From: Pannonibacter indicus
GTDB lineage: Bacteria > Pseudomonadota > Alphaproteobacteria > Rhizobiales > Stappiaceae
Length of the DNA: 64,000 bases
Direction of reading: 5' to 3'
Assembly: GCF_001418225.1 (NCBI RefSeq)
Contig: NZ_LIPT01000015.1
Span: 1-64,000 of the forward strand
Shown here piece by piece: positions 1-64,000 of the stretch. Numbering within the stretch: the stretch's first letter is position 1; each line of letters opens with the position of its first letter. The notes beneath the pieces are model-generated. The model searched no databases. It was not told the DNA's origin and saw only the letters and a program-made list of their open reading frames with translations. The position numbers were made by a program, and so were the translations under genes.

Positions 1-279
1 TCAGAAGTTTCCCCGCGCAGCCTCCGTCAGGATCAGCTTGTCCAGCGTCAGATCCGCCACCGCCTTGCGAAGCCGTTCGTTCTCCTTCTGGAGATCCTTC
101 AACTGCCGAAGCTGGTCACGGCTCATGCCGCCATATTGCTTACGCCACCGGTAGAACGTCAGCTCGGAAACGCCGATCTGGCGAACGGCATCCGCCATCG
201 CCATGCCTTGGCCGCGCAAAACCTCAACCTGCCGAAGCTTCGTGACGATCTCGTCGGGCTTGTGTCGCTTGTTTGCCAT
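1..279 (-). CDS. IS3-family transposase OrfA
   Basis: A 92-residue OrfA, the DNA-binding subunit of an IS3 transposase. Residues about 5-55 form the helix-turn-helix that recognises the terminal repeats (KRHKPDEIVTKLRQVEVL, then a second helix around SELTFYRWRKQYGG). Residues about 57-84 are a leucine-zipper-like coiled coil for multimerisation. The stop codon is at bases 1-3. In this group OrfB is made by a -1 frameshift just before the OrfA stop, so the catalytic DDE half should begin outside the window. The frame is intact and OrfA itself shows no decay. Confidence 0.93.
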   Translation of the reverse strand: MANKRHKPDEIVTKLRQVEVLRGQGMAMADAVRQIGVSELTFYRWRKQYGGMSRDQLRQLKDLQKENERLRKAVADLTLDKLILTEAARGNF

Positions 280-342
280 TGTGGTCCTCCTTCAGGGTCA
301 AAACCATACTTCAAGGTGGACCCGTTCAATGGGGGTGGATCA
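1..342 (-). mobile_element. IS3-family insertion sequence, 5' end (IS407-like), partial
   Basis: This is the upstream end of an insertion sequence that runs off the left edge of the window. It holds orfA and a terminal segment starting TGATCCACCCCCATTGAACG (minus strand, from base 342). That begins with the TG dinucleotide usual for IS3 elements. Base 343 onward resumes a peptidase gene, which places the element boundary at 342/343. The orfA ending (TLDKLIL...RGNF) resembles the IS407 group, in which orfB follows by programmed frameshift. OrfB, the second inverted repeat and the target duplication lie outside the window. Confidence 0.85.
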
Positions 343-975
343 ATGGTGCGGATAGGCGCTGTTCGGGCCGATGGCGAGGATGGCAAAGGTGGGCTGCGCA
401 CCGTTTGCAGCAAAGGCAGCCTGCACGGCCTTGGCCAGTTCGCTCTCGCTCACGCCTTCGGCCAAGGCCGCACGGGCAGCGGCCTGGGCAAAGTCGGCAA
501 TCTTGGCGTTTTCCTTCAAGAGCGCGATTTCTTCGGCGCTCTTGACCATGCGCAGTGCGCCTACGGTGGCAGAGGCAAAGCTGCGGGTGGCGCGCGGCAG
601 CGCATCCACCAGCATCAGCGCGTGGTCGGCACGCATGGTCTCATCCAGCGCAAAACTGCCGGCCTTGGGCGCGGCAAAAGCCAGAGCTTCGGCCAGGGCC
701 TTGTCCGGACCGGTGTCGTCCTTCCACTCGAAGAAGGGCAGATCCGTGTGCTGGCGGCTGTCTTCGGCATTGAGGGCCGGCATCAGGAAGCACGCCTGCT
801 TCTGGCCGATGAGACACAGCGAGGCGCGCTCGTCCGCTGCCGGGACAAAGCCCAGCAGCCAGCGCAGATGCGCGCCGGGCGCCAGTGCCACCAGATCGGT
901 GCCTGTATCTGCCATCTTGCGGCGCAGGCGCGCCAGACGCTCTGCGGCCTGCGGCTTTGCGGATCCTTGCGCCAT
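340..975 (-). pseudogene. M24-family aminopeptidase P-like peptidase, truncated by IS insertion
   Basis: The N-terminal 211 residues of a creatinase/Xaa-Pro peptidase-type protein. They include the creatinase N domain (residues about 10-140) and the start of the M24 pita-bread domain (MVKSAEEIALLKENAKIAD, then GPNSAYPHH). That last motif normally precedes the metal-binding Asp, His and Glu residues. Here the reading frame meets the insertion sequence immediately after the second His, and the first three bases of the element (TGA) supply the stop. All metal ligands are therefore missing. The ATG directly abuts the stop of the GAF gene (TGAATG), so the two were translationally coupled. The neighbouring peptide transporter suggests a role in cleaving imported X-Pro peptides (inference). 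Confidence 0.88.
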
Positions 976-1434
976 TCACGCCTCCATCGGCACGCGGGCC
1001 ATGGCGTCCAGCAGAGCAGCGCGGTGCTCTTCCACCAGCGCCTCCAGCTTCGCCACCCGCTCGGGCGTGAAATGCCCTTCAGCATCCAGAATATTGACCG
1101 TGCCCACGACCATTGCGCCATCCGCCACGGGAATGTTCATGGCCGAATGGCAGCCGAGCTGGTTGATGAGGGCGTGATCGGAAAAGTAAACCGCAAATTC
1201 CGGCGTGGTGTTGGCGACAAAGCTCTTCTGTTCGCCCAGCACGAGATCGGTCCAGCCATCCGAACGCATCGGCTTGGTGCCGGACGTTGGGTATTCGGCT
1301 GGATGCGAGGTATAGGCGCGGCGGCTGAGGCCTGCCTTGCGGTCGAGAACCGTCACCGTGAACAGGCGCGCACCCACAGCGGTGCGGGCAGCCTCATGCA
1401 GGGCGGCAAAGACGGTATCGGGAGATGAGGTCAT
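976..1434 (-). CDS. GAF domain-containing protein
   Basis: A 152-residue protein that is essentially one GAF domain. The start was set at the ATG at 1434 (MTSSPDTVFAALHEAAR); longer readings add only low-complexity sequence from an intergenic palindrome. The segment LINQLGCHSAMNIPV followed by GTVNILDAEG is the usual GAF core strand pattern. No output domain is attached. It lies between the binding-protein gene and the peptidase gene, touching the latter. A small stand-alone GAF protein in a peptide-uptake operon could sense or bind a small molecule, but the sequence does not show which. Confidence 0.75.
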   Translation of the reverse strand: MTSSPDTVFAALHEAARTAVGARLFTVTVLDRKAGLSRRAYTSHPAEYPTSGTKPMRSDGWTDLVLGEQKSFVANTTPEFAVYFSDHALINQLGCHSAMNIPVADGAMVVGTVNILDAEGHFTPERVAKLEALVEEHRAALLDAMARVPMEA

Positions 1435-1509
1435 GATGGACTTCCGGGGCGTTGGGATGAGAGAGGATCGAGGAGCGGTGGTGGTGTGACTGGTGAAACC
1501 CTCCCGCCC

Positions 1510-1648
1510 CTCCATCGTCATCCGGACGCGCCCGCGCGATCCGGGACCGGTGAGCCGGGGTGGAAGTTGTTTCAAGGAGATACAGCCGGCAGGCCTTGGC
1601 TCACCGGCCCCGGATCTCCGCTTCGCTCTCTTCCGGATGACGATGGAG
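1510..1648. repeat. BIME-like inverted repeat pair in intergenic region
   Basis: Two arms in opposite orientation, 1510-1556 and 1598-1648, flank about 40 bases. The outer 17 bases are perfectly complementary (CTCCATCGTCATCCGGA against TCCGGATGACGATGGAG), and the inner part GGTGAGCC pairs with GGCTCACC. Each arm can also fold on itself through CCGGA/TCCGG. This is the architecture of REP/BIME elements common between alphaproteobacterial genes. It lies between the binding-protein gene and the GAF gene and could attenuate read-through or stabilise upstream mRNA. Confidence 0.7.
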
Positions 1649-1712
1649 AGGCTTTTCCGGTACCCGGAGGGCAGTCATGCCGCCCTCCGGAATATCTTTC
1701 AGGCAGGCTGCC

Positions 1713-3317
1713 TCAGTTCTTGGTCACGAGACGGTAGTAGACGAAATCGGACGTAGCGCCGTTGACGTAGCCCTGCACCTTGCCGTTCATGGCGACCTGT
1801 TTGACGGCCTGGAACATGATGACGTAGGGCGATTCCGCCTGCATGGCCTGCTGCAGTTCGGCATACATTTCGAGGCGCTTTTCCGGCGACTTTTCGGTCA
1901 GCGCGGCCATGGTCTTCTCGTTGATCTCCTGCGGCGGCATCCAGGCATTGCGCCAGGTGGTCGTCGAGGCATACTTGTCGTCCGAATTGTCCGCGTTATA
2001 GGCGAAGGCCTTGGCGTTGGAATGCGGGTCCATGAAATCCGGCCCCCAGTAGAGCAGCATGCCCTGATGGGTGCGGGCGCGGTACTTGGTAATCACCTGC
2101 GCGCCGGTGCCAGGGATGATCTCGAAGTTGATACCCGCCGGAGCAAAGGACGATTGCAGCGCCTGCGCCATGTCGGTGAAGGGGCTGGAGTTGATCACAT
2201 CGAGCTGGATCGTCAGCGGCAGCGTGACACCACCATCAGCGAGGATCTGCTTTGCCTTTTCCAGATCATACTTGAACGGCGTGTCATTGACCGCGCCGGG
2301 GAAGCCTTCCGGCCAGAAGGCCTGATGCACCATCATCTGGCCCTTCAGGAAAGTGCTGGCCATGCCGTCATAATCGACGAGATAGCGGGCAGCCTCCCAC
2401 AGCGCCTTGTTGGTCAGGGCCTCGGTCTTCTGGTTGAAGGAAATCCAGTGAACGGCGGCCTGCGGATAGGTCTCGACCTTGATGTCAGACTTGCCTTCAA
2501 GGCCCGACACCTGATCGGGTGTCAGGTTCTTGGCCATATCCACATCGCCGGATTCCAGCAGCAGGCGCTGGGTGGCCGCTTCCGCCACATGGCGGATGAC
2601 GACCTGCTTCATGGCCGGTGCGCCGCCCCAGTAATCCGGATTGGCTTCCAGCGACAGCATTTCGGAAGGCCGGTAGGCGCGCAGCTTGAACGGGCCGGTG
2701 CCGGCGGAGTTCTTGTTCAGCCAGGCATTGCCCAGATCATCATTTTCCTGATGCGACATGACCGTTTCCATGTCGACCACGGAGGCGACACGGGCGGCCA
2801 GAACGTTGAGCACGAAAAGCGGGGAGAAATCACCGGCATAGCGGACGGTGATCTTGCTGCCGTCCACGGTCACCATCTCTTCGATGTTTTCCGGGGTCCA
2901 GCCGAGCTGGGCAAGAATGAAGGCCGGTGCCTTGTTGAGCACCAGCACGCGCTTCCACGAGCCCAGCACATCCTCGCCACGCAGCGGATTGCCGGAGTGG
3001 AACTTCACGCCATCCCGCAGCGTGAAAACGATGGTCTTGTTGTCTGCGTCGATGGCCCATTCGCTGGCAAGGCCCGGCGCCAGCGCCGTGGTGTCCGTTG
3101 CATCGTAATGGACGAGCTGGTTGTAGACGTTGACGACATATTCGCCGGAGGAAAACTCATAGGCGGTCGCCGGATCGATGGTGACGATGTCATCGATGTT
3201 CTGCGCGACGACGAGGGCCGTGCCCGGTGTTGCGGACTGGGCCGGCAGCGCGGTCAGCGTGGTCAGGGCCGTCAGCGACAACAGACCGGCGGCAAACGCG
3301 GTTCTGAAAAGCTTCAT
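1713..3317 (-). CDS. Peptide ABC transporter substrate-binding protein (SBP family 5)
   Basis: A 534-residue periplasmic binding protein of the DppA/OppA class. The start at 3317 (MKLFRTAFAAGLLSLTALTT) follows a clear AGGAG and gives a Sec signal peptide likely cleaved near PAQSA. Family markers are DNKTIVFTLRDGVKFHSGNPL (about residues 90-110), GTGPFKLRAYRPSE, and the late GPDFMDPHSNAKAF segment. It captures oligopeptides or related solutes for the permease and ATPase genes at 4069-7592, which are transcribed in the opposite direction. It is unusual that the receptor is separated from its transporter by the regulator and control region. Confidence 0.93.
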   Translation of the reverse strand: MKLFRTAFAAGLLSLTALTTLTALPAQSATPGTALVVAQNIDDIVTIDPATAYEFSSGEYVVNVYNQLVHYDATDTTALAPGLASEWAIDADNKTIVFTLRDGVKFHSGNPLRGEDVLGSWKRVLVLNKAPAFILAQLGWTPENIEEMVTVDGSKITVRYAGDFSPLFVLNVLAARVASVVDMETVMSHQENDDLGNAWLNKNSAGTGPFKLRAYRPSEMLSLEANPDYWGGAPAMKQVVIRHVAEAATQRLLLESGDVDMAKNLTPDQVSGLEGKSDIKVETYPQAAVHWISFNQKTEALTNKALWEAARYLVDYDGMASTFLKGQMMVHQAFWPEGFPGAVNDTPFKYDLEKAKQILADGGVTLPLTIQLDVINSSPFTDMAQALQSSFAPAGINFEIIPGTGAQVITKYRARTHQGMLLYWGPDFMDPHSNAKAFAYNADNSDDKYASTTTWRNAWMPPQEINEKTMAALTEKSPEKRLEMYAELQQAMQAESPYVIMFQAVKQVAMNGKVQGYVNGATSDFVYYRLVTKN

Positions 3318-3367
3318 TGTCTTCTCCTGAAGGAAGGCAGGTTTGTCTTGGCCGCAGGCATGCCCCC

Positions 3368-3988
3368 CTACGGCTGTTCGGGGGTTCGGCCAATGAGCCG
3401 GGGCGTGTTGCCGGTCCACAGGATGCGGACGGGCCGGTCTCCGGCATTGGCGAAGGAATGGGGCGTGTCGCCCATGAAATGCAGGCTGTCTCCGGGGTTG
3501 AGCGTGAAGACCGCTTCGCCCAGCGTCTGGCGCAGCGTGCCTTCCAGCACGACGATCAGTTCCTCGCCCGTATGAGATGTCTGTTCCGAGGCATAGCCGA
3601 CCGGGATGTGCACGATGACCGAGGACAGCGTGCCGCCCGGCAGCACGGTATTGAGGCGCTCATAGGACAGAGATCCACCTCCCAGCGAAAACAGTTCGCG
3701 CTCCCCCGCCCGCGTGACACTGTCAGCAGGCCGGGGCGTCGCCACGAACCAGTCGATCTCGACACCCAGCGCATCGGCAATGGCGGCCAGCGTGCCCAGC
3801 GACGGCGTTGCCTTGCCGCGCTCCACCTGCGACAGGAAACCGACGGAGATGCCTGCCTGATCGGCCAGCTGCTGCAGGGTCAAATCCCCCTTGCGCCGCA
3901 GTTCGCGGATACGGCCGCCAAAGTGCGGCGTCGGCGCAACATTTGCGCTGGCCTGCGTCTCCTCAGCGTCCTTGAGGGCGTTGCTCAT
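3368..3988 (-). CDS. XRE-family transcriptional regulator with C-terminal cupin domain
   Basis: A 206-residue regulator. The N-terminal HTH (residues about 25-78: IRELRRKGDLTLQQLADQAG, ISVGFLSQVERGKATPSLGT) binds DNA, and the C-terminal cupin (about 110-190, HTGEELIVVLEGTLRQTLGE, PGDSLHFMGDTPHSFAN) probably binds a ligand. A GTG lies one codon upstream, but GGAG spacing favours the ATG at 3988. It heads the leftward arm and sits beside the 4001-4049 near-palindrome. The likely role is autoregulation and control of both divergent arms of the peptide-uptake locus (inference). Homologues of this class often repress amino-acid, polyamine or peptide uptake genes. Confidence 0.9.
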   Translation of the reverse strand: MSNALKDAEETQASANVAPTPHFGGRIRELRRKGDLTLQQLADQAGISVGFLSQVERGKATPSLGTLAAIADALGVEIDWFVATPRPADSVTRAGERELFSLGGGSLSYERLNTVLPGGTLSSVIVHIPVGYASEQTSHTGEELIVVLEGTLRQTLGEAVFTLNPGDSLHFMGDTPHSFANAGDRPVRILWTGNTPRLIGRTPEQP

Positions 3989-4000
3989 CACGGATCTCCA

Positions 4001-4049
4001 AAATTTCTTTGACGCTAGTAAAAAAATTTTGCTACGTCAAAAGAAGTTT
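4001..4049. promoter_or_regulatory. 49-bp near-palindromic operator between divergent arms
   Basis: AAATTTCTTTGACG (4001-4014) is mirrored by CGTCAAAAGAAGTTT (4035-4049) with a single inserted base. The centre, 4016-4034, is itself a dyad (TAG.AAAA...TTTT.CTA). The element is strikingly AT-rich against a GC-rich background. It occupies the space between the XRE-cupin gene and the first permease, where both promoters must lie. It is a strong candidate for the binding site of that regulator. Confidence 0.7.
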
Positions 4050-4068
4050 AACTGGCAAGGAAAATGCC

Positions 4069-5121
4069 GTGAGCAACGCCACCCTGACCGGCCGCCGGGG
4101 CGCCCTTCCTGCCCGGCTCGCTTCCCTGCTGTGGTTTGCCGCCACGATTGCGCTGACCTTCCTCGGCCTGCTCGCCATCACCTTTGTCATCGGCCGCGTC
4201 GTGCCGATTGATCCGGTCCTGGCTGTCGTGGGCGACCGGGCACCGAAGGAAGTCTATGATGCGGTGCGCCTGCAGATGGGCATCGATGATCCGCTGCCCG
4301 TCCAGTTCGTCCGCTATGTGGGCGATGTGCTGCAGGGCGATCTCGGCCGGGCGGTGACGACCTCCAATCCGGTGATCGAGGACTTGGCGCGGGTGTTTCC
4401 CGCCACCTTCGAGATGGCAACGCTCGGCATCATCATCGGCGTTGCCGTTGGCGTGCCGCTGGGTGTGTGGGCCGCCGCGCGGCAGGGCAGCGTCATCGAC
4501 CAGATCATCCGTGTCATCGGCCTTGCCGGCTATGCCGTCCCTGCCTTCTGGCTCGGGCTTGTCGGCCTCGTGCTGTTTTACGCCAAGCTCAAATGGGTTG
4601 GCGGGCCGGGGCGGATCGACATCTTCCTTGATGGCATGGTGACGCCGCGCACCGGGCTGCTGCTGGCCGACAGTCTGATCGGCCGCGACATAGACAGCTT
4701 CAAAAGCGCCTTCGCCCACATCATCCTGCCGGCAACCATCCTCGGCTTCTTCGCCCTCGCCTATATCGCCCGCATGACCCGCTCCTTCATGCTGGAGCAG
4801 CTGGGGCAGGAATTCATCACCACCGCCCGCGTCAAGGGCGCGCCGGAGCGGGTGGTGATCTGGCGCCACGCTTTCCGCCCGATCCGCGTGCAGCTGATCA
4901 CCGTCATCGGCCTGTCCTATGCCGGGCTGCTGGAGGGCTCGGTGATGATCGAGACCGTGTTCTCCTGGCCGGGCATCGGCAACTACCTCACCAACGCCCT
5001 GCTCAATGCCGACATGAACGCCGTGCTGGGTGCAACGCTGGTGATCGGTGCCGTCTTCATCTGCATCAACAAGCTTTCTGATGCGCTTTATCTCCTTCTT
5101 GATCCGAGGGCCCGCGCATGA
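4069..5121 (+). CDS. Peptide ABC transporter permease (DppB-type)
   Basis: A 350-residue inner-membrane permease. The chosen GTG start at 4069 follows AAGGA at proper spacing; an upstream in-frame start would lie inside the operator palindrome. The order is typical of DppB: a first TM segment around residues 20-42, the extracytoplasmic MGIDDPLPVQFVRYVGDVLQ segment, several TM helices, and the EAA loop RVKGAPERVVIWRHAFRPI that docks to the ATPase. It ends GAVFICINKLSDALYLLLDP. The stop overlaps the next gene by four bases (ATGA), indicating coupling within the rightward operon. Confidence 0.93.
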   Translation: MSNATLTGRRGALPARLASLLWFAATIALTFLGLLAITFVIGRVVPIDPVLAVVGDRAPKEVYDAVRLQMGIDDPLPVQFVRYVGDVLQGDLGRAVTTSNPVIEDLARVFPATFEMATLGIIIGVAVGVPLGVWAAARQGSVIDQIIRVIGLAGYAVPAFWLGLVGLVLFYAKLKWVGGPGRIDIFLDGMVTPRTGLLLADSLIGRDIDSFKSAFAHIILPATILGFFALAYIARMTRSFMLEQLGQEFITTARVKGAPERVVIWRHAFRPIRVQLITVIGLSYAGLLEGSVMIETVFSWPGIGNYLTNALLNADMNAVLGATLVIGAVFICINKLSDALYLLLDPRARA

Positions 5122-6020
5122 ACTCGACCCGCGACTGGCTGCTGGACGAAACGCCCGCCACCCGCCTGCAGGCCCAGCTGGGCCAGGCCTACCGCACCTT
5201 GCGCGCGCTCTTGCGCAATCCGCTGACGGTGGTGGGGCTGGTGATCATCCTCACCCTGCTGCTGACGGCCGCCTTCGCGCCATGGATCGCACCCTACAGC
5301 CCGATTGAAGGCCAGCTGACCGACCGTCTGCTGCCCCCCTCCGCCGCGCACTGGATGGGCACGGACGAGCTGGGCCGCGATATCTTCAGCCGCGTTATCC
5401 ATGGCGCCCGCATCACGCTGTTCATCGTGCTGCTGGTGGCGATCATTTCCGCGCCGCTCGGCCTCATCATCGGCGCCGTCTCCGGCTATTTCGGCGGCCT
5501 GGCCGACCGGATCATCATGGGGCTAACGGATATTTTTCTGTCCATGCCCCGGCTGATCCTCGCCCTTGCCTTTGTTGCCGCCCTCGGGCCCGGCATCGAG
5601 AATGCGGTGATCGCCATCGCCATCACCGCCTGGCCAGTCTACGCCCGCCTTGCCCGCGCTGAAACGCTGACCATCCGCAAGGCGGAGTTCATCGCCGCCG
5701 TACGGATGCAGGGCGCAAGCCATGGCCGCATCATCCTGCGCCACATCCTGCCGCTGTGCATGTCCTCCACCATCGTCCGCGTCACGCTGGACATGGCCGG
5801 CATCATCCTGACGGCCGCCGGCCTCGGCTTCCTCGGCCTTGGGGCGCAGCCGCCGCTGCCCGAATGGGGGGCGATGATTTCCCGCGGGCGGGCCTTCATT
5901 CTGGATCAGTGGTGGGTCGCCACCATGCCCGGTTTTGCCATAGTTATCGTCAGCCTCGGCTTCTGCCTGTTCGGCGATGGCCTGCGCGACGTGCTTGATC
6001 CGCGCCAGCGCACGAAATGA
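5118..6020 (+). CDS. Peptide ABC transporter permease (DppC-type)
   Basis: A 300-residue permease that pairs with the DppB-type protein to form the membrane channel. The N-terminal segment LRALLRNPLTVVGLVIILTL, containing the first TM helix, and the motif APYSPIEGQLTDRLLPPSAA followed by HWMGTDELGRDIFSRVIHGA are hallmarks of the DppC/OppC family. The EAA loop is AVRMQGASHGRIILRHILP. It ends GFCLFGDGLRDVLDPRQR, as usual. It overlaps the upstream permease by four bases and is ten bases from the first ATPase gene. Confidence 0.94.
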   Translation: MNSTRDWLLDETPATRLQAQLGQAYRTLRALLRNPLTVVGLVIILTLLLTAAFAPWIAPYSPIEGQLTDRLLPPSAAHWMGTDELGRDIFSRVIHGARITLFIVLLVAIISAPLGLIIGAVSGYFGGLADRIIMGLTDIFLSMPRLILALAFVAALGPGIENAVIAIAITAWPVYARLARAETLTIRKAEFIAAVRMQGASHGRIILRHILPLCMSSTIVRVTLDMAGIILTAAGLGFLGLGAQPPLPEWGAMISRGRAFILDQWWVATMPGFAIVIVSLGFCLFGDGLRDVLDPRQRTK

Positions 6021-6030
6021 GGGACCGGTC

Positions 6031-6867
6031 ATGAGCACGCTTCTCGACGTTCAGAACCTCAAGGTCCGTTTCCCCACCGAGCGCGGCGAGGTGGAGGTGG
6101 TGAAGGGCATCAGTTTCTCTCTGGGCCGCGAGCGGCTTGGCATCGTGGGTGAATCCGGCTCTGGCAAGTCGATGACAGGCCGGTCGATCATGGGCCTGAT
6201 CGGCCATCCGGGCTGCGTCACCGCAGACCGGATGATGTTTGACGGCATCGACCTCACGAAAACCGGTGAGGCCGGATACCGGCGCCTGCGCGGGGCGCGC
6301 ATGTCCATGGTGATGCAGGACCCGAAGTTCTCGCTGAACCCTGTGATGCGCATCGGCGAGCAGATCGGCGAAGCCCTCGCCTTCCATGCGCGGATGAGCG
6401 CAAAGGCGCGCAAGGCCACGGTTCTGGAAGCGCTGGAAGCGGTGCGGATCAATGATCCGGAGCGGGTCTATGCACTTTATCCGCATGAAGTTTCCGGCGG
6501 CATGGGCCAGCGGGTGATGATCGCCATGATGGTGATCCTGGAACCGGACCTGATGATTGCCGACGAGCCGACCTCGGCGCTGGATGTATCCGTCCGGGCG
6601 CAGGTGCTGGAAATCATGGACGATCTCGTCCGCCGCCGGGGCATGGGCCTGATGCTGATCAGCCACGACCTCAACATGGTCTCACACTGGTGCGACCGAA
6701 TCCTCGTCATGTTCAACGGCGAAATCGTCGAGGAATGCGCCGCAGGCAAGCTGCATGAGGCGAAACACCCCTACACCCAGGGGCTCATCGCTTCCCTGCC
6801 CCGCCTCAACGAGACCCGCGAGCGCCTGCCCGTGCTCGACCGCACGGCACTGGAGAAACTCAAATGA
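6031..6867 (+). CDS. Peptide ABC transporter ATP-binding protein (DppD-type)
   Basis: A 278-residue ATPase. Starting at the ATG at 6031 it shows Walker A GESGSGKS (about residues 38-45), the Q-loop VMQDPKFSLNPV, the signature VSGGMGQRVMIAMMVILEPD with a Met replacing the usual Q in SGGQ, Walker B LMIADEPTSALD and the H-loop LMLISHDL. The C-terminal extension is short and lacks the cysteine cluster found in many DppD proteins. It energises peptide import with the DppF-type partner, whose ATG overlaps its stop. Confidence 0.92.
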   Translation: MSTLLDVQNLKVRFPTERGEVEVVKGISFSLGRERLGIVGESGSGKSMTGRSIMGLIGHPGCVTADRMMFDGIDLTKTGEAGYRRLRGARMSMVMQDPKFSLNPVMRIGEQIGEALAFHARMSAKARKATVLEALEAVRINDPERVYALYPHEVSGGMGQRVMIAMMVILEPDLMIADEPTSALDVSVRAQVLEIMDDLVRRRGMGLMLISHDLNMVSHWCDRILVMFNGEIVEECAAGKLHEAKHPYTQGLIASLPRLNETRERLPVLDRTALEKLK

Positions 6868-7592
6868 TTGGCGTTGAAGGCCTCACGGTTGTCTATGGCG
6901 CCACGGCGGTGGTGCGGGATGTCAGCTTTTCCGTCGCCACCGGCGAGAGTTTTGCGCTGGTGGGGGAATCCGGCTCCGGCAAGTCCACCATCCTGAAGGC
7001 GCTGGCCGGACAGGTGGACAGCTGGTCCGGCGCACTGACGCTCAGCGGCCTGCCGCTCGGCCACAAGCGCACCAAGGCGATGATGCGCCACGTGCAAATG
7101 GTGTTTCAGGACCCCTACGGCTCGCTGCATCCGCGCAAGACGGTGGATGACACCTTGAGCGAACCTTTGGCAATCCATGGGCTTGGCGGCCGGGACCAGC
7201 GGGTGCTCTCCATGCTGGATGCGGTCGGCCTTGCCCGCAAGTTCCGCTTCCGCCTGCCGCATCAGCTCTCCGGCGGCCAGCGCCAGCGCGTTGCCATCGC
7301 CCGCGCCCTGATGCTGGAGCCGGAGCTGCTGCTGCTTGACGAGCCGACCTCGGCGCTCGACGTGTCAGTGCAGGCGGAAATCCTCAACCTGCTGAAGTCC
7401 CTGCGCGAGGAACGCGGCCTCACCTATCTGCTCGTTACCCACGATCTGCCGGTGGTTTCCTTCCTCTGCGACCGGCTGGGTGTGCTGCGCCATGGCCAGC
7501 TGGAGGAACTCGCGCCGGTCTCTGCCCTGAAGGCGGGCGCCCTGACCAGTGCCTATGGCCGCGAACTGGTGGAGCGCAGCGAGGCGTTCTGA
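6864..7592 (+). CDS. Peptide ABC transporter ATP-binding protein (DppF-type)
   Basis: The second ATPase, 242 residues. It has Walker A GESGSGKST (about residues 34-42), Q-loop VFQDPYGSLHPRKTVDDTL, an intact signature LSGGQRQRVAIARALMLEPE, Walker B LLLLDEPTSALDVSVQ and H-loop YLLVTHDLPVV. The phrase PYGSLHPRKTV is a DppF/OppF hallmark. It ends the rightward operon and overlaps the oppositely transcribed regulator gene by about 40 bases at the 3' ends. It lacks the long C-terminal oligopeptide domain of classic OppF. Confidence 0.92.
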   Translation: MIGVEGLTVVYGATAVVRDVSFSVATGESFALVGESGSGKSTILKALAGQVDSWSGALTLSGLPLGHKRTKAMMRHVQMVFQDPYGSLHPRKTVDDTLSEPLAIHGLGGRDQRVLSMLDAVGLARKFRFRLPHQLSGGQRQRVAIARALMLEPELLLLDEPTSALDVSVQAEILNLLKSLREERGLTYLLVTHDLPVVSFLCDRLGVLRHGQLEELAPVSALKAGALTSAYGRELVERSEAF

Positions 7593-8608
7593 GAAGCTTC
7601 GTCTGACGTTGGACTGGTGGAGCCCTGAAACTCCGACCGGTAGCGGGATGGGGGGACGGTCATGATCCGGCGGAAATGCAGGCGGAAGGTTTCCGGCGCG
7701 CCGAAGCCGCAGCGCGCGGCTATAGCATCGATGCTCTCGCTGCCTGCCTCCAGCAGATGGCAGGCATGGCGGATGCGGGCGCGGATCAGCCAGTCAAGCG
7801 GGGCCAGCCCCGTGGCATCGCGGAAGCGGCGGCTGAGGGTGCGCAGGCTGCAGCAGGCGGCCTCCGCCATCCGCTGCAAGTCCCACTCCTGATCAAGCTC
7901 CCGCTCGATCCGCTCCAGCAGCGGCGCGAGCGAGCCTTGAGGAAAACGGGCAACGGGCCTTGGCACGAATTGCGCCTGCCCGCCCTCCCGCTGCGCCGGA
8001 ACCACAAGACTGCGGGCCAGCGCATTGGCCGCCTGCCAGCCGAAATCCCGGCGGACCAGTGACAGGGAAAGGTCGATCCCGGCCGCAGATCCTGCCGCCG
8101 TCAGCACTGTGCCATCTTCCACGAACAGCACGTCCTCGGCGATGTCAGAGGCAGGCGCCAACCGGCGCAGGTCCGGAATGTAGCGCCAGTGCGTCGTCGC
8201 CCTGCGGCCGTCCAGCAATCCCGCCGCCGCCAGCAGGAATGCACCGCTGCAGAAGGTGACGAGCCGCGCCCCGCGGGCATGTGCTTTCTGAAGCCGGTCC
8301 TTGAGGCCGGGCGGCAACCGGTGATCCCGCCCCGGCCAGCCGGGCACGAGAATGATATCCGCCTCATCAATGAGGCTCAGCGGTGCATCTACCCGCACCG
8401 AAACGCCGCCGCTGGCGGAGACAGTCTCCATCTCCACCGCGACTGCGGCGAAGCGGTACCACGGCCCTTCCACCTCCGGCTTTTTCGAGGCAAAGACCTC
8501 CGTGCAGATGGAGAATTCAAAGAGGCTCAGCCCCTCATAGACCAGCGCCACCGCCAGCGGCGTCTGCTCGGCTGTCTTGCGGCTGATGGCCTGCGCCTGA
8601 ACACCCAT
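7553..8608 (-). CDS. GlxA/FtrA-family AraC-type transcriptional regulator
   Basis: A 351-residue two-domain regulator. Residues about 18-175 form a DJ-1/PfpI amidotransferase-like domain (IILVPGWPGRD, then VTFCSGAFLLAAAGLLDGRR with the nucleophile-elbow Cys and THW). Residues about 230-325 form the AraC double HTH (WDLQRMAEAACCSLRTLSRR, IDAIAARCGFGAPETFRLHF). The start at 8608 follows GAGGG. It is divergent from the rhodanese gene at 8755, a pairing seen for FtrA-like regulators, so it may control that gene. The last residues overlap the ABC ATPase gene tail to tail. Confidence 0.9.
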   Translation of the reverse strand: MGVQAQAISRKTAEQTPLAVALVYEGLSLFEFSICTEVFASKKPEVEGPWYRFAAVAVEMETVSASGGVSVRVDAPLSLIDEADIILVPGWPGRDHRLPPGLKDRLQKAHARGARLVTFCSGAFLLAAAGLLDGRRATTHWRYIPDLRRLAPASDIAEDVLFVEDGTVLTAAGSAAGIDLSLSLVRRDFGWQAANALARSLVVPAQREGGQAQFVPRPVARFPQGSLAPLLERIERELDQEWDLQRMAEAACCSLRTLSRRFRDATGLAPLDWLIRARIRHACHLLEAGSESIDAIAARCGFGAPETFRLHFRRIMTVPPSRYRSEFQGSTSPTSDEASQNASLRSTSSRP

Positions 8609-8754
8609 AATGCCCTCTTTGATCACATGGCATGATCCTACCGGACAATGGCATTCAGGCCAATGGTGATGAAACGGATTTCCGGCGATCTTCAGCCCAT
8701 CACAGCCCGGCCCTGCCGCAGACAGACGCGCCGGAGAAACACGAGGATGAGACC

Positions 8755-9192
8755 ATGCCCAGTTCCGTGACACAGTTTCCCGCCGCCCCTTCCGCCGAGG
8801 CTCTGGCCCATTTCGAGGCGCGGCTTGGTTTTGAGACCGATTGCTGGGACGTGCATCATGCCCTTGCAACGGGACAGCAGGACTTCGTGCTTCTGGATGT
8901 GCGCAGCCCGGCGCTTTACGAAAGCGGCCATCTGCCGGGCGCGCTCAACCTGCCGCATGGCAAGATGACGGAGCGGCGGATGGCGGAGTTTCCGGCTGGC
9001 TCGCTCTTCGTCGTCTATTGCGCCGGGCCGCATTGCAACGGCGCCAACAAGGCCGCCGTCCGCCTCGCCCGGCTCGGCCTGCCCGTCAAGGAACTCATCG
9101 GCGGCGTCACCGGCTGGCTGGATGAGGGCTTTGCGCTGGCAAAGGGCATGGAGCCGGGCAGCGTTGCGGAGCTGGAGGGGGCCGTAGCTTAA
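8755..9192 (+). CDS. Rhodanese-like domain protein
   Basis: A 145-residue single-domain rhodanese with start at 8755 behind GAGGA. The fold markers are FVLLDVRSPALYESGHLPGA and the active-site loop VVYCAGPHCNGANKAAVRLA, in which the catalytic Cys (about residue 87) is followed by AGPHCNGA. This longer loop with a second Cys occurs in a known subgroup. It could transfer sulfane sulfur or act as a redox protein. It is divergently transcribed from the GlxA-type regulator with 146 bases between the starts. Confidence 0.9.
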   Translation: MPSSVTQFPAAPSAEALAHFEARLGFETDCWDVHHALATGQQDFVLLDVRSPALYESGHLPGALNLPHGKMTERRMAEFPAGSLFVVYCAGPHCNGANKAAVRLARLGLPVKELIGGVTGWLDEGFALAKGMEPGSVAELEGAVA

Positions 9193-9205
9193 AGCATGCA
9201 GACCC

Positions 9206-10108
9206 TCAGGCCGCCTGTGTTGTCAGCCGGCCTGAACGCTTTTCATCTGCTAGCACCAGAAAAGATCCGGCAAGGATAAGGGCCGCACCGGGCCAGAGGT
9301 AGCCTTCCGGTGCGAAGCCGAAGGCGAGCCAGCCGGCGAGGATGTTCAGCGGCAGTTTCAGGTGATCGAAAGGCTGCACGAAGGCTGCATCGGCGCGGGC
9401 ATAGGCCAGCGTCAGCAGATAGTTGGCGCTGACGGTGAAGAGCCCGGCGCCCAGCGCCAGACCAATGCCCCAGCCCTGCGGCAGCACCGTGCCGCCATCG
9501 GCCAGCGCCATCAGCGCGTTGGCGGGCGTCAGCAGCATCAGGAGGAAGAGCGTCACCGTCTCCGGCTCTTCCTCACCGGTCAGGCGCTTGGTGACAAGCG
9601 AGGCCCCGCCCCACAGGGCAGCCGCCAGTACCGGCAGAAGGCTGGCCAGAACGAAGTCCTCCGACCAGGGCGCCAGCAGGATCATGCCACCGGCAAAACC
9701 GGTGAGCGTTGCCAGCCAGCGCAGCGGACTGACGGCTTCGCCCAGAAACAACCGCGCTCCGGCGATGACAAAGAAGGGCGAGGTCATCACCAGCGCAATC
9801 GCCTGCCAGACCGGCACGTTGGCCAGACCGAAGGCCCAGGCCTGCACGCCGCCGACTGCCAGCACCACACGCAGGGCATGCAGACCGGGGCGGCGCATGG
9901 TGAAGCGCCTCAACCCGCCGCGCAGCACCAGCGGCAGGGCGAAGAGGAAGGCGACAAAATACTGCCAGAAAGCCGCGCTGGAGGCGGGCAGCCCGTGCAG
10001 CATCGTCGCGCCCTGCAGGCACAGATTGACGATGGCAAAGGACGCCCCTGCCCCCACCATGCAGGCGGCGGCCGCAAGCGGCTGACGGGAAAAGGTATTT
10101 GCGGACAT
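9206..10108 (-). CDS. ribN: Riboflavin transporter RibN (EamA/DMT family)
   Basis: A 300-residue inner-membrane protein with ten predicted hydrophobic helices arranged as two EamA repeats (about residues 15-145 and 155-290). The second contains the conserved LTLAYARADAAFVQPFDHLKL segment. The start at 10108 is the first Met after the riboswitch leader. Function is assigned from the RNA just upstream: an FMN riboswitch at 10203-10356 on the same strand. RibN proteins of rhizobia and Brucella relatives are DMT transporters under exactly this control and import riboflavin. Without the riboswitch it would be called only a DMT permease. Confidence 0.88.
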   Translation of the reverse strand: MSANTFSRQPLAAAACMVGAGASFAIVNLCLQGATMLHGLPASSAAFWQYFVAFLFALPLVLRGGLRRFTMRRPGLHALRVVLAVGGVQAWAFGLANVPVWQAIALVMTSPFFVIAGARLFLGEAVSPLRWLATLTGFAGGMILLAPWSEDFVLASLLPVLAAALWGGASLVTKRLTGEEEPETVTLFLLMLLTPANALMALADGGTVLPQGWGIGLALGAGLFTVSANYLLTLAYARADAAFVQPFDHLKLPLNILAGWLAFGFAPEGYLWPGAALILAGSFLVLADEKRSGRLTTQAA

Positions 10109-10202
10109 GCACGGCGCTCCGACGCTGTCGTCATGTCCCCGGGGACAATCATGCGCATGGCAAGCCGCACCCGTTTGCGGCGGGCGGGCCAGCTGGCGCA
10201 CA

Positions 10203-10356
10203 AGCTCTCTTTCATCCGGACTATACCGTCGGCTCCGGCATCACACCGGATCTGCTGACCCTCTCCGGCAAGCCGGAGAGGCGCTCGCGGGCTCCGGGCA
10301 GAAACAAGCCTGCCTGATACCGCCGGTGGGGAATTGCACCCCGCCCCGAGAACTTC
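10203..10356 (-). promoter_or_regulatory. FMN riboswitch (RFN element)
   Basis: Read on the minus strand, the conserved RFN blocks appear in order: CGGGGCGGGGTGCAATTCCC with CACCGGCGGTA, then GCCCGCGAGCG, a variable stem (CTCTCCGGC/GCCGGAGAG), GATCCGGTGTGATGCCGGAG, CCGACGGTATAGTCCGGATG and AAAGAGAG. The element lies about 95 bases before the ribN start and after the end of the HAD gene. Its 3' flank holds complementary GC-rich segments around 10160-10200 that could form an expression platform. FMN binding is expected to shut off ribN when flavin is sufficient. Confidence 0.96.
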
Positions 10357-10417
10357 AGTGCCAAGGCATAGACCCGCCTGCCCTGTTGACGCAAGAGGGC
10401 AGATCAGGATTTTTCAG

Positions 10418-11083
10418 TCAGACTGAAAGCCAGCTGCCAATCTCGGCTGGCTCATAGGCGATCAAGGCAGGCTTCTCCGCCTCAAGCTCCTCGCGCGAAC
10501 CATAGCCCCAGAGCACGCCGATGCTGCGCAACCCGTTGGCATTGGCGCCGATCAGGTCATGCTTGCGGTCGCCGATCATGACGCACTGCCCGGCCTCGCG
10601 CCCCTCTTCGGCCAGCAGATAGGCGATCAGCTCCGCCTTGGCCGAACGGGTGCCATCCAGCTCCGAGCCATAGACGCGGATGAAATCCGGCATCAGGCCG
10701 AAATGCTCGACGATCTTGCCTGCATAGGCATGCGGTTTGGAGGTAGCGACATAAAGCGAGAAACCAGCTTCAGACAGCTTGCGGGTCAGCGGCGCAATGC
10801 CGGAAATCAGCTCGTTCTCGTAAAGTCCAGTGACCGTGTAGCGCTCGCGGTAGAGCGCTACGGCCCGGTCCAGCAGCTCCTTGTCGCTGCTGTTGAGAAG
10901 CACCGCGAAACTGTCCCACAGCGGCGGGCCGATGCACCAGCCGAGCTCTTCGGCTGGCGGCACAACGGCGCCAAGGGCTGCGAGGGCATGCTGGATGGAC
11001 CGCGTGATCCCGGCAAAAGGATCAGTCAGGGTCCCGTCCAGATCGAACAGGACCGTATCGATCCCGCCAGAGGACTGCGTCAT
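10418..11083 (-). CDS. HAD-superfamily hydrolase (phosphoglycolate phosphatase-like)
   Basis: A 221-residue HAD phosphatase. Motif I is VLFDLDGTLTDP (nucleophile Asp about residue 14), motif II is the ATSKP segment, and motif IV is CVMIGDRKHDLIGANANGLR. An alpha-helical C1 cap covers about residues 20-85. The substrate cannot be read from sequence; relatives include phosphoglycolate phosphatase and pyrophosphatase PpaX. Its ATG overlaps the pccA stop by four bases, so it is co-translated with the carboxylase gene. Confidence 0.88.
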   Translation of the reverse strand: MTQSSGGIDTVLFDLDGTLTDPFAGITRSIQHALAALGAVVPPAEELGWCIGPPLWDSFAVLLNSSDKELLDRAVALYRERYTVTGLYENELISGIAPLTRKLSEAGFSLYVATSKPHAYAGKIVEHFGLMPDFIRVYGSELDGTRSAKAELIAYLLAEEGREAGQCVMIGDRKHDLIGANANGLRSIGVLWGYGSREELEAEKPALIAYEPAEIGSWLSV

Positions 11084-13092
11084 TCAAACTCCATGATCAC
11101 GGCATCCACCGCCAGGCTGTCGCCCGGCTTGGCCTTGATCGAGGAGATAACACAGTCCCGTTCGGCGCGAAGCACGTTTTCCATCTTCATGGCTTCGACG
11201 ATGGCCAGCTGCTCGCCTGCCTTCACCTCCTGCCCCTCGGTGACGGCGATGGAGACGACGAGGCCCGGCATCGGGCACAGCAGCAGGCGGGAGGTGTCCG
11301 GCGGCAGTTTTTCCGGCATCAGCGCATCCAGCTCCGCCGTGCGCGGGGTCATGACGCGGGCGATGACGGAGAAGCCCTGCCAGTCGAGCCGGTAGCCGCC
11401 GCGCACCGGGCGCACCTGCACCGTGACGCGCCTGCCGTCCACCGTGCCGTTCCACAAAACATTCCCCGGCACCCAGCTGGAAGTGACCGTGACCGGCGCG
11501 CCCTCGCCCACGGCAATATCCATCTCGATGGGCGTGCCGGGATAGCCTTCGGTGAGGCGCACGGGGATGTAGTCCTTGCCGACCTTGACGGTCCATGCCT
11601 CGCGCACCGCACCCGAATGCGGGCGCAGGCGGCCCGGCAGATGGTCCAGCCGCTCGCGCCGCAGGGTTTCCATGGTCAGTGCTACGGCGGCCAGCGTCTC
11701 CAGCGCAGCCGCATCCGGCTCCGCCGGGGCAAAGCCATCCGGAAATTCTTCGGCGATGAAGCCGGTGGAGAGAGTGCCGGCACGCCAGCGCGGATGGTTC
11801 ATCAGCGAGGTGAGGAAGGGCACGTTGTGCTGGATGCCATCCACGTAGAAAGCATCAAGCGCTTCGGACATGGCCGCGATCGCCCCGGCCCGGTCCGGCG
11901 CATGGGTGACCAGTTTGGCGATCATCGGGTCGTAGAACATGGAGATTTCAGAGCCCTCGACCACGCCCGTGTCATTGCGCACGGTCACCCCATCGCTCAC
12001 TTTTTCCTCCGGCGGCCTGTAGCGCACAAGCCGGCCGATGGAGGGCAGGAAATTGCGGTACGGGTCTTCCGCATAGATGCGGCTTTCCACGGCCCAGCCG
12101 TTCAGCTTTACATCGGACTGGCGGATGGAGAGCTTTTCACCGGCGGCAACGCGGATCATCTGCTCGACCAGATCGATGCCGGTGATCAGTTCCGTTACCG
12201 GATGCTCCACCTGCAGGCGGGTGTTCATTTCCAGGAAGAAGAAGCTCTTGTCCTGTCCGGCGACGAATTCCACCGTGCCAGCGCTGTCATAGTTCACGGC
12301 CTTGGCAAGGGCCACCGCCTGCTCGCCCATGGCGCGGCGGGTGGCCTCGTCCAAGAGCGGCGACGGTGCTTCCTCGATGACCTTCTGGTTGCGGCGCTGG
12401 ATCGAGCATTCCCGCTCGCCCAGATAGATCACGTTGCCATGCTTGTCGCCCAGCACCTGAATTTCGATATGGCGCGGGTTCTGGATGAATTTCTCAATGA
12501 ACACCCGGTCATCGCCGAAGGAGGATGCGGCTTCCGACTTGGAGCGGGCAAAGCCCTCATGCACTTCACCGGCGTTCCAGGCGATGCGCATGCCCTTGCC
12601 GCCGCCACCGGCGGAGGCCTTGATCATCACCGGATAGCCGATTTCCTCCGCGATCTGCACGGCTTCTTCGGGAGACCCGATCACCCCCAGATAGCCCGGC
12701 ACGGTGCTGACCCTGGCTGCATTGGCGAATTTCTTGGATTCGATCTTGTCACCCATGGCGTCGATGGCCTTGGGGTTGGGGCCGATGAAGACAATGCCTT
12801 CCGCTGCCAGTGCTGACGGAAAAGCGGCGCGCTCGGACAGGAAGCCATAGCCCGGATGCACGGCCTCAGCGCCGGTCTGCTTGCAGGCGGCGATGATCTT
12901 GTCCATGACCAGATAGGACTCGGATGCGGCGGCCGGGCCGATATGCACCGCCTCATCGGCCATTTCCACATGCAGGGCGTCCCGGTCGGCGTCGGAATAG
13001 ACGGCTACGGTCCTGATGCCCATCCGCTTCGCGGTCTTGATGACCCGGCAGGCGATCTCACCCCGGTTTGCGATCAGGATCTTTGAAAACAT
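11080..13092 (-). CDS. pccA: Propionyl-CoA carboxylase, biotin carboxylase/BCCP alpha subunit
   Basis: A 670-residue alpha subunit. The start at 13092 (MFSKILIANRGEIACRVIKT) is the standard N terminus. Biotin carboxylase occupies about residues 1-447, with ATP-grasp motif KASAGGGGKGMRIAW and catalytic EMNTRLQVEHPVTE. A BT linker domain follows, and the biotinyl domain is at the C terminus, EAMKMEN with the biotin-accepting Lys636. Domain order and length match PccA rather than 3-methylcrotonyl or acetyl-CoA AccC. It works with PccB encoded at 48211-49743, converting propionyl-CoA to methylmalonyl-CoA. Having alpha and beta at separate loci is common in Hyphomicrobiales. Confidence 0.94.
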   Translation of the reverse strand: MFSKILIANRGEIACRVIKTAKRMGIRTVAVYSDADRDALHVEMADEAVHIGPAAASESYLVMDKIIAACKQTGAEAVHPGYGFLSERAAFPSALAAEGIVFIGPNPKAIDAMGDKIESKKFANAARVSTVPGYLGVIGSPEEAVQIAEEIGYPVMIKASAGGGGKGMRIAWNAGEVHEGFARSKSEAASSFGDDRVFIEKFIQNPRHIEIQVLGDKHGNVIYLGERECSIQRRNQKVIEEAPSPLLDEATRRAMGEQAVALAKAVNYDSAGTVEFVAGQDKSFFFLEMNTRLQVEHPVTELITGIDLVEQMIRVAAGEKLSIRQSDVKLNGWAVESRIYAEDPYRNFLPSIGRLVRYRPPEEKVSDGVTVRNDTGVVEGSEISMFYDPMIAKLVTHAPDRAGAIAAMSEALDAFYVDGIQHNVPFLTSLMNHPRWRAGTLSTGFIAEEFPDGFAPAEPDAAALETLAAVALTMETLRRERLDHLPGRLRPHSGAVREAWTVKVGKDYIPVRLTEGYPGTPIEMDIAVGEGAPVTVTSSWVPGNVLWNGTVDGRRVTVQVRPVRGGYRLDWQGFSVIARVMTPRTAELDALMPEKLPPDTSRLLLCPMPGLVVSIAVTEGQEVKAGEQLAIVEAMKMENVLRAERDCVISSIKAKPGDSLAVDAVIMEFE

Positions 13093-13350
13093 GCCTCGCC
13101 TGCTCCCGCGTCCAACTGGCTGCCTCCGTTGCATGACGAACGGTTTGCCAGCGATATTTGTAAGCCTTCCCCGGGTTTTAGGCGGGCTGTCACAGCGGCG
13201 CAATATCACCAAAGGATGAGCCGCCGCAGCATTGCCTGCCAGCAGGCATCTGCGGCCTCAAAGCCCGGCGCTGGATTTTCCCCCGCCAATCGCCTATCAC
13301 CCGCTGGCCTGCCGCCCTTATCTGCTGCGGCACCAGCCTGTGAGCCCTCC

Positions 13351-13716
13351 ATGGATGCCATTCACCTCGAAGATCTTGCCTTCTACGCCTATCACGGGCT
13401 TTACGAGGAGGAGATCCGGCTTGGCCAGAGATTCATCGTCGACATGAGCTGCTGGCTCGATCTCGGGCCCGCCAGCCGCGAAGACGAGTATGCCCTGACG
13501 GTCTGCTATGGCATGCTGGTGAGGACCATCGAAGGCGTGGTGCTGAACAACCGCTTCAATCTCATCGAGCGCCTCGCCGGGGCCATCATCGAGGCGGTTC
13601 TGGCGGCCGACAGCCGGATCGAAAAGGTGCGGGTGCGGGTTCACAAGCCGGGCGCGCCTCTTCCCATTGCGCAAGGGCGCGCCAGTGTCGAACTGGAGCG
13701 CACACGCAATCGTTAA
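13351..13716 (+). CDS. folB: Dihydroneopterin aldolase
   Basis: A 121-residue FolB-family enzyme. The start at 13351 (MDAIHLEDLAFYAYHGLYEE) gives the canonical N terminus with the YHG motif and the E of GLYEEE. Mid-protein VCYGMLVRTIEGVV and NLIERLAGAIIEAVL, and the late VRVHKPGAPLP, are signatures of the DHNA aldolase/epimerase fold. It converts dihydroneopterin to 6-hydroxymethyl-dihydropterin for folate. It stands alone, divergent from pccA; the 258-base gap between them shows nothing else I recognise. Confidence 0.92.
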   Translation: MDAIHLEDLAFYAYHGLYEEEIRLGQRFIVDMSCWLDLGPASREDEYALTVCYGMLVRTIEGVVLNNRFNLIERLAGAIIEAVLAADSRIEKVRVRVHKPGAPLPIAQGRASVELERTRNR

Positions 13717-13753
13717 CGGGTTCAGGCCGCCCCGCCCTTGCCGTCCCTCCGCT

Positions 13754-13778
13754 GGAACCTAGGTTCCTCCGCGCCGTT
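13754..13778 (+). promoter_or_regulatory. EcfG-type general stress response promoter
   Basis: GGAAC (13754-13758), a 16-base spacer and CGTT (13775-13778) match the alphaproteobacterial sigma-EcfG consensus GGAAC-N16/17-CGTT exactly. The -35 is embedded in a 14-base palindrome GGAACCTAGGTTCC. It faces the small secreted protein gene starting at 13864, giving a predicted 5' leader of roughly 80 bases. Confidence 0.68.
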
Positions 13779-13863
13779 ATATTTCGAACCGGCAGGTGTT
13801 TCCCCGGACTTGCCGCTTCCTTGAGGGAGCAGAAAGACCGGGCGCCTCTTTAAGGAGATGATG

Positions 13864-14175
13864 ATGTCTGGATTCATGCGGCATGCCGCCCTTGCGCTGA
13901 CAATCATTGCGGTTGGCACGAGCGTTGCGGAAGCCAGGCCCGACCTGCGGCAGATGACCTGCGCCGAGGCTCAGCAGACCGTGCTGCGCAATGGTGCCGT
14001 GGTCTTCACCACCGGGCCTTACACCTATGACCGTTTCGTCGCCAATCACTCCTATTGCGACCGCTGGGAAGAGGCGGTGCCCGTGACCGCAGCCACGCGC
14101 GACACACCGCAGTGCCCGGTGGCCTACAAATGCCAGGAACCGGCCTTCAATAACCGCTTCGGCTGGGATGACTGA
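13864..14175 (+). CDS. Small secreted protein of unknown function
   Basis: Three consecutive ATGs occur at 13858, 13861 and 13864; the AAGGAG at 13852-13857 gives best spacing to the last. The 103-residue product has a signal peptide (MSGFMRHAALALTIIAVGTS, cleaved near AEA) and a mature domain of about 80 residues. Four Cys residues (MTCAEAQ, SYCDRW, PQCPVAY, YKCQEP) are spaced for two disulfides. The TCAEAQ start is seen in several small rhizobial periplasmic proteins of unknown role. An EcfG-type promoter precedes it, suggesting stress induction. It converges on cobQ. Confidence 0.75.
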   Translation: MSGFMRHAALALTIIAVGTSVAEARPDLRQMTCAEAQQTVLRNGAVVFTTGPYTYDRFVANHSYCDRWEEAVPVTAATRDTPQCPVAYKCQEPAFNNRFGWDD

Positions 14176-14182
14176 TCTGCCT

Positions 14183-15670
14183 TCACACCCGTGACCGGGC
14201 AAGGCTCAGGATCAGGCCCATGTCCATGTGGCGGGCCAGATGCCCGGCCAGTTCATCCAGCACTGCGTCAATGGACGCCGTGTAGGAGACTTCCGCTGCC
14301 GCCCCGAGGCCTGACAGCCAGGCGGCGCGGAAGGCGTCTCCCGTGAAAAGCCCGTGCAGATAGGTGCCCAGCACCCGGCCATCGGCGCTCTGCGCCCCAT
14401 CGTGCCGCAAGCTGCCTGCACTGTCCCGCAGGCTCAGAACCGGCCTTGCACAATCCGGGCCCAACGTTTCGCCAAGGTGGATCTCATAGCCGGAGATGGG
14501 AACCTGTGCAGGCAGGAAGGTGCCCTGCGCCTCGCGCAGCTTCTTGTCCGCCGTCAGCACGGTATGCACATCGAGAAAGCCAAGCCCCTCAACCGTGCCC
14601 GCCCGCCCCTCGATCCCATCCGGATCGGCAATGGTGCGCCCCAGCATCTGATAGCCGCCACACAGGCCGATGATCCGCCCGCCGCGCCGGTGATGGGCGG
14701 CAAGGTCGATGTCCCAGCCCTGCGCCCGCAGGAAAGCCAGATCCCCCATGGTGGATTTGGTGCCGGGCAGCAGCACCACATCCGCATCGCCCGGCAGCGG
14801 CTGGCCGGGCTGCACCAGCACCAGCGTCACCCCCGGCTCCTGCCGCAGCGGATCGAGATCATCGAAATTGGCGATACGGGCGAGAACCGGCACTGCGATC
14901 TTCACCGGCCCGTTGCCAAGCCCATCCTCAAGACCCAGCGCGTCTTCGGCCGGCAGCAGCCCGGCCTTTGCAAACCACGGCACCACCCCGGCTGAGGCCC
15001 AGCCCGTGCGGCGGACAATCTCTGCAAGGCCATCATCGAACAGCGACGGATCACCCCGGAAGCGGTTGATGAAAAAGGCGCGGATACGGGCCTGCTCCTC
15101 CGGCTCCAGCACGGCATGGGTGCCGACCAGCGCGGCAATCACCCCGCCCCGGTCGATATCCCCGCACAGAAGCACCGGCAGGTCAGCGGCTTGCGCAAAG
15201 CCCATGTTGGCAATGTCGCCCTGGCGCAGATTGATCTCCGCCGGGCTGCCTGCCCCTTCCACCAGCACCAGATCCGCCTCTACAGACAGAAGAGCGAAAC
15301 TTTCAAGCACCTTCGGCAGCAGCTCGGCCTTGCGCGAACCATATTCGCGCGCCCGCATGGTGCCGAAGCGGCGGCCCTGCACGATCACCTGCGCGCCCGT
15401 ATCCGTCTCCGGCTTCAGCAGCACCGGGTTCATGTGCACGGTGGCCGGCATCCGGCAAGCCATGGCCTGCAACGCCTGTGCCCGTCCGATCTCGCCGCCA
15501 TCAACGGTGACAGCAGCGTTGTTCGACATGTTCTGCGGCTTGAAGGGAGCAACCTTCAGGCCCTGATTGGCAAAGTGGCGGCACAGACCCGCGACGATCA
15601 GGCTCTTGCCCACATTCGATCCCGTGCCCTGCACCATCAGGGCGGGCTTGCGGATGCCCGCCTGCGCCAT
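14183..15670 (-). CDS. cobQ: Cobyric acid synthase (glutamine-hydrolysing)
   Basis: A 495-residue amidotransferase that amidates adenosylcobyrinic acid a,c-diamide at b, d, e and g. The N-terminal dethiobiotin-synthetase-like domain has the P-loop [20 protein letters not shown] (about residues 13-32) and [12 protein letters not shown]. The C-terminal triad-type glutaminase has the nucleophile loop [12 protein letters not shown] (Cys about residue 338) and a late His in LGTYLHGLF. It is the last gene of the leftward cob operon; its ATG overlaps the cobO stop by one base (TGATG). Confidence 0.96.
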
Positions 15671-16305
15671 CAGTATTCCACCCCCGCCTGCGGCTTCACG
15701 CCGGAGCGGAAGGGGTGTTTCACCTGTTCCATCTCGGTGACGAGATCGGCCACCTCGATCAGCTCATCCTTGGCGTTGCGGCCGGTGATGACGACATGCA
15801 CGTCCTCCGGCTTCTCATCTTTCAGAAACGCCACCACCTCGGCAATGTCGAGATAATCGTAGCGCAGCACGATGTTCAGCTCGTCGCAGAGCACCATCCG
15901 GTAGTCACCGCTGGTGATCATCTCCTTGGCTGCATCCCAGGCTTCCTGTGCCGCGGCGATGTCGCGCTGGCGGTCCTGCGTTTCCCAGGTGAACCCCTCG
16001 CCCATGCGCTTGACGGTGACGAGATCGGCGAAGCGCTCCAGCGCATGGGTTTCGCCCGTGTCGAGGCGGCCCTTGACGAACTGCACCACACCAACCCGGT
16101 GGCCATGACCGAGGGAGCGGAACACCATGCCGAAGCCTGCGGTGGACTTGCCCTTGCCCTTGCCGGTGTGGACGATGGTCAGACCCTTCTCGATGGTCTT
16201 GGTGGCCATGATCTTGTCGCGCGCCGCCTTCTTCTTGCGCATCTTCTCCGCATGGCGGGCGTTCAGGTCTTCTTCGGTCTGAATCTCGGTGTCGGTCTCG
16301 GTCAC
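15670..16305 (-). CDS. cobO: Cob(I)yrinic acid a,c-diamide adenosyltransferase
   Basis: A 211-residue CobA/CobO-type corrinoid adenosyltransferase. The P-loop is [20 protein letters not shown] (about residues 45-64), and the later segments [29 protein letters not shown] and [10 protein letters not shown] are diagnostic. The start is a GTG at 16305, five bases after the cobN stop; a downstream Met would cut into the charged N-terminal helix ([20 protein letters not shown]) conserved in CobO. It attaches the 5'-deoxyadenosyl group before CobQ acts. Confidence 0.96.
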
Positions 16306-16310
16306 GGCGG

Positions 16311-19300
16311 TCAGGCCCTCATGGCTTGGGATGTGAGCTGGCTGGAGAGGCCAGCATGGACGGAGTTGCGGCGCGGCGTCCAGAGCCCGCGCCGGATCGC
16401 TTCGTCAAAGCGCTGGAGAATATCCTTATAGGCGGCGGGATTGGCATGGGCCAGGAACTCCCGCACGGCGGCATCCTCGATATAGGCGGTGTAAAGCTGA
16501 TCGAAATGATGCTCGCGCACCGCCCTTGTCGTCGCGGCGAAAGCAAAGAGATAATCCAGCGTCGCGGCAATCTCGAAGGCGCCCTTGTAGCCGTGGCGCA
16601 TGACCCCGGCGATCCACTTCGGGTTAGCCGCCCGGCCCCGCACCACGCGGGAAATCTCCTCTGACAGCGCCCGCACCACGGGCCGTTCGGGCCGCGAATG
16701 ATCGGTGTGATAGCTGACGGGCGCCTCCCCCGTCAGCGCCTCAACCGTTGCCGCAAGGCCTCCCTCGAACTGGTAGTAATCGTCGCTGTCGAGCAAATCA
16801 TGCTCCCGGTTGTCCTGATTGTGCAGCACCAGGTCGACGCCGCGCAGGCGCGTCTCGAAGCGCTCGCGCAGCACCTCGCCTTTCGCCCCGCCGCCATAGG
16901 CATAGGAGCCCCAGGCGAGAAAGGCCTCGGCGAAATCCTCCCGCCCCTCCCAGATGCCCTCATCCATCAGCGCCTGAAGACCAGCGCCATAGGCGCCCGG
17001 CATGGAGCCGAACACACGGATGGAAGCTTCGGCAAAGGCATCATCCTGCGCCAGCCCCCTGGCCTGCAGTTCCGCCCGTTCGGCCCGCACCCGCGCCGCG
17101 ATCGGATTGGCGCTTTCTGGCTCATCAAGTGCAGCCACCGCCCGCACGGCGCTGGTGAACAGGTCCATCTGGTGCGGGAAGGCATCGCGGAAGAAGCCGG
17201 AGATGCGCAGCGTCACGTCGATGCGCGGACGGCGCAGCTCCGACAGGGGCATGATCTCGAAACCGGTTACGCGCCCGGAGCCCGGCTCCCAGACCGGCCT
17301 TGCGCCGATCAGCGCCAGCGCCTGCGCAATGTCATCGCCGCCGGTACGCATGTTGGCCGTGCCCCAGCAGGTCAGCACCAGTGCCTTCGGCCACTCGCCC
17401 TCATCCTGAAAATAGCGCAGCGCCACTTCCGCCGCCGAGGCCTGACCCAGCCGCCAGGCAATCTCGGTCGGCACCGCTCGCACATCGACCGAATAGAAAT
17501 TCCGGCCCGTCGGCAGCACATCCGGCCGGCCCCGCGTCGGCGCACCGGACGGCCCCGGCGGCACGAAACGGCCATCCAGCGCCGCCAGAACCGCCGCCGT
17601 TTCCGCAGCTCCGGAGGCCGCTATGGCAGGTCTCAATGTGGACTCAATCTCCTGAAGAACAGAAGCTGTTGCAGTCAGCTCCGGACATTTCATTTCCCTG
17701 GAGACAAGCTTCACGGCCAGCAGCTCCAGCCGCTCCACCGTGTCACCACAAGAGCGCCACAGAGCATCGGACATGCCCGCCAGAAGCTCCGGCTTCGGCC
17801 CAGTCCAGGGGGCGGAAAAATCGCAGGACAGCGGATCGAAGTCTGGCGCATCGGCGAGCAGATCACGCGCCAGCGCCCGGATCAGGCTTTCATCCTGAGG
17901 CCTGCTTCCACGCGGCACGCGCACCAGCGCCACCAGCAGATCATGCAGCAGCCGCCCCTGCGGGCTTTCACCCAGCACATGCAGCCCGTCGCGGATCTGC
18001 AATTCCTTGAGGTCACACAAATGCGCATCAAGCCGTGCCAGCCGGGTCGTCTCGCACATGTCCGGCGTCAGGCCGATATCCGCATCAAGCCCATGAACGG
18101 AAGCAAGCTCCAGAATGTCCCGCGTCAGCACTTTCTGCCGGCGCGGATCGACGCCGCTGGCGAGGTAATATTCATCGAGCAGATTTTCCATTTCATTGGC
18201 AACGCCATAATTTTCAGCCCGCGTCAGCGGCGGTGTCAGATGATCAACAATTACGGCAGAGGCCCGGCGCTTGGCCTGCATGCCCTCACCCGGATCATTG
18301 ACAATGAAAGGATAAACGTTCGGCACCGGACCCAGCACGGCCTCCGGGTAGCATTCTTCGGACAGGGCCAGCGCCTTGCCCGGCAGCCATTCCAGATTGC
18401 CGTGCTTGCCGAGATGGACGACGGCATCGATACCGGCCACCTCGCGCAGCCAGATATAGAAGGCAAAGTAGTTGTGCGGCGGCACCAGATCCGGATCGTG
18501 ATAGGTCGCCTTGGGGTCGATGTTATAGCCGCGCGCGGGCTGAATGCCGGCATAGACCCTGCCAAACCGGGTCAGCGGCAGCTCGAAGGCGCCATCGCGC
18601 ACGGCAGGGTCATCTTCCGGACCGCCCCAGCGCGCCGTCACCTGCGCCTGCACCGCCTCCGGCAAGGACGCAAAAGCCCTGCGGTAATCCGCAAGCGCAA
18701 AGCGCACATCCACCCGGCGCCCGGCCCGCCCATGGATATCATTGGTCACGCCCGCCGTCAGATGGGCCATCAGCGTTTCGGAAGTAACCGGTGCATCAAC
18801 CGGGACGTCATAGCCTGCGTCCCGCAGATCCGCGATCAGGGCAGCGCAGGAGGCAGGCGTATCCAGCCCCACCCCATTGGCAATGCGGCCGCCGCTGTCG
18901 GGATAATTCGCCAGCACCAGCGCCACCTTGCGCGCGGCAGCGGGCTTGCCGCCCAGCTTCGCCCAGTTTGCCGCAAGAGCGGCCACAAAGGCCATGCGGC
19001 TTTCTTCGGGCCTGAAGAGCACGGGGCGGAACTGGGTGGCGGGATCAAGGATGCCTTCTTCCTTGAACGAGACCGCCCGCGTCATCAGCCGCCCGTCCAG
19101 CTCCGGCAGAACCACATGCATGGCCAGATCGCGCACGGAGAGCCCTTGCGTGCTTTCGGCCCAGCCCGCCCGCGAGGAGGAGGAGAAGACCACCTGCAGC
19201 ACCGGGCGGCCCGGCGCATCCAGCGGTGACGGCTGATGCACGCGTCCGCCGCTGGAAACGGCAAAGGCCGTCGCATTCAGCACCACCGCCGGCGGCAGCG

Positions 19301-20066
19301 CCTCGAACAGGGCCGACAGCACGGCAGCCGATTCCGCATCCTTCAGCGAGGCCACGAAGACGGGGAGCACGTTAAGCCCCTGCCCCTCCAGATGACGGCA
19401 GAGCGCCTCGGCAGGCGCCGTCTCGCCCGCCTGCACCAGCGCCCGGTAGAAGACCAGCGCCGCCACCGGCCTTGCCGGATCTGCGAAGCGGGCCGTCAGA
19501 TCATCGAGCCCCGGTGCGGTGTGGCCGGGCAGGAAGATGCCCGCACGCGGCAAGGGCGCAGGCAGGGGCGGCTCCTGATCCTTGCCAATGAGATGAGCGC
19601 AAAACCTCAAGGCATTGCGGTAATTTTCTGCGCCACCTTCAATGCAGTAGCGCCACAGCCGCCGCACGGCGTCCACCGGCACGGTGGAGAGAGCGGCCAG
19701 ATCCTCATCCCACTTGTCGCAGCCTGCAAAGACAGCCAGCTGCAACCCGCTGCGGTTGACTTCCTCCCGCAGCCGGTCCAGCCCATAGGACCAGTAGCCC
19801 GCTCCGCCCAGCAGCCGCAGCACAACAAGCTTTGAACCGGCCAGCGTCTTTTCCGCATAAAGATCGACGGAATAGGGATGAGACAGCGCCAGAATGCTGG
19901 CAAGCCGCAGTGACACATCCCCGCCAAGGAAGGCATGCGCGGCGGCGAAAGCCGAGAGTTCCGTATCGGCCGCCGACAGGAACACGAGATCGGCCGGGTC
20001 CTGCGCGAGGTCCACGGCATCACCGCCGTCATCAATTCGCCTGGTTTGACTTGCGAGGATATGCAT
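16311..20066 (-). CDS. cobN: Cobaltochelatase subunit CobN
   Basis: The large subunit (1251 residues) of the ATP-dependent aerobic cobaltochelatase that inserts cobalt into hydrogenobyrinate a,c-diamide. The start was moved to the ATG at 20066 (MHILASQTRRIDDGG). The family core is visible: ALVFYRALVQAGE, VDVRFALADYRRAFASLP, AGIQPARGYNIDPKATYHDP, then VVHLGKHGNLEWLPGKALAL (the metal/porphyrin-site histidines) and YPFIVNDPGEGMQAKRRASA. The C-terminal half has VLTCWGTANMRTGGDDIAQA and NPKWIAGVMRHGYKGAFEIA. Partners CobS and CobT are not in the window. Confidence 0.96.
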   Translation of the reverse strand: MHILASQTRRIDDGGDAVDLAQDPADLVFLSAADTELSAFAAAHAFLGGDVSLRLASILALSHPYSVDLYAEKTLAGSKLVVLRLLGGAGYWSYGLDRLREEVNRSGLQLAVFAGCDKWDEDLAALSTVPVDAVRRLWRYCIEGGAENYRNALRFCAHLIGKDQEPPLPAPLPRAGIFLPGHTAPGLDDLTARFADPARPVAALVFYRALVQAGETAPAEALCRHLEGQGLNVLPVFVASLKDAESAAVLSALFEALPPAVVLNATAFAVSSGGRVHQPSPLDAPGRPVLQVVFSSSSRAGWAESTQGLSVRDLAMHVVLPELDGRLMTRAVSFKEEGILDPATQFRPVLFRPEESRMAFVAALAANWAKLGGKPAAARKVALVLANYPDSGGRIANGVGLDTPASCAALIADLRDAGYDVPVDAPVTSETLMAHLTAGVTNDIHGRAGRRVDVRFALADYRRAFASLPEAVQAQVTARWGGPEDDPAVRDGAFELPLTRFGRVYAGIQPARGYNIDPKATYHDPDLVPPHNYFAFYIWLREVAGIDAVVHLGKHGNLEWLPGKALALSEECYPEAVLGPVPNVYPFIVNDPGEGMQAKRRASAVIVDHLTPPLTRAENYGVANEMENLLDEYYLASGVDPRRQKVLTRDILELASVHGLDADIGLTPDMCETTRLARLDAHLCDLKELQIRDGLHVLGESPQGRLLHDLLVALVRVPRGSRPQDESLIRALARDLLADAPDFDPLSCDFSAPWTGPKPELLAGMSDALWRSCGDTVERLELLAVKLVSREMKCPELTATASVLQEIESTLRPAIAASGAAETAAVLAALDGRFVPPGPSGAPTRGRPDVLPTGRNFYSVDVRAVPTEIAWRLGQASAAEVALRYFQDEGEWPKALVLTCWGTANMRTGGDDIAQALALIGARPVWEPGSGRVTGFEIMPLSELRRPRIDVTLRISGFFRDAFPHQMDLFTSAVRAVAALDEPESANPIAARVRAERAELQARGLAQDDAFAEASIRVFGSMPGAYGAGLQALMDEGIWEGREDFAEAFLAWGSYAYGGGAKGEVLRERFETRLRGVDLVLHNQDNREHDLLDSDDYYQFEGGLAATVEALTGEAPVSYHTDHSRPERPVVRALSEEISRVVRGRAANPKWIAGVMRHGYKGAFEIAATLDYLFAFAATTRAVREHHFDQLYTAYIEDAAVREFLAHANPAAYKDILQRFDEAIRRGLWTPRRNSVHAGLSSQLTSQAMRA

Positions 20067-20172
20067 CTGGCACGCCTTCAATAGGCTCAGACTGGGTGTG
20101 CCTGTACCCGCGTCCCGCCCCTTTCGCAACTTGCGTCAGGAGCGGGGCGGCGGGGGTCCACACCGCGAAGGG

Positions 20173-21291
20173 TCAGGCCGCACGGCCTGCCTGAAGGGAG
20201 GCGAGAGCGTCCGTGACGGCGGCCAGATCCAGCCCCTTGAGGCCGATCACCACCAGCTTGCCGGGCGCCTTGGCGCCAGCGGCAAACCAGGCCTCGACAC
20301 GCGGCCCAACCGCCTGCACCAGCGCAGGCGCGGCTTTGCCGGAGACCGTCACCGCGCCCTTGATGCGCAGCACGCCCTTCAGCGCCATCGCCTGCTTCAC
20401 CACCGCCTCAACGTCCTTCAGAGAAGCAAACTCGGGCGCTGTGACCACGTGGCTCTCGAAATCATCATGGTGGTGATCATGGTCATCATCGTGATCGTGA
20501 TCATGGTCATCATCGTGATCGTGATCGTGGTCATCATCATGATGGTGGTGATGATGACCACGGCGGGCGGCCAGATCATCCTCGGCAGCGGAGGAGCGGC
20601 CCAGCAGTACGTCGATGGGCAGCGAGCCCTTTTCAGCGGCAATGATCTCGACACCGGCGCGGACATCTTCGGCGATATGCTCACGGATATGCTCCAGTGC
20701 GTGATCATCCACCAGATCGGCCTTGTTCAGCACCACCAGATCGGCGCAGGCGAGCTGATCGTGGAAGAGCTCCTCCACCGGATTGTCATGATCCAGCGTT
20801 TCGTCAGCAGCGCGCTGCGCGGCAAGGGCTTCCTCATCCAGCACGATGCGCCCTTCGGCGAGCGCTGCCGCATCCAGCACGGTGACGACACCATCCACCG
20901 TCACCCGCGTCTTGACGCTCGGCCAGGTGAAGGCGCGCACCAGCGGCTGAGGCAGAGCGAGGCCCGAGGTCTCGATGACGATATGGTCCGGCGGTGTTTC
21001 GCGGGCCAGCAGCATTTCCATCGCCGGGAGGAAATCATCGGCCACGGTGCAGCAGATGCAGCCGTTGGTCAGCTCCACCACATCATCGGCAGAGCAGGAC
21101 GGATCGGCACAGCCATCCAGCAGCGAGCCGTCAAAACCCATGTCGCCGAACTCGTTGACGATCAGCGCAATGCGCCGCCCGCCCGCGTTGGTCAGCAGAT
21201 TGCGGATGAGTGTCGTCTTGCCCGCGCCCAGAAAGCCGGTGACGATGGTGGCCGGGATCTTGGCCACGGCAGGGGTCTGAAAATCGGTCAT
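20173..21291 (-). CDS. cobW: CobW GTPase metallochaperone (COG0523) with His/Asp tract
   Basis: A 372-residue G3E GTPase. It has P-loop GFLGAGKTT (residues 19-27), the metal-binding CxCC motif NGCICC (76-81), switch ETSG and base-recognition NKAD (189-192). A CobW C-terminal domain follows a linker in which 32 consecutive residues (246-277) are all His or Asp. The tract would bind cobalt or zinc. Its position between cobP and cobN in a riboswitch-controlled operon supports a role in delivering cobalt to the CobNST chelatase (inference from family and context). Its ATG overlaps the cobP stop. Confidence 0.95.
   Translation of the reverse strand: MTDFQTPAVAKIPATIVTGFLGAGKTTLIRNLLTNAGGRRIALIVNEFGDMGFDGSLLDGCADPSCSADDVVELTNGCICCTVADDFLPAMEMLLARETPPDHIVIETSGLALPQPLVRAFTWPSVKTRVTVDGVVTVLDAAALAEGRIVLDEEALAAQRAADETLDHDNPVEELFHDQLACADLVVLNKADLVDDHALEHIREHIAEDVRAGVEIIAAEKGSLPIDVLLGRSSAAEDDLAARRGHHHHHHDDDHDHDHDDDHDHDHDDDHDHHHDDFESHVVTAPEFASLKDVEAVVKQAMALKGVLRIKGAVTVSGKAAPALVQAVGPRVEAWFAAGAKAPGKLVVIGLKGLDLAAVTDALASLQAGRAA
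20461..20556. repeat. Imperfect tandem repeat encoding His/Asp tract in cobW
   Basis: A 96-base stretch made of GTG/ATG/ATC-type triplets arranged as imperfect repeats of about 24 bases. It encodes 32 residues, only His and Asp, in CobW (units of the form DDDHDHDH). Such tracts change length by slippage, so copy number may vary between strains. Confidence 0.8.
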
Positions 21292-21860
21292 AGGGAGATA
21301 TCCGGTTGGGAGGAAGGCTTGAGCAGAAGCGGCAGACCCGCGGCCACGAAGACCACCCGGCTGCAAACGGCGGCAAGCTCCTGATTGAGGCGGCCCTGCG
21401 CATCGCGGAACTGACGCGCCATGGCGTTGTCCGGCACGATGCCAAGACCCACTTCATTCGAAACAAAAACAACAGGCGCAGGCAGATTGGGCACAAGCGC
21501 GCAAAGCGCCTGCGTGGCAGCGGCAAGGTCTGCTTCGGCCATCGTCAGATTGGTGAGCCAGAGCGTCAGGCAATCGACCAGCACCGCACGTCCGGGAACG
21601 GCTTCACGCCGGAGCACGTCCGTCAAATCCGCGCCGATGCCGCCCTTGTCCTCGATGGTGCACCACTCTCCCCCCCGCCGCGTGCGGTGCAGGCCGATGC
21701 GGGCCTCCATTTCCCCGTCCCATGCGGCGGAGGTCGCCACATAGACAGGCTCAAGCCCGCTTCCGAGGATCAGCTGCTCTGCATATCTGCTCTTGCCGGA
21801 GCGTGCGCCCCCCGTCACCAGAACGGAAAGTGCGGCCCCCTGCCCTTCAGCCTGCGCCAT
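21288..21860 (-). CDS. cobP: Adenosylcobinamide kinase / adenosylcobinamide-phosphate guanylyltransferase
   Basis: A 190-residue bifunctional CobP (CobU) enzyme that phosphorylates adenosylcobinamide and transfers GMP to it. The P-loop VTGGARSGKSRYAEQLILGS has GGARSGKS at residues 17-24. Further markers are YVATSAAWDGEMEARIGLHR with the guanylylation-site His in the HRTRRG segment, VLVDCLTLWLTNL and FVSNEVGLGIVPDNAMARQF. It is the first large gene of the operon behind the cobalamin riboswitch. Confidence 0.96.
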   Translation of the reverse strand: MAQAEGQGAALSVLVTGGARSGKSRYAEQLILGSGLEPVYVATSAAWDGEMEARIGLHRTRRGGEWCTIEDKGGIGADLTDVLRREAVPGRAVLVDCLTLWLTNLTMAEADLAAATQALCALVPNLPAPVVFVSNEVGLGIVPDNAMARQFRDAQGRLNQELAAVCSRVVFVAAGLPLLLKPSSQPDISL

Positions 21861-21863
21861 GGG

Positions 21864-21962
21864 TCAGCCGCAGGCTGAAAGCATGGCAGCGTCAGGTAGT
21901 CTTGCGGATGCGCGGGCGCGATCCGCCCTGCCATCCGCCCAGTCTGGGGGAGTAGAAATCAT
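21864..21962 (-). CDS. Candidate 32-residue small protein or leader peptide before cobP
   Basis: An ATG at 21962 sits seven bases after a perfect GGAGG on the transcript between the cobalamin riboswitch and cobP. It opens a 32-codon frame (MISTPPDWADGRADRARASA and so on, ending LSACG). The TGA lies three bases before the cobP ATG, so translation could be coupled. I recognise no family. The ribosome-binding site is better than that of cobP itself. It could be a small protein, or a leader whose translation the riboswitch gates. Confidence 0.45.
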   Translation of the reverse strand: MISTPPDWADGRADRARASARLPDAAMLSACG

Positions 21963-21999
21963 GTCAAATCCTCCGGTCCGCCCACCCGGCGGCCTTGGG

Positions 22000-22212
22000 G
22001 TTGCACCACATCAGGCCGGTCTCCTGGCTCGCGGGTCTTCACCTTGCCGCGCCTTCCCGCAAGGGCTGGCCTTGCAGTGGCATGAGGCGGCAAGATTCTC
22101 CGCTGACAGTTGCGGGGGCAGCTGCGGCTTTGGAGCCCCGGATTGAGTCGCTCCGCACCGCATTCCCGTTTCATCCCCTTGGGCTTGGCCCGCCGGGGAA
22201 CCTGATCTTCTC
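22000..22212 (-). promoter_or_regulatory. Cobalamin riboswitch
   Basis: On the minus strand the B12 box AGCCAGGAGACCGGCCTGATG occupies 22009-22029. Upstream, in the right order, are GCCACTGCAAGG (GCCACTG at 22075-22081), GGGAAGGCG, CCCGCAACTGT, and the 5' part ATGAAACGGGAATGCGGTGC. The spacing and order fit the adenosylcobalamin aptamer. It precedes cobP-cobW-cobN-cobO-cobQ, so coenzyme B12 should repress the whole operon. The 5' boundary is approximate. The gap from 22213 to the tRNA at 22492 shows nothing else I can identify. Confidence 0.96.
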
Positions 22213-22491
22213 CTTGTAACGGCTTGGCGGCACCGCAGCAAGGACGCCCTTTGGGCACCTCAGCGGCGCAATTGCCGCCCCCGCATCCCTGGCAAAGGGT
22301 GCAAGGACCGGCACGGACGGGTTATCCACTGGCTCAAGCCGTTGAAAGACCGCAGATTTCCGCCAAAGCCGCCCCTGTGGAAAACTTTCTTGAAGAAAGG
22401 GCTTGGCAAATGCTCAAGGCCTTTGTTATACGCCTCTCACCGACGGCGGCGCACACAGCCGCCACCGCAAAGGGCGCTGCCCTTATGGTGA

Positions 22492-22567
22492 TCCGCGATA
22501 GCTCAGTTGGTAGAGCGTTCGACTGTTAATCGAATGGTCGCAGGTTCGAGTCCTGCTCGCGGAGCCA
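22492..22567 (+). tRNA. tRNA-Asn (GTT)
   Basis: A full cloverleaf. The acceptor TCCGCGA pairs with TCGCGGA, followed by discriminator G and an encoded CCA. The D arm is GCTCAGTTGGTAGAGC, the anticodon arm TTCGA-CTGTTAA-TCGAA carries anticodon GTT, and the T arm contains GGTTCGAGTCC. It is a single gene, not next to other tRNAs, and lies between the cobalamin riboswitch and fhuB. Confidence 0.98.
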
Positions 22568-22646
22568 ACCTTTTCTCTTCCTTCGATAAAATTCAAAGCT
22601 TTCCCGCGACAGCAGGGCTTTTTGCGTTTGTGCGGCAGACTGCACC

Positions 22647-24605
22647 TCACGCGGGCTTGCGGTAGAGCAGCCAGAGAAAATACGGCCCGCCGATGAAGGA
22701 GGCGAGGATGCCTGCAGGGATCTCGTAGGGAAAATCGAGCGTGCGGCCCAGCCAGTCGGCGCTGACCATCAGCGCTGCGCCGATCGCTGCAGCACAGACG
22801 ATCCGCAGCAGCGCCCTGCCCGGCGCCACGGAGGCCGCAATATGGGGCGCGATGAGGCCGATGAAGCTCAAAGGGCCGGTGATCAGCGTCGCGGCGGCCG
22901 TCAGCAGGGCCGAGAGTGACAAAAGCACGGTGCGCGAGCGGCGGGGCGAAAGGCCCAGCGCGCGGGCTGTGGTGTCGCCCAGCGGCAGAATCTCCAGCCA
23001 GCGCCCCATCAGCGGCAGCACCAGCAGCACAACGAGCAGGATGCCCAGCGCGGCAAGGGCCGTCAGTCCGGCGGCGCGGTAGGTCGGCCCCATGGACCAG
23101 GCCAGCACGAAGACCGCGCGCGGATCACCGCTGGCCAGAATGAAGGATATGAGCGCGGCGGCAAACGTGCCGATGGCAACACCGGCCAGCAGCACCGGTC
23201 CAGGTGCGTGACCGGACTTGCGGGTGATGGCCAGCACGAAAAGGAAGGCAAGCACAGCACCTGCAGCCCCGCCCGCCAGCAAAACGGGCGGCGCGAAGGA
23301 GCCGGTCAAAAGCAGCGCACCGGTGATGCCGAGCCCCGCCCCGGAACTGACGCCCAGCCCTTCGGGACTGGCGAGCGGATTGCCGGTCATCGCCTGAATG
23401 AGACCTCCGGCCAGCGCCAGCATCGCCCCGGCAGCGGCTGCGGCCAGCACCCGCGGCCAGCGCCCTTCAATCAGTTCTCCGGCGGACAGGCCCCCCGGAT
23501 GCAACTGGCTGGTGAGAGAGAAGAGCGTGAGCGCGGCAAGACAGGCCAGAGCCAGCAGCAGGACGAGGCGCTGACGGCTGGCGGCCGGAACGGATGGCGC
23601 CGGCAGGTGTGAACCGCCGATGCGCGTGCTCGCAGGCATGCGGCGCAGCAGCACCAGCAGCAGCACGGCTCCGGCCATGGCGGTGGCTGTTCCCGTGGGC
23701 ACTTCGGCAATCATGCCGGACAGTGCCAGGACGATGCTGTCGGCAAGCAGCAGCAGCGCCGCGCCGATGACGGGCGCTGAGACAAAACGCCCGGCAAAAC
23801 TCCGGACACCGGCAAGTGCCGCCAGATGCGGCGTGGCAAGGCCAACGAAGGCAATCACGCCTACCCGCACCACCACCAGCGCGGAGAGACAGCAGGCCAG
23901 CGACAGGGCAACAAGCCGGATCGTGCGGATGGAGAGGCCCAGGCTGCGGGCGCTGGCATCATCGAGCCCGGCAACCGTCAGCGGCCTGAGCAGCAGCGCC
24001 AGCAGCGGCACGCAGAACGCAAGCCTGACGGACAGGGCCGAGGCATCGGAAAGATCATTCTGCACCAGCGAGCCGCTGGCCCAGATGAAGACCGAGCGCA
24101 GATATTCATGCTGGAACAGGGCCAGCACAACGGAAGCCGATCCGGCGAAGAAGCTGACGATCATGCCGCACAAGAGCAGGGTCACCGGCGAAAAACCGTG
24201 CCGGGAGGCAAGCATCCCCACCAGCGCCAGTGCGGCAAAGCCGCCCGCCAGCCCCGCCGCCTCACGCTGCCACATGGCGAGTGCGGGCACGAGTAGCGTT
24301 GCCGCCATGATGCCAAGCTGCGCACCGGAGAGAAGGCCGAGGGTTGCCGGTTCCGCCAGCGGGTTCTTCAGCACCTGCTGAAACACCACTCCCGCCAGCG
24401 CAAGAGCGGCCCCGGCCAGCGCCGCCACGGCAAGGCGCGGCACCAGCGCATAATGCAGATAGATTTCCCCGAAGACAGCCGGGTCCGGGGTGAGCAGCGC
24501 CCCGCCCAGCGCAGACAGGGGTACATGGGCGCTGAAGGCCACAAGGGTCAGGACGGCGGCAGGCAGCAGCAGCGCCGCAAGAAGCAAGGGAAGACGAAGC
24601 GTCAT
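22647..24605 (-). CDS. fhuB: Fused iron-siderophore ABC permease (FhuB-type)
   Basis: A 652-residue protein containing two FecCD permease domains in tandem (about residues 1-320 and 335-652), the fused form typical of FhuB. Each half carries its own family markers: RLAVAALAGAALALAGVVFQ followed by NPLAEPATLGL in the first, and MTGNPLASPEGLGVSSGAGL in the second. Each also has a late VGLATPH or IGLIAPH coupling segment. It moves ferric hydroxamates across the inner membrane. The ATG at 24605 overlaps the fhuD stop by four bases. The energising ATPase FhuC is not encoded next to it. Confidence 0.92.
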   Translation of the reverse strand: MTLRLPLLLAALLLPAAVLTLVAFSAHVPLSALGGALLTPDPAVFGEIYLHYALVPRLAVAALAGAALALAGVVFQQVLKNPLAEPATLGLLSGAQLGIMAATLLVPALAMWQREAAGLAGGFAALALVGMLASRHGFSPVTLLLCGMIVSFFAGSASVVLALFQHEYLRSVFIWASGSLVQNDLSDASALSVRLAFCVPLLALLLRPLTVAGLDDASARSLGLSIRTIRLVALSLACCLSALVVVRVGVIAFVGLATPHLAALAGVRSFAGRFVSAPVIGAALLLLADSIVLALSGMIAEVPTGTATAMAGAVLLLVLLRRMPASTRIGGSHLPAPSVPAASRQRLVLLLALACLAALTLFSLTSQLHPGGLSAGELIEGRWPRVLAAAAAGAMLALAGGLIQAMTGNPLASPEGLGVSSGAGLGITGALLLTGSFAPPVLLAGGAAGAVLAFLFVLAITRKSGHAPGPVLLAGVAIGTFAAALISFILASGDPRAVFVLAWSMGPTYRAAGLTALAALGILLVVLLVLPLMGRWLEILPLGDTTARALGLSPRRSRTVLLSLSALLTAAATLITGPLSFIGLIAPHIAASVAPGRALLRIVCAAAIGAALMVSADWLGRTLDFPYEIPAGILASFIGGPYFLWLLYRKPA

Positions 24606-25498
24606 GAGATCTGCAGGGCCTTGGTGAGAATACCGGCAAAACGCAGGGCGGATGGCAAAGCTCCGAAGACCCAGACCGGTGGAATGCTGACAACGCGCCG
24701 TGCCCGCACCGCCGGGATGGCCCGCCACAACCCGCTGGCGGCGAGCGCTTCCGGCGGACCCGGCTCGATGATGACGATACGTGTTTCCGGGTTGGCGGCA
24801 ATCGCGTCGAGGCCTGCGGTCGAGAAGCCCCAATGACTGCCGCTATGCTGCCATGCTGACGGCAGGCCGAGACGGCCCAGCACATCGTGGAAAAGACTGC
24901 CGGGGCCGTAGATATCGGCGAGCCGGTCACTGGCGAATTTCAGGATCAGCAGAGGGCGGCCATCATAGGACTGAAGCTGATTGCGGAGCGCGGCAAACTG
25001 CTGCTCCGCATGTTCCAGATAGATGGCAGCCCCGTCACGGCGCTGCAGGCGGGCGGCAATCGCCTCAAGTCCCTCTTCAGCCCGTTTCAGCGGCTGGCGC
25101 TCCGGCGTGTAAAGGGGCAGGGACAGCACGGGCGCCACAGGCTCCAGCATGGCCGCCGGAACGCCATAGCCGGTCTGGGTGACAATCAGGTCCGGCCGGA
25201 AGGCCCTGAGCAGTTCCATGTTGGGCCAGGAGCGCAGGCCCAGATCGATGGTGCCCTCCGCGAGCGCCGGGCTGACGACACGCGCGCCATAGAGCGGGGC
25301 TTCCGCCACGGCGGCAGGTGCCACGCCCAGCGCCAGCAGCGTTTCGGCCCAGGCCCAGTCCAGCACGGCGATGCGCGGCAGCTCCTCCCCTGCCCGGCCG
25401 GTCCGGCCCTGAAACGGCAGGGAGGCAAACCCAAGCAACGCGGCGGCAAATTGCCGCCGCGTCAGAGCATTCGGTCCGGAAATCATCCGCTCCGGCAT
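24602..25498 (-). CDS. fhuD: Iron-siderophore ABC transporter substrate-binding protein (FhuD-type)
   Basis: A 298-residue class III periplasmic binding protein. The N terminus carries a twin-arginine-like signal (LTRRQFAAALLGFASL), consistent with Tat export as in several FhuD proteins. The mature part shows PRIAVLDWAWAETLLALGVA, the LRSWPNMELLRAFRPDLIV motif (FhuD relatives have GxRxxPNLE), and a TxxGFxAxxAN-like late region. Its ATG shares one base with the stop of the upstream receptor gene, indicating tight coupling. The substrate is probably a hydroxamate siderophore (inference). Confidence 0.88.
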   Translation of the reverse strand: MPERMISGPNALTRRQFAAALLGFASLPFQGRTGRAGEELPRIAVLDWAWAETLLALGVAPAAVAEAPLYGARVVSPALAEGTIDLGLRSWPNMELLRAFRPDLIVTQTGYGVPAAMLEPVAPVLSLPLYTPERQPLKRAEEGLEAIAARLQRRDGAAIYLEHAEQQFAALRNQLQSYDGRPLLILKFASDRLADIYGPGSLFHDVLGRLGLPSAWQHSGSHWGFSTAGLDAIAANPETRIVIIEPGPPEALAASGLWRAIPAVRARRVVSIPPVWVFGALPSALRFAGILTKALQIS

Positions 25499-27996
25499 TA
25501 CCAGCTGTATTTCAGCGTGGCATAGACCGTGCGGCCCTCGCCCCAGTAGCAGCCCGTCGTGCTGAGACAGGTGGAGACATATTTCTTGTCGAAGATGTTG
25601 CTGACATTGAGCGAGGTCTTCAGCCCGGCGAGCTTCGGATCCACCTTGCCGAAGTCATAGCGCAATGCCGCGTCAAACAGGGTGTAGTCTGGCACATCGA
25701 AGGTGTTGGCATTGTCGCCAAAGGTCTGCCCCATGTAGCGGGCGCCGCCGCCGAAGCTGAGCCCGCCCCAGGCCTGATCGGACTGGACGGTGTAGTCCAG
25801 CCAGAGCGATGCCTGGTGCTCGGGCACGAAGGCCAGACGCTTGCCCTTGTTGCTGGTGCCGCTGGAGTTGGCATTGTCGCGGGTGATCTCGCTGTCCGTA
25901 TAAGCATAGGAACCCGTGAGCGAAAGGCCGGAGGCGAGCTCGGCCTTGCCTTCCAGCTCGATACCGCGCATGCGCACCTCGCCGGTCTGCACGCGGAAGC
26001 TCGTGTTGACCGGATCGGGCGTGAGCACGTTCTGCTGCGTCAGCTGATAGGCCGACAGCGTGATGAAACTGTTCATGCCATTGGGCTGGAACTTCACCCC
26101 GGCCTCGAACTGCTCGCCCGTGGTCGGATTGAACGGCGAACCGCCGCGGTCCGTGCCGCTTGCCGGGTTGAACGAGGTGGAGTAGCTGGCATAGGGCGAA
26201 AGGCCATTGCCGAAATTGTAGACGAGGCCCGCCCGCCAGGTGAACTTGCCGTCCTGCTGGTTCACCGGGGTGTTGGTTGTGGCTGTCCGGGTGCGCGTGT
26301 CAGTGTTGGCCCAGTCATAGCGCCCGCCAAGCGACAGGACGAAGTTGTTCCACTCGATCTGGTCCTGCGCATAAAGCCCTGCCTGCGAGCGCTGCTGGTC
26401 GATCCAGGTCGCCGTCGCAGGGCGGGAGATGCTGGTTGCCCCATAGACCGGATTATAGGCGTTGAAGGGCGTATAGATCACCGAAAGCGCCGATTCTTCA
26501 AACGAGCTGTCCTCGAAGGAGTAATCGAAGCCGAACAGCATCGTGTGCTTCGCACTGCCGGTGCTGAACCGCGCCATGGCGTTGTTGTCCACCGTGAAGA
26601 GGTTCGAGGTTTCCGGGAAAGCCCAGGCATAGCGCAGCAGCGAGGATGGGTTGCAGCTGGCCGCAGACAGGCAGAAGGCTTGCACGCGCTGTGTATCGGT
26701 ATCGACGAAGCCATAGCGCAGGTTCTGCCTGAACGACCATGTGTCGTTGAACTCATGGCTGAATTCATAGCCGATGAAGGCCTGCTCGTTTTCGAACTTG
26801 TCATAGCCCGGTTCGCCGACGAAGGCGTTGCGCGGCAGGGCGGAATAGGTGCCGGTGTGCAGCGTGCCATTGGCAGGCAGCGCCGGAGCACCGCCGCCGC
26901 CGGGGGAGTCGATCTTCTGGTATTCACCCAGGACCGTCAGTGTCGTGGCATCGAACAGCTTGAAGGTTAAGGACGGGGCGATGTAGCCCTTCTTCTCTTC
27001 CACGTGGTCATACTGGGTGTCGCTGAGGCGCCCCACGCCGACGATGCGGTAGAGCATGGCACCGTCCTGATCGAGCTTGCCGCCAAAATCGAAAGCGGTC
27101 TGGAACCGGTTGTGGCTGCCATATTGCAGCTCGACTTCCCGGATCTCCTCATTGCGAGGCCGCTTGCTGACCATGTTCAGCATGCCGCCGGGCTGGCCCT
27201 GGCCGTAAAGGACCGAGGCCGGTCCCTTCAGCACTTCGGCGCGCTCCAGCCCATAGGGCTCGATCCTCGGCTGGGAATAGCCGCGCGCACCGAAAGGCAG
27301 GCGCAGGCCGTCCTTGTAGCGCCCCGGCGTGAAGCCGCGCACCGTCAGCCAGTCATGGCGCACATCCGTATCGGCGTATTGAGCGACAACGCCGGGCGTG
27401 TAGCGCATCGCCTGCGTGATGGTCGCAGCGCCCTTCTCCGCCATCTCGTCACGGGTCACGACATTGACGGCTTGCGGCGTGTCCCTGAGTGACGTTCCGG
27501 TCTTGGTCGCCGTCGCGCTCTGGGTGGCGACGATGCCATTCACCGGGCCCCAGGCGTTTTCGCCCTCGATGGTCACCGTCTGCAACTGTGTCGCGCCTTC
27601 CACCGTGGCGCCCGTGGCAGCGGCTGCGGCCGGATCAAGAATGGTCACCGTGTTGGCGGCGGTAAAGCGGTAGGACAGGCCGGTTCCAGCCAGAATCCGG
27701 TTGAGCGCTTCGGAGGGCGTCAGCGTGCCGGAAACGCCCGGCGACGTCTTGCCCTGCACGAGAGCTGCCGGATAGAGCACCTGCAGATTGGAGCGGTCGC
27801 CAAAACGGGAGATAGCCGTGCCCAGCGGGCCTGCCGGAACGGAGTAACTGACCGCAGCCGCCTGCTGCGCCGCTGCCGGGCCGGTGTAGATCACACTTGC
27901 GGTGAAAACCGCCGTTGACGCCAGAAGCGCCAACCCCAAACCGCTCATCCGCGCTGCCCGCGCCCCGGATGCCCTTTGCCCAAACTGCTTTGCCAT
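25498..27996 (-). CDS. TonB-dependent siderophore receptor with N-terminal signalling domain
   Basis: An 832-residue outer-membrane receptor. After a signal peptide (RMSGLGLALLASTAVFTASV to PAAA) comes a secretin/TonB short N-terminal (STN) domain (about residues 45-115), the part that contacts a FecR-type antisigma in the periplasm. A plug domain follows (TSLRDTPQAVNVVTRDEMAE, RVEVLKGPASVLYGQG-like segment), then the barrel, ending in the aromatic YATLKYSW. The start at 27996 (MAKQFGQRASG) follows AGGGG. A late pair of Cys (STCLSTTGCYWGEG) recalls FhuA/FhuE-like siderophore receptors. With FecI and FecR upstream it should be a transducer. Confidence 0.93.
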   Translation of the reverse strand: MAKQFGQRASGARAARMSGLGLALLASTAVFTASVIYTGPAAAQQAAAVSYSVPAGPLGTAISRFGDRSNLQVLYPAALVQGKTSPGVSGTLTPSEALNRILAGTGLSYRFTAANTVTILDPAAAAATGATVEGATQLQTVTIEGENAWGPVNGIVATQSATATKTGTSLRDTPQAVNVVTRDEMAEKGAATITQAMRYTPGVVAQYADTDVRHDWLTVRGFTPGRYKDGLRLPFGARGYSQPRIEPYGLERAEVLKGPASVLYGQGQPGGMLNMVSKRPRNEEIREVELQYGSHNRFQTAFDFGGKLDQDGAMLYRIVGVGRLSDTQYDHVEEKKGYIAPSLTFKLFDATTLTVLGEYQKIDSPGGGGAPALPANGTLHTGTYSALPRNAFVGEPGYDKFENEQAFIGYEFSHEFNDTWSFRQNLRYGFVDTDTQRVQAFCLSAASCNPSSLLRYAWAFPETSNLFTVDNNAMARFSTGSAKHTMLFGFDYSFEDSSFEESALSVIYTPFNAYNPVYGATSISRPATATWIDQQRSQAGLYAQDQIEWNNFVLSLGGRYDWANTDTRTRTATTNTPVNQQDGKFTWRAGLVYNFGNGLSPYASYSTSFNPASGTDRGGSPFNPTTGEQFEAGVKFQPNGMNSFITLSAYQLTQQNVLTPDPVNTSFRVQTGEVRMRGIELEGKAELASGLSLTGSYAYTDSEITRDNANSSGTSNKGKRLAFVPEHQASLWLDYTVQSDQAWGGLSFGGGARYMGQTFGDNANTFDVPDYTLFDAALRYDFGKVDPKLAGLKTSLNVSNIFDKKYVSTCLSTTGCYWGEGRTVYATLKYSW

Positions 27997-28095
27997 GACC
28001 CCTGTCCAACTCTTGCATTTGCACTTTGTCCGGGCGCGAACGCACCCGTCTGATGCAAGGACGGTTTCAAGGGCCAGACACCTCACCCCCAAAGT

Positions 28096-28112
28096 GGAAA
28101 ATAATTATCAGG
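28096..28112. promoter_or_regulatory. Possible iron-responsive operator upstream of the receptor gene
   Basis: An AT-rich block GGAAAATAATTATCAGG (plus strand) lies about 100 bases upstream of the receptor start and stands out in a GC-rich region. On the minus strand it reads TGATAATTATTTTCC, with partial similarity to Fur-type boxes. An overlapping GGAAAA could alternatively be a -35 for a FecI-type sigma. The match is loose and rests on position as much as sequence. Confidence 0.35.
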
Positions 28113-28138
28113 TTTCTTTTCCGGCTGTGTCCACCCGG

Positions 28139-29113
28139 TCAGACCGGGTGCAACACGACCAGCCAGGGCGAGATCTGGAAGCTTCTCACCGGCAGCGTCT
28201 GGCGGATCGCCTCCAGAACACCGTCCGGATTGCGGATGTCGAAGATGCCGCTGACACGCATGTTCAGAAGGCGGCTGTCTGTCACCCGGATCGTGCCGGA
28301 CCGGTAGCGGTTGACATCCGCCAGCACCTGCCGCAACGGCCTGTCCTCAAAGATCAGCTTGCCGCGCCGCCAGGCGATTTCCGCTTCCATGTCGACGGGC
28401 CGGATCTGGCCCAGATGCACATCGTCATAGGTGACAAGCTCGCCGGCCCTCACGACGGTGTCCGACTTGTCTGGCCCAACCACCGAAACGGCGCTTTCCT
28501 CTACTGAAACCGTGACAGCCCCGCTCCATTCATGAACAACGAAACGGGTGCCCAGCGCGGTTGTGGAACCGGCGGCCGCCAGCACGGTAAAGGGGCGGCC
28601 GGGATCTTTGGCCACATCGAAGAAGGCGCGCCCGCGCAGCAGACGGATGCTGCGAAGGGTCTCACTGAAATCCAGCGCAATGGCGGTATCTGCATCAAGG
28701 TCCACCCGGCTGCCATCCTCAAGCGTCAGGCTGCGCTGTTCGCCGGTGCCGGTGAAATGATCGCTCGTCAGGAAATCCGGCGGCCCGGCAACCGCCACCA
28801 CACCGGCGGCAGCCAGCGCAGCGGCACCAGCGGACAGAAACGCACGGCGCGAGACAAAGCCCTTCCGGGCGGAGGCCGGAACAATGGTCCCGGACATGTC
28901 CAAGGCCTCGCGCGGATCCGCTATACGGCCGAGATCCTGCCAGATGCCGCCGAGCCGCGCATATTCGGCACGGTTCAGCGGATCGGCGGCCATCCAGCGG
29001 TCATGTCCGGCGCGGTCCCCCTCTCCCGCGTCACCGGAGTTGAGACGGACGAACCAGCTCAGAGCCTCATCGCGGGCTTTCTGCCGTCTGTCTGTATTCG
29101 TTGAACCCATCAT
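28139..29113 (-). CDS. FecR-family antisigma/signal transducer
   Basis: A 324-residue FecR-type regulator. The N-terminal DUF4880 domain (about residues 10-50: ALSWFVRLNSGD, DPLNRAEYARLGGIW) binds the sigma factor. A single membrane segment lies about residues 88-110 (SRRAFLSAGAAALAAAGVVA), and the periplasmic FecR domain follows (LTLEDGSRVDLDADTAIALD, RGRAFFDVAKDPGRPFTV). It ends with an STN-like contact domain (IRVTDSRLLNMRVSGIFDIR). Two tandem ATGs lie at 29113 and 29110. It should relay receptor occupancy to the sigma factor encoded just upstream. Confidence 0.92.
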   Translation of the reverse strand: MMGSTNTDRRQKARDEALSWFVRLNSGDAGEGDRAGHDRWMAADPLNRAEYARLGGIWQDLGRIADPREALDMSGTIVPASARKGFVSRRAFLSAGAAALAAAGVVAVAGPPDFLTSDHFTGTGEQRSLTLEDGSRVDLDADTAIALDFSETLRSIRLLRGRAFFDVAKDPGRPFTVLAAAGSTTALGTRFVVHEWSGAVTVSVEESAVSVVGPDKSDTVVRAGELVTYDDVHLGQIRPVDMEAEIAWRRGKLIFEDRPLRQVLADVNRYRSGTIRVTDSRLLNMRVSGIFDIRNPDGVLEAIRQTLPVRSFQISPWLVVLHPV

Positions 29114-29230
29114 GGCCACCGGCTGTTTCCCTGCGCGCGGCCGCACGGCACGCCCTTGCGCGCATATCCTTCCCATAGACGGATCCGGTAGCGTCTCACC
29201 TCACCCATATCGCGCATCTTTTTGCCGGTT

Positions 29231-29743
29231 TCAGTCAATGAGTGTACCCATCCGGTCGCGAAGATGCGCAAGCGCCTTCATGACCAGCTTCTCGACAGCG
29301 CTTCTCGTGATGCCCAGTTCAGCGGCAATCTGCGTGTGGGTCAGACCATCGAACTTGTGCATCAGGAGCACCTGTTTCTGGCGCGGCGGCAACTCGCCGA
29401 TAGCCTCCTGCAGGCGCGCAAGGCGCTGGCGGTAGTCGGTGATCTGCTCCGGCGAGGCGCTGTCATCCACGGCAGCGGCCAGTTCCTCGCTGGGCGCGTA
29501 GCCCACCGCAGAGCGCTGCCCGCGCAGCCGGTCGGTTGCAACATTGTTCGCCATGCGGAAGAGATAGGACCGCGGATTGCGGATGTCACTCCCGGCGGGA
29601 ATCGTTTCAAGCCGCAGATAGGTATCCTGCATCACGTCCTGCGGATCGAGATCACGGCCGAAGCGGCGCGAGAGATGGCGCGACAGCTCCGTGTAACTGG
29701 ACACGAAGCAGTCAAGCATACTCTTCTTCTTGTCTTCGGCCAT
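29231..29743 (-). CDS. FecI-family ECF RNA polymerase sigma factor
   Basis: A 170-residue ECF sigma factor. Region 2 covers about residues 10-75 (DPQDVMQDTYLRL, NPRSYLFRMANNVATDRLR), and region 4 about 110-160 (LPPRQKQVLLMHKFDGLTHT, IAAELGITRSAVEKLVMKAL). The AVEKLVMKALAHLRD recognition helix is typical of the FecI group. Start at 29743 (MAEDKKKSMLDCF). It heads the order sigma-antisigma-receptor-binding protein-permease, all leftward. The predicted target is the promoter of the receptor gene. Confidence 0.93.
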   Translation of the reverse strand: MAEDKKKSMLDCFVSSYTELSRHLSRRFGRDLDPQDVMQDTYLRLETIPAGSDIRNPRSYLFRMANNVATDRLRGQRSAVGYAPSEELAAAVDDSASPEQITDYRQRLARLQEAIGELPPRQKQVLLMHKFDGLTHTQIAAELGITRSAVEKLVMKALAHLRDRMGTLID

Positions 29744-29964
29744 GCAGGAACCAATCGGGGCGCGAACCAGTCGGGAGCTTCGCCGCTCATGCACAGGCCC
29801 GAACGGACTGAAATCTCTCACGGCAGCATTCGGGATGAAGCCCGGTGCCGCCGTGTCCCGTCTTTAGCAAAAGTCTACTCAAGAAATCCAGTTTTATAAG
29901 CAGCGGCACGAGGGCGATGGACAGATCTGCGGGGAAAGTCCGCATGACGGGTGTTTCAGCCCCT

Positions 29965-30711
29965 TCAGCCATCCTTCCGCTGCGTTTCTGCCCCCTGCCC
30001 TGCGGCCTGCAGGATCCGCGCGCGCAGCCAGCGCAGGGCCGGGTCCCTGTCGCGGCTCTTGTGCCAGATCTGAACATAGGGCACGGGCGGCAGCGGAATG
30101 GGCGCCGGCAGAATGATCAGATGATCGTCCAGAACAAGGTCCCGCAGGCTGCCTCTGGCGACCGTGAGAATGAGGTCCGTGCCCGCAATCAGCTCCGGTG
30201 CGACGCCCCAGTGCGGCAGCACCAGCGCCAGCCGGCGGGTGTGGCCGGAACGGGCAAGCGTTTCGTCCACCTCGTTGATGGTGTCATCGCGCATGGCGAC
30301 CATGGCATGGGGGCGCGAGAAATAGATTGCAGCATCCAGCGGCTTTCCCTCCAGCGTCCGCCGGTCCAGCAGGCAGGCATAGTCATCGTTGATGATCAGC
30401 TCCGACCTGACCTGCGGCGGCAGAACGGGGAACACCCCGAGCCCGAGATCCAGATCACCATCGCAGACACCGGCGGCCATGGCTTCACGGCTGAATTGGC
30501 TGATCGCAAGATCGATGCCCGGCGCATGCTGCCGCAGGTCCCGGACCAGATGCGGCAGCAGCATCGCCCCGCCATAATCCGACATGGACAGGCGGAACCG
30601 GTGGCGGGTGCCTTGCGGGTCGAAACCCTGCGGCCCCAGCACGCCGCGCACACCGGCCAGCGCATCGGCCAGCGGCTGGGCGATTTCCAGCGCCCGGATG
30701 GTCGGAACAAG
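29965..30711 (-). pseudogene. LysR-family regulator, 5'-truncated (no HTH)
   Basis: About 249 codons encoding only the effector-binding half of a LysR-type regulator. The fragment starts at LVPTIRALEIAQPLADALAG, the linker after the wing in normal LysR proteins, and runs through RFRLSMSDYGGAMLLPHLVR and DLDLGLGVFPVLPPQVRSEL to the C terminus. About 60 N-terminal residues, including the whole DNA-binding HTH, are missing. Upstream of 30711 the same strand is antisense to another gene remnant. An open frame does extend further, but its first 60 or so residues are not protein-like. The product cannot act as a DNA-binding regulator. Confidence 0.82.
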
Positions 30712-30714
30712 GCC

Positions 30715-30912
30715 GCCGGTTTCATGACCGCCGTGATTGCCGGGCAGCTCGCCGCCTCGCTCCTGGTCGATGCCTATGGTCTCATGGGCTTCAGCGCCCG
30801 CGATATTTCGCCCTCGCGTCTCATCGGCATCCTGCTCGTGGTGGCCGGAGTTGCGCTGATACAGGGCGCCGCTTTCCTGAAGGTCTCGCCTGTATCCGGC
30901 AGCGGAAGCTGA
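30715..30912 (+). pseudogene. DUF606 (YdcZ-type DMT) transporter, 3' remnant
   Basis: About 65 codons matching the C terminus of DUF606 small membrane proteins: AVIAGQLAASLLVDAYGLMG, then ARDISPSRLIGILLVVAGVA. Full-length members are about 140-150 residues with the last two helices as here, so the first half is gone. The fragment begins within a few bases of the point where the oppositely oriented LysR remnant begins. One deletion therefore seems to have removed both 5' ends and the shared promoter. Confidence 0.75.
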
Positions 30913-30948
30913 CACAGAAGAGCGGCCGTGCTTACCTGAAGCTTAGTA

Positions 30949-31051
30949 TGAACGCGTTCAATACAAATTCACTCAACACGGTTTTCCGATTGACCGCCTA
31001 CAGGCCCAACTGTAAACGCGTTTATTGAACAAATTCATTAAACGCGATCAG
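30949..31051. promoter_or_regulatory. Operator array with AACGCGTT cores upstream of tetR-type gene
   Basis: Three similar sites occur before the TetR-type gene. TGAACGCGTTCA (30949-30960) and TAAACGCGTTTA (31013-31024) are perfect palindromes. TTAAACGCGATCA (31039-31051) is a degraded third copy that ends nine bases before the start codon. The palindromic form and location fit autoregulation by the adjacent TetR-family protein. Confidence 0.62.
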
Positions 31052-31059
31052 GTAATATC

Positions 31060-31701
31060 ATGCCAAGACCCGCAATGACCGATGAAGAGCTTGCAGCCGT
31101 TCAGGCCCGCATTCTGGCTGAAACCGCACGCATCGTTGCTGCCGAGGGCTATGCCGCGCTGTCCATGCGCAAGCTGGCCGAAGGCCTCAACCTGACAGCA
31201 GGAGCGCTCTACCGCTACTTCCCGACGAAGCAGCATCTGATGATCGCCTATTGCTCCAGTGCAATCGAGACGCTGAACGAACGGACCCTTGCCATTCATG
31301 GCATGGACCTTCCCTCGATTGAAATCATACGCAAGCTGATCATGGCCTATTCGGAATTTGCCCTGGAAGATACCGACAGGTTCCGGCTCATGTTCCTTGA
31401 CCTGGAGATGAGCCATCAGATGGAAATCGCCTTTGCTGACGATAAGCTGACCGGCTACGAGTTGCTGAAAGCACGGATGGCGATCGCAATGGAGGAGGGA
31501 GCCATCCGCCGCATGGATCCGGGCCATGCAACCCATCTCCTTTGGAGTGCGGTGCATGGTGCCGTCGTGCTGCTGCTCAACGTGAAGGACCTGGATCTTG
31601 GCGATCCGTGCAGCCTGATCCGTGATGCAGCCGAGATGGCCCTGCGCGGCCTTGCCCCGGACAGCGCAGGTGCCGAAACCCGCGAGACACGGGCAGCCTG
31701 A
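31060..31701 (+). CDS. TetR/AcrR-family transcriptional regulator
   Basis: A 213-residue regulator with an N-terminal TetR HTH (about residues 15-62: RILAETARIVAAEGYAALSM, RKLAEGLNLTAGALYRYFPT) and a C-terminal all-helical ligand domain with a WHG-like segment (LLWSAVHGAVVLLLN). The start at 31060 lies just after the third AACGCG site. No adjacent intact target gene is visible: upstream is the DUF606/LysR deletion scar and downstream the epimerase gene is convergent. It may have lost its original neighbour. Confidence 0.9.
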   Translation: MPRPAMTDEELAAVQARILAETARIVAAEGYAALSMRKLAEGLNLTAGALYRYFPTKQHLMIAYCSSAIETLNERTLAIHGMDLPSIEIIRKLIMAYSEFALEDTDRFRLMFLDLEMSHQMEIAFADDKLTGYELLKARMAIAMEEGAIRRMDPGHATHLLWSAVHGAVVLLLNVKDLDLGDPCSLIRDAAEMALRGLAPDSAGAETRETRAA

Positions 31702-31731
31702 CGCCATCAGGGCCTGACTGCGGCACTTCGG

Positions 31732-32745
31732 TCAGATCTTGTAATACTCGCGGTACCATTTCACGAATTTTGCCACGCCTTCGCGCACGCCCGTGCGGGG
31801 GCGGTAGCCGGTGAGCGTCTGCAACAGGCTGGCATCGGCCCAGGTGGCGGGCACATCACCTGCCTGCATCGGCATCAGCTTGCGCTCCGCCGTGCGGCCG
31901 GCCGCCTCCTCAATGGCGGCGATAAACTCGGTCAACTGCACGCTTTCCGAATTGCCGATGTTGACGACGCGCCAGGGAGCGACTGGCGACAGACTGTCGC
32001 CTTCCGGTACGGCTGCGCCCTCTTCGGGTCTCACGGGAGCCGCATCGATCAGGAGGCGGATGCCCTCGACCAGATCTTCCACATAGGTGAAGTCCCGGCT
32101 CATGTCGCCGTAGTTATAGACCTCGATCGGCTGGCCTTCGAGGATCGACTTGGTGAACTTGAACAGCGCCATGTCAGGCCGCCCCCAGGGGCCATAGACC
32201 GTGAAAAAGCGGAACATGGTGATGGGCGTGCCGTAGAGATGGGCATAGGAATGGGCCATCACCTCGCAGGCCTTCTTCGTCGCCGCGTAGAAGGACATCT
32301 GGTGATCGGCCTTCACCGTCTCCTGAAACGGCATGTCCGTATTGGCGCCATAAGCCGAGGATGTGGAGGCGATCAGCATGTGCTGCGGCGGAAAGGCTCT
32401 CGCGGCTTCCAGCATCTCGAATGTGCCGGCAATGTTGCTGTCGAGATAGGACCGTGGCGCCTCGATGGAGTAACGCACCCCCGCCTGGGCGGCCAGATGC
32501 ACGACAACATCCGGGCGGTTGGCCTCGAACAGCGAGCGCACCAGGTCCCCATCCTCGACGCGGCCTGTGACGGCGGTGAAATGCTCGTTCTGCAGCAGCA
32601 TCTGGTGACGGCGCTCCTTGAGGCGCACGTCGTAGTAATCCGTCATGGCATCGAGGCCGATAACGCGGACCCCCTCTTCCAGCAGCCGGGTGCAGAGAAA
32701 ATATCCGATGAAGCCGGCCGACCCCGTCACGAGCGCAGTACGCAT
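31732..32745 (-). CDS. NAD-dependent epimerase, UDP-glucuronate 4-epimerase-like
   Basis: A 337-residue short-chain epimerase. The Rossmann motif is GSAGFIG (residues 8-14) and the catalytic pair is Y153xxxK157 (SFYAATKKACEVMAH), with STSSAYG supplying the Ser/Thr. The phrases HLAAQAGVRYSIEAP and RFFTVYGPWGRPDMALFKFT are signatures of the UDP-glucuronate 4-epimerase (CapI/LspL) group. It would make UDP-galacturonate for polysaccharide or LPS. It is monocistronic; the 178 bases to hemA hold the hemA terminator. Confidence 0.92.
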   Translation of the reverse strand: MRTALVTGSAGFIGYFLCTRLLEEGVRVIGLDAMTDYYDVRLKERRHQMLLQNEHFTAVTGRVEDGDLVRSLFEANRPDVVVHLAAQAGVRYSIEAPRSYLDSNIAGTFEMLEAARAFPPQHMLIASTSSAYGANTDMPFQETVKADHQMSFYAATKKACEVMAHSYAHLYGTPITMFRFFTVYGPWGRPDMALFKFTKSILEGQPIEVYNYGDMSRDFTYVEDLVEGIRLLIDAAPVRPEEGAAVPEGDSLSPVAPWRVVNIGNSESVQLTEFIAAIEEAAGRTAERKLMPMQAGDVPATWADASLLQTLTGYRPRTGVREGVAKFVKWYREYYKI

Positions 32746-32868
32746 GATTGAAACCCTTTGAAGAAAAAGCTGAAAGCAGCAGCAAAATATGCGGCGCCGG
32801 AGCCGTCATAGCATCCGGACAGCCCAGAGCCAAGGATTAGCACCGCCGGACCGTCCAGTCCAAAAGCA

Positions 32869-32898
32869 GAAAGCGCCAGCCTTGCAGCCAGCGCTTTC
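32869..32898 (-). terminator. Rho-independent terminator of hemA
   Basis: GAAAGCGC (32869-32876) pairs with GCGCTTTC (32891-32898), with partial extra pairing inside the loop. On the hemA strand the hairpin is followed by TGCTTTT. It lies 25 bases after the hemA stop. Confidence 0.62.
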
Positions 32899-32923
32899 CG
32901 TAGTGTTCAACTCCCTTGCCCGG

Positions 32924-34141
32924 TCAGGCGACGGCGCGGGCCAGCGCGCAGCGTGACCACAGGGCATTCAGCGCGCCGACCAGATGGTCGATATCGGCAT
33001 CCGAATGGAACGGCGTCGGCGTGATGCGCAGCCGCTCGGTGCCCTTCGGCACGGTCGGGTAGTTGATGGGCTGGACATAGATGCCGTAGTTGTCGAGCAG
33101 GATGTCCGAGATCCACTTGCACTTGGACGCGTTGCCGACCATCACCGGAACGATGTGGCTGGGATTGTCCATATGCGGGATGCCGCGGCGGTCCAGCAGG
33201 CTGCGCAGGCGGGCCACCCGGTCCTGGTGCGCCTCACGCTCGGCCGTGCTTTGCTTCAGATGGCGGATCGAAGCCGTGGCACCAGCGGCCAGTGACGGCG
33301 GCAGCGCGGTGGTGAAGATGAAGCCCGAAGCGAAGGAGCGCACGAAGTCGCAGAGCTGGCGCGAGCCGGTAATATAACCGCCCATGACGCCAAAGGCCTT
33401 ACCAAGCGTGCCCTCGATCACCGTCAGACGGTCCATCAGGCCTTCGCGCTCGGCAATGCCGCCGCCGCGCGGGCCGTAGAGACCGACCGCATGCACTTCA
33501 TCCAGATAGGTCATCGCGCCATAGCGTTCGGCCACGTCACAGATTTCCTTGATGGGGGCAATGTCGCCGTCCATCGAATAGACGCTCTCGAAGGCAACCA
33601 GCTTGGGAGCCGCCGGATCATCGGCGGCGAGCTTGCGCTCCAGATCTTCCGGGCTGTTGTGCTTCCACACGCGCTTTTCGGCGCGGCTGTGGCGGATGCC
33701 CTCGATCATCGAGGCATGGTTCAGCGCATCGGAATAAACGATGCAGCCGGGGATCTTCGAAGCCAGCGTGCCGAGCGCTGCCCAGTTGGACACATAGCCC
33801 GAGGTAAAGATGAGCGCCGATTCCTTGCCATGCAGATCCGCGAGCTCTTGCTCAAGCTGGACATGGTAGTGGTTGGTGCCCGAGATGTTGCGTGTGCCGC
33901 CAGCGCCCGCACCGCAGCTGTCGATCGCATCCTTCATGGCGGTAACCACATCCGGATGCTGGCCCATGCCAAGATAATCGTTGGAGCACCACACGGTCAC
34001 TTCGTGGGTGGAGCCATCTTCGCGGAAACGGGTCGCCTTGGGAAACTCGCCTGAATGACGCTTCAGATCAGCGAATACGCGATAGTTGCCGTCCTCCCGC
34101 AAGCCGTCCAGCGCCTGCGCAAAGAAGCTCTCGAAGTCCAT
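32924..34141 (-). CDS. hemA: 5-Aminolevulinate synthase
   Basis: A 405-residue PLP enzyme that condenses glycine and succinyl-CoA, the alphaproteobacterial (Shemin) entry to tetrapyrroles. The start at 34141 ([20 protein letters not shown]) follows GAGGGA and gives exactly the usual length. The PLP lysine is K248 in [15 protein letters not shown]; the glycine-rich [14 protein letters not shown] and [15 protein letters not shown] motifs are present. Its product feeds both haem and the cobalamin pathway of the cob genes in this window. It is a single gene with a long upstream region. Confidence 0.97.
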
Positions 34142-34479
34142 GGCGTATTCCCTCTTCTTCTCAAGCAGACGCATTCCACGTCCGCCATTGGCGTCCTGCA
34201 AGCCCTTGTGTCCGGAGCCGGTCATCATCTGGCCAGCCCTCCCAGACGGATCTGATAAGGGGAAGTTGCCCCGCCCCACTCACGCGTCCTGTGATCCGAA
34301 GCCTGACAGCCTCGAGACCTTGCACCATGTAGCGCAAGGCAGCGCCATAACACATAGTTTAAAATGCCGCAGGCTGTCATTATTCTAATTCCGGGTTACA
34401 GAATTCTTTTTAGGAGAAGAGCCCGGCCGGTCAACTCTGAGACGCCTGCCCCGCCGCCCTCTCTTCCGGCGATTGTTCC

Positions 34480-34504
34480 GGAACCTTAGCCTCCCGCCCG
34501 CGTT
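34480..34504 (+). promoter_or_regulatory. EcfG-type general stress response promoter
   Basis: GGAAC (34480-34484), a 16-base spacer and CGTT (34501-34504) match the sigma-EcfG consensus exactly. Transcription would start near 34512, just before a strong stem-loop (34518-34563), and run toward the exported-protein gene at 34842. The 330-base leader is unusually long, so the promoter may serve a small RNA instead. From 34564 to 34841 I see only short, weakly supported frames. Confidence 0.62.
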
Positions 34505-34517
34505 AACACTTTGATCT

Positions 34518-34563
34518 GGGACAAGCCGGGCATCACGGCAAGTTGATGCTGACGGCTTGTCCC
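34518..34563. repeat. Two-tier stem-loop downstream of EcfG-type promoter
   Basis: GGGACAAGCCG (34518-34528) pairs perfectly with CGGCTTGTCCC (34553-34563), and inside it GCATCA (34530-34535) pairs with TGATGC (34544-34549). This makes a 17-bp two-part stem with an eight-base loop. It begins about six bases after the predicted transcription start. It could be the 5' domain of a small RNA, a leader structure, or a solitary REP-like hairpin. Confidence 0.6.
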
Positions 34564-34841
34564 GGCCAGAAACTCAGCACCGCTGAAAACAGGAACAAAA
34601 TCAAGGAACTGAGCCAGACCGGAAGCATGAATCCCCGGCCGCAGCCAATCAGGAAAGATCAGAACCACGTCATTTTGTGATTCGGATAACATCTATCTTA
34701 AGGGAAATGGCGTAATAATGGCTGCATCACAGCAACCGGATGAGCAAGGCACCTGTCAAAAAGACGAGGTATACTTCAGACCCAAAAAACCGGTGCCGTG
34801 ATCTGTGTTCAGACGTGACTGTCATGCCGAGGGAGGCAAAA

Positions 34842-35435
34842 ATGACGCATCGTCTCATGAAGAAAGCCATCATTCCGGCAGTTGCCATCATGCTTTCTGC
34901 CGCCCCGCTCGCGCTTGCCGCCCCCAAGTCGGAACGGCATCTGCTGCCCGAGGACAACCTCTCCGTCACGCTCGCCAGCCTTGGCGCCGGGCCTGCGGCC
35001 GGTGAGGACACGTCCATCTGGGTTGGACCGGTCGACATTCAGGGCCGCAAGGTCATCTGGGTCGAACTGATCGACTCCGAGGGCGAAGTCATCTACGCGT
35101 CAGAGGTCGCGCAGAACGAAACCCATCTCCTTCCCGATGGCCGCGCCATCGTCGTGAGCCCGCTCAATGCGCCGGAAGGCACGCTTGCCGTGGCCAAGGA
35201 CGAATCGCGTGTCCCCTCGGAAACCGGCCAGATGATCACCCGACGCGTGGTGGATGATGAGGAAGGCAAGACTGCCGTCGAACTGGTCCAGACACCGCCG
35301 CAGCAGCCGTCCATTCTGCTGCAGCTGGCAAAGGCCGGCGAATCCGTGTGGCACGGCATCGTTGCCTTCTTCCAGAGCGCAGCCGACTCGGTCCGCGTTG
35401 CCTGGAACTGGATCATGGATACGGTTGCCGTCTGA
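34842..35435 (+). CDS. Exported protein of unknown function
   Basis: A 197-residue protein. The start at 34842 (MTHRLMKKAIIPAVAIMLSA) follows GGGAGG and gives a signal peptide cleaved near LALAA. The mature part has a beta-rich segment (SIWVGPVDIQGRKVIWVELI, EGEVIYASEVAQNETHLLPD), an acidic linker (VVDDEEGKTAVE) and an amphipathic, Trp-containing C terminus (VWHGIVAFFQSAADSVRVAW). I recognise no family. The nearest upstream promoter is an EcfG-type sequence. It converges on the DUF2155 gene with a shared hairpin terminator between them. Confidence 0.72.
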   Translation: MTHRLMKKAIIPAVAIMLSAAPLALAAPKSERHLLPEDNLSVTLASLGAGPAAGEDTSIWVGPVDIQGRKVIWVELIDSEGEVIYASEVAQNETHLLPDGRAIVVSPLNAPEGTLAVAKDESRVPSETGQMITRRVVDDEEGKTAVELVQTPPQQPSILLQLAKAGESVWHGIVAFFQSAADSVRVAWNWIMDTVAV

Positions 35436-35454
35436 GCTGACAGAGTCTGTGGCC

Positions 35455-35475
35455 CTGCCGGATCCTCTCCGGCAG
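35455..35475. terminator. Bidirectional hairpin terminator
   Basis: CTGCCGGA (35455-35462) pairs with TCCGGCAG (35468-35475) around a five-base loop. It sits between two convergent genes, 20 bases after one stop and 10 before the other. There is no clear T-run on either side, so efficiency is uncertain. Confidence 0.5.
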
Positions 35476-35484
35476 GCAGAATGA

Positions 35485-36045
35485 TCAGAATAGCGGCGGC
35501 TTGGGCCGCGGGGCGGGCACGGTGCCCATTGCGCCCTCAGCTTGTTCGCCGGTGCCTGCCGCGCCGCCGCCGAGTGTGTCTGCGCCCTCTTCCACCACAG
35601 TGACCGGGGGACCGGAATAGCCGGCCGGAGGCGGCACGGTGGAGGTCTGGCGGCAGTCGGTCAGCCACACGTCATAGACAGCATGCTCGACGCCATGCAG
35701 GCCCGGGCTTGCGGCAAACATCCAGCCGGAGAAGATCCGCTGGATCTCGTTGTTAAGCGTCACTTCATCCACCTGCACGAAGGCCGTGGTCAGCGGATTT
35801 TCGGTCTGCGGCCGGGTGTGACAGACGCGCGGCGTCACCTGAAGCGCGCCGAATTGCACCGTCTCGCCGATATAGACATCAAAAGACGTGATGCGGCCGG
35901 TAATCTTGTCGAGCCCGGAGAAGACAGCCACCGGGTTCTCAATGACATCCGCGCGGGCGGGCACGGCGGCAAGGGCGCAGACAAGGGCGCCAGCAAAGGC
36001 TGTGCCGAAGACCGGCTTGCTCTTCATCCTGTTGATTTGCCGCAT
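35485..36045 (-). CDS. DUF2155 domain-containing exported protein
   Basis: A 186-residue protein. The start at 36045 (MRQINRMKSKPVFGTAFAGA) follows AGGGA; the internal Met six codons later lacks usable spacing. A signal peptide ends near PARADV. The DUF2155 core runs from DKITGRITSFDVYIGETVQF to SPGLHGVEHAVYDVWLTDCR, with two Cys (TPRVCHTRP, LTDCRQ) that could form a disulfide. The C-terminal 50 residues are Pro/Gly-rich and probably unstructured. The function is unknown; the family is nearly confined to alphaproteobacteria. It lies downstream of valS in the same direction. Confidence 0.87.
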   Translation of the reverse strand: MRQINRMKSKPVFGTAFAGALVCALAAVPARADVIENPVAVFSGLDKITGRITSFDVYIGETVQFGALQVTPRVCHTRPQTENPLTTAFVQVDEVTLNNEIQRIFSGWMFAASPGLHGVEHAVYDVWLTDCRQTSTVPPPAGYSGPPVTVVEEGADTLGGGAAGTGEQAEGAMGTVPAPRPKPPLF

Positions 36046-36154
36046 GATTGTCCCTGGCAAGTCCCTGAGTTTGGCGGGCGTAACACCCGATTGCGGCTGC
36101 CGGAAGGCAAGCCATTGCGCGGCAACGGTTTCAGCCGCCGCGCAAGACTGTTTA

Positions 36155-38986
36155 TCAGCCCAGCGACGCCAGACGGCTGACCGCCATCTGCACCTGCGTC
36201 TTGCGGGTGGAGAGCTCGGCCAGCTTCTCGCGCTCGCCCTCGACAACCTCTTCCTTTGCCTTCTCGACAAAAGCCGGATTGGAGAGCTTCTTCTCGATGC
36301 GGCCGATCTCGTCCTCAAGCTTGCCAAGCTCCTTGGCAAGCCGCGCCTTTTCGGCGCCCAGATCAATCACACCGGCCAGCGGCAGGCAGACCGTGGCATC
36401 CCCCACAATGATCTGAGCGGCGCCCTTGGGCAGCTCGTCCGCCAGCGTCAGGCTTTCGGCGCGGGCAAGGCGCAGGATGGCGGCCTCGTGGGTCTTCACC
36501 CTCGCAACCGTCACGTCACCGGCACCAACCATCACCACCGGGATCTGCGCACCGGCCGGAACGTTCATTTCCGAGCGCACGGAGCGGATTTCGGAGATGA
36601 GGCCGACAAGCCAGTTGATCTCTTCAGCCGCCGCCGCATCGGCCAGCGCGGGAGCCGGCCAGCGGGTCAGCATCAGGATCTGGTCCGGAGCGCCGGTTTC
36701 CTCGCCGAGACGCGCCCACAGCTCTTCGGTCAGGAAGGGCATGAAGGGGTGGAGGATCTTCAGGATCTCGTCCAGCGTCCAGGCTGCGGTCGCGCGGATT
36801 TCCGCCTTGGCGGCTTCATCCGTGCCGTTGAACACGGGCTTGGCCAGTTCCAGGAACCAGTCGCAATAGGTGTTCCAGACGAAACGGTAGACGCCATTGG
36901 CCGCATCATTGAAGCGGTAGGCCTCCAGCGCCTCGCGCACTTCCTCGGCGCAGCGGCCTACTTCCGTGGCGATCCAGCGGTTGAGCGTATGGGTGGCGCG
37001 GGCCGGATCAAACCCGGCGACGCGCTTGCAGCCGTTCATCTCGGCAAAGCGGGCCGCATTCCACAGCTTGGTGGCAAAGTTGCGGTAGCCGCCGACACGG
37101 CTGGTGGCCAGCTTGATGTCGCGGCCCTGCGCCGCCATGGCCGCCAGCGTGAAGCGCAGCGCATCGGCGCCGAACTCGTCGATCAGCTTCAGCGGGTCGA
37201 TGACGTTGCCCTTGGACTTCGACATCTTCTGCCCCTTCTCGTCACGGACGAGGGCATGGATGTAGACGGTCTCGAAAGGCTCGGTCTTCATGAAGTGCAG
37301 CGACATCATCATCATGCGGGCGACCCAGAAGAAGATGATGTCGAAGCCGGTGATCAGCACCGACGTCGGGAAGTAGCGGGCCAGTTCCGGCGTCTTGTCC
37401 GGCCAGCCGAGCGTCGAGAACGGCCAGAGCGCAGACGAGAACCAGGTGTCGAGCACGTCCTCATCGCGGTAGAGCAGAACGCTCTCCCCTGCCCCGGCTT
37501 CCCAGGCGGCCAGCGCCTGTTCCATGGCCGCCATTTCAACCGGCTTGCCATAGTGGGCCGCGGCCGCCTTCAGGGCTTCGGCTTCCGTCTTCTCGACGAA
37601 GATCTTGCCATCGGGACCATACCAGGCCGGGATCTGATGACCCCACCACAGCTGGCGCGAGATGCACCAGGGCTGGATGTTCTCCATCCACTCGTAATAG
37701 GTCTTGTCCCAGTTGGACGGAACGAACTTGGTGCGGCCCTCGCGGACGGAGGCAATCGCAGGCTTGGCCAGCGTGGCGGCATCCACATACCACTGGTCAG
37801 TCAGCATCGGCTCGATCGGCACACCGCCACGGTCGCCATGAGGCACCATGTGGGTGTGATCCTCGATGCGGTCCAGCAATCCCTGCTCTTCCATCTGCGC
37901 CACCAGCGCCTTGCGCACGGCAAAGCGGTCCTGCCCGTGGAAGGCAGCGATGGTGGCATCCAGCATTCCGGACGCCGGAACGCCGGCAAGGAACTCGGCA
38001 TTCTCGGAAAGAATGACGCGTGCCTCGCGGTCGAGAACCGAAATCATCGGCAGGTCATGGCGCTTGCCGACCTCGAAATCGTTGAAGTCATGCGCCGGGG
38101 TGATCTTGACCGCGCCGGAACCGGCGGTGGGATCGGCATAGTCATCACCCACGATCGGCACGCGGCGTCCGACCAGCGGCAGGATGATGTGCTTGCCGAT
38201 CAGGTCCTTGTAGCGCGGATCTTCCGGGTTCACGGCAACGGCAGTGTCGCCCAGCATGGTTTCCGGACGGGTGGTGGCCACAACGATGTAGTCGCGGGTC
38301 TCGTATTCCGTCGCATTACCTTCGTCATCGAAGGCCACCGGATGCTGATAGGTGGCACCGCCTTCCAGCGGATAGCGGAAGTGCCAGAGGCTGCCCTTGA
38401 TCTCCTGCTGCACGACTTCCAGGTCGGAAATCGCGGTCAGCAGTTTCGGGTCCCAGTTGACGAGACGCTTGTCCTTGTAGATCAGGCCATCACGGTACAG
38501 CGAAACGAAGACTTCCAGAACGGCAGCCGACAGGCCCTCATCCATGGTGAAGCGCTCGCGGTCCCAGTCACAGGACGCGCCAAGGCGCTTCAGCTGGTTG
38601 AAGATCATTCCACCGGATTCGCCTTTCCAGTTCCATACGCGCTCGATGAAGGCGTCACGGCCCATGTCGCGGCGCGACGGCTCCTTGCGCTCGGCCAGCT
38701 GGCGCTCCACCACCATCTGCGTGGCAATGCCTGCGTGATCCATGCCCGGCTGCCACAGTACGTCCTTGCCACGCATGCGCTCGAAGCGGATGAGGATGTC
38801 CTGCAGCGTGTTGTTGAGCGCATGGCCCATGTGCAGGGAGCCCGTCACGTTCGGCGGCGGGATCACGATCGTATAGGACGGGGCGCCATCGGCGGCACCG
38901 GCACCGGCGCGCGAGGCTCCGGCCTTTTCCCACATTTCGGTGATCCGCGGCTCGACGGCCGCTGCGTCATAGGTCTTGTCAAGCAT
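36155..38986 (-). CDS. valS: Valyl-tRNA synthetase
   Basis: A 943-residue class I aminoacyl-tRNA synthetase. The HIGH-type motif is HMGH (residues 52-55, in PPNVTGSLHMGHAL), and KMSKSKGN is near residue 585. The CP1 editing domain includes TTRPETMLGDTAVAVNPEDP. The C-terminal coiled coil (LGAEKARLAKELGKLEDEIG and following) is the ValS tRNA-binding arm. Length and motif order are normal. Confidence 0.98.
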   Translation of the reverse strand: MLDKTYDAAAVEPRITEMWEKAGASRAGAGAADGAPSYTIVIPPPNVTGSLHMGHALNNTLQDILIRFERMRGKDVLWQPGMDHAGIATQMVVERQLAERKEPSRRDMGRDAFIERVWNWKGESGGMIFNQLKRLGASCDWDRERFTMDEGLSAAVLEVFVSLYRDGLIYKDKRLVNWDPKLLTAISDLEVVQQEIKGSLWHFRYPLEGGATYQHPVAFDDEGNATEYETRDYIVVATTRPETMLGDTAVAVNPEDPRYKDLIGKHIILPLVGRRVPIVGDDYADPTAGSGAVKITPAHDFNDFEVGKRHDLPMISVLDREARVILSENAEFLAGVPASGMLDATIAAFHGQDRFAVRKALVAQMEEQGLLDRIEDHTHMVPHGDRGGVPIEPMLTDQWYVDAATLAKPAIASVREGRTKFVPSNWDKTYYEWMENIQPWCISRQLWWGHQIPAWYGPDGKIFVEKTEAEALKAAAAHYGKPVEMAAMEQALAAWEAGAGESVLLYRDEDVLDTWFSSALWPFSTLGWPDKTPELARYFPTSVLITGFDIIFFWVARMMMMSLHFMKTEPFETVYIHALVRDEKGQKMSKSKGNVIDPLKLIDEFGADALRFTLAAMAAQGRDIKLATSRVGGYRNFATKLWNAARFAEMNGCKRVAGFDPARATHTLNRWIATEVGRCAEEVREALEAYRFNDAANGVYRFVWNTYCDWFLELAKPVFNGTDEAAKAEIRATAAWTLDEILKILHPFMPFLTEELWARLGEETGAPDQILMLTRWPAPALADAAAAEEINWLVGLISEIRSVRSEMNVPAGAQIPVVMVGAGDVTVARVKTHEAAILRLARAESLTLADELPKGAAQIIVGDATVCLPLAGVIDLGAEKARLAKELGKLEDEIGRIEKKLSNPAFVEKAKEEVVEGEREKLAELSTRKTQVQMAVSRLASLG

Positions 38987-39091
38987 GAGGGCTTCTCGGG
39001 ACTTTCCGTTATCTGGGCCTGTGTAAATCGGATGGCGGGCAGCGAGTCAACATCCTGAGCGGAATGGGGCCTGAAGAGAGGCAGAAATGGC

Positions 39092-39113
39092 AACGCCGCC
39101 CGCAGGCGGCGTT
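39092..39113 (-). terminator. Hairpin terminator downstream of popZ
   Basis: AACGCCGCC and GGCGGCGTT form a nine-bp stem with a four-base loop, 36 bases after the popZ stop. On the popZ strand it is followed by a moderately T-rich GCCATTTCTG. Confidence 0.52.
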
Positions 39114-39148
39114 CCAGTCATGCATGGCACATAACAAGCCGCCGCAGA

Positions 39149-39883
39149 TCAGCGCTTGCGTACCACGCGTTCGATTTCCTGGCGAACGAGACGTTCCACC
39201 ATGACAGGCAGGTTCTGATCCAGCCAGCTCTTCAGCATCGGGCGCAGCATCTCCCTCACCAGATCCTCCAGCGTGCGGGCATTGGCCGACAGGATGGTGC
39301 TGGACAGGTTCTCGAAAGCGGCACTGACGGCTGCTCCCGCCATGTCAGAGATAAGCGGCGCCTCCTCGTCCAGCGGATCGAGATTGTCCATGGAAACGGG
39401 CACAAGACCTTCGGCAACGGATGAGCGCGCCGGCTGCGGTGCAGCTTTCGGAGCCGGAGCAGGCTCGCCTTTTTCTTCCATGAAGCCAATGTCGCCAGTG
39501 TCATCGTCCATCGTGTCGGGCATGCCCTCAACCATGGCGAAGGGATCTTCTTCCTCCCCGACAGCCAGTTCTTCCGTCAGTTCAAGAACGTCGTCATCGG
39601 CAACGTCTTCGTCGGCCTCGAAGGCCGCAATGTCATCATCGATGGCAGCATCGCCGTCATCATCATCGCCTGCCATGTCGAACAGCTTGTCCAGGTCATC
39701 CTGCGACATGCCGGCTTCTTCTTCCTCGGGCAATTCATTGACTTGCGTCATTTCGGCTACGAGCTCCGGGGCTGCTGGTGCAGTCTTCTTGGCGGCAGGG
39801 GCTTCCTCGTCGGAAATGATCCGGCGAATGGAGGCGAGAATTTCCTCCATCGAGGGTTCCTGTGCCTGACTGGCCTTCGACAT
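39149..39883 (-). CDS. popZ: Polar organizing protein PopZ (DUF2497)
   Basis: A 244-residue PopZ homologue. The N-terminal helix SMEEILASIRRIISDEE (about residues 11-27) binds client proteins. The middle (about residues 55-160) is intrinsically disordered and very acidic (DDDDGDAAIDDDIAAFEADE). The C-terminal helices (TLEDLVREMLRPMLKSWLDQ, NLPVMVERLVRQEIERVVR) drive assembly of the polar matrix. Caulobacter PopZ anchors the ParB-parS origin complex at the pole. It stands between valS and tolC, all leftward, an order seen in related genomes. Confidence 0.93.
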   Translation of the reverse strand: MSKASQAQEPSMEEILASIRRIISDEEAPAAKKTAPAAPELVAEMTQVNELPEEEEAGMSQDDLDKLFDMAGDDDDGDAAIDDDIAAFEADEDVADDDVLELTEELAVGEEEDPFAMVEGMPDTMDDDTGDIGFMEEKGEPAPAPKAAPQPARSSVAEGLVPVSMDNLDPLDEEAPLISDMAGAAVSAAFENLSSTILSANARTLEDLVREMLRPMLKSWLDQNLPVMVERLVRQEIERVVRKR

Positions 39884-40058
39884 GAGTTCCCCCAGAACTG
39901 GTTACAAACGCACTGGACCGAAGTTTCAAAAGTTACGATTCGGTTAAGGATATTATGCTGAGTCGCCTGTCAACATCATAGGTCAGCAGTTCAGCACAGC
40001 CAGCTTATCCCCTTTTAATAGGAAAAACTTGCCGGGTTGACCAGCCTTCTCAATGGAA

Positions 40059-40081
40059 AACGCGCCCCGGAAGGGCGCGTT
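40059..40081 (-). terminator. Rho-independent terminator of tolC
   Basis: AACGCGCCC (40059-40067) and GGGCGCGTT (40073-40081) form a nine-bp stem with a five-base loop, 40 bases after the tolC stop. On the tolC strand it is followed by TTCCATT. Confidence 0.65.
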
Positions 40082-40121
40082 CTCTGAATTCCTGGCGATT
40101 TAGCAAATCAGTTTCGAATCA

Positions 40122-41486
40122 TCAGCGGCCGTCCGGCGTGCGCATGCCAAACCACTTGTCGCGAACCTTGCTGTAGTGTTCGGTGGGCTCGTAGCGGGCC
40201 ACCTGCAGGTTCAGGAATTCCGCATCAAGACGGCCCATGGCGGACAGCAGCTGATAGGCGCTGACGATGCGGTTACGCTGTGCGGTCACCAGATTTGAGC
40301 GCTGCGTGATCAGCTCGCGCTGGGAGTCGAGTACGTCGAGCGTGGTGCGCTGACCGACGCGCTGCTCCTCGATGACGCCCTGCAGGGCGAGCTGCTGCGC
40401 TTCCACGGCAGCCTGAGCCGCAGTGATCGAAGCCTCGGCCGCCTGATAATCGCCCCAGGCGGTGATCACATTGGCACGGATCTGATTGCGCAGAACGTCC
40501 AACTGGATTTCAGCCTGGCCGAGTTCTTCCTTGGCCTGACGCACGCGGGAAGACAGGGCACCGCCCTGATAGAGCGGAACGGAGACGCGGCCAAGGACGG
40601 AGGCGGAATTGACGGTGCTGACCGACTGGGACGGCTTCCAGTCGCGGCCGATGGAGCCTTCCAGCGTCACGGTGGGCAGCTGCTCGCCCTCAATGGCCTT
40701 GACGTTGTAGAGTGCGGCATCAACCTGATGCTGCGCCTGGCGCAGAAGCGGCTGATACTCTTCGCCCAAGCGGATCGCTTCTTCGACTGAACGCGGCATC
40801 AGCCTGCCGACCGGGGTCGAGGCCGAAAGGTTGCGGGCCTCAATGCCAACGATCTGCTCATAGACGGCGCGGCTGGCATTCAGGTTTGCGATGGCCGAGT
40901 TGAGGTTGGCCTGAGCTTCCGCGTGACGCGCTTCCGCCTGGGACACATCGGTGCGGGTGCCCTCGCCCACCTCGAACTGATCCTTGGAGGCGCGCACCTG
41001 CTCACGCAGGAACTCAACCGAGCTGCGCTGCAGGGCAACGAGCGCCGTGTCGCGGATTACATTCACATAGGCCTGAGCTGCGGACAGCAGCACATCCTGC
41101 TCGGTCGCGTTCAGGCTTTCGCGCTGTGCACGGACGAGAGCTTCGGCCTGCTTGGTCGAGTTCACCGTCCGGAAACCGCGGAACAGGGCCTGCTGAACCG
41201 ACAGTGACATGGATGCATTGTTGCGGATGTTGTCGGGGCCAATACCGGTGGAGGTACGGGTCGAGCCGATGGAGGCATTGGCCGTAATTACCGGACGCCA
41301 GTTGGCCAGAGCTTGAGGCACACGCTCATCCGTCGCACGGAGCGCAGCACGGGCCGCATTCAGGGTTGGGTTGTTGGCATATGCCAGCGCCAATGCTTCA
41401 GAAATGCTCTCAGCCCGAGCCGTGGAAGAAAGCACGAAGGCATTGAGACCAAGCAAAGCAGCAGAAAGGGTTATACGAAAACGCAC
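40122..41486 (-). CDS. tolC: TolC-family outer membrane channel protein
   Basis: A 454-residue outer-membrane exit duct for type I secretion and RND efflux. A signal peptide (MRFRITLSAALLGLNAFVLS to ARA) is followed by two OEP repeats. The first includes ISEALALAYANNPTLNAARA and EQDVLLSAAQAYVNVIRDTA, and the second VEEAIRLGEEYQPLLRQAQH and VGQRTTLDVLDSQRELITQR. The heptad-rich helices form the periplasmic tunnel. No adaptor or pump gene is adjacent; pcm lies upstream on the same strand. Confidence 0.95.
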   Translation of the reverse strand: MRFRITLSAALLGLNAFVLSSTARAESISEALALAYANNPTLNAARAALRATDERVPQALANWRPVITANASIGSTRTSTGIGPDNIRNNASMSLSVQQALFRGFRTVNSTKQAEALVRAQRESLNATEQDVLLSAAQAYVNVIRDTALVALQRSSVEFLREQVRASKDQFEVGEGTRTDVSQAEARHAEAQANLNSAIANLNASRAVYEQIVGIEARNLSASTPVGRLMPRSVEEAIRLGEEYQPLLRQAQHQVDAALYNVKAIEGEQLPTVTLEGSIGRDWKPSQSVSTVNSASVLGRVSVPLYQGGALSSRVRQAKEELGQAEIQLDVLRNQIRANVITAWGDYQAAEASITAAQAAVEAQQLALQGVIEEQRVGQRTTLDVLDSQRELITQRSNLVTAQRNRIVSAYQLLSAMGRLDAEFLNLQVARYEPTEHYSKVRDKWFGMRTPDGR

Positions 41487-41639
41487 TGAAAACGCCCCTT
41501 AATGTACGGGCCCCCACCCGTGCTGTCATTTGGCGGGGAGTATACCCAGCTGCAACGCCCTGCCTACCCCTCACCGAAAATTAAGAATCTGTTTCTGTCC
41601 GGCTGAGGCAGCATTGCAACAGGTAACGTCATACGTAAA

Positions 41640-41678
41640 GCGCCCGAAAACTGCAGGTTTTCAGCAGCTTCCGGGCGC
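41640..41678 (-). terminator. Hairpin terminator downstream of pcm
   Basis: GCGCCCG (41640-41646) pairs with CGGGCGC (41672-41678), and an inner GAAAAC/GTTTTC stem stacks inside. On the pcm strand the structure ends in CTTTACG. It lies 33 bases after the pcm stop, separating pcm from tolC. Confidence 0.52.
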
Positions 41679-41710
41679 GAGACTTGAACGGCGTTCAGAT
41701 ATGTGTGTTC

Positions 41711-42373
41711 TCAGAAGACGAATTCGGGGGCCTTGCCGAAGCCGGGCAGAGTATGCGCGCTGGCGTTGAAGCCAAAGCGGGCACCAATCACCGACCCGGA
41801 GTTCTGATAGACACGGGCAAGACCGGCCCCGCCACGCCCTTCGATGGCCACGAGCCGTCCGCCTTCCTTCAGCTGGCTGGCCAGTTGCTCCGGAATGAAG
41901 TCAACCGCACCATCCAGAAGGATCACGTCATAGGGGCCTTCCGACGGACAGCCATCAGTGAGCTTGCCTTCCACGACAGCGGCATTCTCAATGCCGAGGC
42001 TGACGAGGGTCTGGCTGGCGCGGGCCGCAAGCCCGGCATCCTCTTCCACCTGGACCACCGTTCCGGCGATCCGTGCGAGCACAGCGGTGCTGTAGCCGGA
42101 CGCTCCGCCAACAACGAGCACAACATCATCCGCTTTCACTTCGGCAAGCTGGATCAGTTTGCCGAGCACATGCGGCTTCAGGAGATAGCGCGGTGCCCCC
42201 GTGTCAGACACGGGCGTGTCTTCATCGATATAGGCAACCGGCTTCTTCGAACCTGCCACGAACAGCTCACGCGGAACGGATTGCATCGCGTCGAGGATCC
42301 GCAGATCCGTGACATCATTGGTTCTGAGCTGGTTATCCACCATTCGCGTGCGGGATTGCGCGTAGTCACCCAT
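41711..42373 (-). CDS. pcm: Protein-L-isoaspartate O-methyltransferase family protein
   Basis: A 220-residue SAM-dependent methyltransferase of the PIMT family, start at 42373 (MGDYAQSRTRMVDNQLRTND). It shows the PIMT N-terminal motif MVDNQL...DVTDLRILDAMQSVPREL and APRYLLKPHVLGKLIQL. Motif I is VVGGASGYSTAVLA rather than the classical GTGSGY form. That variation is widespread in the alphaproteobacterial pcm next to tolC, so repair activity on isoaspartate should not be assumed. Confidence 0.87.
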   Translation of the reverse strand: MGDYAQSRTRMVDNQLRTNDVTDLRILDAMQSVPRELFVAGSKKPVAYIDEDTPVSDTGAPRYLLKPHVLGKLIQLAEVKADDVVLVVGGASGYSTAVLARIAGTVVQVEEDAGLAARASQTLVSLGIENAAVVEGKLTDGCPSEGPYDVILLDGAVDFIPEQLASQLKEGGRLVAIEGRGGAGLARVYQNSGSVIGARFGFNASAHTLPGFGKAPEFVF

Positions 42374-42657
42374 CGCGTGCCTCTTTCGATTTCTGGCGAA
42401 AGCCTCTCCAACTTTCTTGCCTGATCCATTACCGGGCGCAGGCAGGCGTGACAAGGGGCAGATCGGCGCTGCCCCCTGTCTTCTCGAGACATTCAAGCCG
42501 GCCTGTTCTGCATGGAGCCGGGGCCATGATGCGCCTCACCCTGCGTTCTCCGCCGATTGCAGCCATGCCCGCCGGCACAGATGCAACTGATCAAGGAAGG
42601 GAAAACGCAAAGAGGCCGCTTGACAGGAAAGAGGCGGTAGTCGAAAAGACGCGCCAA

Positions 42658-42731
42658 GGCCTCGTGGCGGAGTGGTTACGCAGCGGATTGCAAATCCGTC
42701 CACCCCGGTTCGATTCCGGGCGAGGCCTCCA
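42658..42731 (+). tRNA. tRNA-Cys (GCA)
   Basis: The acceptor GGCCTCG pairs with CGAGGCC, followed by discriminator T and an encoded CCA. The anticodon arm GCGGA-TTGCAAA-TCCGT carries anticodon GCA, and the T arm contains GGTTCGATTCC. A single gene between pcm and the GGDEF-EAL gene. Confidence 0.97.
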
Positions 42732-42763
42732 TTCCCCTTTACACCTCATAAAAGACAGTCAGA

Positions 42764-45094
42764 TTATAGCGCTGGGCCTTGCGCTTCGAGCAGAGCCGTG
42801 GCTTCGTCAGCTGTCATGGGCATGCCGAGAAAGTAGCCTTGCGCCTCCGGGCAGCCAATTGCCCGCAGTGCCTCAACCTGTGATTCCCGTTCGACGCCTT
42901 CGGCGATGACCCGCAGCTTCAGCTTCTGCCCGAGTGTCACCACGGTCTCAGCGATCCCCCGGTCGCTTTCGTCCCTGTCAATGTGACGGACAAGGGCCTC
43001 GTCAATCTTGAGCCGGGAGACGGGGAAACGTCTCAGAGAAGCCAGGCTGGAGTGCCCTTTGCCGAAGTCGTCGATGGCGAGACCAACGCCCAGCGCGTGC
43101 AATTCGGCCATGACGGCCACCGCCCGCTCCACATTCTGCATCAGAACGCCTTCGGTGATTTCCAGCTCCAGAAGCCCCGGCAGCAAACCTGCCTGTTTCA
43201 GGGCGCCCATGACAGTCTGGGTCCAGTCCGGATCACTGAACTGCTGCGGCGCGATGTTGATGCTGATCTTAAAGCCGGAGAACCCCTGCTCCTGCCAGAG
43301 CCGCGCCTGCTCCACGGCCTGCCCCAGAACCACGTGGCCAAGTTCACAAATCAGCCCCGCCTCCTCCATCAGCGGCACGAAATAGCGCGGCATGATGAGG
43401 CCTTCGAAGGGATTTTCCCAGCGCACCAGCCCTTCGAAACCGGTAATCCGGTTTTCCATGAGATCGACCTGCGGCTGGTAATGCAAGATGAATTCATTGT
43501 TGCGCAGCGCACGGCGTATCCCTTCAAGCATCTGAAGCTTGCAGGAGGACGTCTGTCCTTCTTCCGGTGAGTAGAGGTGAAACGTATTGCGGCCAGCGCG
43601 TTTGGCCATATACATCGCCGTATCGGCACACTGGACCAGCGCGGCCGCCTCCGTCGCATCATCTGGATAGCAGGCAGCACCCATGCTGCCGGTGACGTGA
43701 AAAGACTGCCCGGCCAAATGCACCGGCAAAGACAGCTTTTCCCGCAGACCGCGCAGGAATCGGGGCAATTCCTCAGACGAGGCAATCGAACCCTCCAGGA
43801 TCAGCACAAACTCATCGCCGCCAAGGCGCAGCACCTTGCCACGGTCCTGGACCTCATCGCTCAGCCTTGCAGCAATGGACAGCAGAAGCCGGTCACCGGC
43901 GGCATGGCCGAGACTGTCATTGACGGTCTTGAAATTGTCGAGATCTACAAAGACCACCGCCACACGTTCATCCGGCAGGTGCACCCTGGCCAGCGCCGCG
44001 TCGATGAAGCTTTCCAGCTGGCTGCGGTTCGGCAGGCTGGTCAGCGGATCGTGGTGGGCGAGAAAGCGTATCTTCTCCTCGGCCCGCTTGCGTTCAATGG
44101 CAATGGCGGTGATCCGGGCCATATCGGCGATCAACCGGTCTTCCATGGGTCCCGGCATGCCCGGGGTCTGCTTGTAAATGGCGAATGTGCCGAGCACCCG
44201 GTTGTCCAGCGACATGATTGGTGTGGACCAGCAGCAGCGCAGCCCGAATTTCGTGGCAAGCGGGTGGAAGTCTGCCCAGAGCGGGTCGGCCTGAATGTCG
44301 GCAACCGTCACGGGTTTGCATGTGTAGGCCGCAGTGCCGCAGGAGCCGACGCTGGGGCCGATCTCGATACCATCAATCGCATCGCAATAGGCCTTCGGAA
44401 GACTCGGCGCCGCACCGTGGCGCAGATGGCGGCCATCCTCATCCAGAAGCAGGACGGAACAGATGGCACCGTCCAGTTGCCCCTCGATCAGACGGACCAT
44501 GCATTCCAGAATATCCGAGAGGGGGGCGCTGGAGGCAATCATCTCCAGCACATGCGCCTGGGCATCGCGCAGGCCATCGGCCTTGCGCCGCTCGGTGATG
44601 TCGCGGCAGACACCGAAGAGGCCAACGATGTTCCCGTCACCGTCCCGGAGAGGATATTTCGAGGACGCAAACCAGCGGCGGGCACCATTGGGTTGAATGA
44701 TGCATTCCTCCTTGTCGATCAAGGGAATGCCGGTGCGCAGAATCTGCCTCTCATCCCTGAAAAAGCCCAAGGCCACAGGCAAGGGATGCAGCTCGAGATC
44801 CGTCTTGCCGATCAGGCTGTCCGCCGACTCCAGCCCAAGATCGGCTGCAATGGCACGATTGGCGAGTACAAACCGGCAGCGGGTGTCCTTGACGAACAGG
44901 TAGTCAGCCACCTGATCAAACATGGTGCGCAGCCAGACATGCTCCTGCAGAAACTTTCCCCGTACCTGCAAGCCGGATTTTTGCATGGAACCTTCCTGCT
45001 CCGGCTGAGTTTCCAGCAAACCGGATATCTCTGCGTGGTCAGTACTGTCAAAATTACCACGCCCAGAAATCACAGGATTCCATTTGGAATTCAT
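42764..45094 (-). CDS. PAS-GAF-GGDEF-EAL cyclic-di-GMP signalling protein
   Basis: A 776-residue cytoplasmic protein; the start at 45094 (MNSKWNPVISG) is favoured by AGGGGAAG, although the frame opens 13 codons earlier. The order is PAS (about 50-175), GAF (about 185-335), GGDEF (about 340-510, intact LGGDEF at 425-429), EAL (about 520-775). The allosteric I-site RxxD before GGDEF is absent. In the EAL domain the first motif is EGL (554-556) and loop 6 reads DDFGKG instead of DDFGTG. The metal and general-base residues (E of ELEITE, DD, K of LKID, E of AEGVE) are all kept. It may make and degrade c-di-GMP; the net direction is unclear. Confidence 0.93.
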   Translation of the reverse strand: MNSKWNPVISGRGNFDSTDHAEISGLLETQPEQEGSMQKSGLQVRGKFLQEHVWLRTMFDQVADYLFVKDTRCRFVLANRAIAADLGLESADSLIGKTDLELHPLPVALGFFRDERQILRTGIPLIDKEECIIQPNGARRWFASSKYPLRDGDGNIVGLFGVCRDITERRKADGLRDAQAHVLEMIASSAPLSDILECMVRLIEGQLDGAICSVLLLDEDGRHLRHGAAPSLPKAYCDAIDGIEIGPSVGSCGTAAYTCKPVTVADIQADPLWADFHPLATKFGLRCCWSTPIMSLDNRVLGTFAIYKQTPGMPGPMEDRLIADMARITAIAIERKRAEEKIRFLAHHDPLTSLPNRSQLESFIDAALARVHLPDERVAVVFVDLDNFKTVNDSLGHAAGDRLLLSIAARLSDEVQDRGKVLRLGGDEFVLILEGSIASSEELPRFLRGLREKLSLPVHLAGQSFHVTGSMGAACYPDDATEAAALVQCADTAMYMAKRAGRNTFHLYSPEEGQTSSCKLQMLEGIRRALRNNEFILHYQPQVDLMENRITGFEGLVRWENPFEGLIMPRYFVPLMEEAGLICELGHVVLGQAVEQARLWQEQGFSGFKISINIAPQQFSDPDWTQTVMGALKQAGLLPGLLELEITEGVLMQNVERAVAVMAELHALGVGLAIDDFGKGHSSLASLRRFPVSRLKIDEALVRHIDRDESDRGIAETVVTLGQKLKLRVIAEGVERESQVEALRAIGCPEAQGYFLGMPMTADEATALLEAQGPAL

Positions 45095-45215
45095 AATACT
45101 TCCCCTGAGGAAATCCGCGCCATGCTTCAGCATGGTCGATAACCTACACTCATAAACTTAAATGAACCGCAAAACATCAACTTGGTGATGTCAATTTGTA
45201 TAAATTCAGACTTAA

Positions 45216-45315
45216 TACCAAGGCTTTGGATGCTGCCGCATCATGCCTTGAAATTGCTCATGCGCCGCACGGGCTTGACCGGCGCTCGATGAGCTTGACC
45301 CATCGGGCGCCGGTA
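45216..45315 (+). repeat. 100-bp structured intergenic repeat, copy 1
   Basis: An element bounded by TACC and GGTA that matches a second copy at 54262-54361 in 76 of 100 ungapped positions. Its 5' half folds as CAAGGC...GATGC-TGCC-GCATC...GCCTTG, followed by a conserved GCGCCG.ACGGGC. The 3' part is a 14-bp hairpin (ACCGGCGCTCGATG with CATCGGGCGCCGGT). It lies between the divergent GGDEF-EAL and cobC genes. I cannot match it to a named family. Confidence 0.78.
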
Positions 45316-45460
45316 AAAGTTCCGGAGCCGTGACAGGAGCCACTCAGACAAGGGCCGTGGGCGGCCGTCAGGGCAAAAAAACTTTTGCCGGGCGCTCCGA
45401 TCGGGTTATCTCCAGCTCACGAAGGCTCCACCGTCAGGGCCACAATCCAATCAAGAGAGC

Positions 45461-46483
45461 ATGATGAAACACGGCGGCGATCTGTTTCAGGCCATGGCAA
45501 CCTATGGCGGGGCGGAGGAAGACTGGCTGGACCTTTCCACCGGCATCAATCCGCATGCCTATCCGGTGCCTGCCAGCCTGCCCGCCTCCGCATGGACCCG
45601 TCTGCCCGCGCATGCCGCGCAGGAAAGCCTTCTGAAAGCAGCCCGTGCGGCCTATCAGGTGCCCGCGCATCTCGGCCTTGCCGCGGCGCCGGGCACGCAG
45701 GTGATCCTGCCGCATCTGCCGGCCCTTCTGCCGGAAGGCGGCGTCACGATCGCAGGCCCCACCTATTCCAGCCACTGCGATGCCTGGCGGGCGGCGGGGC
45801 GCAATGTGCAGGAAGTGACTGATATCTTCCATGCCGGAGCAGGCAGCCGGATTGCCCTCATCGTCAGCCCCAACAATCCCGATGGCCGCTGGCATGAACC
45901 GGAGGCGCTTCTGAACCTTGCCAGAGACATGCAGCGGCGCGGCGGCTTTCTGGTAGTGGATGAGGCCTTTGCCGACGTGGATCCGTCCCGCAGCCTGCTG
46001 CCGCATCTGGCGGATGAGCCGGTTCTGGTGTTGCGCTCCTTCGGTAAGTTCTTCGGTCTTGCGGGATTGCGCCTCGGCTTTCTGGCGGGACCGCAGAATG
46101 TGACGGATGCCCTTGCCCGGCGCCTCGAAAGCTGGTCCGTCAGCGGCCCGGCGCTGGAAGTCGGTACGCAGGCCCTGCGGGATCTGGACTGGCAGGCCGC
46201 CATGCGCAAGACGCTGGGGCAGGAAATGGCCGCACTTGAAGGCGTGCTGCGGGCCGCAGGCCTTGCGATCCATGGCGGCACTTCGCTTTACGTACTGACA
46301 GAGCATCCGGGTGCTGCCCGCCTGCATCAAGCGCTGGCGCGTCATCACATCTGGGTACGTGCCTTCGACTACGCTCCCAGTTGGCTGCGCTTTGGTCTGC
46401 CCGGCTCGCCGGAAGGCCTTGCCCGTCTGCGGCTGGCGCTCACCGAAACCATGGCATCACGCAAAGAGGCAACATCGTGCTGA
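45461..46483 (+). CDS. cobC: Threonine-phosphate decarboxylase
   Basis: A 340-residue fold-type I PLP enzyme of the CobC/CobD decarboxylase family; it makes (R)-1-aminopropan-2-ol phosphate for the lower axial arm of cobalamin. MKHGGDLFQAMATYGGAEED and WLDLSTGINPHAYP are the family N terminus. The PLP lysine is K196 in RSFGKFFGLAGLRLGF; SPNNPDGRW and VVDEAFADVDP complete the site. Two tandem ATGs lie at 45461 and 45464. It overlaps cobD by seven bases. No cobalamin riboswitch is visible upstream, unlike the other cob locus. Confidence 0.94.
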   Translation: MMKHGGDLFQAMATYGGAEEDWLDLSTGINPHAYPVPASLPASAWTRLPAHAAQESLLKAARAAYQVPAHLGLAAAPGTQVILPHLPALLPEGGVTIAGPTYSSHCDAWRAAGRNVQEVTDIFHAGAGSRIALIVSPNNPDGRWHEPEALLNLARDMQRRGGFLVVDEAFADVDPSRSLLPHLADEPVLVLRSFGKFFGLAGLRLGFLAGPQNVTDALARRLESWSVSGPALEVGTQALRDLDWQAAMRKTLGQEMAALEGVLRAAGLAIHGGTSLYVLTEHPGAARLHQALARHHIWVRAFDYAPSWLRFGLPGSPEGLARLRLALTETMASRKEATSC

Positions 46484-47451
46484 GTGACCCGCTGGCGCTC
46501 TGGCTGCTGCTGGGGGCCATAGCCCTTGATGCCGTCATTGGCGATCCGGACTGGCTGTGGCGGCGCCTGCCGCATCCGGTCGTGTGGATCGGCAAACTCA
46601 TCAACCTGCTGGACAGCAACCTCAACCGCGAAAGCTGGCCTGCTGCCTTGCGCCGTTTGGCAGGCCTCCTGACGCTTGTCCTGCTGGTGGCCGGGGGGAC
46701 GGGCACCGGTTTTCTGCTACAGGCAGGCCTTTCCGCCCTGCCCTATGGCGAGGCTGGGATCATTGTCATCGCCGCCGTGTTCCTCGCCCAGAACAGCCTC
46801 TACGTGCATGTGAAGGCCGTCGCCGATGGCTTGCGTAACGGGGGGCTGGCGGGCGGGCGCCGGGCCGTGTCGATGATCGTCGGGCGTGATCCGGAGCAGC
46901 TGGACGAGAGCGGTGTTTCGCGCGCCGCCATTGAATCCTGCGCCGAAAACTTCTCCGACGGCGTTGTGGCTCCCGTCTTCTGGTTCGCCATACTGGGCCT
47001 GCCGGGGCTTATCGCCTACAAGGCCGTCAACACCGCCGATTCCATGATCGGTCACAAGACCGCCCGGCATCAGGATTTCGGCTGGGCGTCCGCCCGTTTT
47101 GATGACCTGATCAACCTGCCTGCGTCCCGGCTTTCGGCCCTGTTCATTGCGTTCGCCGCACCTCTGGCCGGCGGCTCACCCTTGCGGTCCCTTGCCACGG
47201 TGCGCCGGGATGCCGGGCTGCACCGCTCCCCGAATGCCGGCTGGCCGGAGGCGGCGATGGCCGGGGCCCTTGGCGTCGCACTGGCGGGCCCGCGCGTCTA
47301 TGCCACCTACCGGGTGGAAGACCCTTTCATGAACCCGGACGGGAGCAAGGACGCAGGCGAGGCAGATATACGCCGCGCACTCAAGGTGCTGGCAGGGGCT
47401 TGCGCAATCGAGGCTTTGCTGGTTCTCATCATGGCTCTGGCATTATCCTGA
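46477..47451 (+). CDS. cobD: Adenosylcobinamide-phosphate synthase (CbiB/CobD)
   Basis: A 324-residue membrane protein that attaches the aminopropanol moiety to adenosylcobyric acid. The start is GTG at 46477 (LSDPLALWLLLGAIALDAVI), inside the end of cobC and preceded by AGAGG. Family motifs are GDPDWLWRRLPHPVVWIGKL, VSRAAIESCAENFSDGVVAP, NTADSMIGHKTARHQDFGWA and PNAGWPEAAMAGALGV. Four to five hydrophobic segments are present. It is translationally coupled to cobC. Confidence 0.95.
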   Translation: MLSDPLALWLLLGAIALDAVIGDPDWLWRRLPHPVVWIGKLINLLDSNLNRESWPAALRRLAGLLTLVLLVAGGTGTGFLLQAGLSALPYGEAGIIVIAAVFLAQNSLYVHVKAVADGLRNGGLAGGRRAVSMIVGRDPEQLDESGVSRAAIESCAENFSDGVVAPVFWFAILGLPGLIAYKAVNTADSMIGHKTARHQDFGWASARFDDLINLPASRLSALFIAFAAPLAGGSPLRSLATVRRDAGLHRSPNAGWPEAAMAGALGVALAGPRVYATYRVEDPFMNPDGSKDAGEADIRRALKVLAGACAIEALLVLIMALALS

Positions 47452-47487
47452 TGTCATGATCCATGAGAACACTGGCCGGACCGTGAG

Positions 47488-48096
47488 ATGATCCCGTTTT
47501 CCGCAGCTGCCGAGAATAACAAGACCCCCATCCTCGAAATCCTGAAAGACGCCTTTGCCGGGTCGAGCCGTGTGCTGGAAATTGCCAGCGGCACGGGCCA
47601 GCATGCGGTGCATTTCGCCAAGCACCTGCCGCATCTCGTCTGGCAGCCCAGCGATCTGCCCGAGCATCTGGCGGGCCTTGAACAGCGGATCGTTGAAACC
47701 GACCTCGACAACATCGGGGAACCGTTGGAGCTCGACGTGCTCGACCTGCCCTGGCCGACTCCGGACCGGGAGGCGGACGACGCTTTTGACGCCATTTATA
47801 CGTCGAACAGCCTGCACATCATCAGCTGGGAAGGCGTGGAAGCGTTCTTTGAAGGAGTTGGGGAAACGCTTGCCGATGGCGGCACTCTGGCGATCTATGG
47901 CGCCTTCAAATATGGCGGCGCCTTTACCACACCCAGCAACGAGGCCTTCGACCAGAGCCTGCGCAAGAAAGATCCGAAAAGCGGCCTTCGCGACTTTGAG
48001 CAGGTTGACGCCCTCGCCCGTGCCATCGGTCTGACACTGCTCGCCGACCATGCCATGCCTGCAAACAACCAGCTTCTGATCTACCGGCGGGGTTGA
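47488..48096 (+). CDS. DUF938 SAM-dependent methyltransferase-like protein
   Basis: A 202-residue DUF938 protein. FSAAAENNKTPILEILKDAF is the conserved N terminus, the SAM-binding motif I is VLEIASGTGQHAVHFAK (about residues 29-45), and YTSNSLHIISWEGVEAFF and IYGAFKYGGAFTTPSNEAFD are family signatures. The substrate is unknown. It follows cobD by 36 bases on the same strand but has no evident link to cobalamin synthesis. Confidence 0.88.
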   Translation: MIPFSAAAENNKTPILEILKDAFAGSSRVLEIASGTGQHAVHFAKHLPHLVWQPSDLPEHLAGLEQRIVETDLDNIGEPLELDVLDLPWPTPDREADDAFDAIYTSNSLHIISWEGVEAFFEGVGETLADGGTLAIYGAFKYGGAFTTPSNEAFDQSLRKKDPKSGLRDFEQVDALARAIGLTLLADHAMPANNQLLIYRRG

Positions 48097-48126
48097 GGGG
48101 CACAGCCCCTATCCCCACTCTGCATC

Positions 48127-48157
48127 GCCCCGGGCTCGCGCTGCGCTTGGCCGGGGT
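48127..48157. repeat. REP-like GC-rich hairpin between convergent genes
   Basis: GCCCCGG (48127-48133) faces CCGGGGT (48151-48157) around a loop of alternating GC (CTCGCGCTGCGCTTGG). This pattern is typical of short palindromic intergenic elements in alphaproteobacteria. It lies between the convergent DUF938 and pccB genes and may double as a terminator. Confidence 0.45.
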
Positions 48158-48210
48158 GACCCAGTGCCTGCAGCCAGAGGGCGAGCCCCATCGGAGCCCG
48201 CGCCTGTTTA

Positions 48211-49743
48211 TCAGAGCGGAATGTTGTCGTGCTTCTTCCAAGGCAGCTCTTCCTGCTTGGATCGCAGCAGGGCAAGGGCGCGGGAGACGCGCTTGCGGGT
48301 GGAATGCGGCATGATCACTTCATCGATATAGCCGCGCTCGGCCGCGACGAAGGGATTGGCGAAGCGATCCTCGTAGTCCTTGGTGCGCTTGGCGATCTTG
48401 TCCTTGTCGGACAATTCCGAGCGGTAGAGGATTTCGACCGCGCCCTTGGCGCCCATCACCGCGATTTCGGCGCTCGGCCAGGCATAGTTGATGTCGCCCC
48501 CAATGTGCTTGGAGCTCATCACGTCATAGGCGCCGCCATAAGCCTTGCGGGTGATCACCGTGACTTTCGGTACCGTTGCCTCGGCATAGGCAAACAGAAG
48601 CTTGGCGCCGTGCTTGATCAGCCCGCCATATTCCTGCGCCGTGCCCGGCAGGAAGCCCGGCACATCGACGAAGGTGACGACCGGAATGTTGAAGCAGTCG
48701 CAGAAGCGCACGAAACGGGCGGCCTTGCGGCTGGCGTCACTGTCCAGCACCCCCGCCAGCACCATCGGCTGGTTGGCGATGATGCCGACAGTACGCCCTT
48801 CGAGGCGGCCGAAGCCGGTAATGATGTTCTTCGCAAAGCCCGCCTGGATCTCGAAGAAATCCCCCTCGTCCAGCGTCTTCATCACAAGCTCCTTCATGTC
48901 GTAGGGCTTGTTCGGATTGTCCGGCACCAGCGTGTCGAGGCTCATGTCGATGCGGGAGGGATCGTCGTGGCAATCCACCTCCGGCACATCGGCCAGATTG
49001 TTCATAGGCAGGAAGTCGATGAGACGGCGCATTTCCAGAAGCGCCTCCACATCATTCTCGAAGGCGCCGTCCGCGATGGAGGACTTGGTGGTGTGGATGC
49101 TGGCACCGCCCAGTTCCTCTGAGGTCACCGTCTCGTTGGTCACGGTCTTCACCACATCCGGGCCGGTGACGAACATGTAGGACGTATCGCGCACCATGAA
49201 GATGAAGTCGGTCATGGCCGGGGAGTAAACGTCACCGCCCGCACAAGGGCCCATGATCAGCGAGATCTGCGGAATGACGCCGGAGGCGGTGACATTGCGC
49301 TGGAACACCTCGCCGTAACCGGCCAGCGCTGCCACGCCTTCCTGAATGCGCGCGCCGCCGGCATCGAACAGGCCGATGATGGGCGCGCGGTTCTTCAGGG
49401 CCATGTCCTGAATCTTGATGATTTTTTGGGCATGCGTCTCGGACAGGGAGCCGCCGAAGACCGTGAAGTCCTTGGAAAAAACATAGACGACACGGCCATT
49501 TACGGTGCCCCAACCGGTGACGACGCCATCGCCCGGGATATGCGCCTCGTCCATGCCGAAGTCCGTGCAGCGGTGCTGCTTGAACATGTCGAACTCCTCG
49601 AAGGACCCTTCGTCCAGCAGGATGTCGATCCGCTCGCGCGCCGTCAGCTTGCCGCGCCCGTGCTGGGCGTCGATGCGGCGCTGCCCGCCTCCCAGCCGCG
49701 CTGTCTCGCGCCGGTGCTCCAGTTCGGCCAGGATATCCTTCAT
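48211..49743 (-). CDS. pccB: Propionyl-CoA carboxylase beta subunit
   Basis: A 510-residue carboxyltransferase. The start at 49743 ([20 protein letters not shown]) is preferred to an ATG one codon earlier on AGAGG spacing and family alignment. The N-terminal domain has [20 protein letters not shown] and [20 protein letters not shown] (first acyl-CoA site). The C-terminal domain has [20 protein letters not shown] and [20 protein letters not shown] (carboxybiotin site). It pairs with PccA encoded at 11080-13092. The C-terminal [13 protein letters not shown] is characteristic of PccB. Confidence 0.96.
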
Positions 49744-49950
49744 CATCCGCCTCTTCAGAAAAAAACATCTGCCGCAGGGTCTACCACGTCAGAGCCAAAG
49801 ACGAGAAGTCAGCACAAAGAAGGACCTTTGCCGTCAACACCGGGAACATTGCACAACTTCTAGGCACATGAGCGTGAAGATTGTTCTTTTGCAGCCTGCG
49901 CGGATTTGCCATGCTTGCCTAAATGAACAGCAATAACGGCGGGGTACGGA

Positions 49951-51375
49951 ATGGCGCCAGAGCGGGAGGTCTTCAATGAGATGCTGGGGGCAGACGGGCG
50001 GCCAAGGCCGGCCTACGCAAGACTGGCCGAATGGCTCGACAGCCAGCCGAAAAACTTCCTGACGCGCAAAAGCCGGGAAGCAGAAACAATCTTCAGACGC
50101 CTTGGCATCACCTTTGCCGTCTATGGCGCTCAGGAGGCAACGGAACGCCTCATCCCCTTCGACCCCATCCCGCGCATCATCTCCGCCGCCGAGTGGCGCC
50201 GCCTGTCGGCCGGCATCGAGCAGCGCGTGCGAGCCCTCAACGCCTTTCTGCATGACATCTACCACCGGCAGGAAATCATCCGCGCCGGGCGGCTGCCGGC
50301 CGAACTGATCCTGCAGAATGATGCCTTCCTGCCGGAAATGGTGGGCTTCACTCCGGCCCGGCGCGTCTATTCGCACATCATCGGCACCGATCTGGTGCGC
50401 GTTGGCGAGAATGACTTCTACGTCCTGGAAGACAACACGCGCACGCCCTCCGGCGTCTCCTACATGCTGGAGAACCGGGAAACCATGATGCGCATGTTCC
50501 CGGATCTGTTCCAGATGCACCGGGTGGCGGCAATCGAGCAATATCCGGATCTTCTGCGCCAGACGCTGGAAAGCGTTGCGCCCGACACGGCGCGCAATGA
50601 ACCAACGATCTGTATCCTGACGCCGGGCATCTACAACTCGGCCTATTTCGAGCACGCTTTCCTCGCCGACCAGATGGGCGTCGAGCTGGTGGAAGGGCGC
50701 GATCTTTTCGTCGACAATGGCAAGGTCTGGATGCGCACCACGCGCCAGCCCAAGCAGGTGGACGTGATCTACCGGCGCATTGACGATGCCTTCCTTGATC
50801 CCCTCACCTTCCGCCCGGATTCCATGCTGGGTGTGCCGGGGCTCTTCGATGCCTACCGGGCGGGCACGGTCACCATCTGCAACGCGCCGGGCACCGGCAT
50901 TGCCGATGACAAGGCCATCTATGCCTATGTGCCGGACATCATCGAGTTCTACACCGGCCAGAAGCCGATCCTGAACAACGTGCCGACCTGGAACTGCTCG
51001 CGGCCGGACGACTTTGCCTATGTGCTCGACAACCTCACCGATATCGTCGTCAAGGAAGTGCATGGCTCGGGCGGCTACGGCATGCTGATCGGCCCCACCG
51101 CGTCCAAGCGCGAAATTGCCGCCTTCCGGGAGATCCTGAAGGCCAATCCGAAGAACTATATCGCCCAGCCGACCCTGTCGCTGTCTGCCTGCCCCACCCA
51201 TGTGGCCTCCGGGGTTGCACCCCGCCACGTTGACCTGCGCCCCTATGTCCTGATCGGTGATCAGGTGCGGATCACCCCCGGCGGGCTGACCCGCGTGGCG
51301 CTGAAGAAGGGCTCCCTGGTCGTGAATTCGAGCCAGGGCGGCGGCACCAAGGATACCTGGGTTCTGGAGGACTGA
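49951..51375 (+). CDS. Circularly permuted ATP-grasp protein (DUF404/DUF407)
   Basis: A 474-residue protein of the circularly permuted ATP-grasp family. FNEMLGADGRPRPAYARLAE and RRLGITFAVYGAQEATERLI are the N terminus, FYVLEDNTRTPSGVSYMLEN carries an acidic metal-site segment, and VVKEVHGSGGYGMLIGPTAS is the permuted ATP-binding loop. It ends RVALKKGSLVVNSSQGGGTK. It starts a four-gene run with an alpha-E protein, a transglutaminase and Anbu. Comparative work on such neighbourhoods proposes a peptide-modification system; the substrate is unknown. Confidence 0.93.
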   Translation: MAPEREVFNEMLGADGRPRPAYARLAEWLDSQPKNFLTRKSREAETIFRRLGITFAVYGAQEATERLIPFDPIPRIISAAEWRRLSAGIEQRVRALNAFLHDIYHRQEIIRAGRLPAELILQNDAFLPEMVGFTPARRVYSHIIGTDLVRVGENDFYVLEDNTRTPSGVSYMLENRETMMRMFPDLFQMHRVAAIEQYPDLLRQTLESVAPDTARNEPTICILTPGIYNSAYFEHAFLADQMGVELVEGRDLFVDNGKVWMRTTRQPKQVDVIYRRIDDAFLDPLTFRPDSMLGVPGLFDAYRAGTVTICNAPGTGIADDKAIYAYVPDIIEFYTGQKPILNNVPTWNCSRPDDFAYVLDNLTDIVVKEVHGSGGYGMLIGPTASKREIAAFREILKANPKNYIAQPTLSLSACPTHVASGVAPRHVDLRPYVLIGDQVRITPGGLTRVALKKGSLVVNSSQGGGTKDTWVLED

Positions 51376-51380
51376 TCATC

Positions 51381-52325
51381 ATGCTCGGCCGCACAGCCGC
51401 CTCCCTTTTCTGGATGTCGCGCTACAAGGAGCGCTCCCACAACACCGCACGCCTGCTGGAAGCGGCATGGCGCACCGCCATGATCCCGCAACAGGGCATG
51501 AACGAGGCCGAAGACTGGCGCTCGGCGCTGGCAGGCTCGGGCTGCGAAGCGGCCTTCATGGAGAAATCCGGCGAGGTGACCTCGCGCGCGGTGACCAATT
51601 TCATGCTGTTCGACAAGGAGAACCCCTCCTCCGTGCGCAACAGCCTGGAGATGGCCCGCAACAATGCCCGCGCCGTGCGCACCGGCATCACGTCCGAACT
51701 CTGGGAGGCGATCAACACCACCTGGATCGAATTCAGCGACGTGAAGCCGCAGACGCTGACGCAGGACAAGCTGCCGGAGTTCCTCGCCTGGATTGGCCAG
51801 CGCGCCATGCTGTTCCGCGGGGCTCTGCTGGGCACGCTCCTGCGCGACGACGGTTATTCCTTCTCGCAGCTTGGCCATTTCGTCGAGCGGGCGGACCATA
51901 CGGCCCGGGTGCTGGATGCCAAATACTGGATCCTGCTGCCGGTGACCGACATGGCCGGCAAGGGGCACCATCACCAGTGGTCCTCGATCCTGCGCGTCAT
52001 GTCCGGCCTCAGAAGCTACCGCTTCGCTTTCCCCAATGCGGAGCTGAAGGCGGCGAATATCGCCGAGTTCCTGATCCTGCGCCGGGAAATGCCGCGCTCG
52101 CTGGCGCACAGCTACGACTGGCTTAACAGCACGATGAATGATCTGACCGCCTATTACGGCGAGCAGATGCCGAGCGCCCTTCTCGCAGGCACGATGCAGG
52201 AACAGCTCAGAACCGGGCACATGCGGGATATCTACAGCAAGGGCCTGCATGAGTTCCTGGTGGACTTCACCCTCCGGAACAACGCTTTCGCCGATCGGGT
52301 CGCCCGTGATTACAATTTCGCCTGA
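51381..52325 (+). CDS. Alpha-E domain-containing protein
   Basis: A 314-residue all-helical alpha-E protein, five bases after the ATP-grasp stop. TAASLFWMSRYKERSHNTAR and LGHFVERADHTARVLDAKYW are the two conserved repeats, and RAVTNFMLFDKENPSSVRNS is also typical. It is found almost exclusively next to circularly permuted ATP-grasp genes and is presumed to work with them. No catalytic role can be read from the sequence. Confidence 0.93.
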   Translation: MLGRTAASLFWMSRYKERSHNTARLLEAAWRTAMIPQQGMNEAEDWRSALAGSGCEAAFMEKSGEVTSRAVTNFMLFDKENPSSVRNSLEMARNNARAVRTGITSELWEAINTTWIEFSDVKPQTLTQDKLPEFLAWIGQRAMLFRGALLGTLLRDDGYSFSQLGHFVERADHTARVLDAKYWILLPVTDMAGKGHHHQWSSILRVMSGLRSYRFAFPNAELKAANIAEFLILRREMPRSLAHSYDWLNSTMNDLTAYYGEQMPSALLAGTMQEQLRTGHMRDIYSKGLHEFLVDFTLRNNAFADRVARDYNFA

Positions 52326-52361
52326 CCGAAGAAGAAGGCCGAAGCCAGGAGACAGCATCCG

Positions 52362-53174
52362 ATGCGCCTGACAGTCCGCCACACGACGCATTACCGTTAT
52401 GACACCCCGCTTGCCAATGCGATGCAGCAGTTGCGGCTGACCCCGCCATCCTGCGCAGGCCAGACGATCCTTGACTGGCGTATCGAAGCGCCAGGCATGG
52501 ACCGGGCCACCACCTACCGGGATGCCTTCGGCAATCTGGTGCATATGGTCTCCAGCCGCGAAGCGCTGGAGGCCGTCACCATCACCGCCTCCGGCACGGT
52601 GGAAACCACCGACCTCAACGGCGTTCTGGGCGAGGAGCCCGTGGAGACGCCGGTGCGGATCTACACCCGCGTCACGCCGCTGACAGAGGCCAACAACGCG
52701 ATCCGCAAGCTCTCCGGCCTGCTGACGCCAGAAGACCAGATCGGCGGCTGCCATGCGCTGATGCACGCGATCCGCGACAAGGTGGCCTACAAAGTGGGCG
52801 TCACCGAAACCCATGCCACGGCCATTCAGGTGCTCGCCGCCGGGGAAGGCGTGTGCCAGGACCATGCACACATCTTCATCGCCGCCGCCCGCGCGGCCGG
52901 GGTTCCCGCCCGCTATGTCTCGGGCTATCTGCTTCTGGACGAGGATCAGGAGTCCGAAGCTCATCACGCATGGGCCGAGGCCTATGTCGAGGGGCTGGGC
53001 TGGGTCGGCTTTGACGTTTCCAATGCGATTTGCCCGACCGAGCGCTATATCCGCTTGACGGCCGGGCTGGACTCGCGTTCCGCTGCTCCGATACGCGGCA
53101 TCCGGTTCGGCGGCATGGAAGAAAACCTCAATGTCGAGGTTGATGTCACCCGCGCCGGAAGCCAGCAACAATAA
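52362..53174 (+). CDS. Transglutaminase-like cysteine peptidase family protein
   Basis: A 270-residue protein with an N-terminal bacterial transglutaminase-associated beta domain (MRLTVRHTTHYRYDTPLANA) and a transglutaminase-like core. The catalytic Cys is in AAGEGVCQDHAHIFIAAARA, the His in SEAHHAWAEAYVEGLGWVGF, and the Asp in the following FDVSNA segment. Start at 52362 behind AGGAG. Such proteins may cleave or cross-link peptide bonds. It is the third gene of the Anbu operon; its stop lies 40 bases before the preferred Anbu start. Confidence 0.93.
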   Translation: MRLTVRHTTHYRYDTPLANAMQQLRLTPPSCAGQTILDWRIEAPGMDRATTYRDAFGNLVHMVSSREALEAVTITASGTVETTDLNGVLGEEPVETPVRIYTRVTPLTEANNAIRKLSGLLTPEDQIGGCHALMHAIRDKVAYKVGVTETHATAIQVLAAGEGVCQDHAHIFIAAARAAGVPARYVSGYLLLDEDQESEAHHAWAEAYVEGLGWVGFDVSNAICPTERYIRLTAGLDSRSAAPIRGIRFGGMEENLNVEVDVTRAGSQQQ

Positions 53175-53214
53175 CAGGCCGAAGCGGCCGGATGATGAAG
53201 CGGACCCCCTTGCC

Positions 53215-53946
53215 GTGACTTACTGCGTTGGCCTCAAACTTGACCGTGGTCTCGTCTTTGCTGCCGACACCCGCACCAATGCGGGTGTCGATAATATCGC
53301 CACCTTCAAGAAGCTGCATGTCTGGGAAGAGCCGGGCGAGCGTGTCTTCACCCTGCTGACCGCCGGCAATCTCGCCATCACCCAGTCGGTGGTGTCGATC
53401 CTGTCCGAACAGATCGCCTCGCCCACCCTCAACAAGACCAATCTGATGAGCGTGGACACCATGTTCCAGGCGGCCCGGCTTGTCGGGCAGGCTGTGCGGG
53501 ATGTGCGGGCGCTGGATGGCGATGCACTGGCGGCAAGCGCGGAGAGTTTCTTCGTCACCTTCGTCTTCGGCGGCCAGATCAAGGGCGAGGCGCCACGCCT
53601 GTTCCAGATCTATTCGGCTGGCAACTTCATCGAGGCCACCGACGACACCATGTTCTTCCAGATCGGCGAGCACAAATATGGCAAGCCGATCCTCGACCGT
53701 GTGACCCGCCGCGACATGCGCCTTGGTGAAGCGGCCAAGATGGTACTGCTGTCCTTCGATTCCACCCTGCGCTCGAACCTGTCGGTCGGCATGCCCATCG
53801 ACCTGATGCTCTACAACACCGACAGCTTCACCGCCCACCGCCAGAAGCGCATCGACCGCGAAGACCCCTATTTCCAGACGCTTTCCTCGGAATGGTCCAA
53901 CGCCCTGCGCAAGGCGTTCACGGAAATTCCGGAGTTCGAGATCTGA
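53215..53946 (+). CDS. Anbu proteasome-like peptidase (bacterial beta-subunit homologue)
   Basis: Ntn-hydrolase fold protein, 243 residues from the GTG at 53215. This start yields Met-Thr-Tyr-Cys-Val-Gly, so Met removal would expose Thr as nucleophile, as in known Anbu proteins. An earlier ATG at 53131 or 53143 would add a Pro/Asn-rich extension with no propeptide features, overlapping the transglutaminase gene. Further landmarks are VFAADTRTNAGVDNIATFKK (Asp and Lys partners) and FTLLTAGNLAITQSVVSILS. The Shine-Dalgarno at the GTG is weak, consistent with coupling. Anbu assembles into a ring or lock-washer; its substrates are unknown. Confidence 0.9.
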   Translation: MTYCVGLKLDRGLVFAADTRTNAGVDNIATFKKLHVWEEPGERVFTLLTAGNLAITQSVVSILSEQIASPTLNKTNLMSVDTMFQAARLVGQAVRDVRALDGDALAASAESFFVTFVFGGQIKGEAPRLFQIYSAGNFIEATDDTMFFQIGEHKYGKPILDRVTRRDMRLGEAAKMVLLSFDSTLRSNLSVGMPIDLMLYNTDSFTAHRQKRIDREDPYFQTLSSEWSNALRKAFTEIPEFEI

Positions 53947-54006
53947 GGCGCCGGACGCTGGATTGCTACGGCTGTGCCTTGGGCATTCGGCCTTTCTTCC
54001 TCCACC

Positions 54007-54113
54007 GTCCCGGCCTTGTGCCGGGACCTGTCAGGGACGAGTGGCGTCAGATTGAAAGTAGAAGAACTTGACCGGAAGTGCGCCCATCACAGGCCCCGGC
54101 ACAAGGCCGGGGC
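54007..54113. repeat. BIME-like inverted pair of palindromic units
   Basis: Two 25-base units, 54007-54031 and 54089-54113, are reverse complements except for two positions. Each is itself a hairpin (CCCGGC-CTTGT-GCCGGG and CCCCGGC-ACAAG-GCCGGGG). The 57-base spacer is AT-richer. The pair lies after the Anbu gene in a 415-base convergent intergenic region that also holds the 100-bp repeat; 54114-54261 shows only short AT-rich words. Confidence 0.72.
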
Positions 54114-54261
54114 GGCGCGGAGTGTGGCGAGAGGCAGTGCTCACACACAGATTCAAGCGGTTGAGAAACAGATTCAACGCGTTTGAAACCTGGCTCAACG
54201 TGCTGCGAGTTTGATTCCGGTCATGCCCTCAACCTACTGAATTCAAACCGCTTTTGCCTTA

Positions 54262-54361
54262 TACCAAGGCTTTCGATGCTGACGCATCACGCCTTGAAAA
54301 TGCACAAGCGCCGTACGGGCTTAACCAATGCTTGATGAGTCAAGCTCATCAAACATTGGTA
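54262..54361 (+). repeat. 100-bp structured intergenic repeat, copy 2
   Basis: The same length and ends (TACCAA...TTGGTA) as copy 1 at 45216-45315. The 5' hairpin is nearly unchanged (GATGC-TGAC-GCATC inside CAAGGC/GCCTTG). The 3' hairpin differs in sequence but pairs ACCAATGC.TTGATGAG with CTCATCAA.CATTGGT, extending the stem by two bp at the loop. Its last base is immediately next to the stop codon of the ATP12 gene, so the hairpin may act as that gene's terminator. Confidence 0.78.
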
Positions 54362-55138
54362 TTATCCACGACCTAGGATCAGCGCGGCGGCGTCGAACTC
54401 GGTCTTCTTGTAGGTGCGGATGCGGCGGGCCTCGGTGTCCTCGCCCCAGAGTTCGGCGTTCCAGTCCTCGTCCACATGGGCTGCGGCCCAGAGGTCTTCG
54501 GCGCCATGGTTGCGGCGGGCGAGAAGCAGGGCGATGACGGCCGAACCGGTGACGCTGGTCACCGTGTGCAGAGCGGCGAGTTCCAGCGCCGTAAAACCAT
54601 CCAGCGCCTTGCGGAAAGCGGCCACCAGCGCCTCGTCCTGCGGCACATGCATGATGCCGCAGGACAGGCGGAAACGGCCGCCGAGTTCGGCTTCTGCGGC
54701 AGCCAGCAGCGGGTCCCAGCTCTGGCGCTGGCGTTCGGTCAAGCGCTCCGGCTCGCTGGCGCGGTAGCACAGGGCATCATTGCCGGCATAACGGGAGATC
54801 TCGTCCGCGACCTCCGCAAAGCGGGCCCCGACCGCATCGATCGCCGCATTGGCGATACGGGTCAGCGGCATGATGCCGGGGTTGATCACCTTTTCCTGCG
54901 CCTGCCATTCGGCAGCAACTGCGGCAGCAATGCGGGCATCGGGCAGAAGCAGCGGTTTGCGGCCCGGTGTCTTCACCGCGCGGCCATCCAGCAGCACTGC
55001 GTGCCCCCCCTCAGCGGGCGCGGATGAAGCAACATCATAGAAGCGCTTGGGCAGTTCCCGGCGCGAGAGTTCCTTGGCCCGCTCGACCGGATCATATTTG
55101 GCAAGGTCCGCGTGGATCTCTTCAAAGATATCGCGCAT
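54362..55138 (-). CDS. ATP12-family chaperone (F1-ATPase assembly factor homologue)
   Basis: A 258-residue ATP12 protein. LPKRFYDVASSAPAEGGHAV and LLDGRAVKTPGRKPLLLPDA are the N-terminal signature. Mid-protein NPGIMPLTRIANAAIDAVGA, DALCYRASEPERLTERQRQS and the W-D-P-L segment follow, and LHTVTSVTGSAVIALLLARR is the family's late motif. In mitochondria ATP12 binds F1 alpha; the role in alphaproteobacteria is presumed similar. Its ATG overlaps the stop of the HAD gene by one base. The gene ends flush against the 100-bp repeat. Confidence 0.93.
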   Translation of the reverse strand: MRDIFEEIHADLAKYDPVERAKELSRRELPKRFYDVASSAPAEGGHAVLLDGRAVKTPGRKPLLLPDARIAAAVAAEWQAQEKVINPGIMPLTRIANAAIDAVGARFAEVADEISRYAGNDALCYRASEPERLTERQRQSWDPLLAAAEAELGGRFRLSCGIMHVPQDEALVAAFRKALDGFTALELAALHTVTSVTGSAVIALLLARRNHGAEDLWAAAHVDEDWNAELWGEDTEARRIRTYKKTEFDAAALILGRG

Positions 55139-55818
55139 CAGAGTGTCTCCAGTGTCCAGCCGAGGCAGCGGGCAATCGCGCCGTCGATTTCGTCAAATTG
55201 GCCGATCACCGCATGGGCCCCTGCCCCATGCAGCAGGTCCGCCGTGTGATAGCCCCAGGACACGCCGACGGCGAGCGCACCGGCGGCCCGGGCCATTTCC
55301 ATGTCAAAGCTGGTGTCGCCGATCATCACCGTGCGCAGGGGCTCGGCGCCCGTCTCGCCCATGGCCCTCAGCACCATGTCCGGATGCGGCTTGGAGGGGC
55401 TGGTGTCGGCGGTCTGGATGGTGATGAAGCGGCCTTCCAGATCATGCAGTTTCAGCATGTGGTCCACACCGCGCCGGGCCTTGCCGGTGGCGATGCCCAG
55501 CAGCACGTCATCGCGCGCGCCAAGGCGCAGGATGGCCTCCCTTGCACCCGGATAAAGCGGATCATGATCCAGCCCCGCCTCACGGCGGCTGCGCTTGGAG
55601 GCCCGGTAGGCTTCGGACATCATCGCCACCTTGCCGCGGTGATCGGGCCCCACCAAACGGGCGAAGGCCTGTTCCAGCGACAGGCCGACGATGGACAGCG
55701 CCTCCTTGCGGCCCGGCATCGGCAGGCCGGCGGCGGCAAAGCCAACCTCAAGCCCGTGCAGGATGGTCTCCTGGCTGTCGATCAGCGTGCCGTCGCAGTC
55801 AAAGATCACAAGATACAT
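55138..55818 (-). CDS. HAD-superfamily hydrolase, phosphoglycolate phosphatase-like
   Basis: A 226-residue HAD-IA hydrolase. Motif I is LVIFDCDGTLIDSQ (Asp8 and Asp10), motif II GIATGKARRG, the Lys is in SPSKPHPDMVLRAM, and motif IV is TVMIGDTSFDMEMARAAGAL. The helical cap lies about residues 18-85. It is coupled to the ATP12 gene downstream and lies 15 bases after the pseudouridine synthase stop. This rluC-HAD-ATP12 order recurs in alphaproteobacteria. Confidence 0.9.
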   Translation of the reverse strand: MYLVIFDCDGTLIDSQETILHGLEVGFAAAGLPMPGRKEALSIVGLSLEQAFARLVGPDHRGKVAMMSEAYRASKRSRREAGLDHDPLYPGAREAILRLGARDDVLLGIATGKARRGVDHMLKLHDLEGRFITIQTADTSPSKPHPDMVLRAMGETGAEPLRTVMIGDTSFDMEMARAAGALAVGVSWGYHTADLLHGAGAHAVIGQFDEIDGAIARCLGWTLETL

Positions 55819-55833
55819 GGGCCGCCCCGGTCG

Positions 55834-56835
55834 TCAGTCTTCCTCGTCCAGCTCCGGAACATAATCGGCCACATCAAAGCCGAGCAGGTTCCAGGTCTGC
55901 TGCATGTGCGGGGGCAGCGGCGCGGAGACGTCAATCTTCCCGTGACCCGAGGGGTGCGGAATGATGATGCGCCGGGCCAGCAGGTGCAGGCGGTTCTGGA
56001 TGCCGCCGGGCAGCTCCCAGTTCTCCACGTTGAAATACTTGTCGTCCCCGATGATCGGGTGATGGATGTGGGCGGCATGAGCGCGCAGCTGATGGGTGCG
56101 GCCGGTCACCGGCTTCATGGTCACCCAGGACAGTTTCTGCGCCGACTGTTCCACCACATTGTAGAGCGACACCGCGTGCTGGGCCTCGTCCTCGCCATGA
56201 CGGGCAATGCGCATGCGCTCCTCGCTCTCGTCACGGGCGAGATAGGTGGAGATGCGGCCCTGCTTGGGCTTCGGCACGCCGGCCAGCATCGCCCAGTAGA
56301 TCTTGCGGGTATTGCGGTGGCGGAAGGACTTGGTCAGCTCCTGCGCGGCAAGGCGGGTCTTGGCGACGAGGATGATGCCGGAGGTTTCCCGGTCCAGCCG
56401 GTGCACGAGGCGCGGCTTGTTGCCCTTGCTGTCGGTGAAGGCATCCAGCATGCCATCGAGATGGCGGCGCAGGCCCGAACCGCCCTGCACGGCAAGACCG
56501 GCGGGCTTGTTCAGCACCATCACCATGCTGTCCTCGAACAGCAACATGTCCTCGATGGCCTTGCGGTCGTCATCAATGAGCTTGGTGGACTTCGGCCGGG
56601 CGTTCTTGCGGTCGTCCGCCTCGATTTCGATGCCGAGCGGCGGGATGCGCACGCTCTGCCCGGCAGCGAGGCGCGTGGCGCTTTCGGCGCGCTTGCCGTC
56701 GACGCGCACCTGACCGGTGCGCAGCAGCTTCTGCAGGTGGCCAAAGCCAAGGCCCGGAAAATGGACCTTGAACCAACGGTCGAGGCGCATGCCAGCCTCA
56801 TCGGCGGACACGGTCTTGAGTTCAATAGCGGACAT
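55834..56835 (-). CDS. rluC: 23S rRNA pseudouridine synthase, RluC/RluD family
   Basis: A 333-residue RluA-superfamily enzyme. An S4 domain (about residues 12-60: AGMRLDRWFKVHFPGLGFGH) precedes the catalytic domain with NKPAGLAVQGGSG and the active-site LVHRLDRETSGIILVAKTRL (Asp). PVTGRTHQLRAHAAHIHHPI is the family motif III. The start at 56835 is MSAIELKTVSADEAG. Whether it is RluC or RluD in specificity is not certain from sequence. The 178 bases upstream, to crcB, show nothing notable. Confidence 0.9.
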   Translation of the reverse strand: MSAIELKTVSADEAGMRLDRWFKVHFPGLGFGHLQKLLRTGQVRVDGKRAESATRLAAGQSVRIPPLGIEIEADDRKNARPKSTKLIDDDRKAIEDMLLFEDSMVMVLNKPAGLAVQGGSGLRRHLDGMLDAFTDSKGNKPRLVHRLDRETSGIILVAKTRLAAQELTKSFRHRNTRKIYWAMLAGVPKPKQGRISTYLARDESEERMRIARHGEDEAQHAVSLYNVVEQSAQKLSWVTMKPVTGRTHQLRAHAAHIHHPIIGDDKYFNVENWELPGGIQNRLHLLARRIIIPHPSGHGKIDVSAPLPPHMQQTWNLLGFDVADYVPELDEED

Positions 56836-57013
56836 ATGGATCTCGTTCTGGCGCTTGCCCGGCTCGGAGCGGGTATCCGGGACGGCCAATCGCGGCGCGT
56901 CAAACCGGCCCGGCAGGGCGCAGCTGTTGTTGTGCTCCTCTTAAGCGTCCTTGGCCCGCATGGGAAGAGATTTCGCAGATCAAGAGCGTCACAAGGTCCG
57001 AAAGGTCACGGTT

Positions 57014-57397
57014 TCAGGCTCCAACACTGCGCGCGATGGCGAGGCCAGCGAAGACCGCAAGAATGGAAAGGACGACCGACAGGACCAGATAGAGCAGTGC
57101 CATATGCACGGCCCCCTTCTCCCACAGCAGCGCCATGTCCAGCGAGAAGGCGGAAAAGGTGGTGAAGCCGCCGAGGATGCCGGTCGCCACGAAAAGCCGC
57201 AGCCCGGCTGACGTGCCGGGATTGTAACGCAGCAGCCAGCCGATGAAGAGGCCCATGATGAGCGATCCGGCCACATTCACCGTCAGCGTGCCATAGGGAA
57301 AATTCGGCCCGAGCCAGCGCAGGGTCAGGAGGTTCACCCCGTGCCGGAGCGCTGCACCAATACCGCCGCCGAGCGCGACGATCAAAAAACTGCTCAT
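57014..57397 (-). CDS. crcB: Fluoride ion channel CrcB/Fluc
   Basis: A 127-residue four-helix membrane protein. The start at 57397 (MSSFLIVALGGGIGAALRHG) gives the conserved GGGIGAxxRH N terminus. PYGTLTVNVAGSLIMGLFIG carries the pore Asn, and GILGGFTTFSAFSLDMALLW carries the Phe-box and Na-site TFSxF motif. It forms a dual-topology dimer exporting fluoride. It begins four bases after the patatin gene stop. No fluoride riboswitch is evident. Confidence 0.94.
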   Translation of the reverse strand: MSSFLIVALGGGIGAALRHGVNLLTLRWLGPNFPYGTLTVNVAGSLIMGLFIGWLLRYNPGTSAGLRLFVATGILGGFTTFSAFSLDMALLWEKGAVHMALLYLVLSVVLSILAVFAGLAIARSVGA

Positions 57398-57401
57398 TCT
57401 T

Positions 57402-59795
57402 TCAACCTTCCTGCGGAAGCGGCTCCTCTGCTTCCGTAACGCCGGCCTCACTGATCCGTTCCTCGATCAGGCGCCGCACCGCTGGAATCAATTCGGGATC
57501 TGCTTTCAGATGCGCGGCCTCTTCATCGACGATGGCCAGAAACAGATTGCGCTTCAGCCGCTGTTCTTCGGCCGGGGCGAGCAACCGGTTGCCGATGGAG
57601 GAGCGGACGATGCGCGTCAGCCGGTCCGCCGCCGTCAGCCGGCCCCAGAGATAGTCATGCTCGCGCCAGGAGCGGTTGAAGAAGGCACCGAAGGTGTTGA
57701 GCGCCGATCCCTTCAGCACGAAGCCCTCATCCAGCAGGGAACTGGCGTCCCGCGGACTGATCCGGTCGATCAGCGTTTCGTTGACTTCCGAAAAGTCCGT
57801 GCGCTGGAAGACGGGCAGCGTCACCAGATCATAGAAGGCAAAGCCCACATAGGCGCGCGTCAGATCCTGCCGCAGGCCCGGCACGAGGTAGGTGAAGGTC
57901 ATCACCGCGAAAATATCATCCTGCAGCCGGTCGAGATCCCCCAGCCGCATGTGGCCGCGGATCGCGGCAAGGACCATCTCCATGGCCTCAGGCCCGTCAT
58001 CCTTGGCAAGTCCGGCTGCCAGTTCGCAAATGTCTTGCGGATAGGCCGCCGCGTTCCAGCAGCGCAGCAGCATGTCGATCTGTTCGTAGAGTTCCCGCTT
58101 CAGAGCATCCAGATCATCCGGCTTCTGCACCGCCACGTCCTGGCTGCGGGACTGGTAGAAGCTGTTGAGACGGCGCACCACGAAGCGCAGGCGGCGGATG
58201 CGGTAATCCACATCAAGCCCCTTCAGCAGGCTGATCATGGCCTGCGAGGAGCCGAAATTGCCCGCCTCCATGGCCTCCGGCAGACCAGCCTTGAGGCGGG
58301 AGAGCACACCGTCCAGATCCAGCTCCGCCCCTGCCCTTGCGGCCAGCTCGCAGATCAGTCCTGCCAGCCGCTCGGCCAGCGCCTCCACCTTCAGGGTCTG
58401 ATAGCTGAGATAGGCATAGCCCGCCTGCACATGGGCGGCCTCATTCGCCTTCACCCGGCAGCGGGTCAGCTCATTGATGGTCAGCGGCTGGCTGGAGGCG
58501 GCCGGCAGTATGCGCCCGACCTCCGCCTCCACCAGCGGATCGGTGGCGGCAATCACCTCGGCCAGGCGCCGTGCCCGCCGGTTACGCGCCTCGATGGCCT
58601 TGAGGTCGTCGCCCACGGGTTCGTTGCGCGGGATATGCGCGAGCGAGGACAGGATCACCCGGAAGAAGCCGGGCACCGTGTCACCATTTCCATTCGGTCC
58701 CACGCCCTTGCCGTTGAAGGGCACCGGGTCCACATAGACCAGCCGCCGGGCGACCTCGCGGGTGGCGGGCCGCTCGTCTATCGCCTCGATCACCGGGCCG
58801 AAAGGCTTGTTCATCACAACGCTGCCATCGACAAAGCAGCGCCGCTCCACATCATCCACCGGCCCGCCAAGCGTACCGGACAGGAAGCTTTCGCGTGTCT
58901 CCCAGGCCTCGCCCCTCTCTGCCAGCAGTCTGTCCATTTCACCCACCGTTGCGGGCGGAAAGGCGCCGGGGAAAGAGGAAGTCGCACGGGCAGCAAAAAC
59001 GAGGCCGGGAATGTGGCGCGGGGTGAAGCTGCTGTCCAGAACGCCCGGCATGCGGTGCTCGCAGGAAAAGCGCAGAATGCGCCGGTGCTCGCGCTCCTCG
59101 ATGAAGGCCGGTTCATCAATGCGGATGCGCTGCCGGCGGCCGTAATAGTCGGTCAGGGTGACGAACAGCTCCAGCTTCTGTCCGCGCGGCACCAGCGTTG
59201 CGCCCTCGCGCCAGCTCGCGTCCATGGCGTGGCAGGCATCCAGCATCCAGCCGCAATAGCGCGAACCGGAGAACGGCGGCGTGAACCAGCGCGACTGGGT
59301 CAGCAACCGCAGTTTTTCCCGTGTTTCGGGGCTATCGATCTGCGCCTTGAGACCCGAGGTGATCAGCCGGTCGATCACCGGCGACATGCCACTCTTGAGA
59401 TAGCGGGTGATGCCGTCCTGCGGCTGGGCAAGCCGCGTCACATCCGCATTCTCAAGCCAGAGGTCGCGGTGGGCATCCAGCGGCAGATCATGGGCGATGG
59501 CACGGGCGAGCATCACCCCGTTGACGCCGCCTGCCGATGCCCCGGCGATGGCATCCACCACCACGCGGACATTCACGTCAGGCTCATAGGCCCACAGCAG
59601 GTCGAGATAGGCCAGTGTGGACGGCGAGAGCGTTCCGGCTGCCGTCTCCTCCGCCGCCTCCTGCGGATCGCGCGAGGCATTGAGGCTGGAGGCCTTGACC
59701 AGATTGAGGAGTTCGCGGCTGACACCATGCATGTAGATGGCAAGGGAAACGCCACCGTAGAACACGAGCGCGAGGCGGATCTCGATCTGCTTCAT
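57402..59795 (-). CDS. Patatin-like phospholipase family protein (DUF3376)
   Basis: A 797-residue protein. The patatin domain has an oxyanion stretch ALVFYGGVSLAIYMHGVSRE (about residues 9-28), the nucleophile elbow GASAGG with Ser87, and the catalytic Asp in FVDGSVVMNKPFGPVIEA (about residue 344). About 400 further residues form a helical C-terminal region typical of the long patatin-related proteins with DUF3376. No signal peptide or TM segment is apparent, so it should act in the cytoplasm or at the inner membrane. Its lipid substrate is unknown. It is closely followed by crcB. Confidence 0.9.
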   Translation of the reverse strand: MKQIEIRLALVFYGGVSLAIYMHGVSRELLNLVKASSLNASRDPQEAAEETAAGTLSPSTLAYLDLLWAYEPDVNVRVVVDAIAGASAGGVNGVMLARAIAHDLPLDAHRDLWLENADVTRLAQPQDGITRYLKSGMSPVIDRLITSGLKAQIDSPETREKLRLLTQSRWFTPPFSGSRYCGWMLDACHAMDASWREGATLVPRGQKLELFVTLTDYYGRRQRIRIDEPAFIEEREHRRILRFSCEHRMPGVLDSSFTPRHIPGLVFAARATSSFPGAFPPATVGEMDRLLAERGEAWETRESFLSGTLGGPVDDVERRCFVDGSVVMNKPFGPVIEAIDERPATREVARRLVYVDPVPFNGKGVGPNGNGDTVPGFFRVILSSLAHIPRNEPVGDDLKAIEARNRRARRLAEVIAATDPLVEAEVGRILPAASSQPLTINELTRCRVKANEAAHVQAGYAYLSYQTLKVEALAERLAGLICELAARAGAELDLDGVLSRLKAGLPEAMEAGNFGSSQAMISLLKGLDVDYRIRRLRFVVRRLNSFYQSRSQDVAVQKPDDLDALKRELYEQIDMLLRCWNAAAYPQDICELAAGLAKDDGPEAMEMVLAAIRGHMRLGDLDRLQDDIFAVMTFTYLVPGLRQDLTRAYVGFAFYDLVTLPVFQRTDFSEVNETLIDRISPRDASSLLDEGFVLKGSALNTFGAFFNRSWREHDYLWGRLTAADRLTRIVRSSIGNRLLAPAEEQRLKRNLFLAIVDEEAAHLKADPELIPAVRRLIEERISEAGVTEAEEPLPQEG

Positions 59796-59878
59796 GGGCG
59801 AATCCCCGGACCGACAGGCCGCCAGCATCGCGCAGCCGCCCGCGGACGGCAAGGCGAAGTTAGGAGGATGTTACCGTC

Positions 59879-61201
59879 TCACCCGCCGCCGCGCTCACGG
59901 CGGAGCCTCGACCAGTATTCGAGCCGCTTGCGCAACTCGCGCTCGAAGCCGCGCTCCACCGGATCATAGAACACCTGACGGCCCATGCTTTCGGGGAAAT
60001 AGTCCTGACCGGAGAAGGCATCCGGCTGATCGTGGTCATAAGCGTAGCCGTCGCCATAGCCTTCGGACTTCATCAGCCTGGTCGGAGCGTTGAGGATATG
60101 CTTGGGCGGCAGCAGAGAGCCGTGGCTCTTGGCCGCCCGCACGGCCGCCTTGTAGGCCGTATAGACCGCATTCGACTTCGGCGCGGTCGCCAGATAGACG
60201 ACGCATTGCGCCAGCGCCAGTTCGCCTTCCGGGGAGCCGAGCATCTGATAGGCATCACGCGCCGCATTGGCCTGCGTCAGCGCCTGAGGATCGGCAAGGC
60301 CGATATCCTCCACCGCCATGCGGATCAGGCGGCGGGCGAGATAAAGCGGGTCCTCGCCGCCATCCAGCATACGCGCGAACCAGTAGAGCGCTGCATCGGG
60401 GTCCGAGCCCCGCACCGACTTGTGCAGGGCGGAAATCAGATTGTAATGGCCGTCCTGGCTCTTGTCATAGATCGGCGCCCGGCGCTGGACGATCTCCTGC
60501 AGGCGCGCTGCGGTGAAGACTTCCCCCTCCCCGGCTGCACGCCAGACATCTTCCGCCAGCGTCAGGGCAGAGCGCCCGTCGCCATCGGCCATGCGCACCA
60601 GCACGCCGCGCGCTTCTTCATCAAGCGGCAGCGGCTTACCCTCCTCCTGCTCGGCCCGTGACAGCAGACACTCCACCGCCTCCCGGTCGAGCGAGCGGAA
60701 GGTCATCACGTGCGAGCGCGACAGGAGCGCGGCATTGAGCTCGAAGGACGGGTTCTCGGTCGTCGCCCCCACGAGGGTGATGGTGCCGTCTTCCATCACC
60801 GGCAGAAAACTGTCCTGCTGGGCGCGGTTGAAGCGGTGGATCTCGTCCACGAACAGCAGCGTGCCCCGCCCGCCCATGCGCCGGGTCCGGGCGGCCTCAA
60901 ACACCTTCTTGAGGTCGGCAACGCCGGAAAAGATCGCCGAGATCTGTTCAAAGCCCAGATCCGTTTCCGCGGCCAGCAGCCTGGCAACGGTCGTCTTGCC
61001 GGTGCCCGGAGGCCCCCAGAAGATCAGCGAGCCTAGGCTGCGGTTGCGCAGCATGCGCGACAGGGTGCCGTCCGGCCCGAGCAGATGGTCCTGCCCCGCC
61101 ACATCCTCAAGCCGCTTCGGGCGCAGCCTGTCCGCCAGCGGGCGCAGCCCGGCGGGTTGGGAGGCAAACATCTGCCCGGAAGCGGAAAAGAGGTCACTCA
61201 T
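59879..61201 (-). CDS. rarA: Replication-associated recombination protein A
   Basis: A 440-residue AAA+ ATPase of the RarA/MgsA/WRNIP1 family. PLADRLRPKRLEDVAGQDHL is the family N terminus, Walker A is GPPGTGKTT (residues 63-71), Walker B is LLFVDEIHRFNRAQQDSFLP, and sensor 1 is LVGATTENPSFELNAALLSR. The C-terminal tetramerisation region includes DKSQDGHYNLISALHKSVRG and GSDPDAALYWFARMLDGGED. It acts at stalled forks. The stop of the upstream Deg protease is 18 bases away, so the two may be co-transcribed. Confidence 0.96.
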   Translation of the reverse strand: MSDLFSASGQMFASQPAGLRPLADRLRPKRLEDVAGQDHLLGPDGTLSRMLRNRSLGSLIFWGPPGTGKTTVARLLAAETDLGFEQISAIFSGVADLKKVFEAARTRRMGGRGTLLFVDEIHRFNRAQQDSFLPVMEDGTITLVGATTENPSFELNAALLSRSHVMTFRSLDREAVECLLSRAEQEEGKPLPLDEEARGVLVRMADGDGRSALTLAEDVWRAAGEGEVFTAARLQEIVQRRAPIYDKSQDGHYNLISALHKSVRGSDPDAALYWFARMLDGGEDPLYLARRLIRMAVEDIGLADPQALTQANAARDAYQMLGSPEGELALAQCVVYLATAPKSNAVYTAYKAAVRAAKSHGSLLPPKHILNAPTRLMKSEGYGDGYAYDHDQPDAFSGQDYFPESMGRQVFYDPVERGFERELRKRLEYWSRLRRERGGG

Positions 61202-61219
61202 GACGGATCAACTGCATGG

Positions 61220-62695
61220 TCAGCCGCGCAGGGCCAGACGTGTCGTCTCCCCGCCCCGCTTGATATCGAGAAGCCAGAACCTTGCAGGGCGGCGCAGCAT
61301 CCGGTCAAGCTCTGCCGTGGTGGTGACCTTCTGTTCGTTCACACCTACGATGATATCCCCTGGCCGCAAGCCCACCCGGTTGGCAGGCGAGCCCTGCGTC
61401 ACCTCGCTGATCACGACACCCTCGTCCATGGTGTCGAGGCGCAATTCCTCCGAGACGGCCGGGGAAAGATTCAGCACGGTCGCGCCCGCAAAAGGCGAAT
61501 AGGCCTCAATCTGGCGGGCATCGCGCGCCGGGGTTTCGGGCGCGGCCGTCAGCGGCACATCGGCTTGCAGTTCCGTTCCGTTGCGCAGGAAGGTGAATTT
61601 CGCCTCGCCACCCAGCTGCCGGGTGGCAAAACGGTAGCCGAATGAGTCAGGGTCGAGCACCTCGGCCCCATCCACCGCCGTCACAAGGTCACCAACCTTC
61701 AGGCCAGCCTTGTCGGCCGGAGAGCCCGGGAACACCTTGGTGACCAGCACGCCGCGCGGCCGGTCGAGGCCAAGGGCTTCGGCAATCTCCGCCCCAATCA
61801 CCTGAACCGTCGCTCCCAGCCAGGGCCGCTGCACCTTGCCGGACGTCTGCGCCGATGTGGCAACGAAGCTCACCATATTGGAGGGGATCGCAAAGCCGAT
61901 ACCGATGGAGCCGCCGGAACGGGAGAAAATCGCGGTGTTGATGCCGACCAGCCGTCCGTGCATGTCAACCAGCGCGCCACCCGAATTGCCCGGGTTGATG
62001 GCGGCATCCGTCTGGATGAAGAACTGATAGTCGGTCACGCCCACCTGCGTGCGGGCCAGAGCCGAGACGATGCCCTGCGTCACCGTCTGGCCGACACCGA
62101 AGGGATTGCCGATGGCCAGCACCATGTCACCAACTTCCAGCCCGTCCGAATCAGCAAATTCAACCGTCGGGAAATTGCCGCCTTCGCGGATCTTCAGCAC
62201 GGCCAGATCCGTCCGCTCGTCCTTGAGGACAATGTCGGCATCGAACTCGCGCCGGTCGCTCAGCGCCACGCGCACCTCGTCGGCATTCTCGATGACGTGA
62301 TTGTTGGTAATGATGATGCCTTCCGGAGCAATGATCACACCGGACCCCAGGGAAGACTGCACCCGCCTGCGCTGGCCGCCCGGAGCGTTGTCGGGCACAC
62401 CGAAGAAGCGCCGGAAGAAGGGATCATCCAGAAAGGGCGAGACCTGCCGCTGCTCCACCATGCGCGTCGCATAGACGTTGACGACCGCAGGTGCCACCTT
62501 TTTCACCACCGGGGCAAAGGACAGTGTGATTTCCGCTTCGCTCTTTGGAACCTGCCGCTCCTGGGCAATGGCGGTGCCGGCAGCGCCGGGCACGGCAATG
62601 GCCCCCAGAATCACGGTGCAAGCCAGCAAGCGGGTGAAACAGGCCCGAAGGCGGTGGCCCGCGAACGGGGCATGGCTGTGGGACAAGGCCATCAT
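61220..62695 (-). CDS. degP: Periplasmic Deg/HtrA serine protease with two PDZ domains
   Basis: A 491-residue HtrA protease, start at 62695 behind GAGGGAG. The signal peptide runs to about residue 45 (ACTVILGAIAVPGAAGTAIA). The trypsin-like domain has catalytic His133 (IITNNHVIEN), Asp163 (DERTDLAVLKI) and Ser238 (NPGNSGGAL). PDZ1 is about 290-385 (RGVLVTKVFPGSPADKAGLK) and PDZ2 about 405-490 (GVVISEVTQGSPANRVGLRP). Whether it is DegP or DegQ in physiology is not decidable from sequence. It degrades or refolds damaged envelope proteins. Confidence 0.95.
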   Translation of the reverse strand: MMALSHSHAPFAGHRLRACFTRLLACTVILGAIAVPGAAGTAIAQERQVPKSEAEITLSFAPVVKKVAPAVVNVYATRMVEQRQVSPFLDDPFFRRFFGVPDNAPGGQRRRVQSSLGSGVIIAPEGIIITNNHVIENADEVRVALSDRREFDADIVLKDERTDLAVLKIREGGNFPTVEFADSDGLEVGDMVLAIGNPFGVGQTVTQGIVSALARTQVGVTDYQFFIQTDAAINPGNSGGALVDMHGRLVGINTAIFSRSGGSIGIGFAIPSNMVSFVATSAQTSGKVQRPWLGATVQVIGAEIAEALGLDRPRGVLVTKVFPGSPADKAGLKVGDLVTAVDGAEVLDPDSFGYRFATRQLGGEAKFTFLRNGTELQADVPLTAAPETPARDARQIEAYSPFAGATVLNLSPAVSEELRLDTMDEGVVISEVTQGSPANRVGLRPGDIIVGVNEQKVTTTAELDRMLRRPARFWLLDIKRGGETTRLALRG

Positions 62696-62809
62696 CAAAG
62701 CTCCCTCAGAATGCAGAATCCGGCCCGAAGGCCGGATTCGATACATGCCAGATAGGAAGCCTTCCCCGCAATGCCAAGCCTTGCGGCCCGGCATTGCGGT
62801 CTGACCGGC

Positions 62810-64000
62810 TCAGGCCGAGCGGACCTGCGACAGGAAGGAGCGGACCTCCTCGTCGAGGTGGCGGGCCTGCGTGGTCAGTTCGCTGGCCGAGGCCACGAAG
62901 CCATCGGCAGCGGTAGCGGTGCGCTCGGTCACGTCGTTCACGCGGCGGATGTTGCTCGTCACTTCTTCGGTGCCGCGCGCTGCACGCTGCGTATTGTCGG
63001 CAATGCCCTGCGTTGCGGCGCTCTGCTCCTCGACGGCGGAGGACACCTCGGTCACCGACATGGTGATCTCACCGATCGTCTCCTGGATCTCGGCAATTGC
63101 AGCAACGGCATCTTCCGTGGCGCTGCGGATCGCATCGATCTGCTGCTGGATTTCGCCGGTTGCCTTGCCGGTCTGCGAGGCCAGTTCCTTCACTTCCGAT
63201 GCCACGACCGCAAAGCCGCGCCCGGCCTCGCCTGCACGCGCCGCCTCGATGGTGGCGTTGAGGGCAAGCAGGTTGGTCTGATCGGCGATATCGGAGATCA
63301 GCGTCACAACCTCACCGATGCGGTTGGCAGCTTCCGCCAGCGACCGCACGGTGGTGTTGGTGGCCTGAGCGCGGATCGTTGCCGTCTGGGCCACGCTGGA
63401 CGAGCGGGCGATCAGTTCGGAGATCTGGCGGATCGAGCTCGACAGCTGGTCCGAAGCCGAAGCGATCGACTGCACTTCTTCCATGGCCTGGTTGGACATG
63501 TCAGCCGCACGAGACGCGCTGTCGCCAGCCGACTGCGTCATTTCCTGCACTTCGCGGGCAGCGGACTGCAGGCTCTGTGCCGAACGGGAGACGGTTTCCA
63601 CCACGCGGCCAACGGATGCCTCGAATTCGGCAGCCAGACCGGAGAGCATTTCCTTGCGCTGTTCGGCCTGCGAGCGGGCGGCAATTGCCTCTTCCTGCGC
63701 ACGGCGCTCCTGCTCGGCAGCTGCATTCTCGCGGATCTGCAGAACCGCGCGGCCGATCTCGCCGATTTCATCACCGCGGCGGGCCGCAGAAATGTCCTGC
63801 GACAGGTTGCCGTTGGCAATGGAGGTCAGGGCCTGAACGAGCACCTGCAGCGGCTTGGTGATGGTGCGGGAGAACAACAGGGCCACAACCGCCACGATAC
63901 CCAGCGTGATCAGCGTCAGCATGATCATCCGGTCACGCATGGCCGTGACGGCACTCAGCGTTTCTTCAACGGTCTTGTCCGCCACAACGGCATAGGTCTG
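62810..64000 (-). CDS. Methyl-accepting chemotaxis protein, partial (5' end outside window)
   Basis: The C-terminal 396 residues of a chemoreceptor whose frame continues past base 64000. Visible are the end of the ligand-binding region (TVEETLSAVTA), TM2 (MIMLTLITLGIVAVVALLF), a HAMP domain (SRTITKPLQVLVQALTSIAN), a long coiled coil, and the signalling hairpin DQTNLLALNATIEAARAGEA followed by GRGFAVVASEVKELASQT. A GTG codon at 63985 could be misread as a start but would leave no sensor domain. No CheR/CheB tether pentapeptide is present at the C terminus (FLSQVRSA). Confidence 0.95.
   Translation of the reverse strand, partial: QTYAVVADKTVEETLSAVTAMRDRMIMLTLITLGIVAVVALLFSRTITKPLQVLVQALTSIANGNLSQDISAARRGDEIGEIGRAVLQIRENAAAEQERRAQEEAIAARSQAEQRKEMLSGLAAEFEASVGRVVETVSRSAQSLQSAAREVQEMTQSAGDSASRAADMSNQAMEEVQSIASASDQLSSSIRQISELIARSSSVAQTATIRAQATNTTVRSLAEAANRIGEVVTLISDIADQTNLLALNATIEAARAGEAGRGFAVVASEVKELASQTGKATGEIQQQIDAIRSATEDAVAAIAEIQETIGEITMSVTEVSSAVEEQSAATQGIADNTQRAARGTEEVTSNIRRVNDVTERTATAADGFVASASELTTQARHLDEEVRSFLSQVRSA

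Follow-up and report, generated by a model that had tools for sequence, protein, structure and literature searches.

Palindromic repeats described in related bacteria

The closest described counterparts of the repeat reported here are the CIR elements, a type of repeat that was reported from related bacteria in 2003 (PMC2229807; also PMC10969869). In the openly available text of a 2007 review, CIR is an intergenic repeat of ∼110 bp found in alphaproteobacteria, with two independently folding arms joined by a linker, 5′-TA-3′ termini and, in one arm, a highly conserved GANTC sequence placed at or within the terminal loop (PMC2229807). The same text gives CIR no terminal inverted repeat, enters its target duplication as a question mark in the summary table, and asks for more information on how CIR moves (PMC2229807).

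Two other groups invite comparison. Bru-RS1 and Bru-RS2 of Brucella are, by their published description, palindromic repeats of 103–106 bp from the same order, intergenic in the cases described, into which IS711 is reported to insert at YTAR with duplication of TA (PMC3163539, PMC10800456, PMC2266754); this is insertion into the repeat and not the repeat's own movement. ERIC, RUP and Correia/NEMIS are MITEs that are small, noncoding and mobile, with stable stem-loops and TA termini (as tabulated in PMC2229807 Table 1), but their two ends pair with one another (PMC2229807), whereas each end of the present repeat forms its own arm and the target duplication is TNA.

Two copies of the repeat in the window

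The window, a 64,000-nucleotide stretch of a Pannonibacter indicus contig, contains two copies of the repeat. Their features are as follows.

42764–45133 (−) and 45461–46483 (+), ORFs bounding the divergent gap that holds copy 1
45213–45215, left flank of copy 1, TAA
45216–45315, + strand, element copy 1, 100 bp (covariance-model match, E 4.1e-23)
45219–45250, + strand, 5′ arm of copy 1, a hairpin CAAGGC...GCCTTG enclosing GATGC...GCATC
45256–45276, + strand, linker core of copy 1, the best-conserved part across families with unrelated arms
45279–45313, + strand, 3′ arm of copy 1, the hairpin with the covarying stem
45316–45318, right flank of copy 1, AAA
54259–54261, left-hand TTA of copy 2's duplicated target (3 bp)
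54262–54361, + strand, element copy 2, 100 bp (covariance-model match, E 1.2e-24)
54302–54322, + strand, linker core of copy 2
54325–54359, + strand, 3′ arm of copy 2
54337–54341, GANTC site with the letters GAGTC, at the 3′-arm apex in copy 2
54362–54364, right-hand TTA of copy 2's duplicated target; its minus-strand reading, TAA, is the stop of ORF 54362–55138
54362–55138, − strand, gene with copy 2 inserted at its stop codon

The original prediction of two 100-bp copies at these coordinates, in the same orientation, with TACC...GGTA ends and 76 of 100 positions identical, was confirmed throughout. The same is true of the pair changes between the copies: pairs 66–96, 67–95 and 68–94 change from G-C, G-C and C-G to A-T, A-T and T-A, and pair 72–90 from C-G to T-A. 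Copy 2 sits exactly where the minus-strand gene 54362–55138 has its stop codon; the product of this gene is presumably an ATP12-family chaperone. At copy 1 the flanks are TAA and AAA, so that the target duplication is not intact, and the window letters show no GANTC at the apex of its 3′ arm.

We consider it highly probable that both repeats belong to a ∼100-bp non-autonomous element of the CIR type that carries a TNA duplication and lies mostly between gene 3′ ends, often at stop codons.

Size and anatomy of the family

The genome-wide search with a covariance model that had been proposed for the two copies found many more, about 140 in all. The model, built from 34 aligned copies, gave 149 matches at E ≤ 1 and 141 at E < 0.001 among the 150 of 2857 candidates that were scored; the copy number is approximate, as at least two matches (C5:14237 and C7:171589) are reverse-strand echoes of counted copies. 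Pannonibacter phragmitetus DSM 14782 has 142 model matches. Across five genomes of the genus, two hold at least 99 copies and the other three 9, 9 and 13, an unevenness that counts in favour of mobility. At a third locus (L020), the copy is shared with the sister species genome G002, so part of the copies are not recent. No match to the element was found in the phages searched. A 35-bp core query matched 36 plasmid records, mostly marginally; among the four that were inspected, the element was present in Methylobacterium currus (L220) and in none of the other three (L217–L219).

From 91 profile hits we retained 72 full-length copies, dropping those that lacked an end or a flank or that repeated a kept copy. 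Most full copies are 98–102 bp long, and only one of the 72 was called inside a gene. The termini agree with the 5′-TA-3′ of CIR: the first base is T in 64 copies and the second A in 48 (G in 20), and the last two bases are T in 53 and A in 44. TACCAA is common to the two tips, with a longer match in some copies; this differs from the absence of a terminal inverted repeat stated in the review text (PMC2229807). The two independent arms and linker of CIR are also found here, in 9 of the 11 members that were folded; the remaining two (L129 and L207) pair end to end instead.

The GANTC sequence is at the 3′ apex in 16 of the 72 copies, compared to its high conservation in CIR. The frequency was 10 of 16 in a set of copies from stretches of four public assemblies, selected for an exact match to an interior pattern, which biases the set toward young copies, and 1.0% in background 14-mers. 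Counted anywhere in the element, GANTC was found in 20 of 72 copies, compared to 32% of shuffled copies, and it occurred somewhere in 13 of 17 other stretches.

A comparison with Rfam, which had also been proposed, matched no family to a copy. The 4227 models gave no match on the window at the gathering threshold, and the 12 copy-bearing loci gave two weak matches at E ≤ 1, neither of them on a copy. Repeats of ∼110 bp in 400 kb of S. meliloti pSymB, part of which we take to be RIME, were unlike our model (best of three matches, E 0.33), and identity with RIME was rejected. RIME repeats are ∼108 bp long and have two palindromes. They resemble the present repeat in being intergenic, as described in the available text of PMC2573895.

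The repeats appear to be a new member of the CIR kind, the insertion rule being the new part. No described family had been recognised for them; their anatomy, with GANTC at one apex in some copies, matches that given for CIR in the open review text (PMC2229807), a kinship judged by description.

Target duplication and empty sites

The family is a non-autonomous mobile element with a 3-bp TNA target duplication. Among the 72 copies, TNA was present at the left flank in 50, at the right flank in 47 and on both sides in 36. The middle base of the TNA matched in 26 of the 36 two-sided copies, where 9.8 were expected and none of 100000 permutations reached the observed value; an identical TNA pair is lacking from the other 46 copies. 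Identity between left and right flanks was elevated solely at the three TNA offsets, and the outer preference at the target was mild, with C preceding the TNA and G or C following it. In the young-biased public-assembly set, 13 of 16 full-length copies had identical TNA on both sides.

Empty sites were found alongside the duplications, the combination that characterizes a MITE. A copy on plasmid NZ_CP013069.1 of strain 31801 is flanked by TTA on each side. Strain BB, which like 31801 is P. phragmitetus, lacks this copy and is 103 bp shorter there, equal to the element plus 3 bp, with TCA at the site. The site of copy 2 was also empty in G002 when the letters were compared side by side.

Placement at stop codons

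Exactly as at copy 2, 30 of the 72 copies abut the stop codon of a neighbouring gene; no called stop is abutted by the other 42. This corresponds to 41.7% of copies genome-wide, compared to 9.1% of noncoding TNA sites. Under a rule using ORFs only, 35 of 72 copies were at a stop with a shift of 0, and at most 3 at any other shift from −6 to +6. Five of 11 full copies on a RefSeq-annotated plasmid were flush with the end of an annotated CDS, while two others (108241 and 121875) overlapped one. For the public assemblies, 9 of the 16 young-biased copies were at a stop (eight TAA or TGA and one TAG), compared to 6.4% of TNA sites. Orientation relative to the abutted gene was mixed, with 21 antisense and 9 sense of 30 (p 0.04), a strand bias that we considered too weak for use.

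Whichever its middle base, TNA reads as TAA or TGA on one of the two strands, and therefore an insertion at a stop leaves a stop codon immediately in front of the element and does not alter the protein. Convergent gaps hold 38 of the 72 copies, compared to 19% expected, and most of the genome-wide stop excess stems from this position between gene 3′ ends.

Folding and covariation

Copies 1 and 2 folded better than 200 of 200 dinucleotide shuffles (z −5.5 and −6.1), and strong folds were seen on both strands (z −5.3 to −6.7 for five folds). Covariation between copies is real. In the 34-copy alignment, 50 cells carried a two-sided pair change, compared to a shuffled mean of 16.7, and none of 500 shuffles reached 50. 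The covariation score was 0.268, compared to 0.146 for shuffled alignments and 0.035–0.099 for slid partners. Pairs with two-sided change numbered 8, an unremarkable count given a shuffled mean of 6.2 and 47 of 500 shuffles that reach 8. The covariation test proposed in the original prediction gave a signal beyond shuffles by cell count and by score, but not by the plain count of pairs. All 8 of these pairs fall in the 3′ hairpin, in support of the claim of compensatory change there with a nearly fixed 5′ hairpin. The stem types ACTCTC and ATGCTC, for example, are each found at several loci.

Transposase search

Among hits to PF01609, PF13359 and PF13586 in five genomes of the genus, no transposase with TACC...GGTA ends was found. 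Two of these genomes (G001 and G003) have 9 copies each, yet no hit to the three families at the thresholds used. In the source genome, 3 of 5 PF01609 hits are no more than about 2 kb away from truncated copies of the element; inverted ends were found for two of the three and are unrelated to TACC, so these neighbours were rejected as parents. No PF13359 or PF13586 hit had TACC ends, nor did a plasmid gene annotated as ‘DDE transposase family protein’.

One genome of the genus (G004) contains an autonomous IS5-family element of 932 bp, 94% identical to a transposase labelled ISRtr4. It has TNA duplications at cTNAg in 5 of 5 copies, two of which are at the stop of a long ORF. Its ends, however, are GAGGCTG/GAGTCGG, as opposed to TACC...GGTA. 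Of the features of an IS5-derived element, the repeat has the 3-bp TNA duplication, which we take to be the mark of the IS1031 group, but not ends that match the IS5 element. IS5 relatives in genomes with distant copies (G261 and G006) were rejected as partners, as their ends are GAGTCC and GTGACC/GAGTCC in a scan that demanded TNA on both sides. Among the transposase families searched, no autonomous element shared terminal inverted repeats with the repeat, as a MITE's partner would.

Alternative explanations

The compensatory changes had suggested selection on structure, as for a small RNA family, or a transposase-dependent element. The spread of the family does point to a transposase, and its compensatory change is as described, but selection on RNA is not clearly supported. 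We regard it as improbable that the repeat is kept for a function in the 3′-UTR (a terminator, an RNase III site or mRNA-end protection) with selection for RNA pairing. The strong folds on both strands, the excess between convergent genes and the compensatory change above shuffles are all consistent with such a function, and Bradyrhizobium 3′-UTR repeats are transcribed according to the available text on Br-REP1 (PMC5082802). RNA selection on a single strand is expected to favour G-U, so that near-equal numbers of G-U pairs and A-C mismatches weaken this reading. Over 72 copies, G-U was 53 and A-C 43 in the 3′ hairpin, and 19 and 30 in the 5′ hairpin. The 34 best-preserved copies gave 26 and 10 (p 0.011), although for ten pairs chosen by RNAalifold, a method that treats G-U as paired; all twelve pairs gave 28 and 16 (p 0.10), and the remaining 38 copies 25 and 27. 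Both orientations occur, no Rfam model matches a copy, a scan of copy 1 found no T-run terminator or terminator-like site there, and an RNA function leaves the TNA duplication unexplained. From the quasipalindrome literature, imperfect palindromes can be perfected at the DNA level by template switching or hairpin-templated repair, and this could produce covariation without selection. The two-sided changes lie only in the long, near-perfect 3′ palindrome and decay over the 72 copies is about symmetric between G-U and A-C, in keeping with such repair; but the recurring stem types fit amplified lineages equally well, and we think repair a rather unlikely source. It would account for the pairing and not the mobility, and is compatible with a mobile element.

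For the stop codons, the chances seem to us evenly balanced that there is no aiming at all, the transposase accepting TNA wherever it occurs and the survivors being those insertions that leave genes and promoters untouched. The expected frequency climbs from 9.1% to 23.5% once the comparison is limited to convergent gaps. However, 20 of the 38 copies in convergent gaps are at a stop (p 1e-4), and the excess persists in each of three gap classes, the other two having 5 of 11 compared to 18.1% and 5 of 13 compared to 8.4%; the background of each class includes the flanks of filled sites, which makes the comparison conservative. Mobilization of the hairpins by a Y1 tyrosine transposase, as in REP/RAYT systems, would agree with the terminal hairpins and the intergenic location but is very improbable given the 100-bp size and the 3-bp duplication. 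We know of no Y1 transposase that makes a 3-bp duplication, and ‘REP-like’, one label suggested earlier for the repeat, is a poor description of it.

Proposed mechanism and implications

In the explanation that we prefer, a non-autonomous CIR-type element, a DDE transposase would move the element in trans. The mover would most likely be of the IS5 family, which is favoured because the IS5 element in the genus leaves the same TNA duplications. Selection would then purge insertions in genes and promoters. With less weight, the palindromic arms may be needed for transposition, and each amplified lineage may carry its own stem, giving covariation between copies followed by decay. A further, speculative idea, which we think more likely wrong than right, is that the ends of CIR-type elements are read by shape, as free-standing hairpins whose stem sequence is free if paired. 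Sequence as such would matter only at the TACC tips and in a linker core of ∼20 bp, the core (and for some the TNA duplication) being common to families with unrelated arms across alphaproteobacteria, and stop codons would be a safe harbour. If this were true, genomes could fill with copies at gene ends while their genes are kept.

No earlier description of stop-codon placement was found in the portions of the open-licence literature searched. Together with the empty sites and the placement at stops, the TNA duplication forms a concrete, testable insertion rule where the review has a question mark for CIR, and this rule narrows the hunt for the transposase to makers of 3-bp TNA duplications. 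Seating on stop codons provides a simple route to high copy number without breakage of genes, and in such genomes a hairpin flush with a gene end is not necessarily a terminator or a small RNA.

Family size and spread

Copies 1 and 2 of the repeat (45216–45315 and 54262–54361 of the window) are both 100 bp long and share 76 identities, as the original prediction stated. The four compensatory pairs that it named were confirmed on re-reading the two sequences. For each copy, fold stability exceeded that of 200 of 200 shuffles. The window's Rfam features are listed below.

Riboswitches and tRNAs in the window (Rfam)
10200–10357, − strand, FMN riboswitch
21997–22220, − strand, cobalamin riboswitch
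22492–22564, + strand, tRNA
42658–42728, + strand, tRNA

A covariance-model search of the whole genome revealed a family of many matches rather than a pair. BLAST with copy 1 as query gave 56 matches (40 of 123 candidates scored). A covariance model built on 34 aligned copies found 149 places at E ≤ 1 in the 4.17-Mb genome, 141 of them at E < 0.001 (150 of 2857 candidates scored), counts that include a few reverse-strand echoes. When applied to P. phragmitetus DSM 14782, the identical model gave 142 matches with E ≤ 0.001 (150 candidates scored). Within the genus there were at least 99 matches in each of two genomes and 9, 9 and 13 in three others; among 36 further relatives, two had 2 and 5 weak matches. 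Matches were found in at least 6 of 397 genomes sampled from the order (the window's own genome and its sister species, G002, among them) and at least 6 of 385 from the class (again including its own), both lower bounds, as filtering was stricter and scoring was limited to 10 candidates in each genome. An assembly from another order, labelled Novosphingobium naphthalenivorans, holds 12 copies (loci L048, L196, L199 and L202), possibly through contamination of the assembly; two of the three copies read share a stem type of their own, and the L048 copy is placed at a stop codon and flanked by TTA on each side.

Incomplete copies were also seen. At six loci (L028, L031, L033, L034, L036 and L038) there is a half copy, in which the 5′ arm and linker (approximately model positions 1–66) are retained and the 3′ arm is missing. 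One of these, at C2:398982 of the window's genome, matches the left part of L020 with 99% identity, and a place in G002 (C4:110073) matches it with 100%. At L150 3905–4048 (−), two partial copies adjoin each other, an arrangement that would fit insertion of one element into another. Just upstream of copy 2, at 54009–54112, is a second palindromic motif of the CCCGGCCTTGTGCCGGG type, in two inverted copies. This type has 17 matches in the own-genome loci examined (overlapping patterns, both strands, window counted) and is possibly another repeat family.

The element transposes with a TNA duplication

From 91 profile hits we obtained 72 full-length, non-redundant copies with flanks. The outer triplet is TNA on the left of 50 copies, on the right of 47 and on both sides of 36; 26 of these 36 have the same middle base on the two sides, against 9.8 expected by permutation. 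Left and right flanks agree more often at exactly three offsets (50, 46 and 47 of 72, versus 14–32 elsewhere), with an outer preference for C before the TNA and G or C after it. Sixteen stretches from four public assemblies gave 16 full-length copies (two in L051, none in L045), picked by an exact interior pattern and thus biased to young copies; identical TNA triplets flank 13.

Occupied and empty sites were also compared. A copy on a P. phragmitetus plasmid is present in strain 31801 and missing in BB, a difference of 103 bp, which is the element plus one triplet; the flanking blocks are 95.9 and 94.6% identical. In G002 the copy 2 site is empty, with a 1-bp indel alongside (letters aligned by eye), and the copy 1 site is ∼99 bp shorter with diverged flanks. 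At a third locus, L020, the copy is common to both species.

Placement at stop codons

With a simple gene caller based on a coding measure, no base separates the element from a neighbouring gene's stop codon in 30 of the 72 copies. The background rate is lower: of the 1993 noncoding TNA sites in these loci, 181 (9.1%) serve as stop codons (binomial p 2e-13). Gaps between convergent genes, 19% of gap length, hold 38 of the 72 copies (p 3e-10), one of which is also called inside a gene. In a stricter test within gap types, 20 of 38 convergent copies lie at stops versus 23.5%, with 5/11 versus 18.1% and 5/13 versus 8.4% in two other types; in divergent or open gaps, none of 10 do. An ORF-only rule placed 35 of 72 at stops, falling to at most 3 of 72 when the element edge was shifted by 1 to 6 bases.

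Independent annotation agrees. In NZ_CP013069.1 (RefSeq annotation), counted without 250,001–259,999, five of 11 full copies are flush with a CDS end and two overlap an annotated CDS. Five proteins encoded at 5626–12102, near one end of this circular record, recur under the same accessions at 341658–348134, near the other, which suggests an untrimmed overlap between its ends. Among the 16 copies from the public assemblies, nine lie directly against the terminus of an ORF of at least 157 codons (eight at TAA/TGA, one at TAG), compared to 6.4% of 3587 TNA sites (ORFs of at least 150 codons). The triplet of copy 2 is the TAA stop of ORF 54362–55138 (−); its G002 counterpart has TAG as the corresponding stop (judged by eye).

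Covariation in the 3′ arm

The original prediction took the compensatory changes to suggest selection on structure. Judged by cells or by score, two-sided changes well exceed those in shuffles, but not when judged by the number of pairs, and all lie in the 3′ arm. Of the 860 cells of this arm in the 72-copy alignment, 701 are Watson–Crick, 53 G-U and 43 A-C; the 5′ arm has 19 G-U and 30 A-C. Selection on an RNA made from one strand should spare G-U, and overall no clear sparing is seen. Among the 34 best-preserved copies, G-U outnumbers A-C by 26 to 10 over RNAalifold's own ten pairs (p 0.011) and by 28 to 16 over all twelve (p 0.10); the other 38 copies have 25 and 27. We read the pattern as stems that differ between amplified lineages and then decay as DNA; an RNA role is a less likely possibility, and rewriting of palindromes through template switching is a compatible alternative.

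Other alphaproteobacteria and prophage-type contigs carry elements in which the linker GCTCAAGCGCCGCRCGGGCTT, or a similar one, joins arms that are quite unlike those seen here. These arms of unlike sequence remain palindromes, and nine of eleven folded members form two separate arms. With a strict end pattern, identical TNA duplications were found at three of 17 loci (L129, L207 and L210); most of the rest have degenerate or different tips.

Relation to CIR and a possible mechanism

CIR of Caulobacter and Brucella is described (PMC2229807, PMC10969869) as an intergenic repeat of ∼110 bp with two arms and a linker, GANTC at the apex of one arm and TA termini, its target duplication being listed as '?' in PMC2229807. 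GANTC is at the 3′ apex of 16 of our 72 copies and 10 of the 16 public-assembly copies, versus 1.0% of background 14-mers; over its full length, the element carries a GANTC no more often than shuffled copies do (20 of 72 copies versus 32%). By anatomy we file the element as CIR-type, likening it to CIR1–4 by description, not by sequence.

None of the transposase families searched yielded a member with TACC ends. At L183 27709–28452 (−), a 'DDE transposase family protein' (WP_058901059.1) had no convincing inverted ends or duplication nearby. A sister genome in the genus, G004, carries a 932-bp IS5-family element (NF033580) in five identical copies; among its relatives assigned to a named IS, ISRtr4 is the closest (94% identity). 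Like the repeat, the IS5-family element makes TNA duplications (at cTNAg in all five copies, two of them at the stops of ORFs 362 and 286 codons long), but its ends do not match those of the repeat.

Every TNA reads TAA or TGA on one strand or the other. When the element inserts at a stop codon and the TNA is duplicated, one of the two stops precedes it and the reading frame ends unchanged. The insertion rule is what is new relative to the descriptions of CIR, and we infer that such stop-sparing insertion would account for the high copy number without gene loss.
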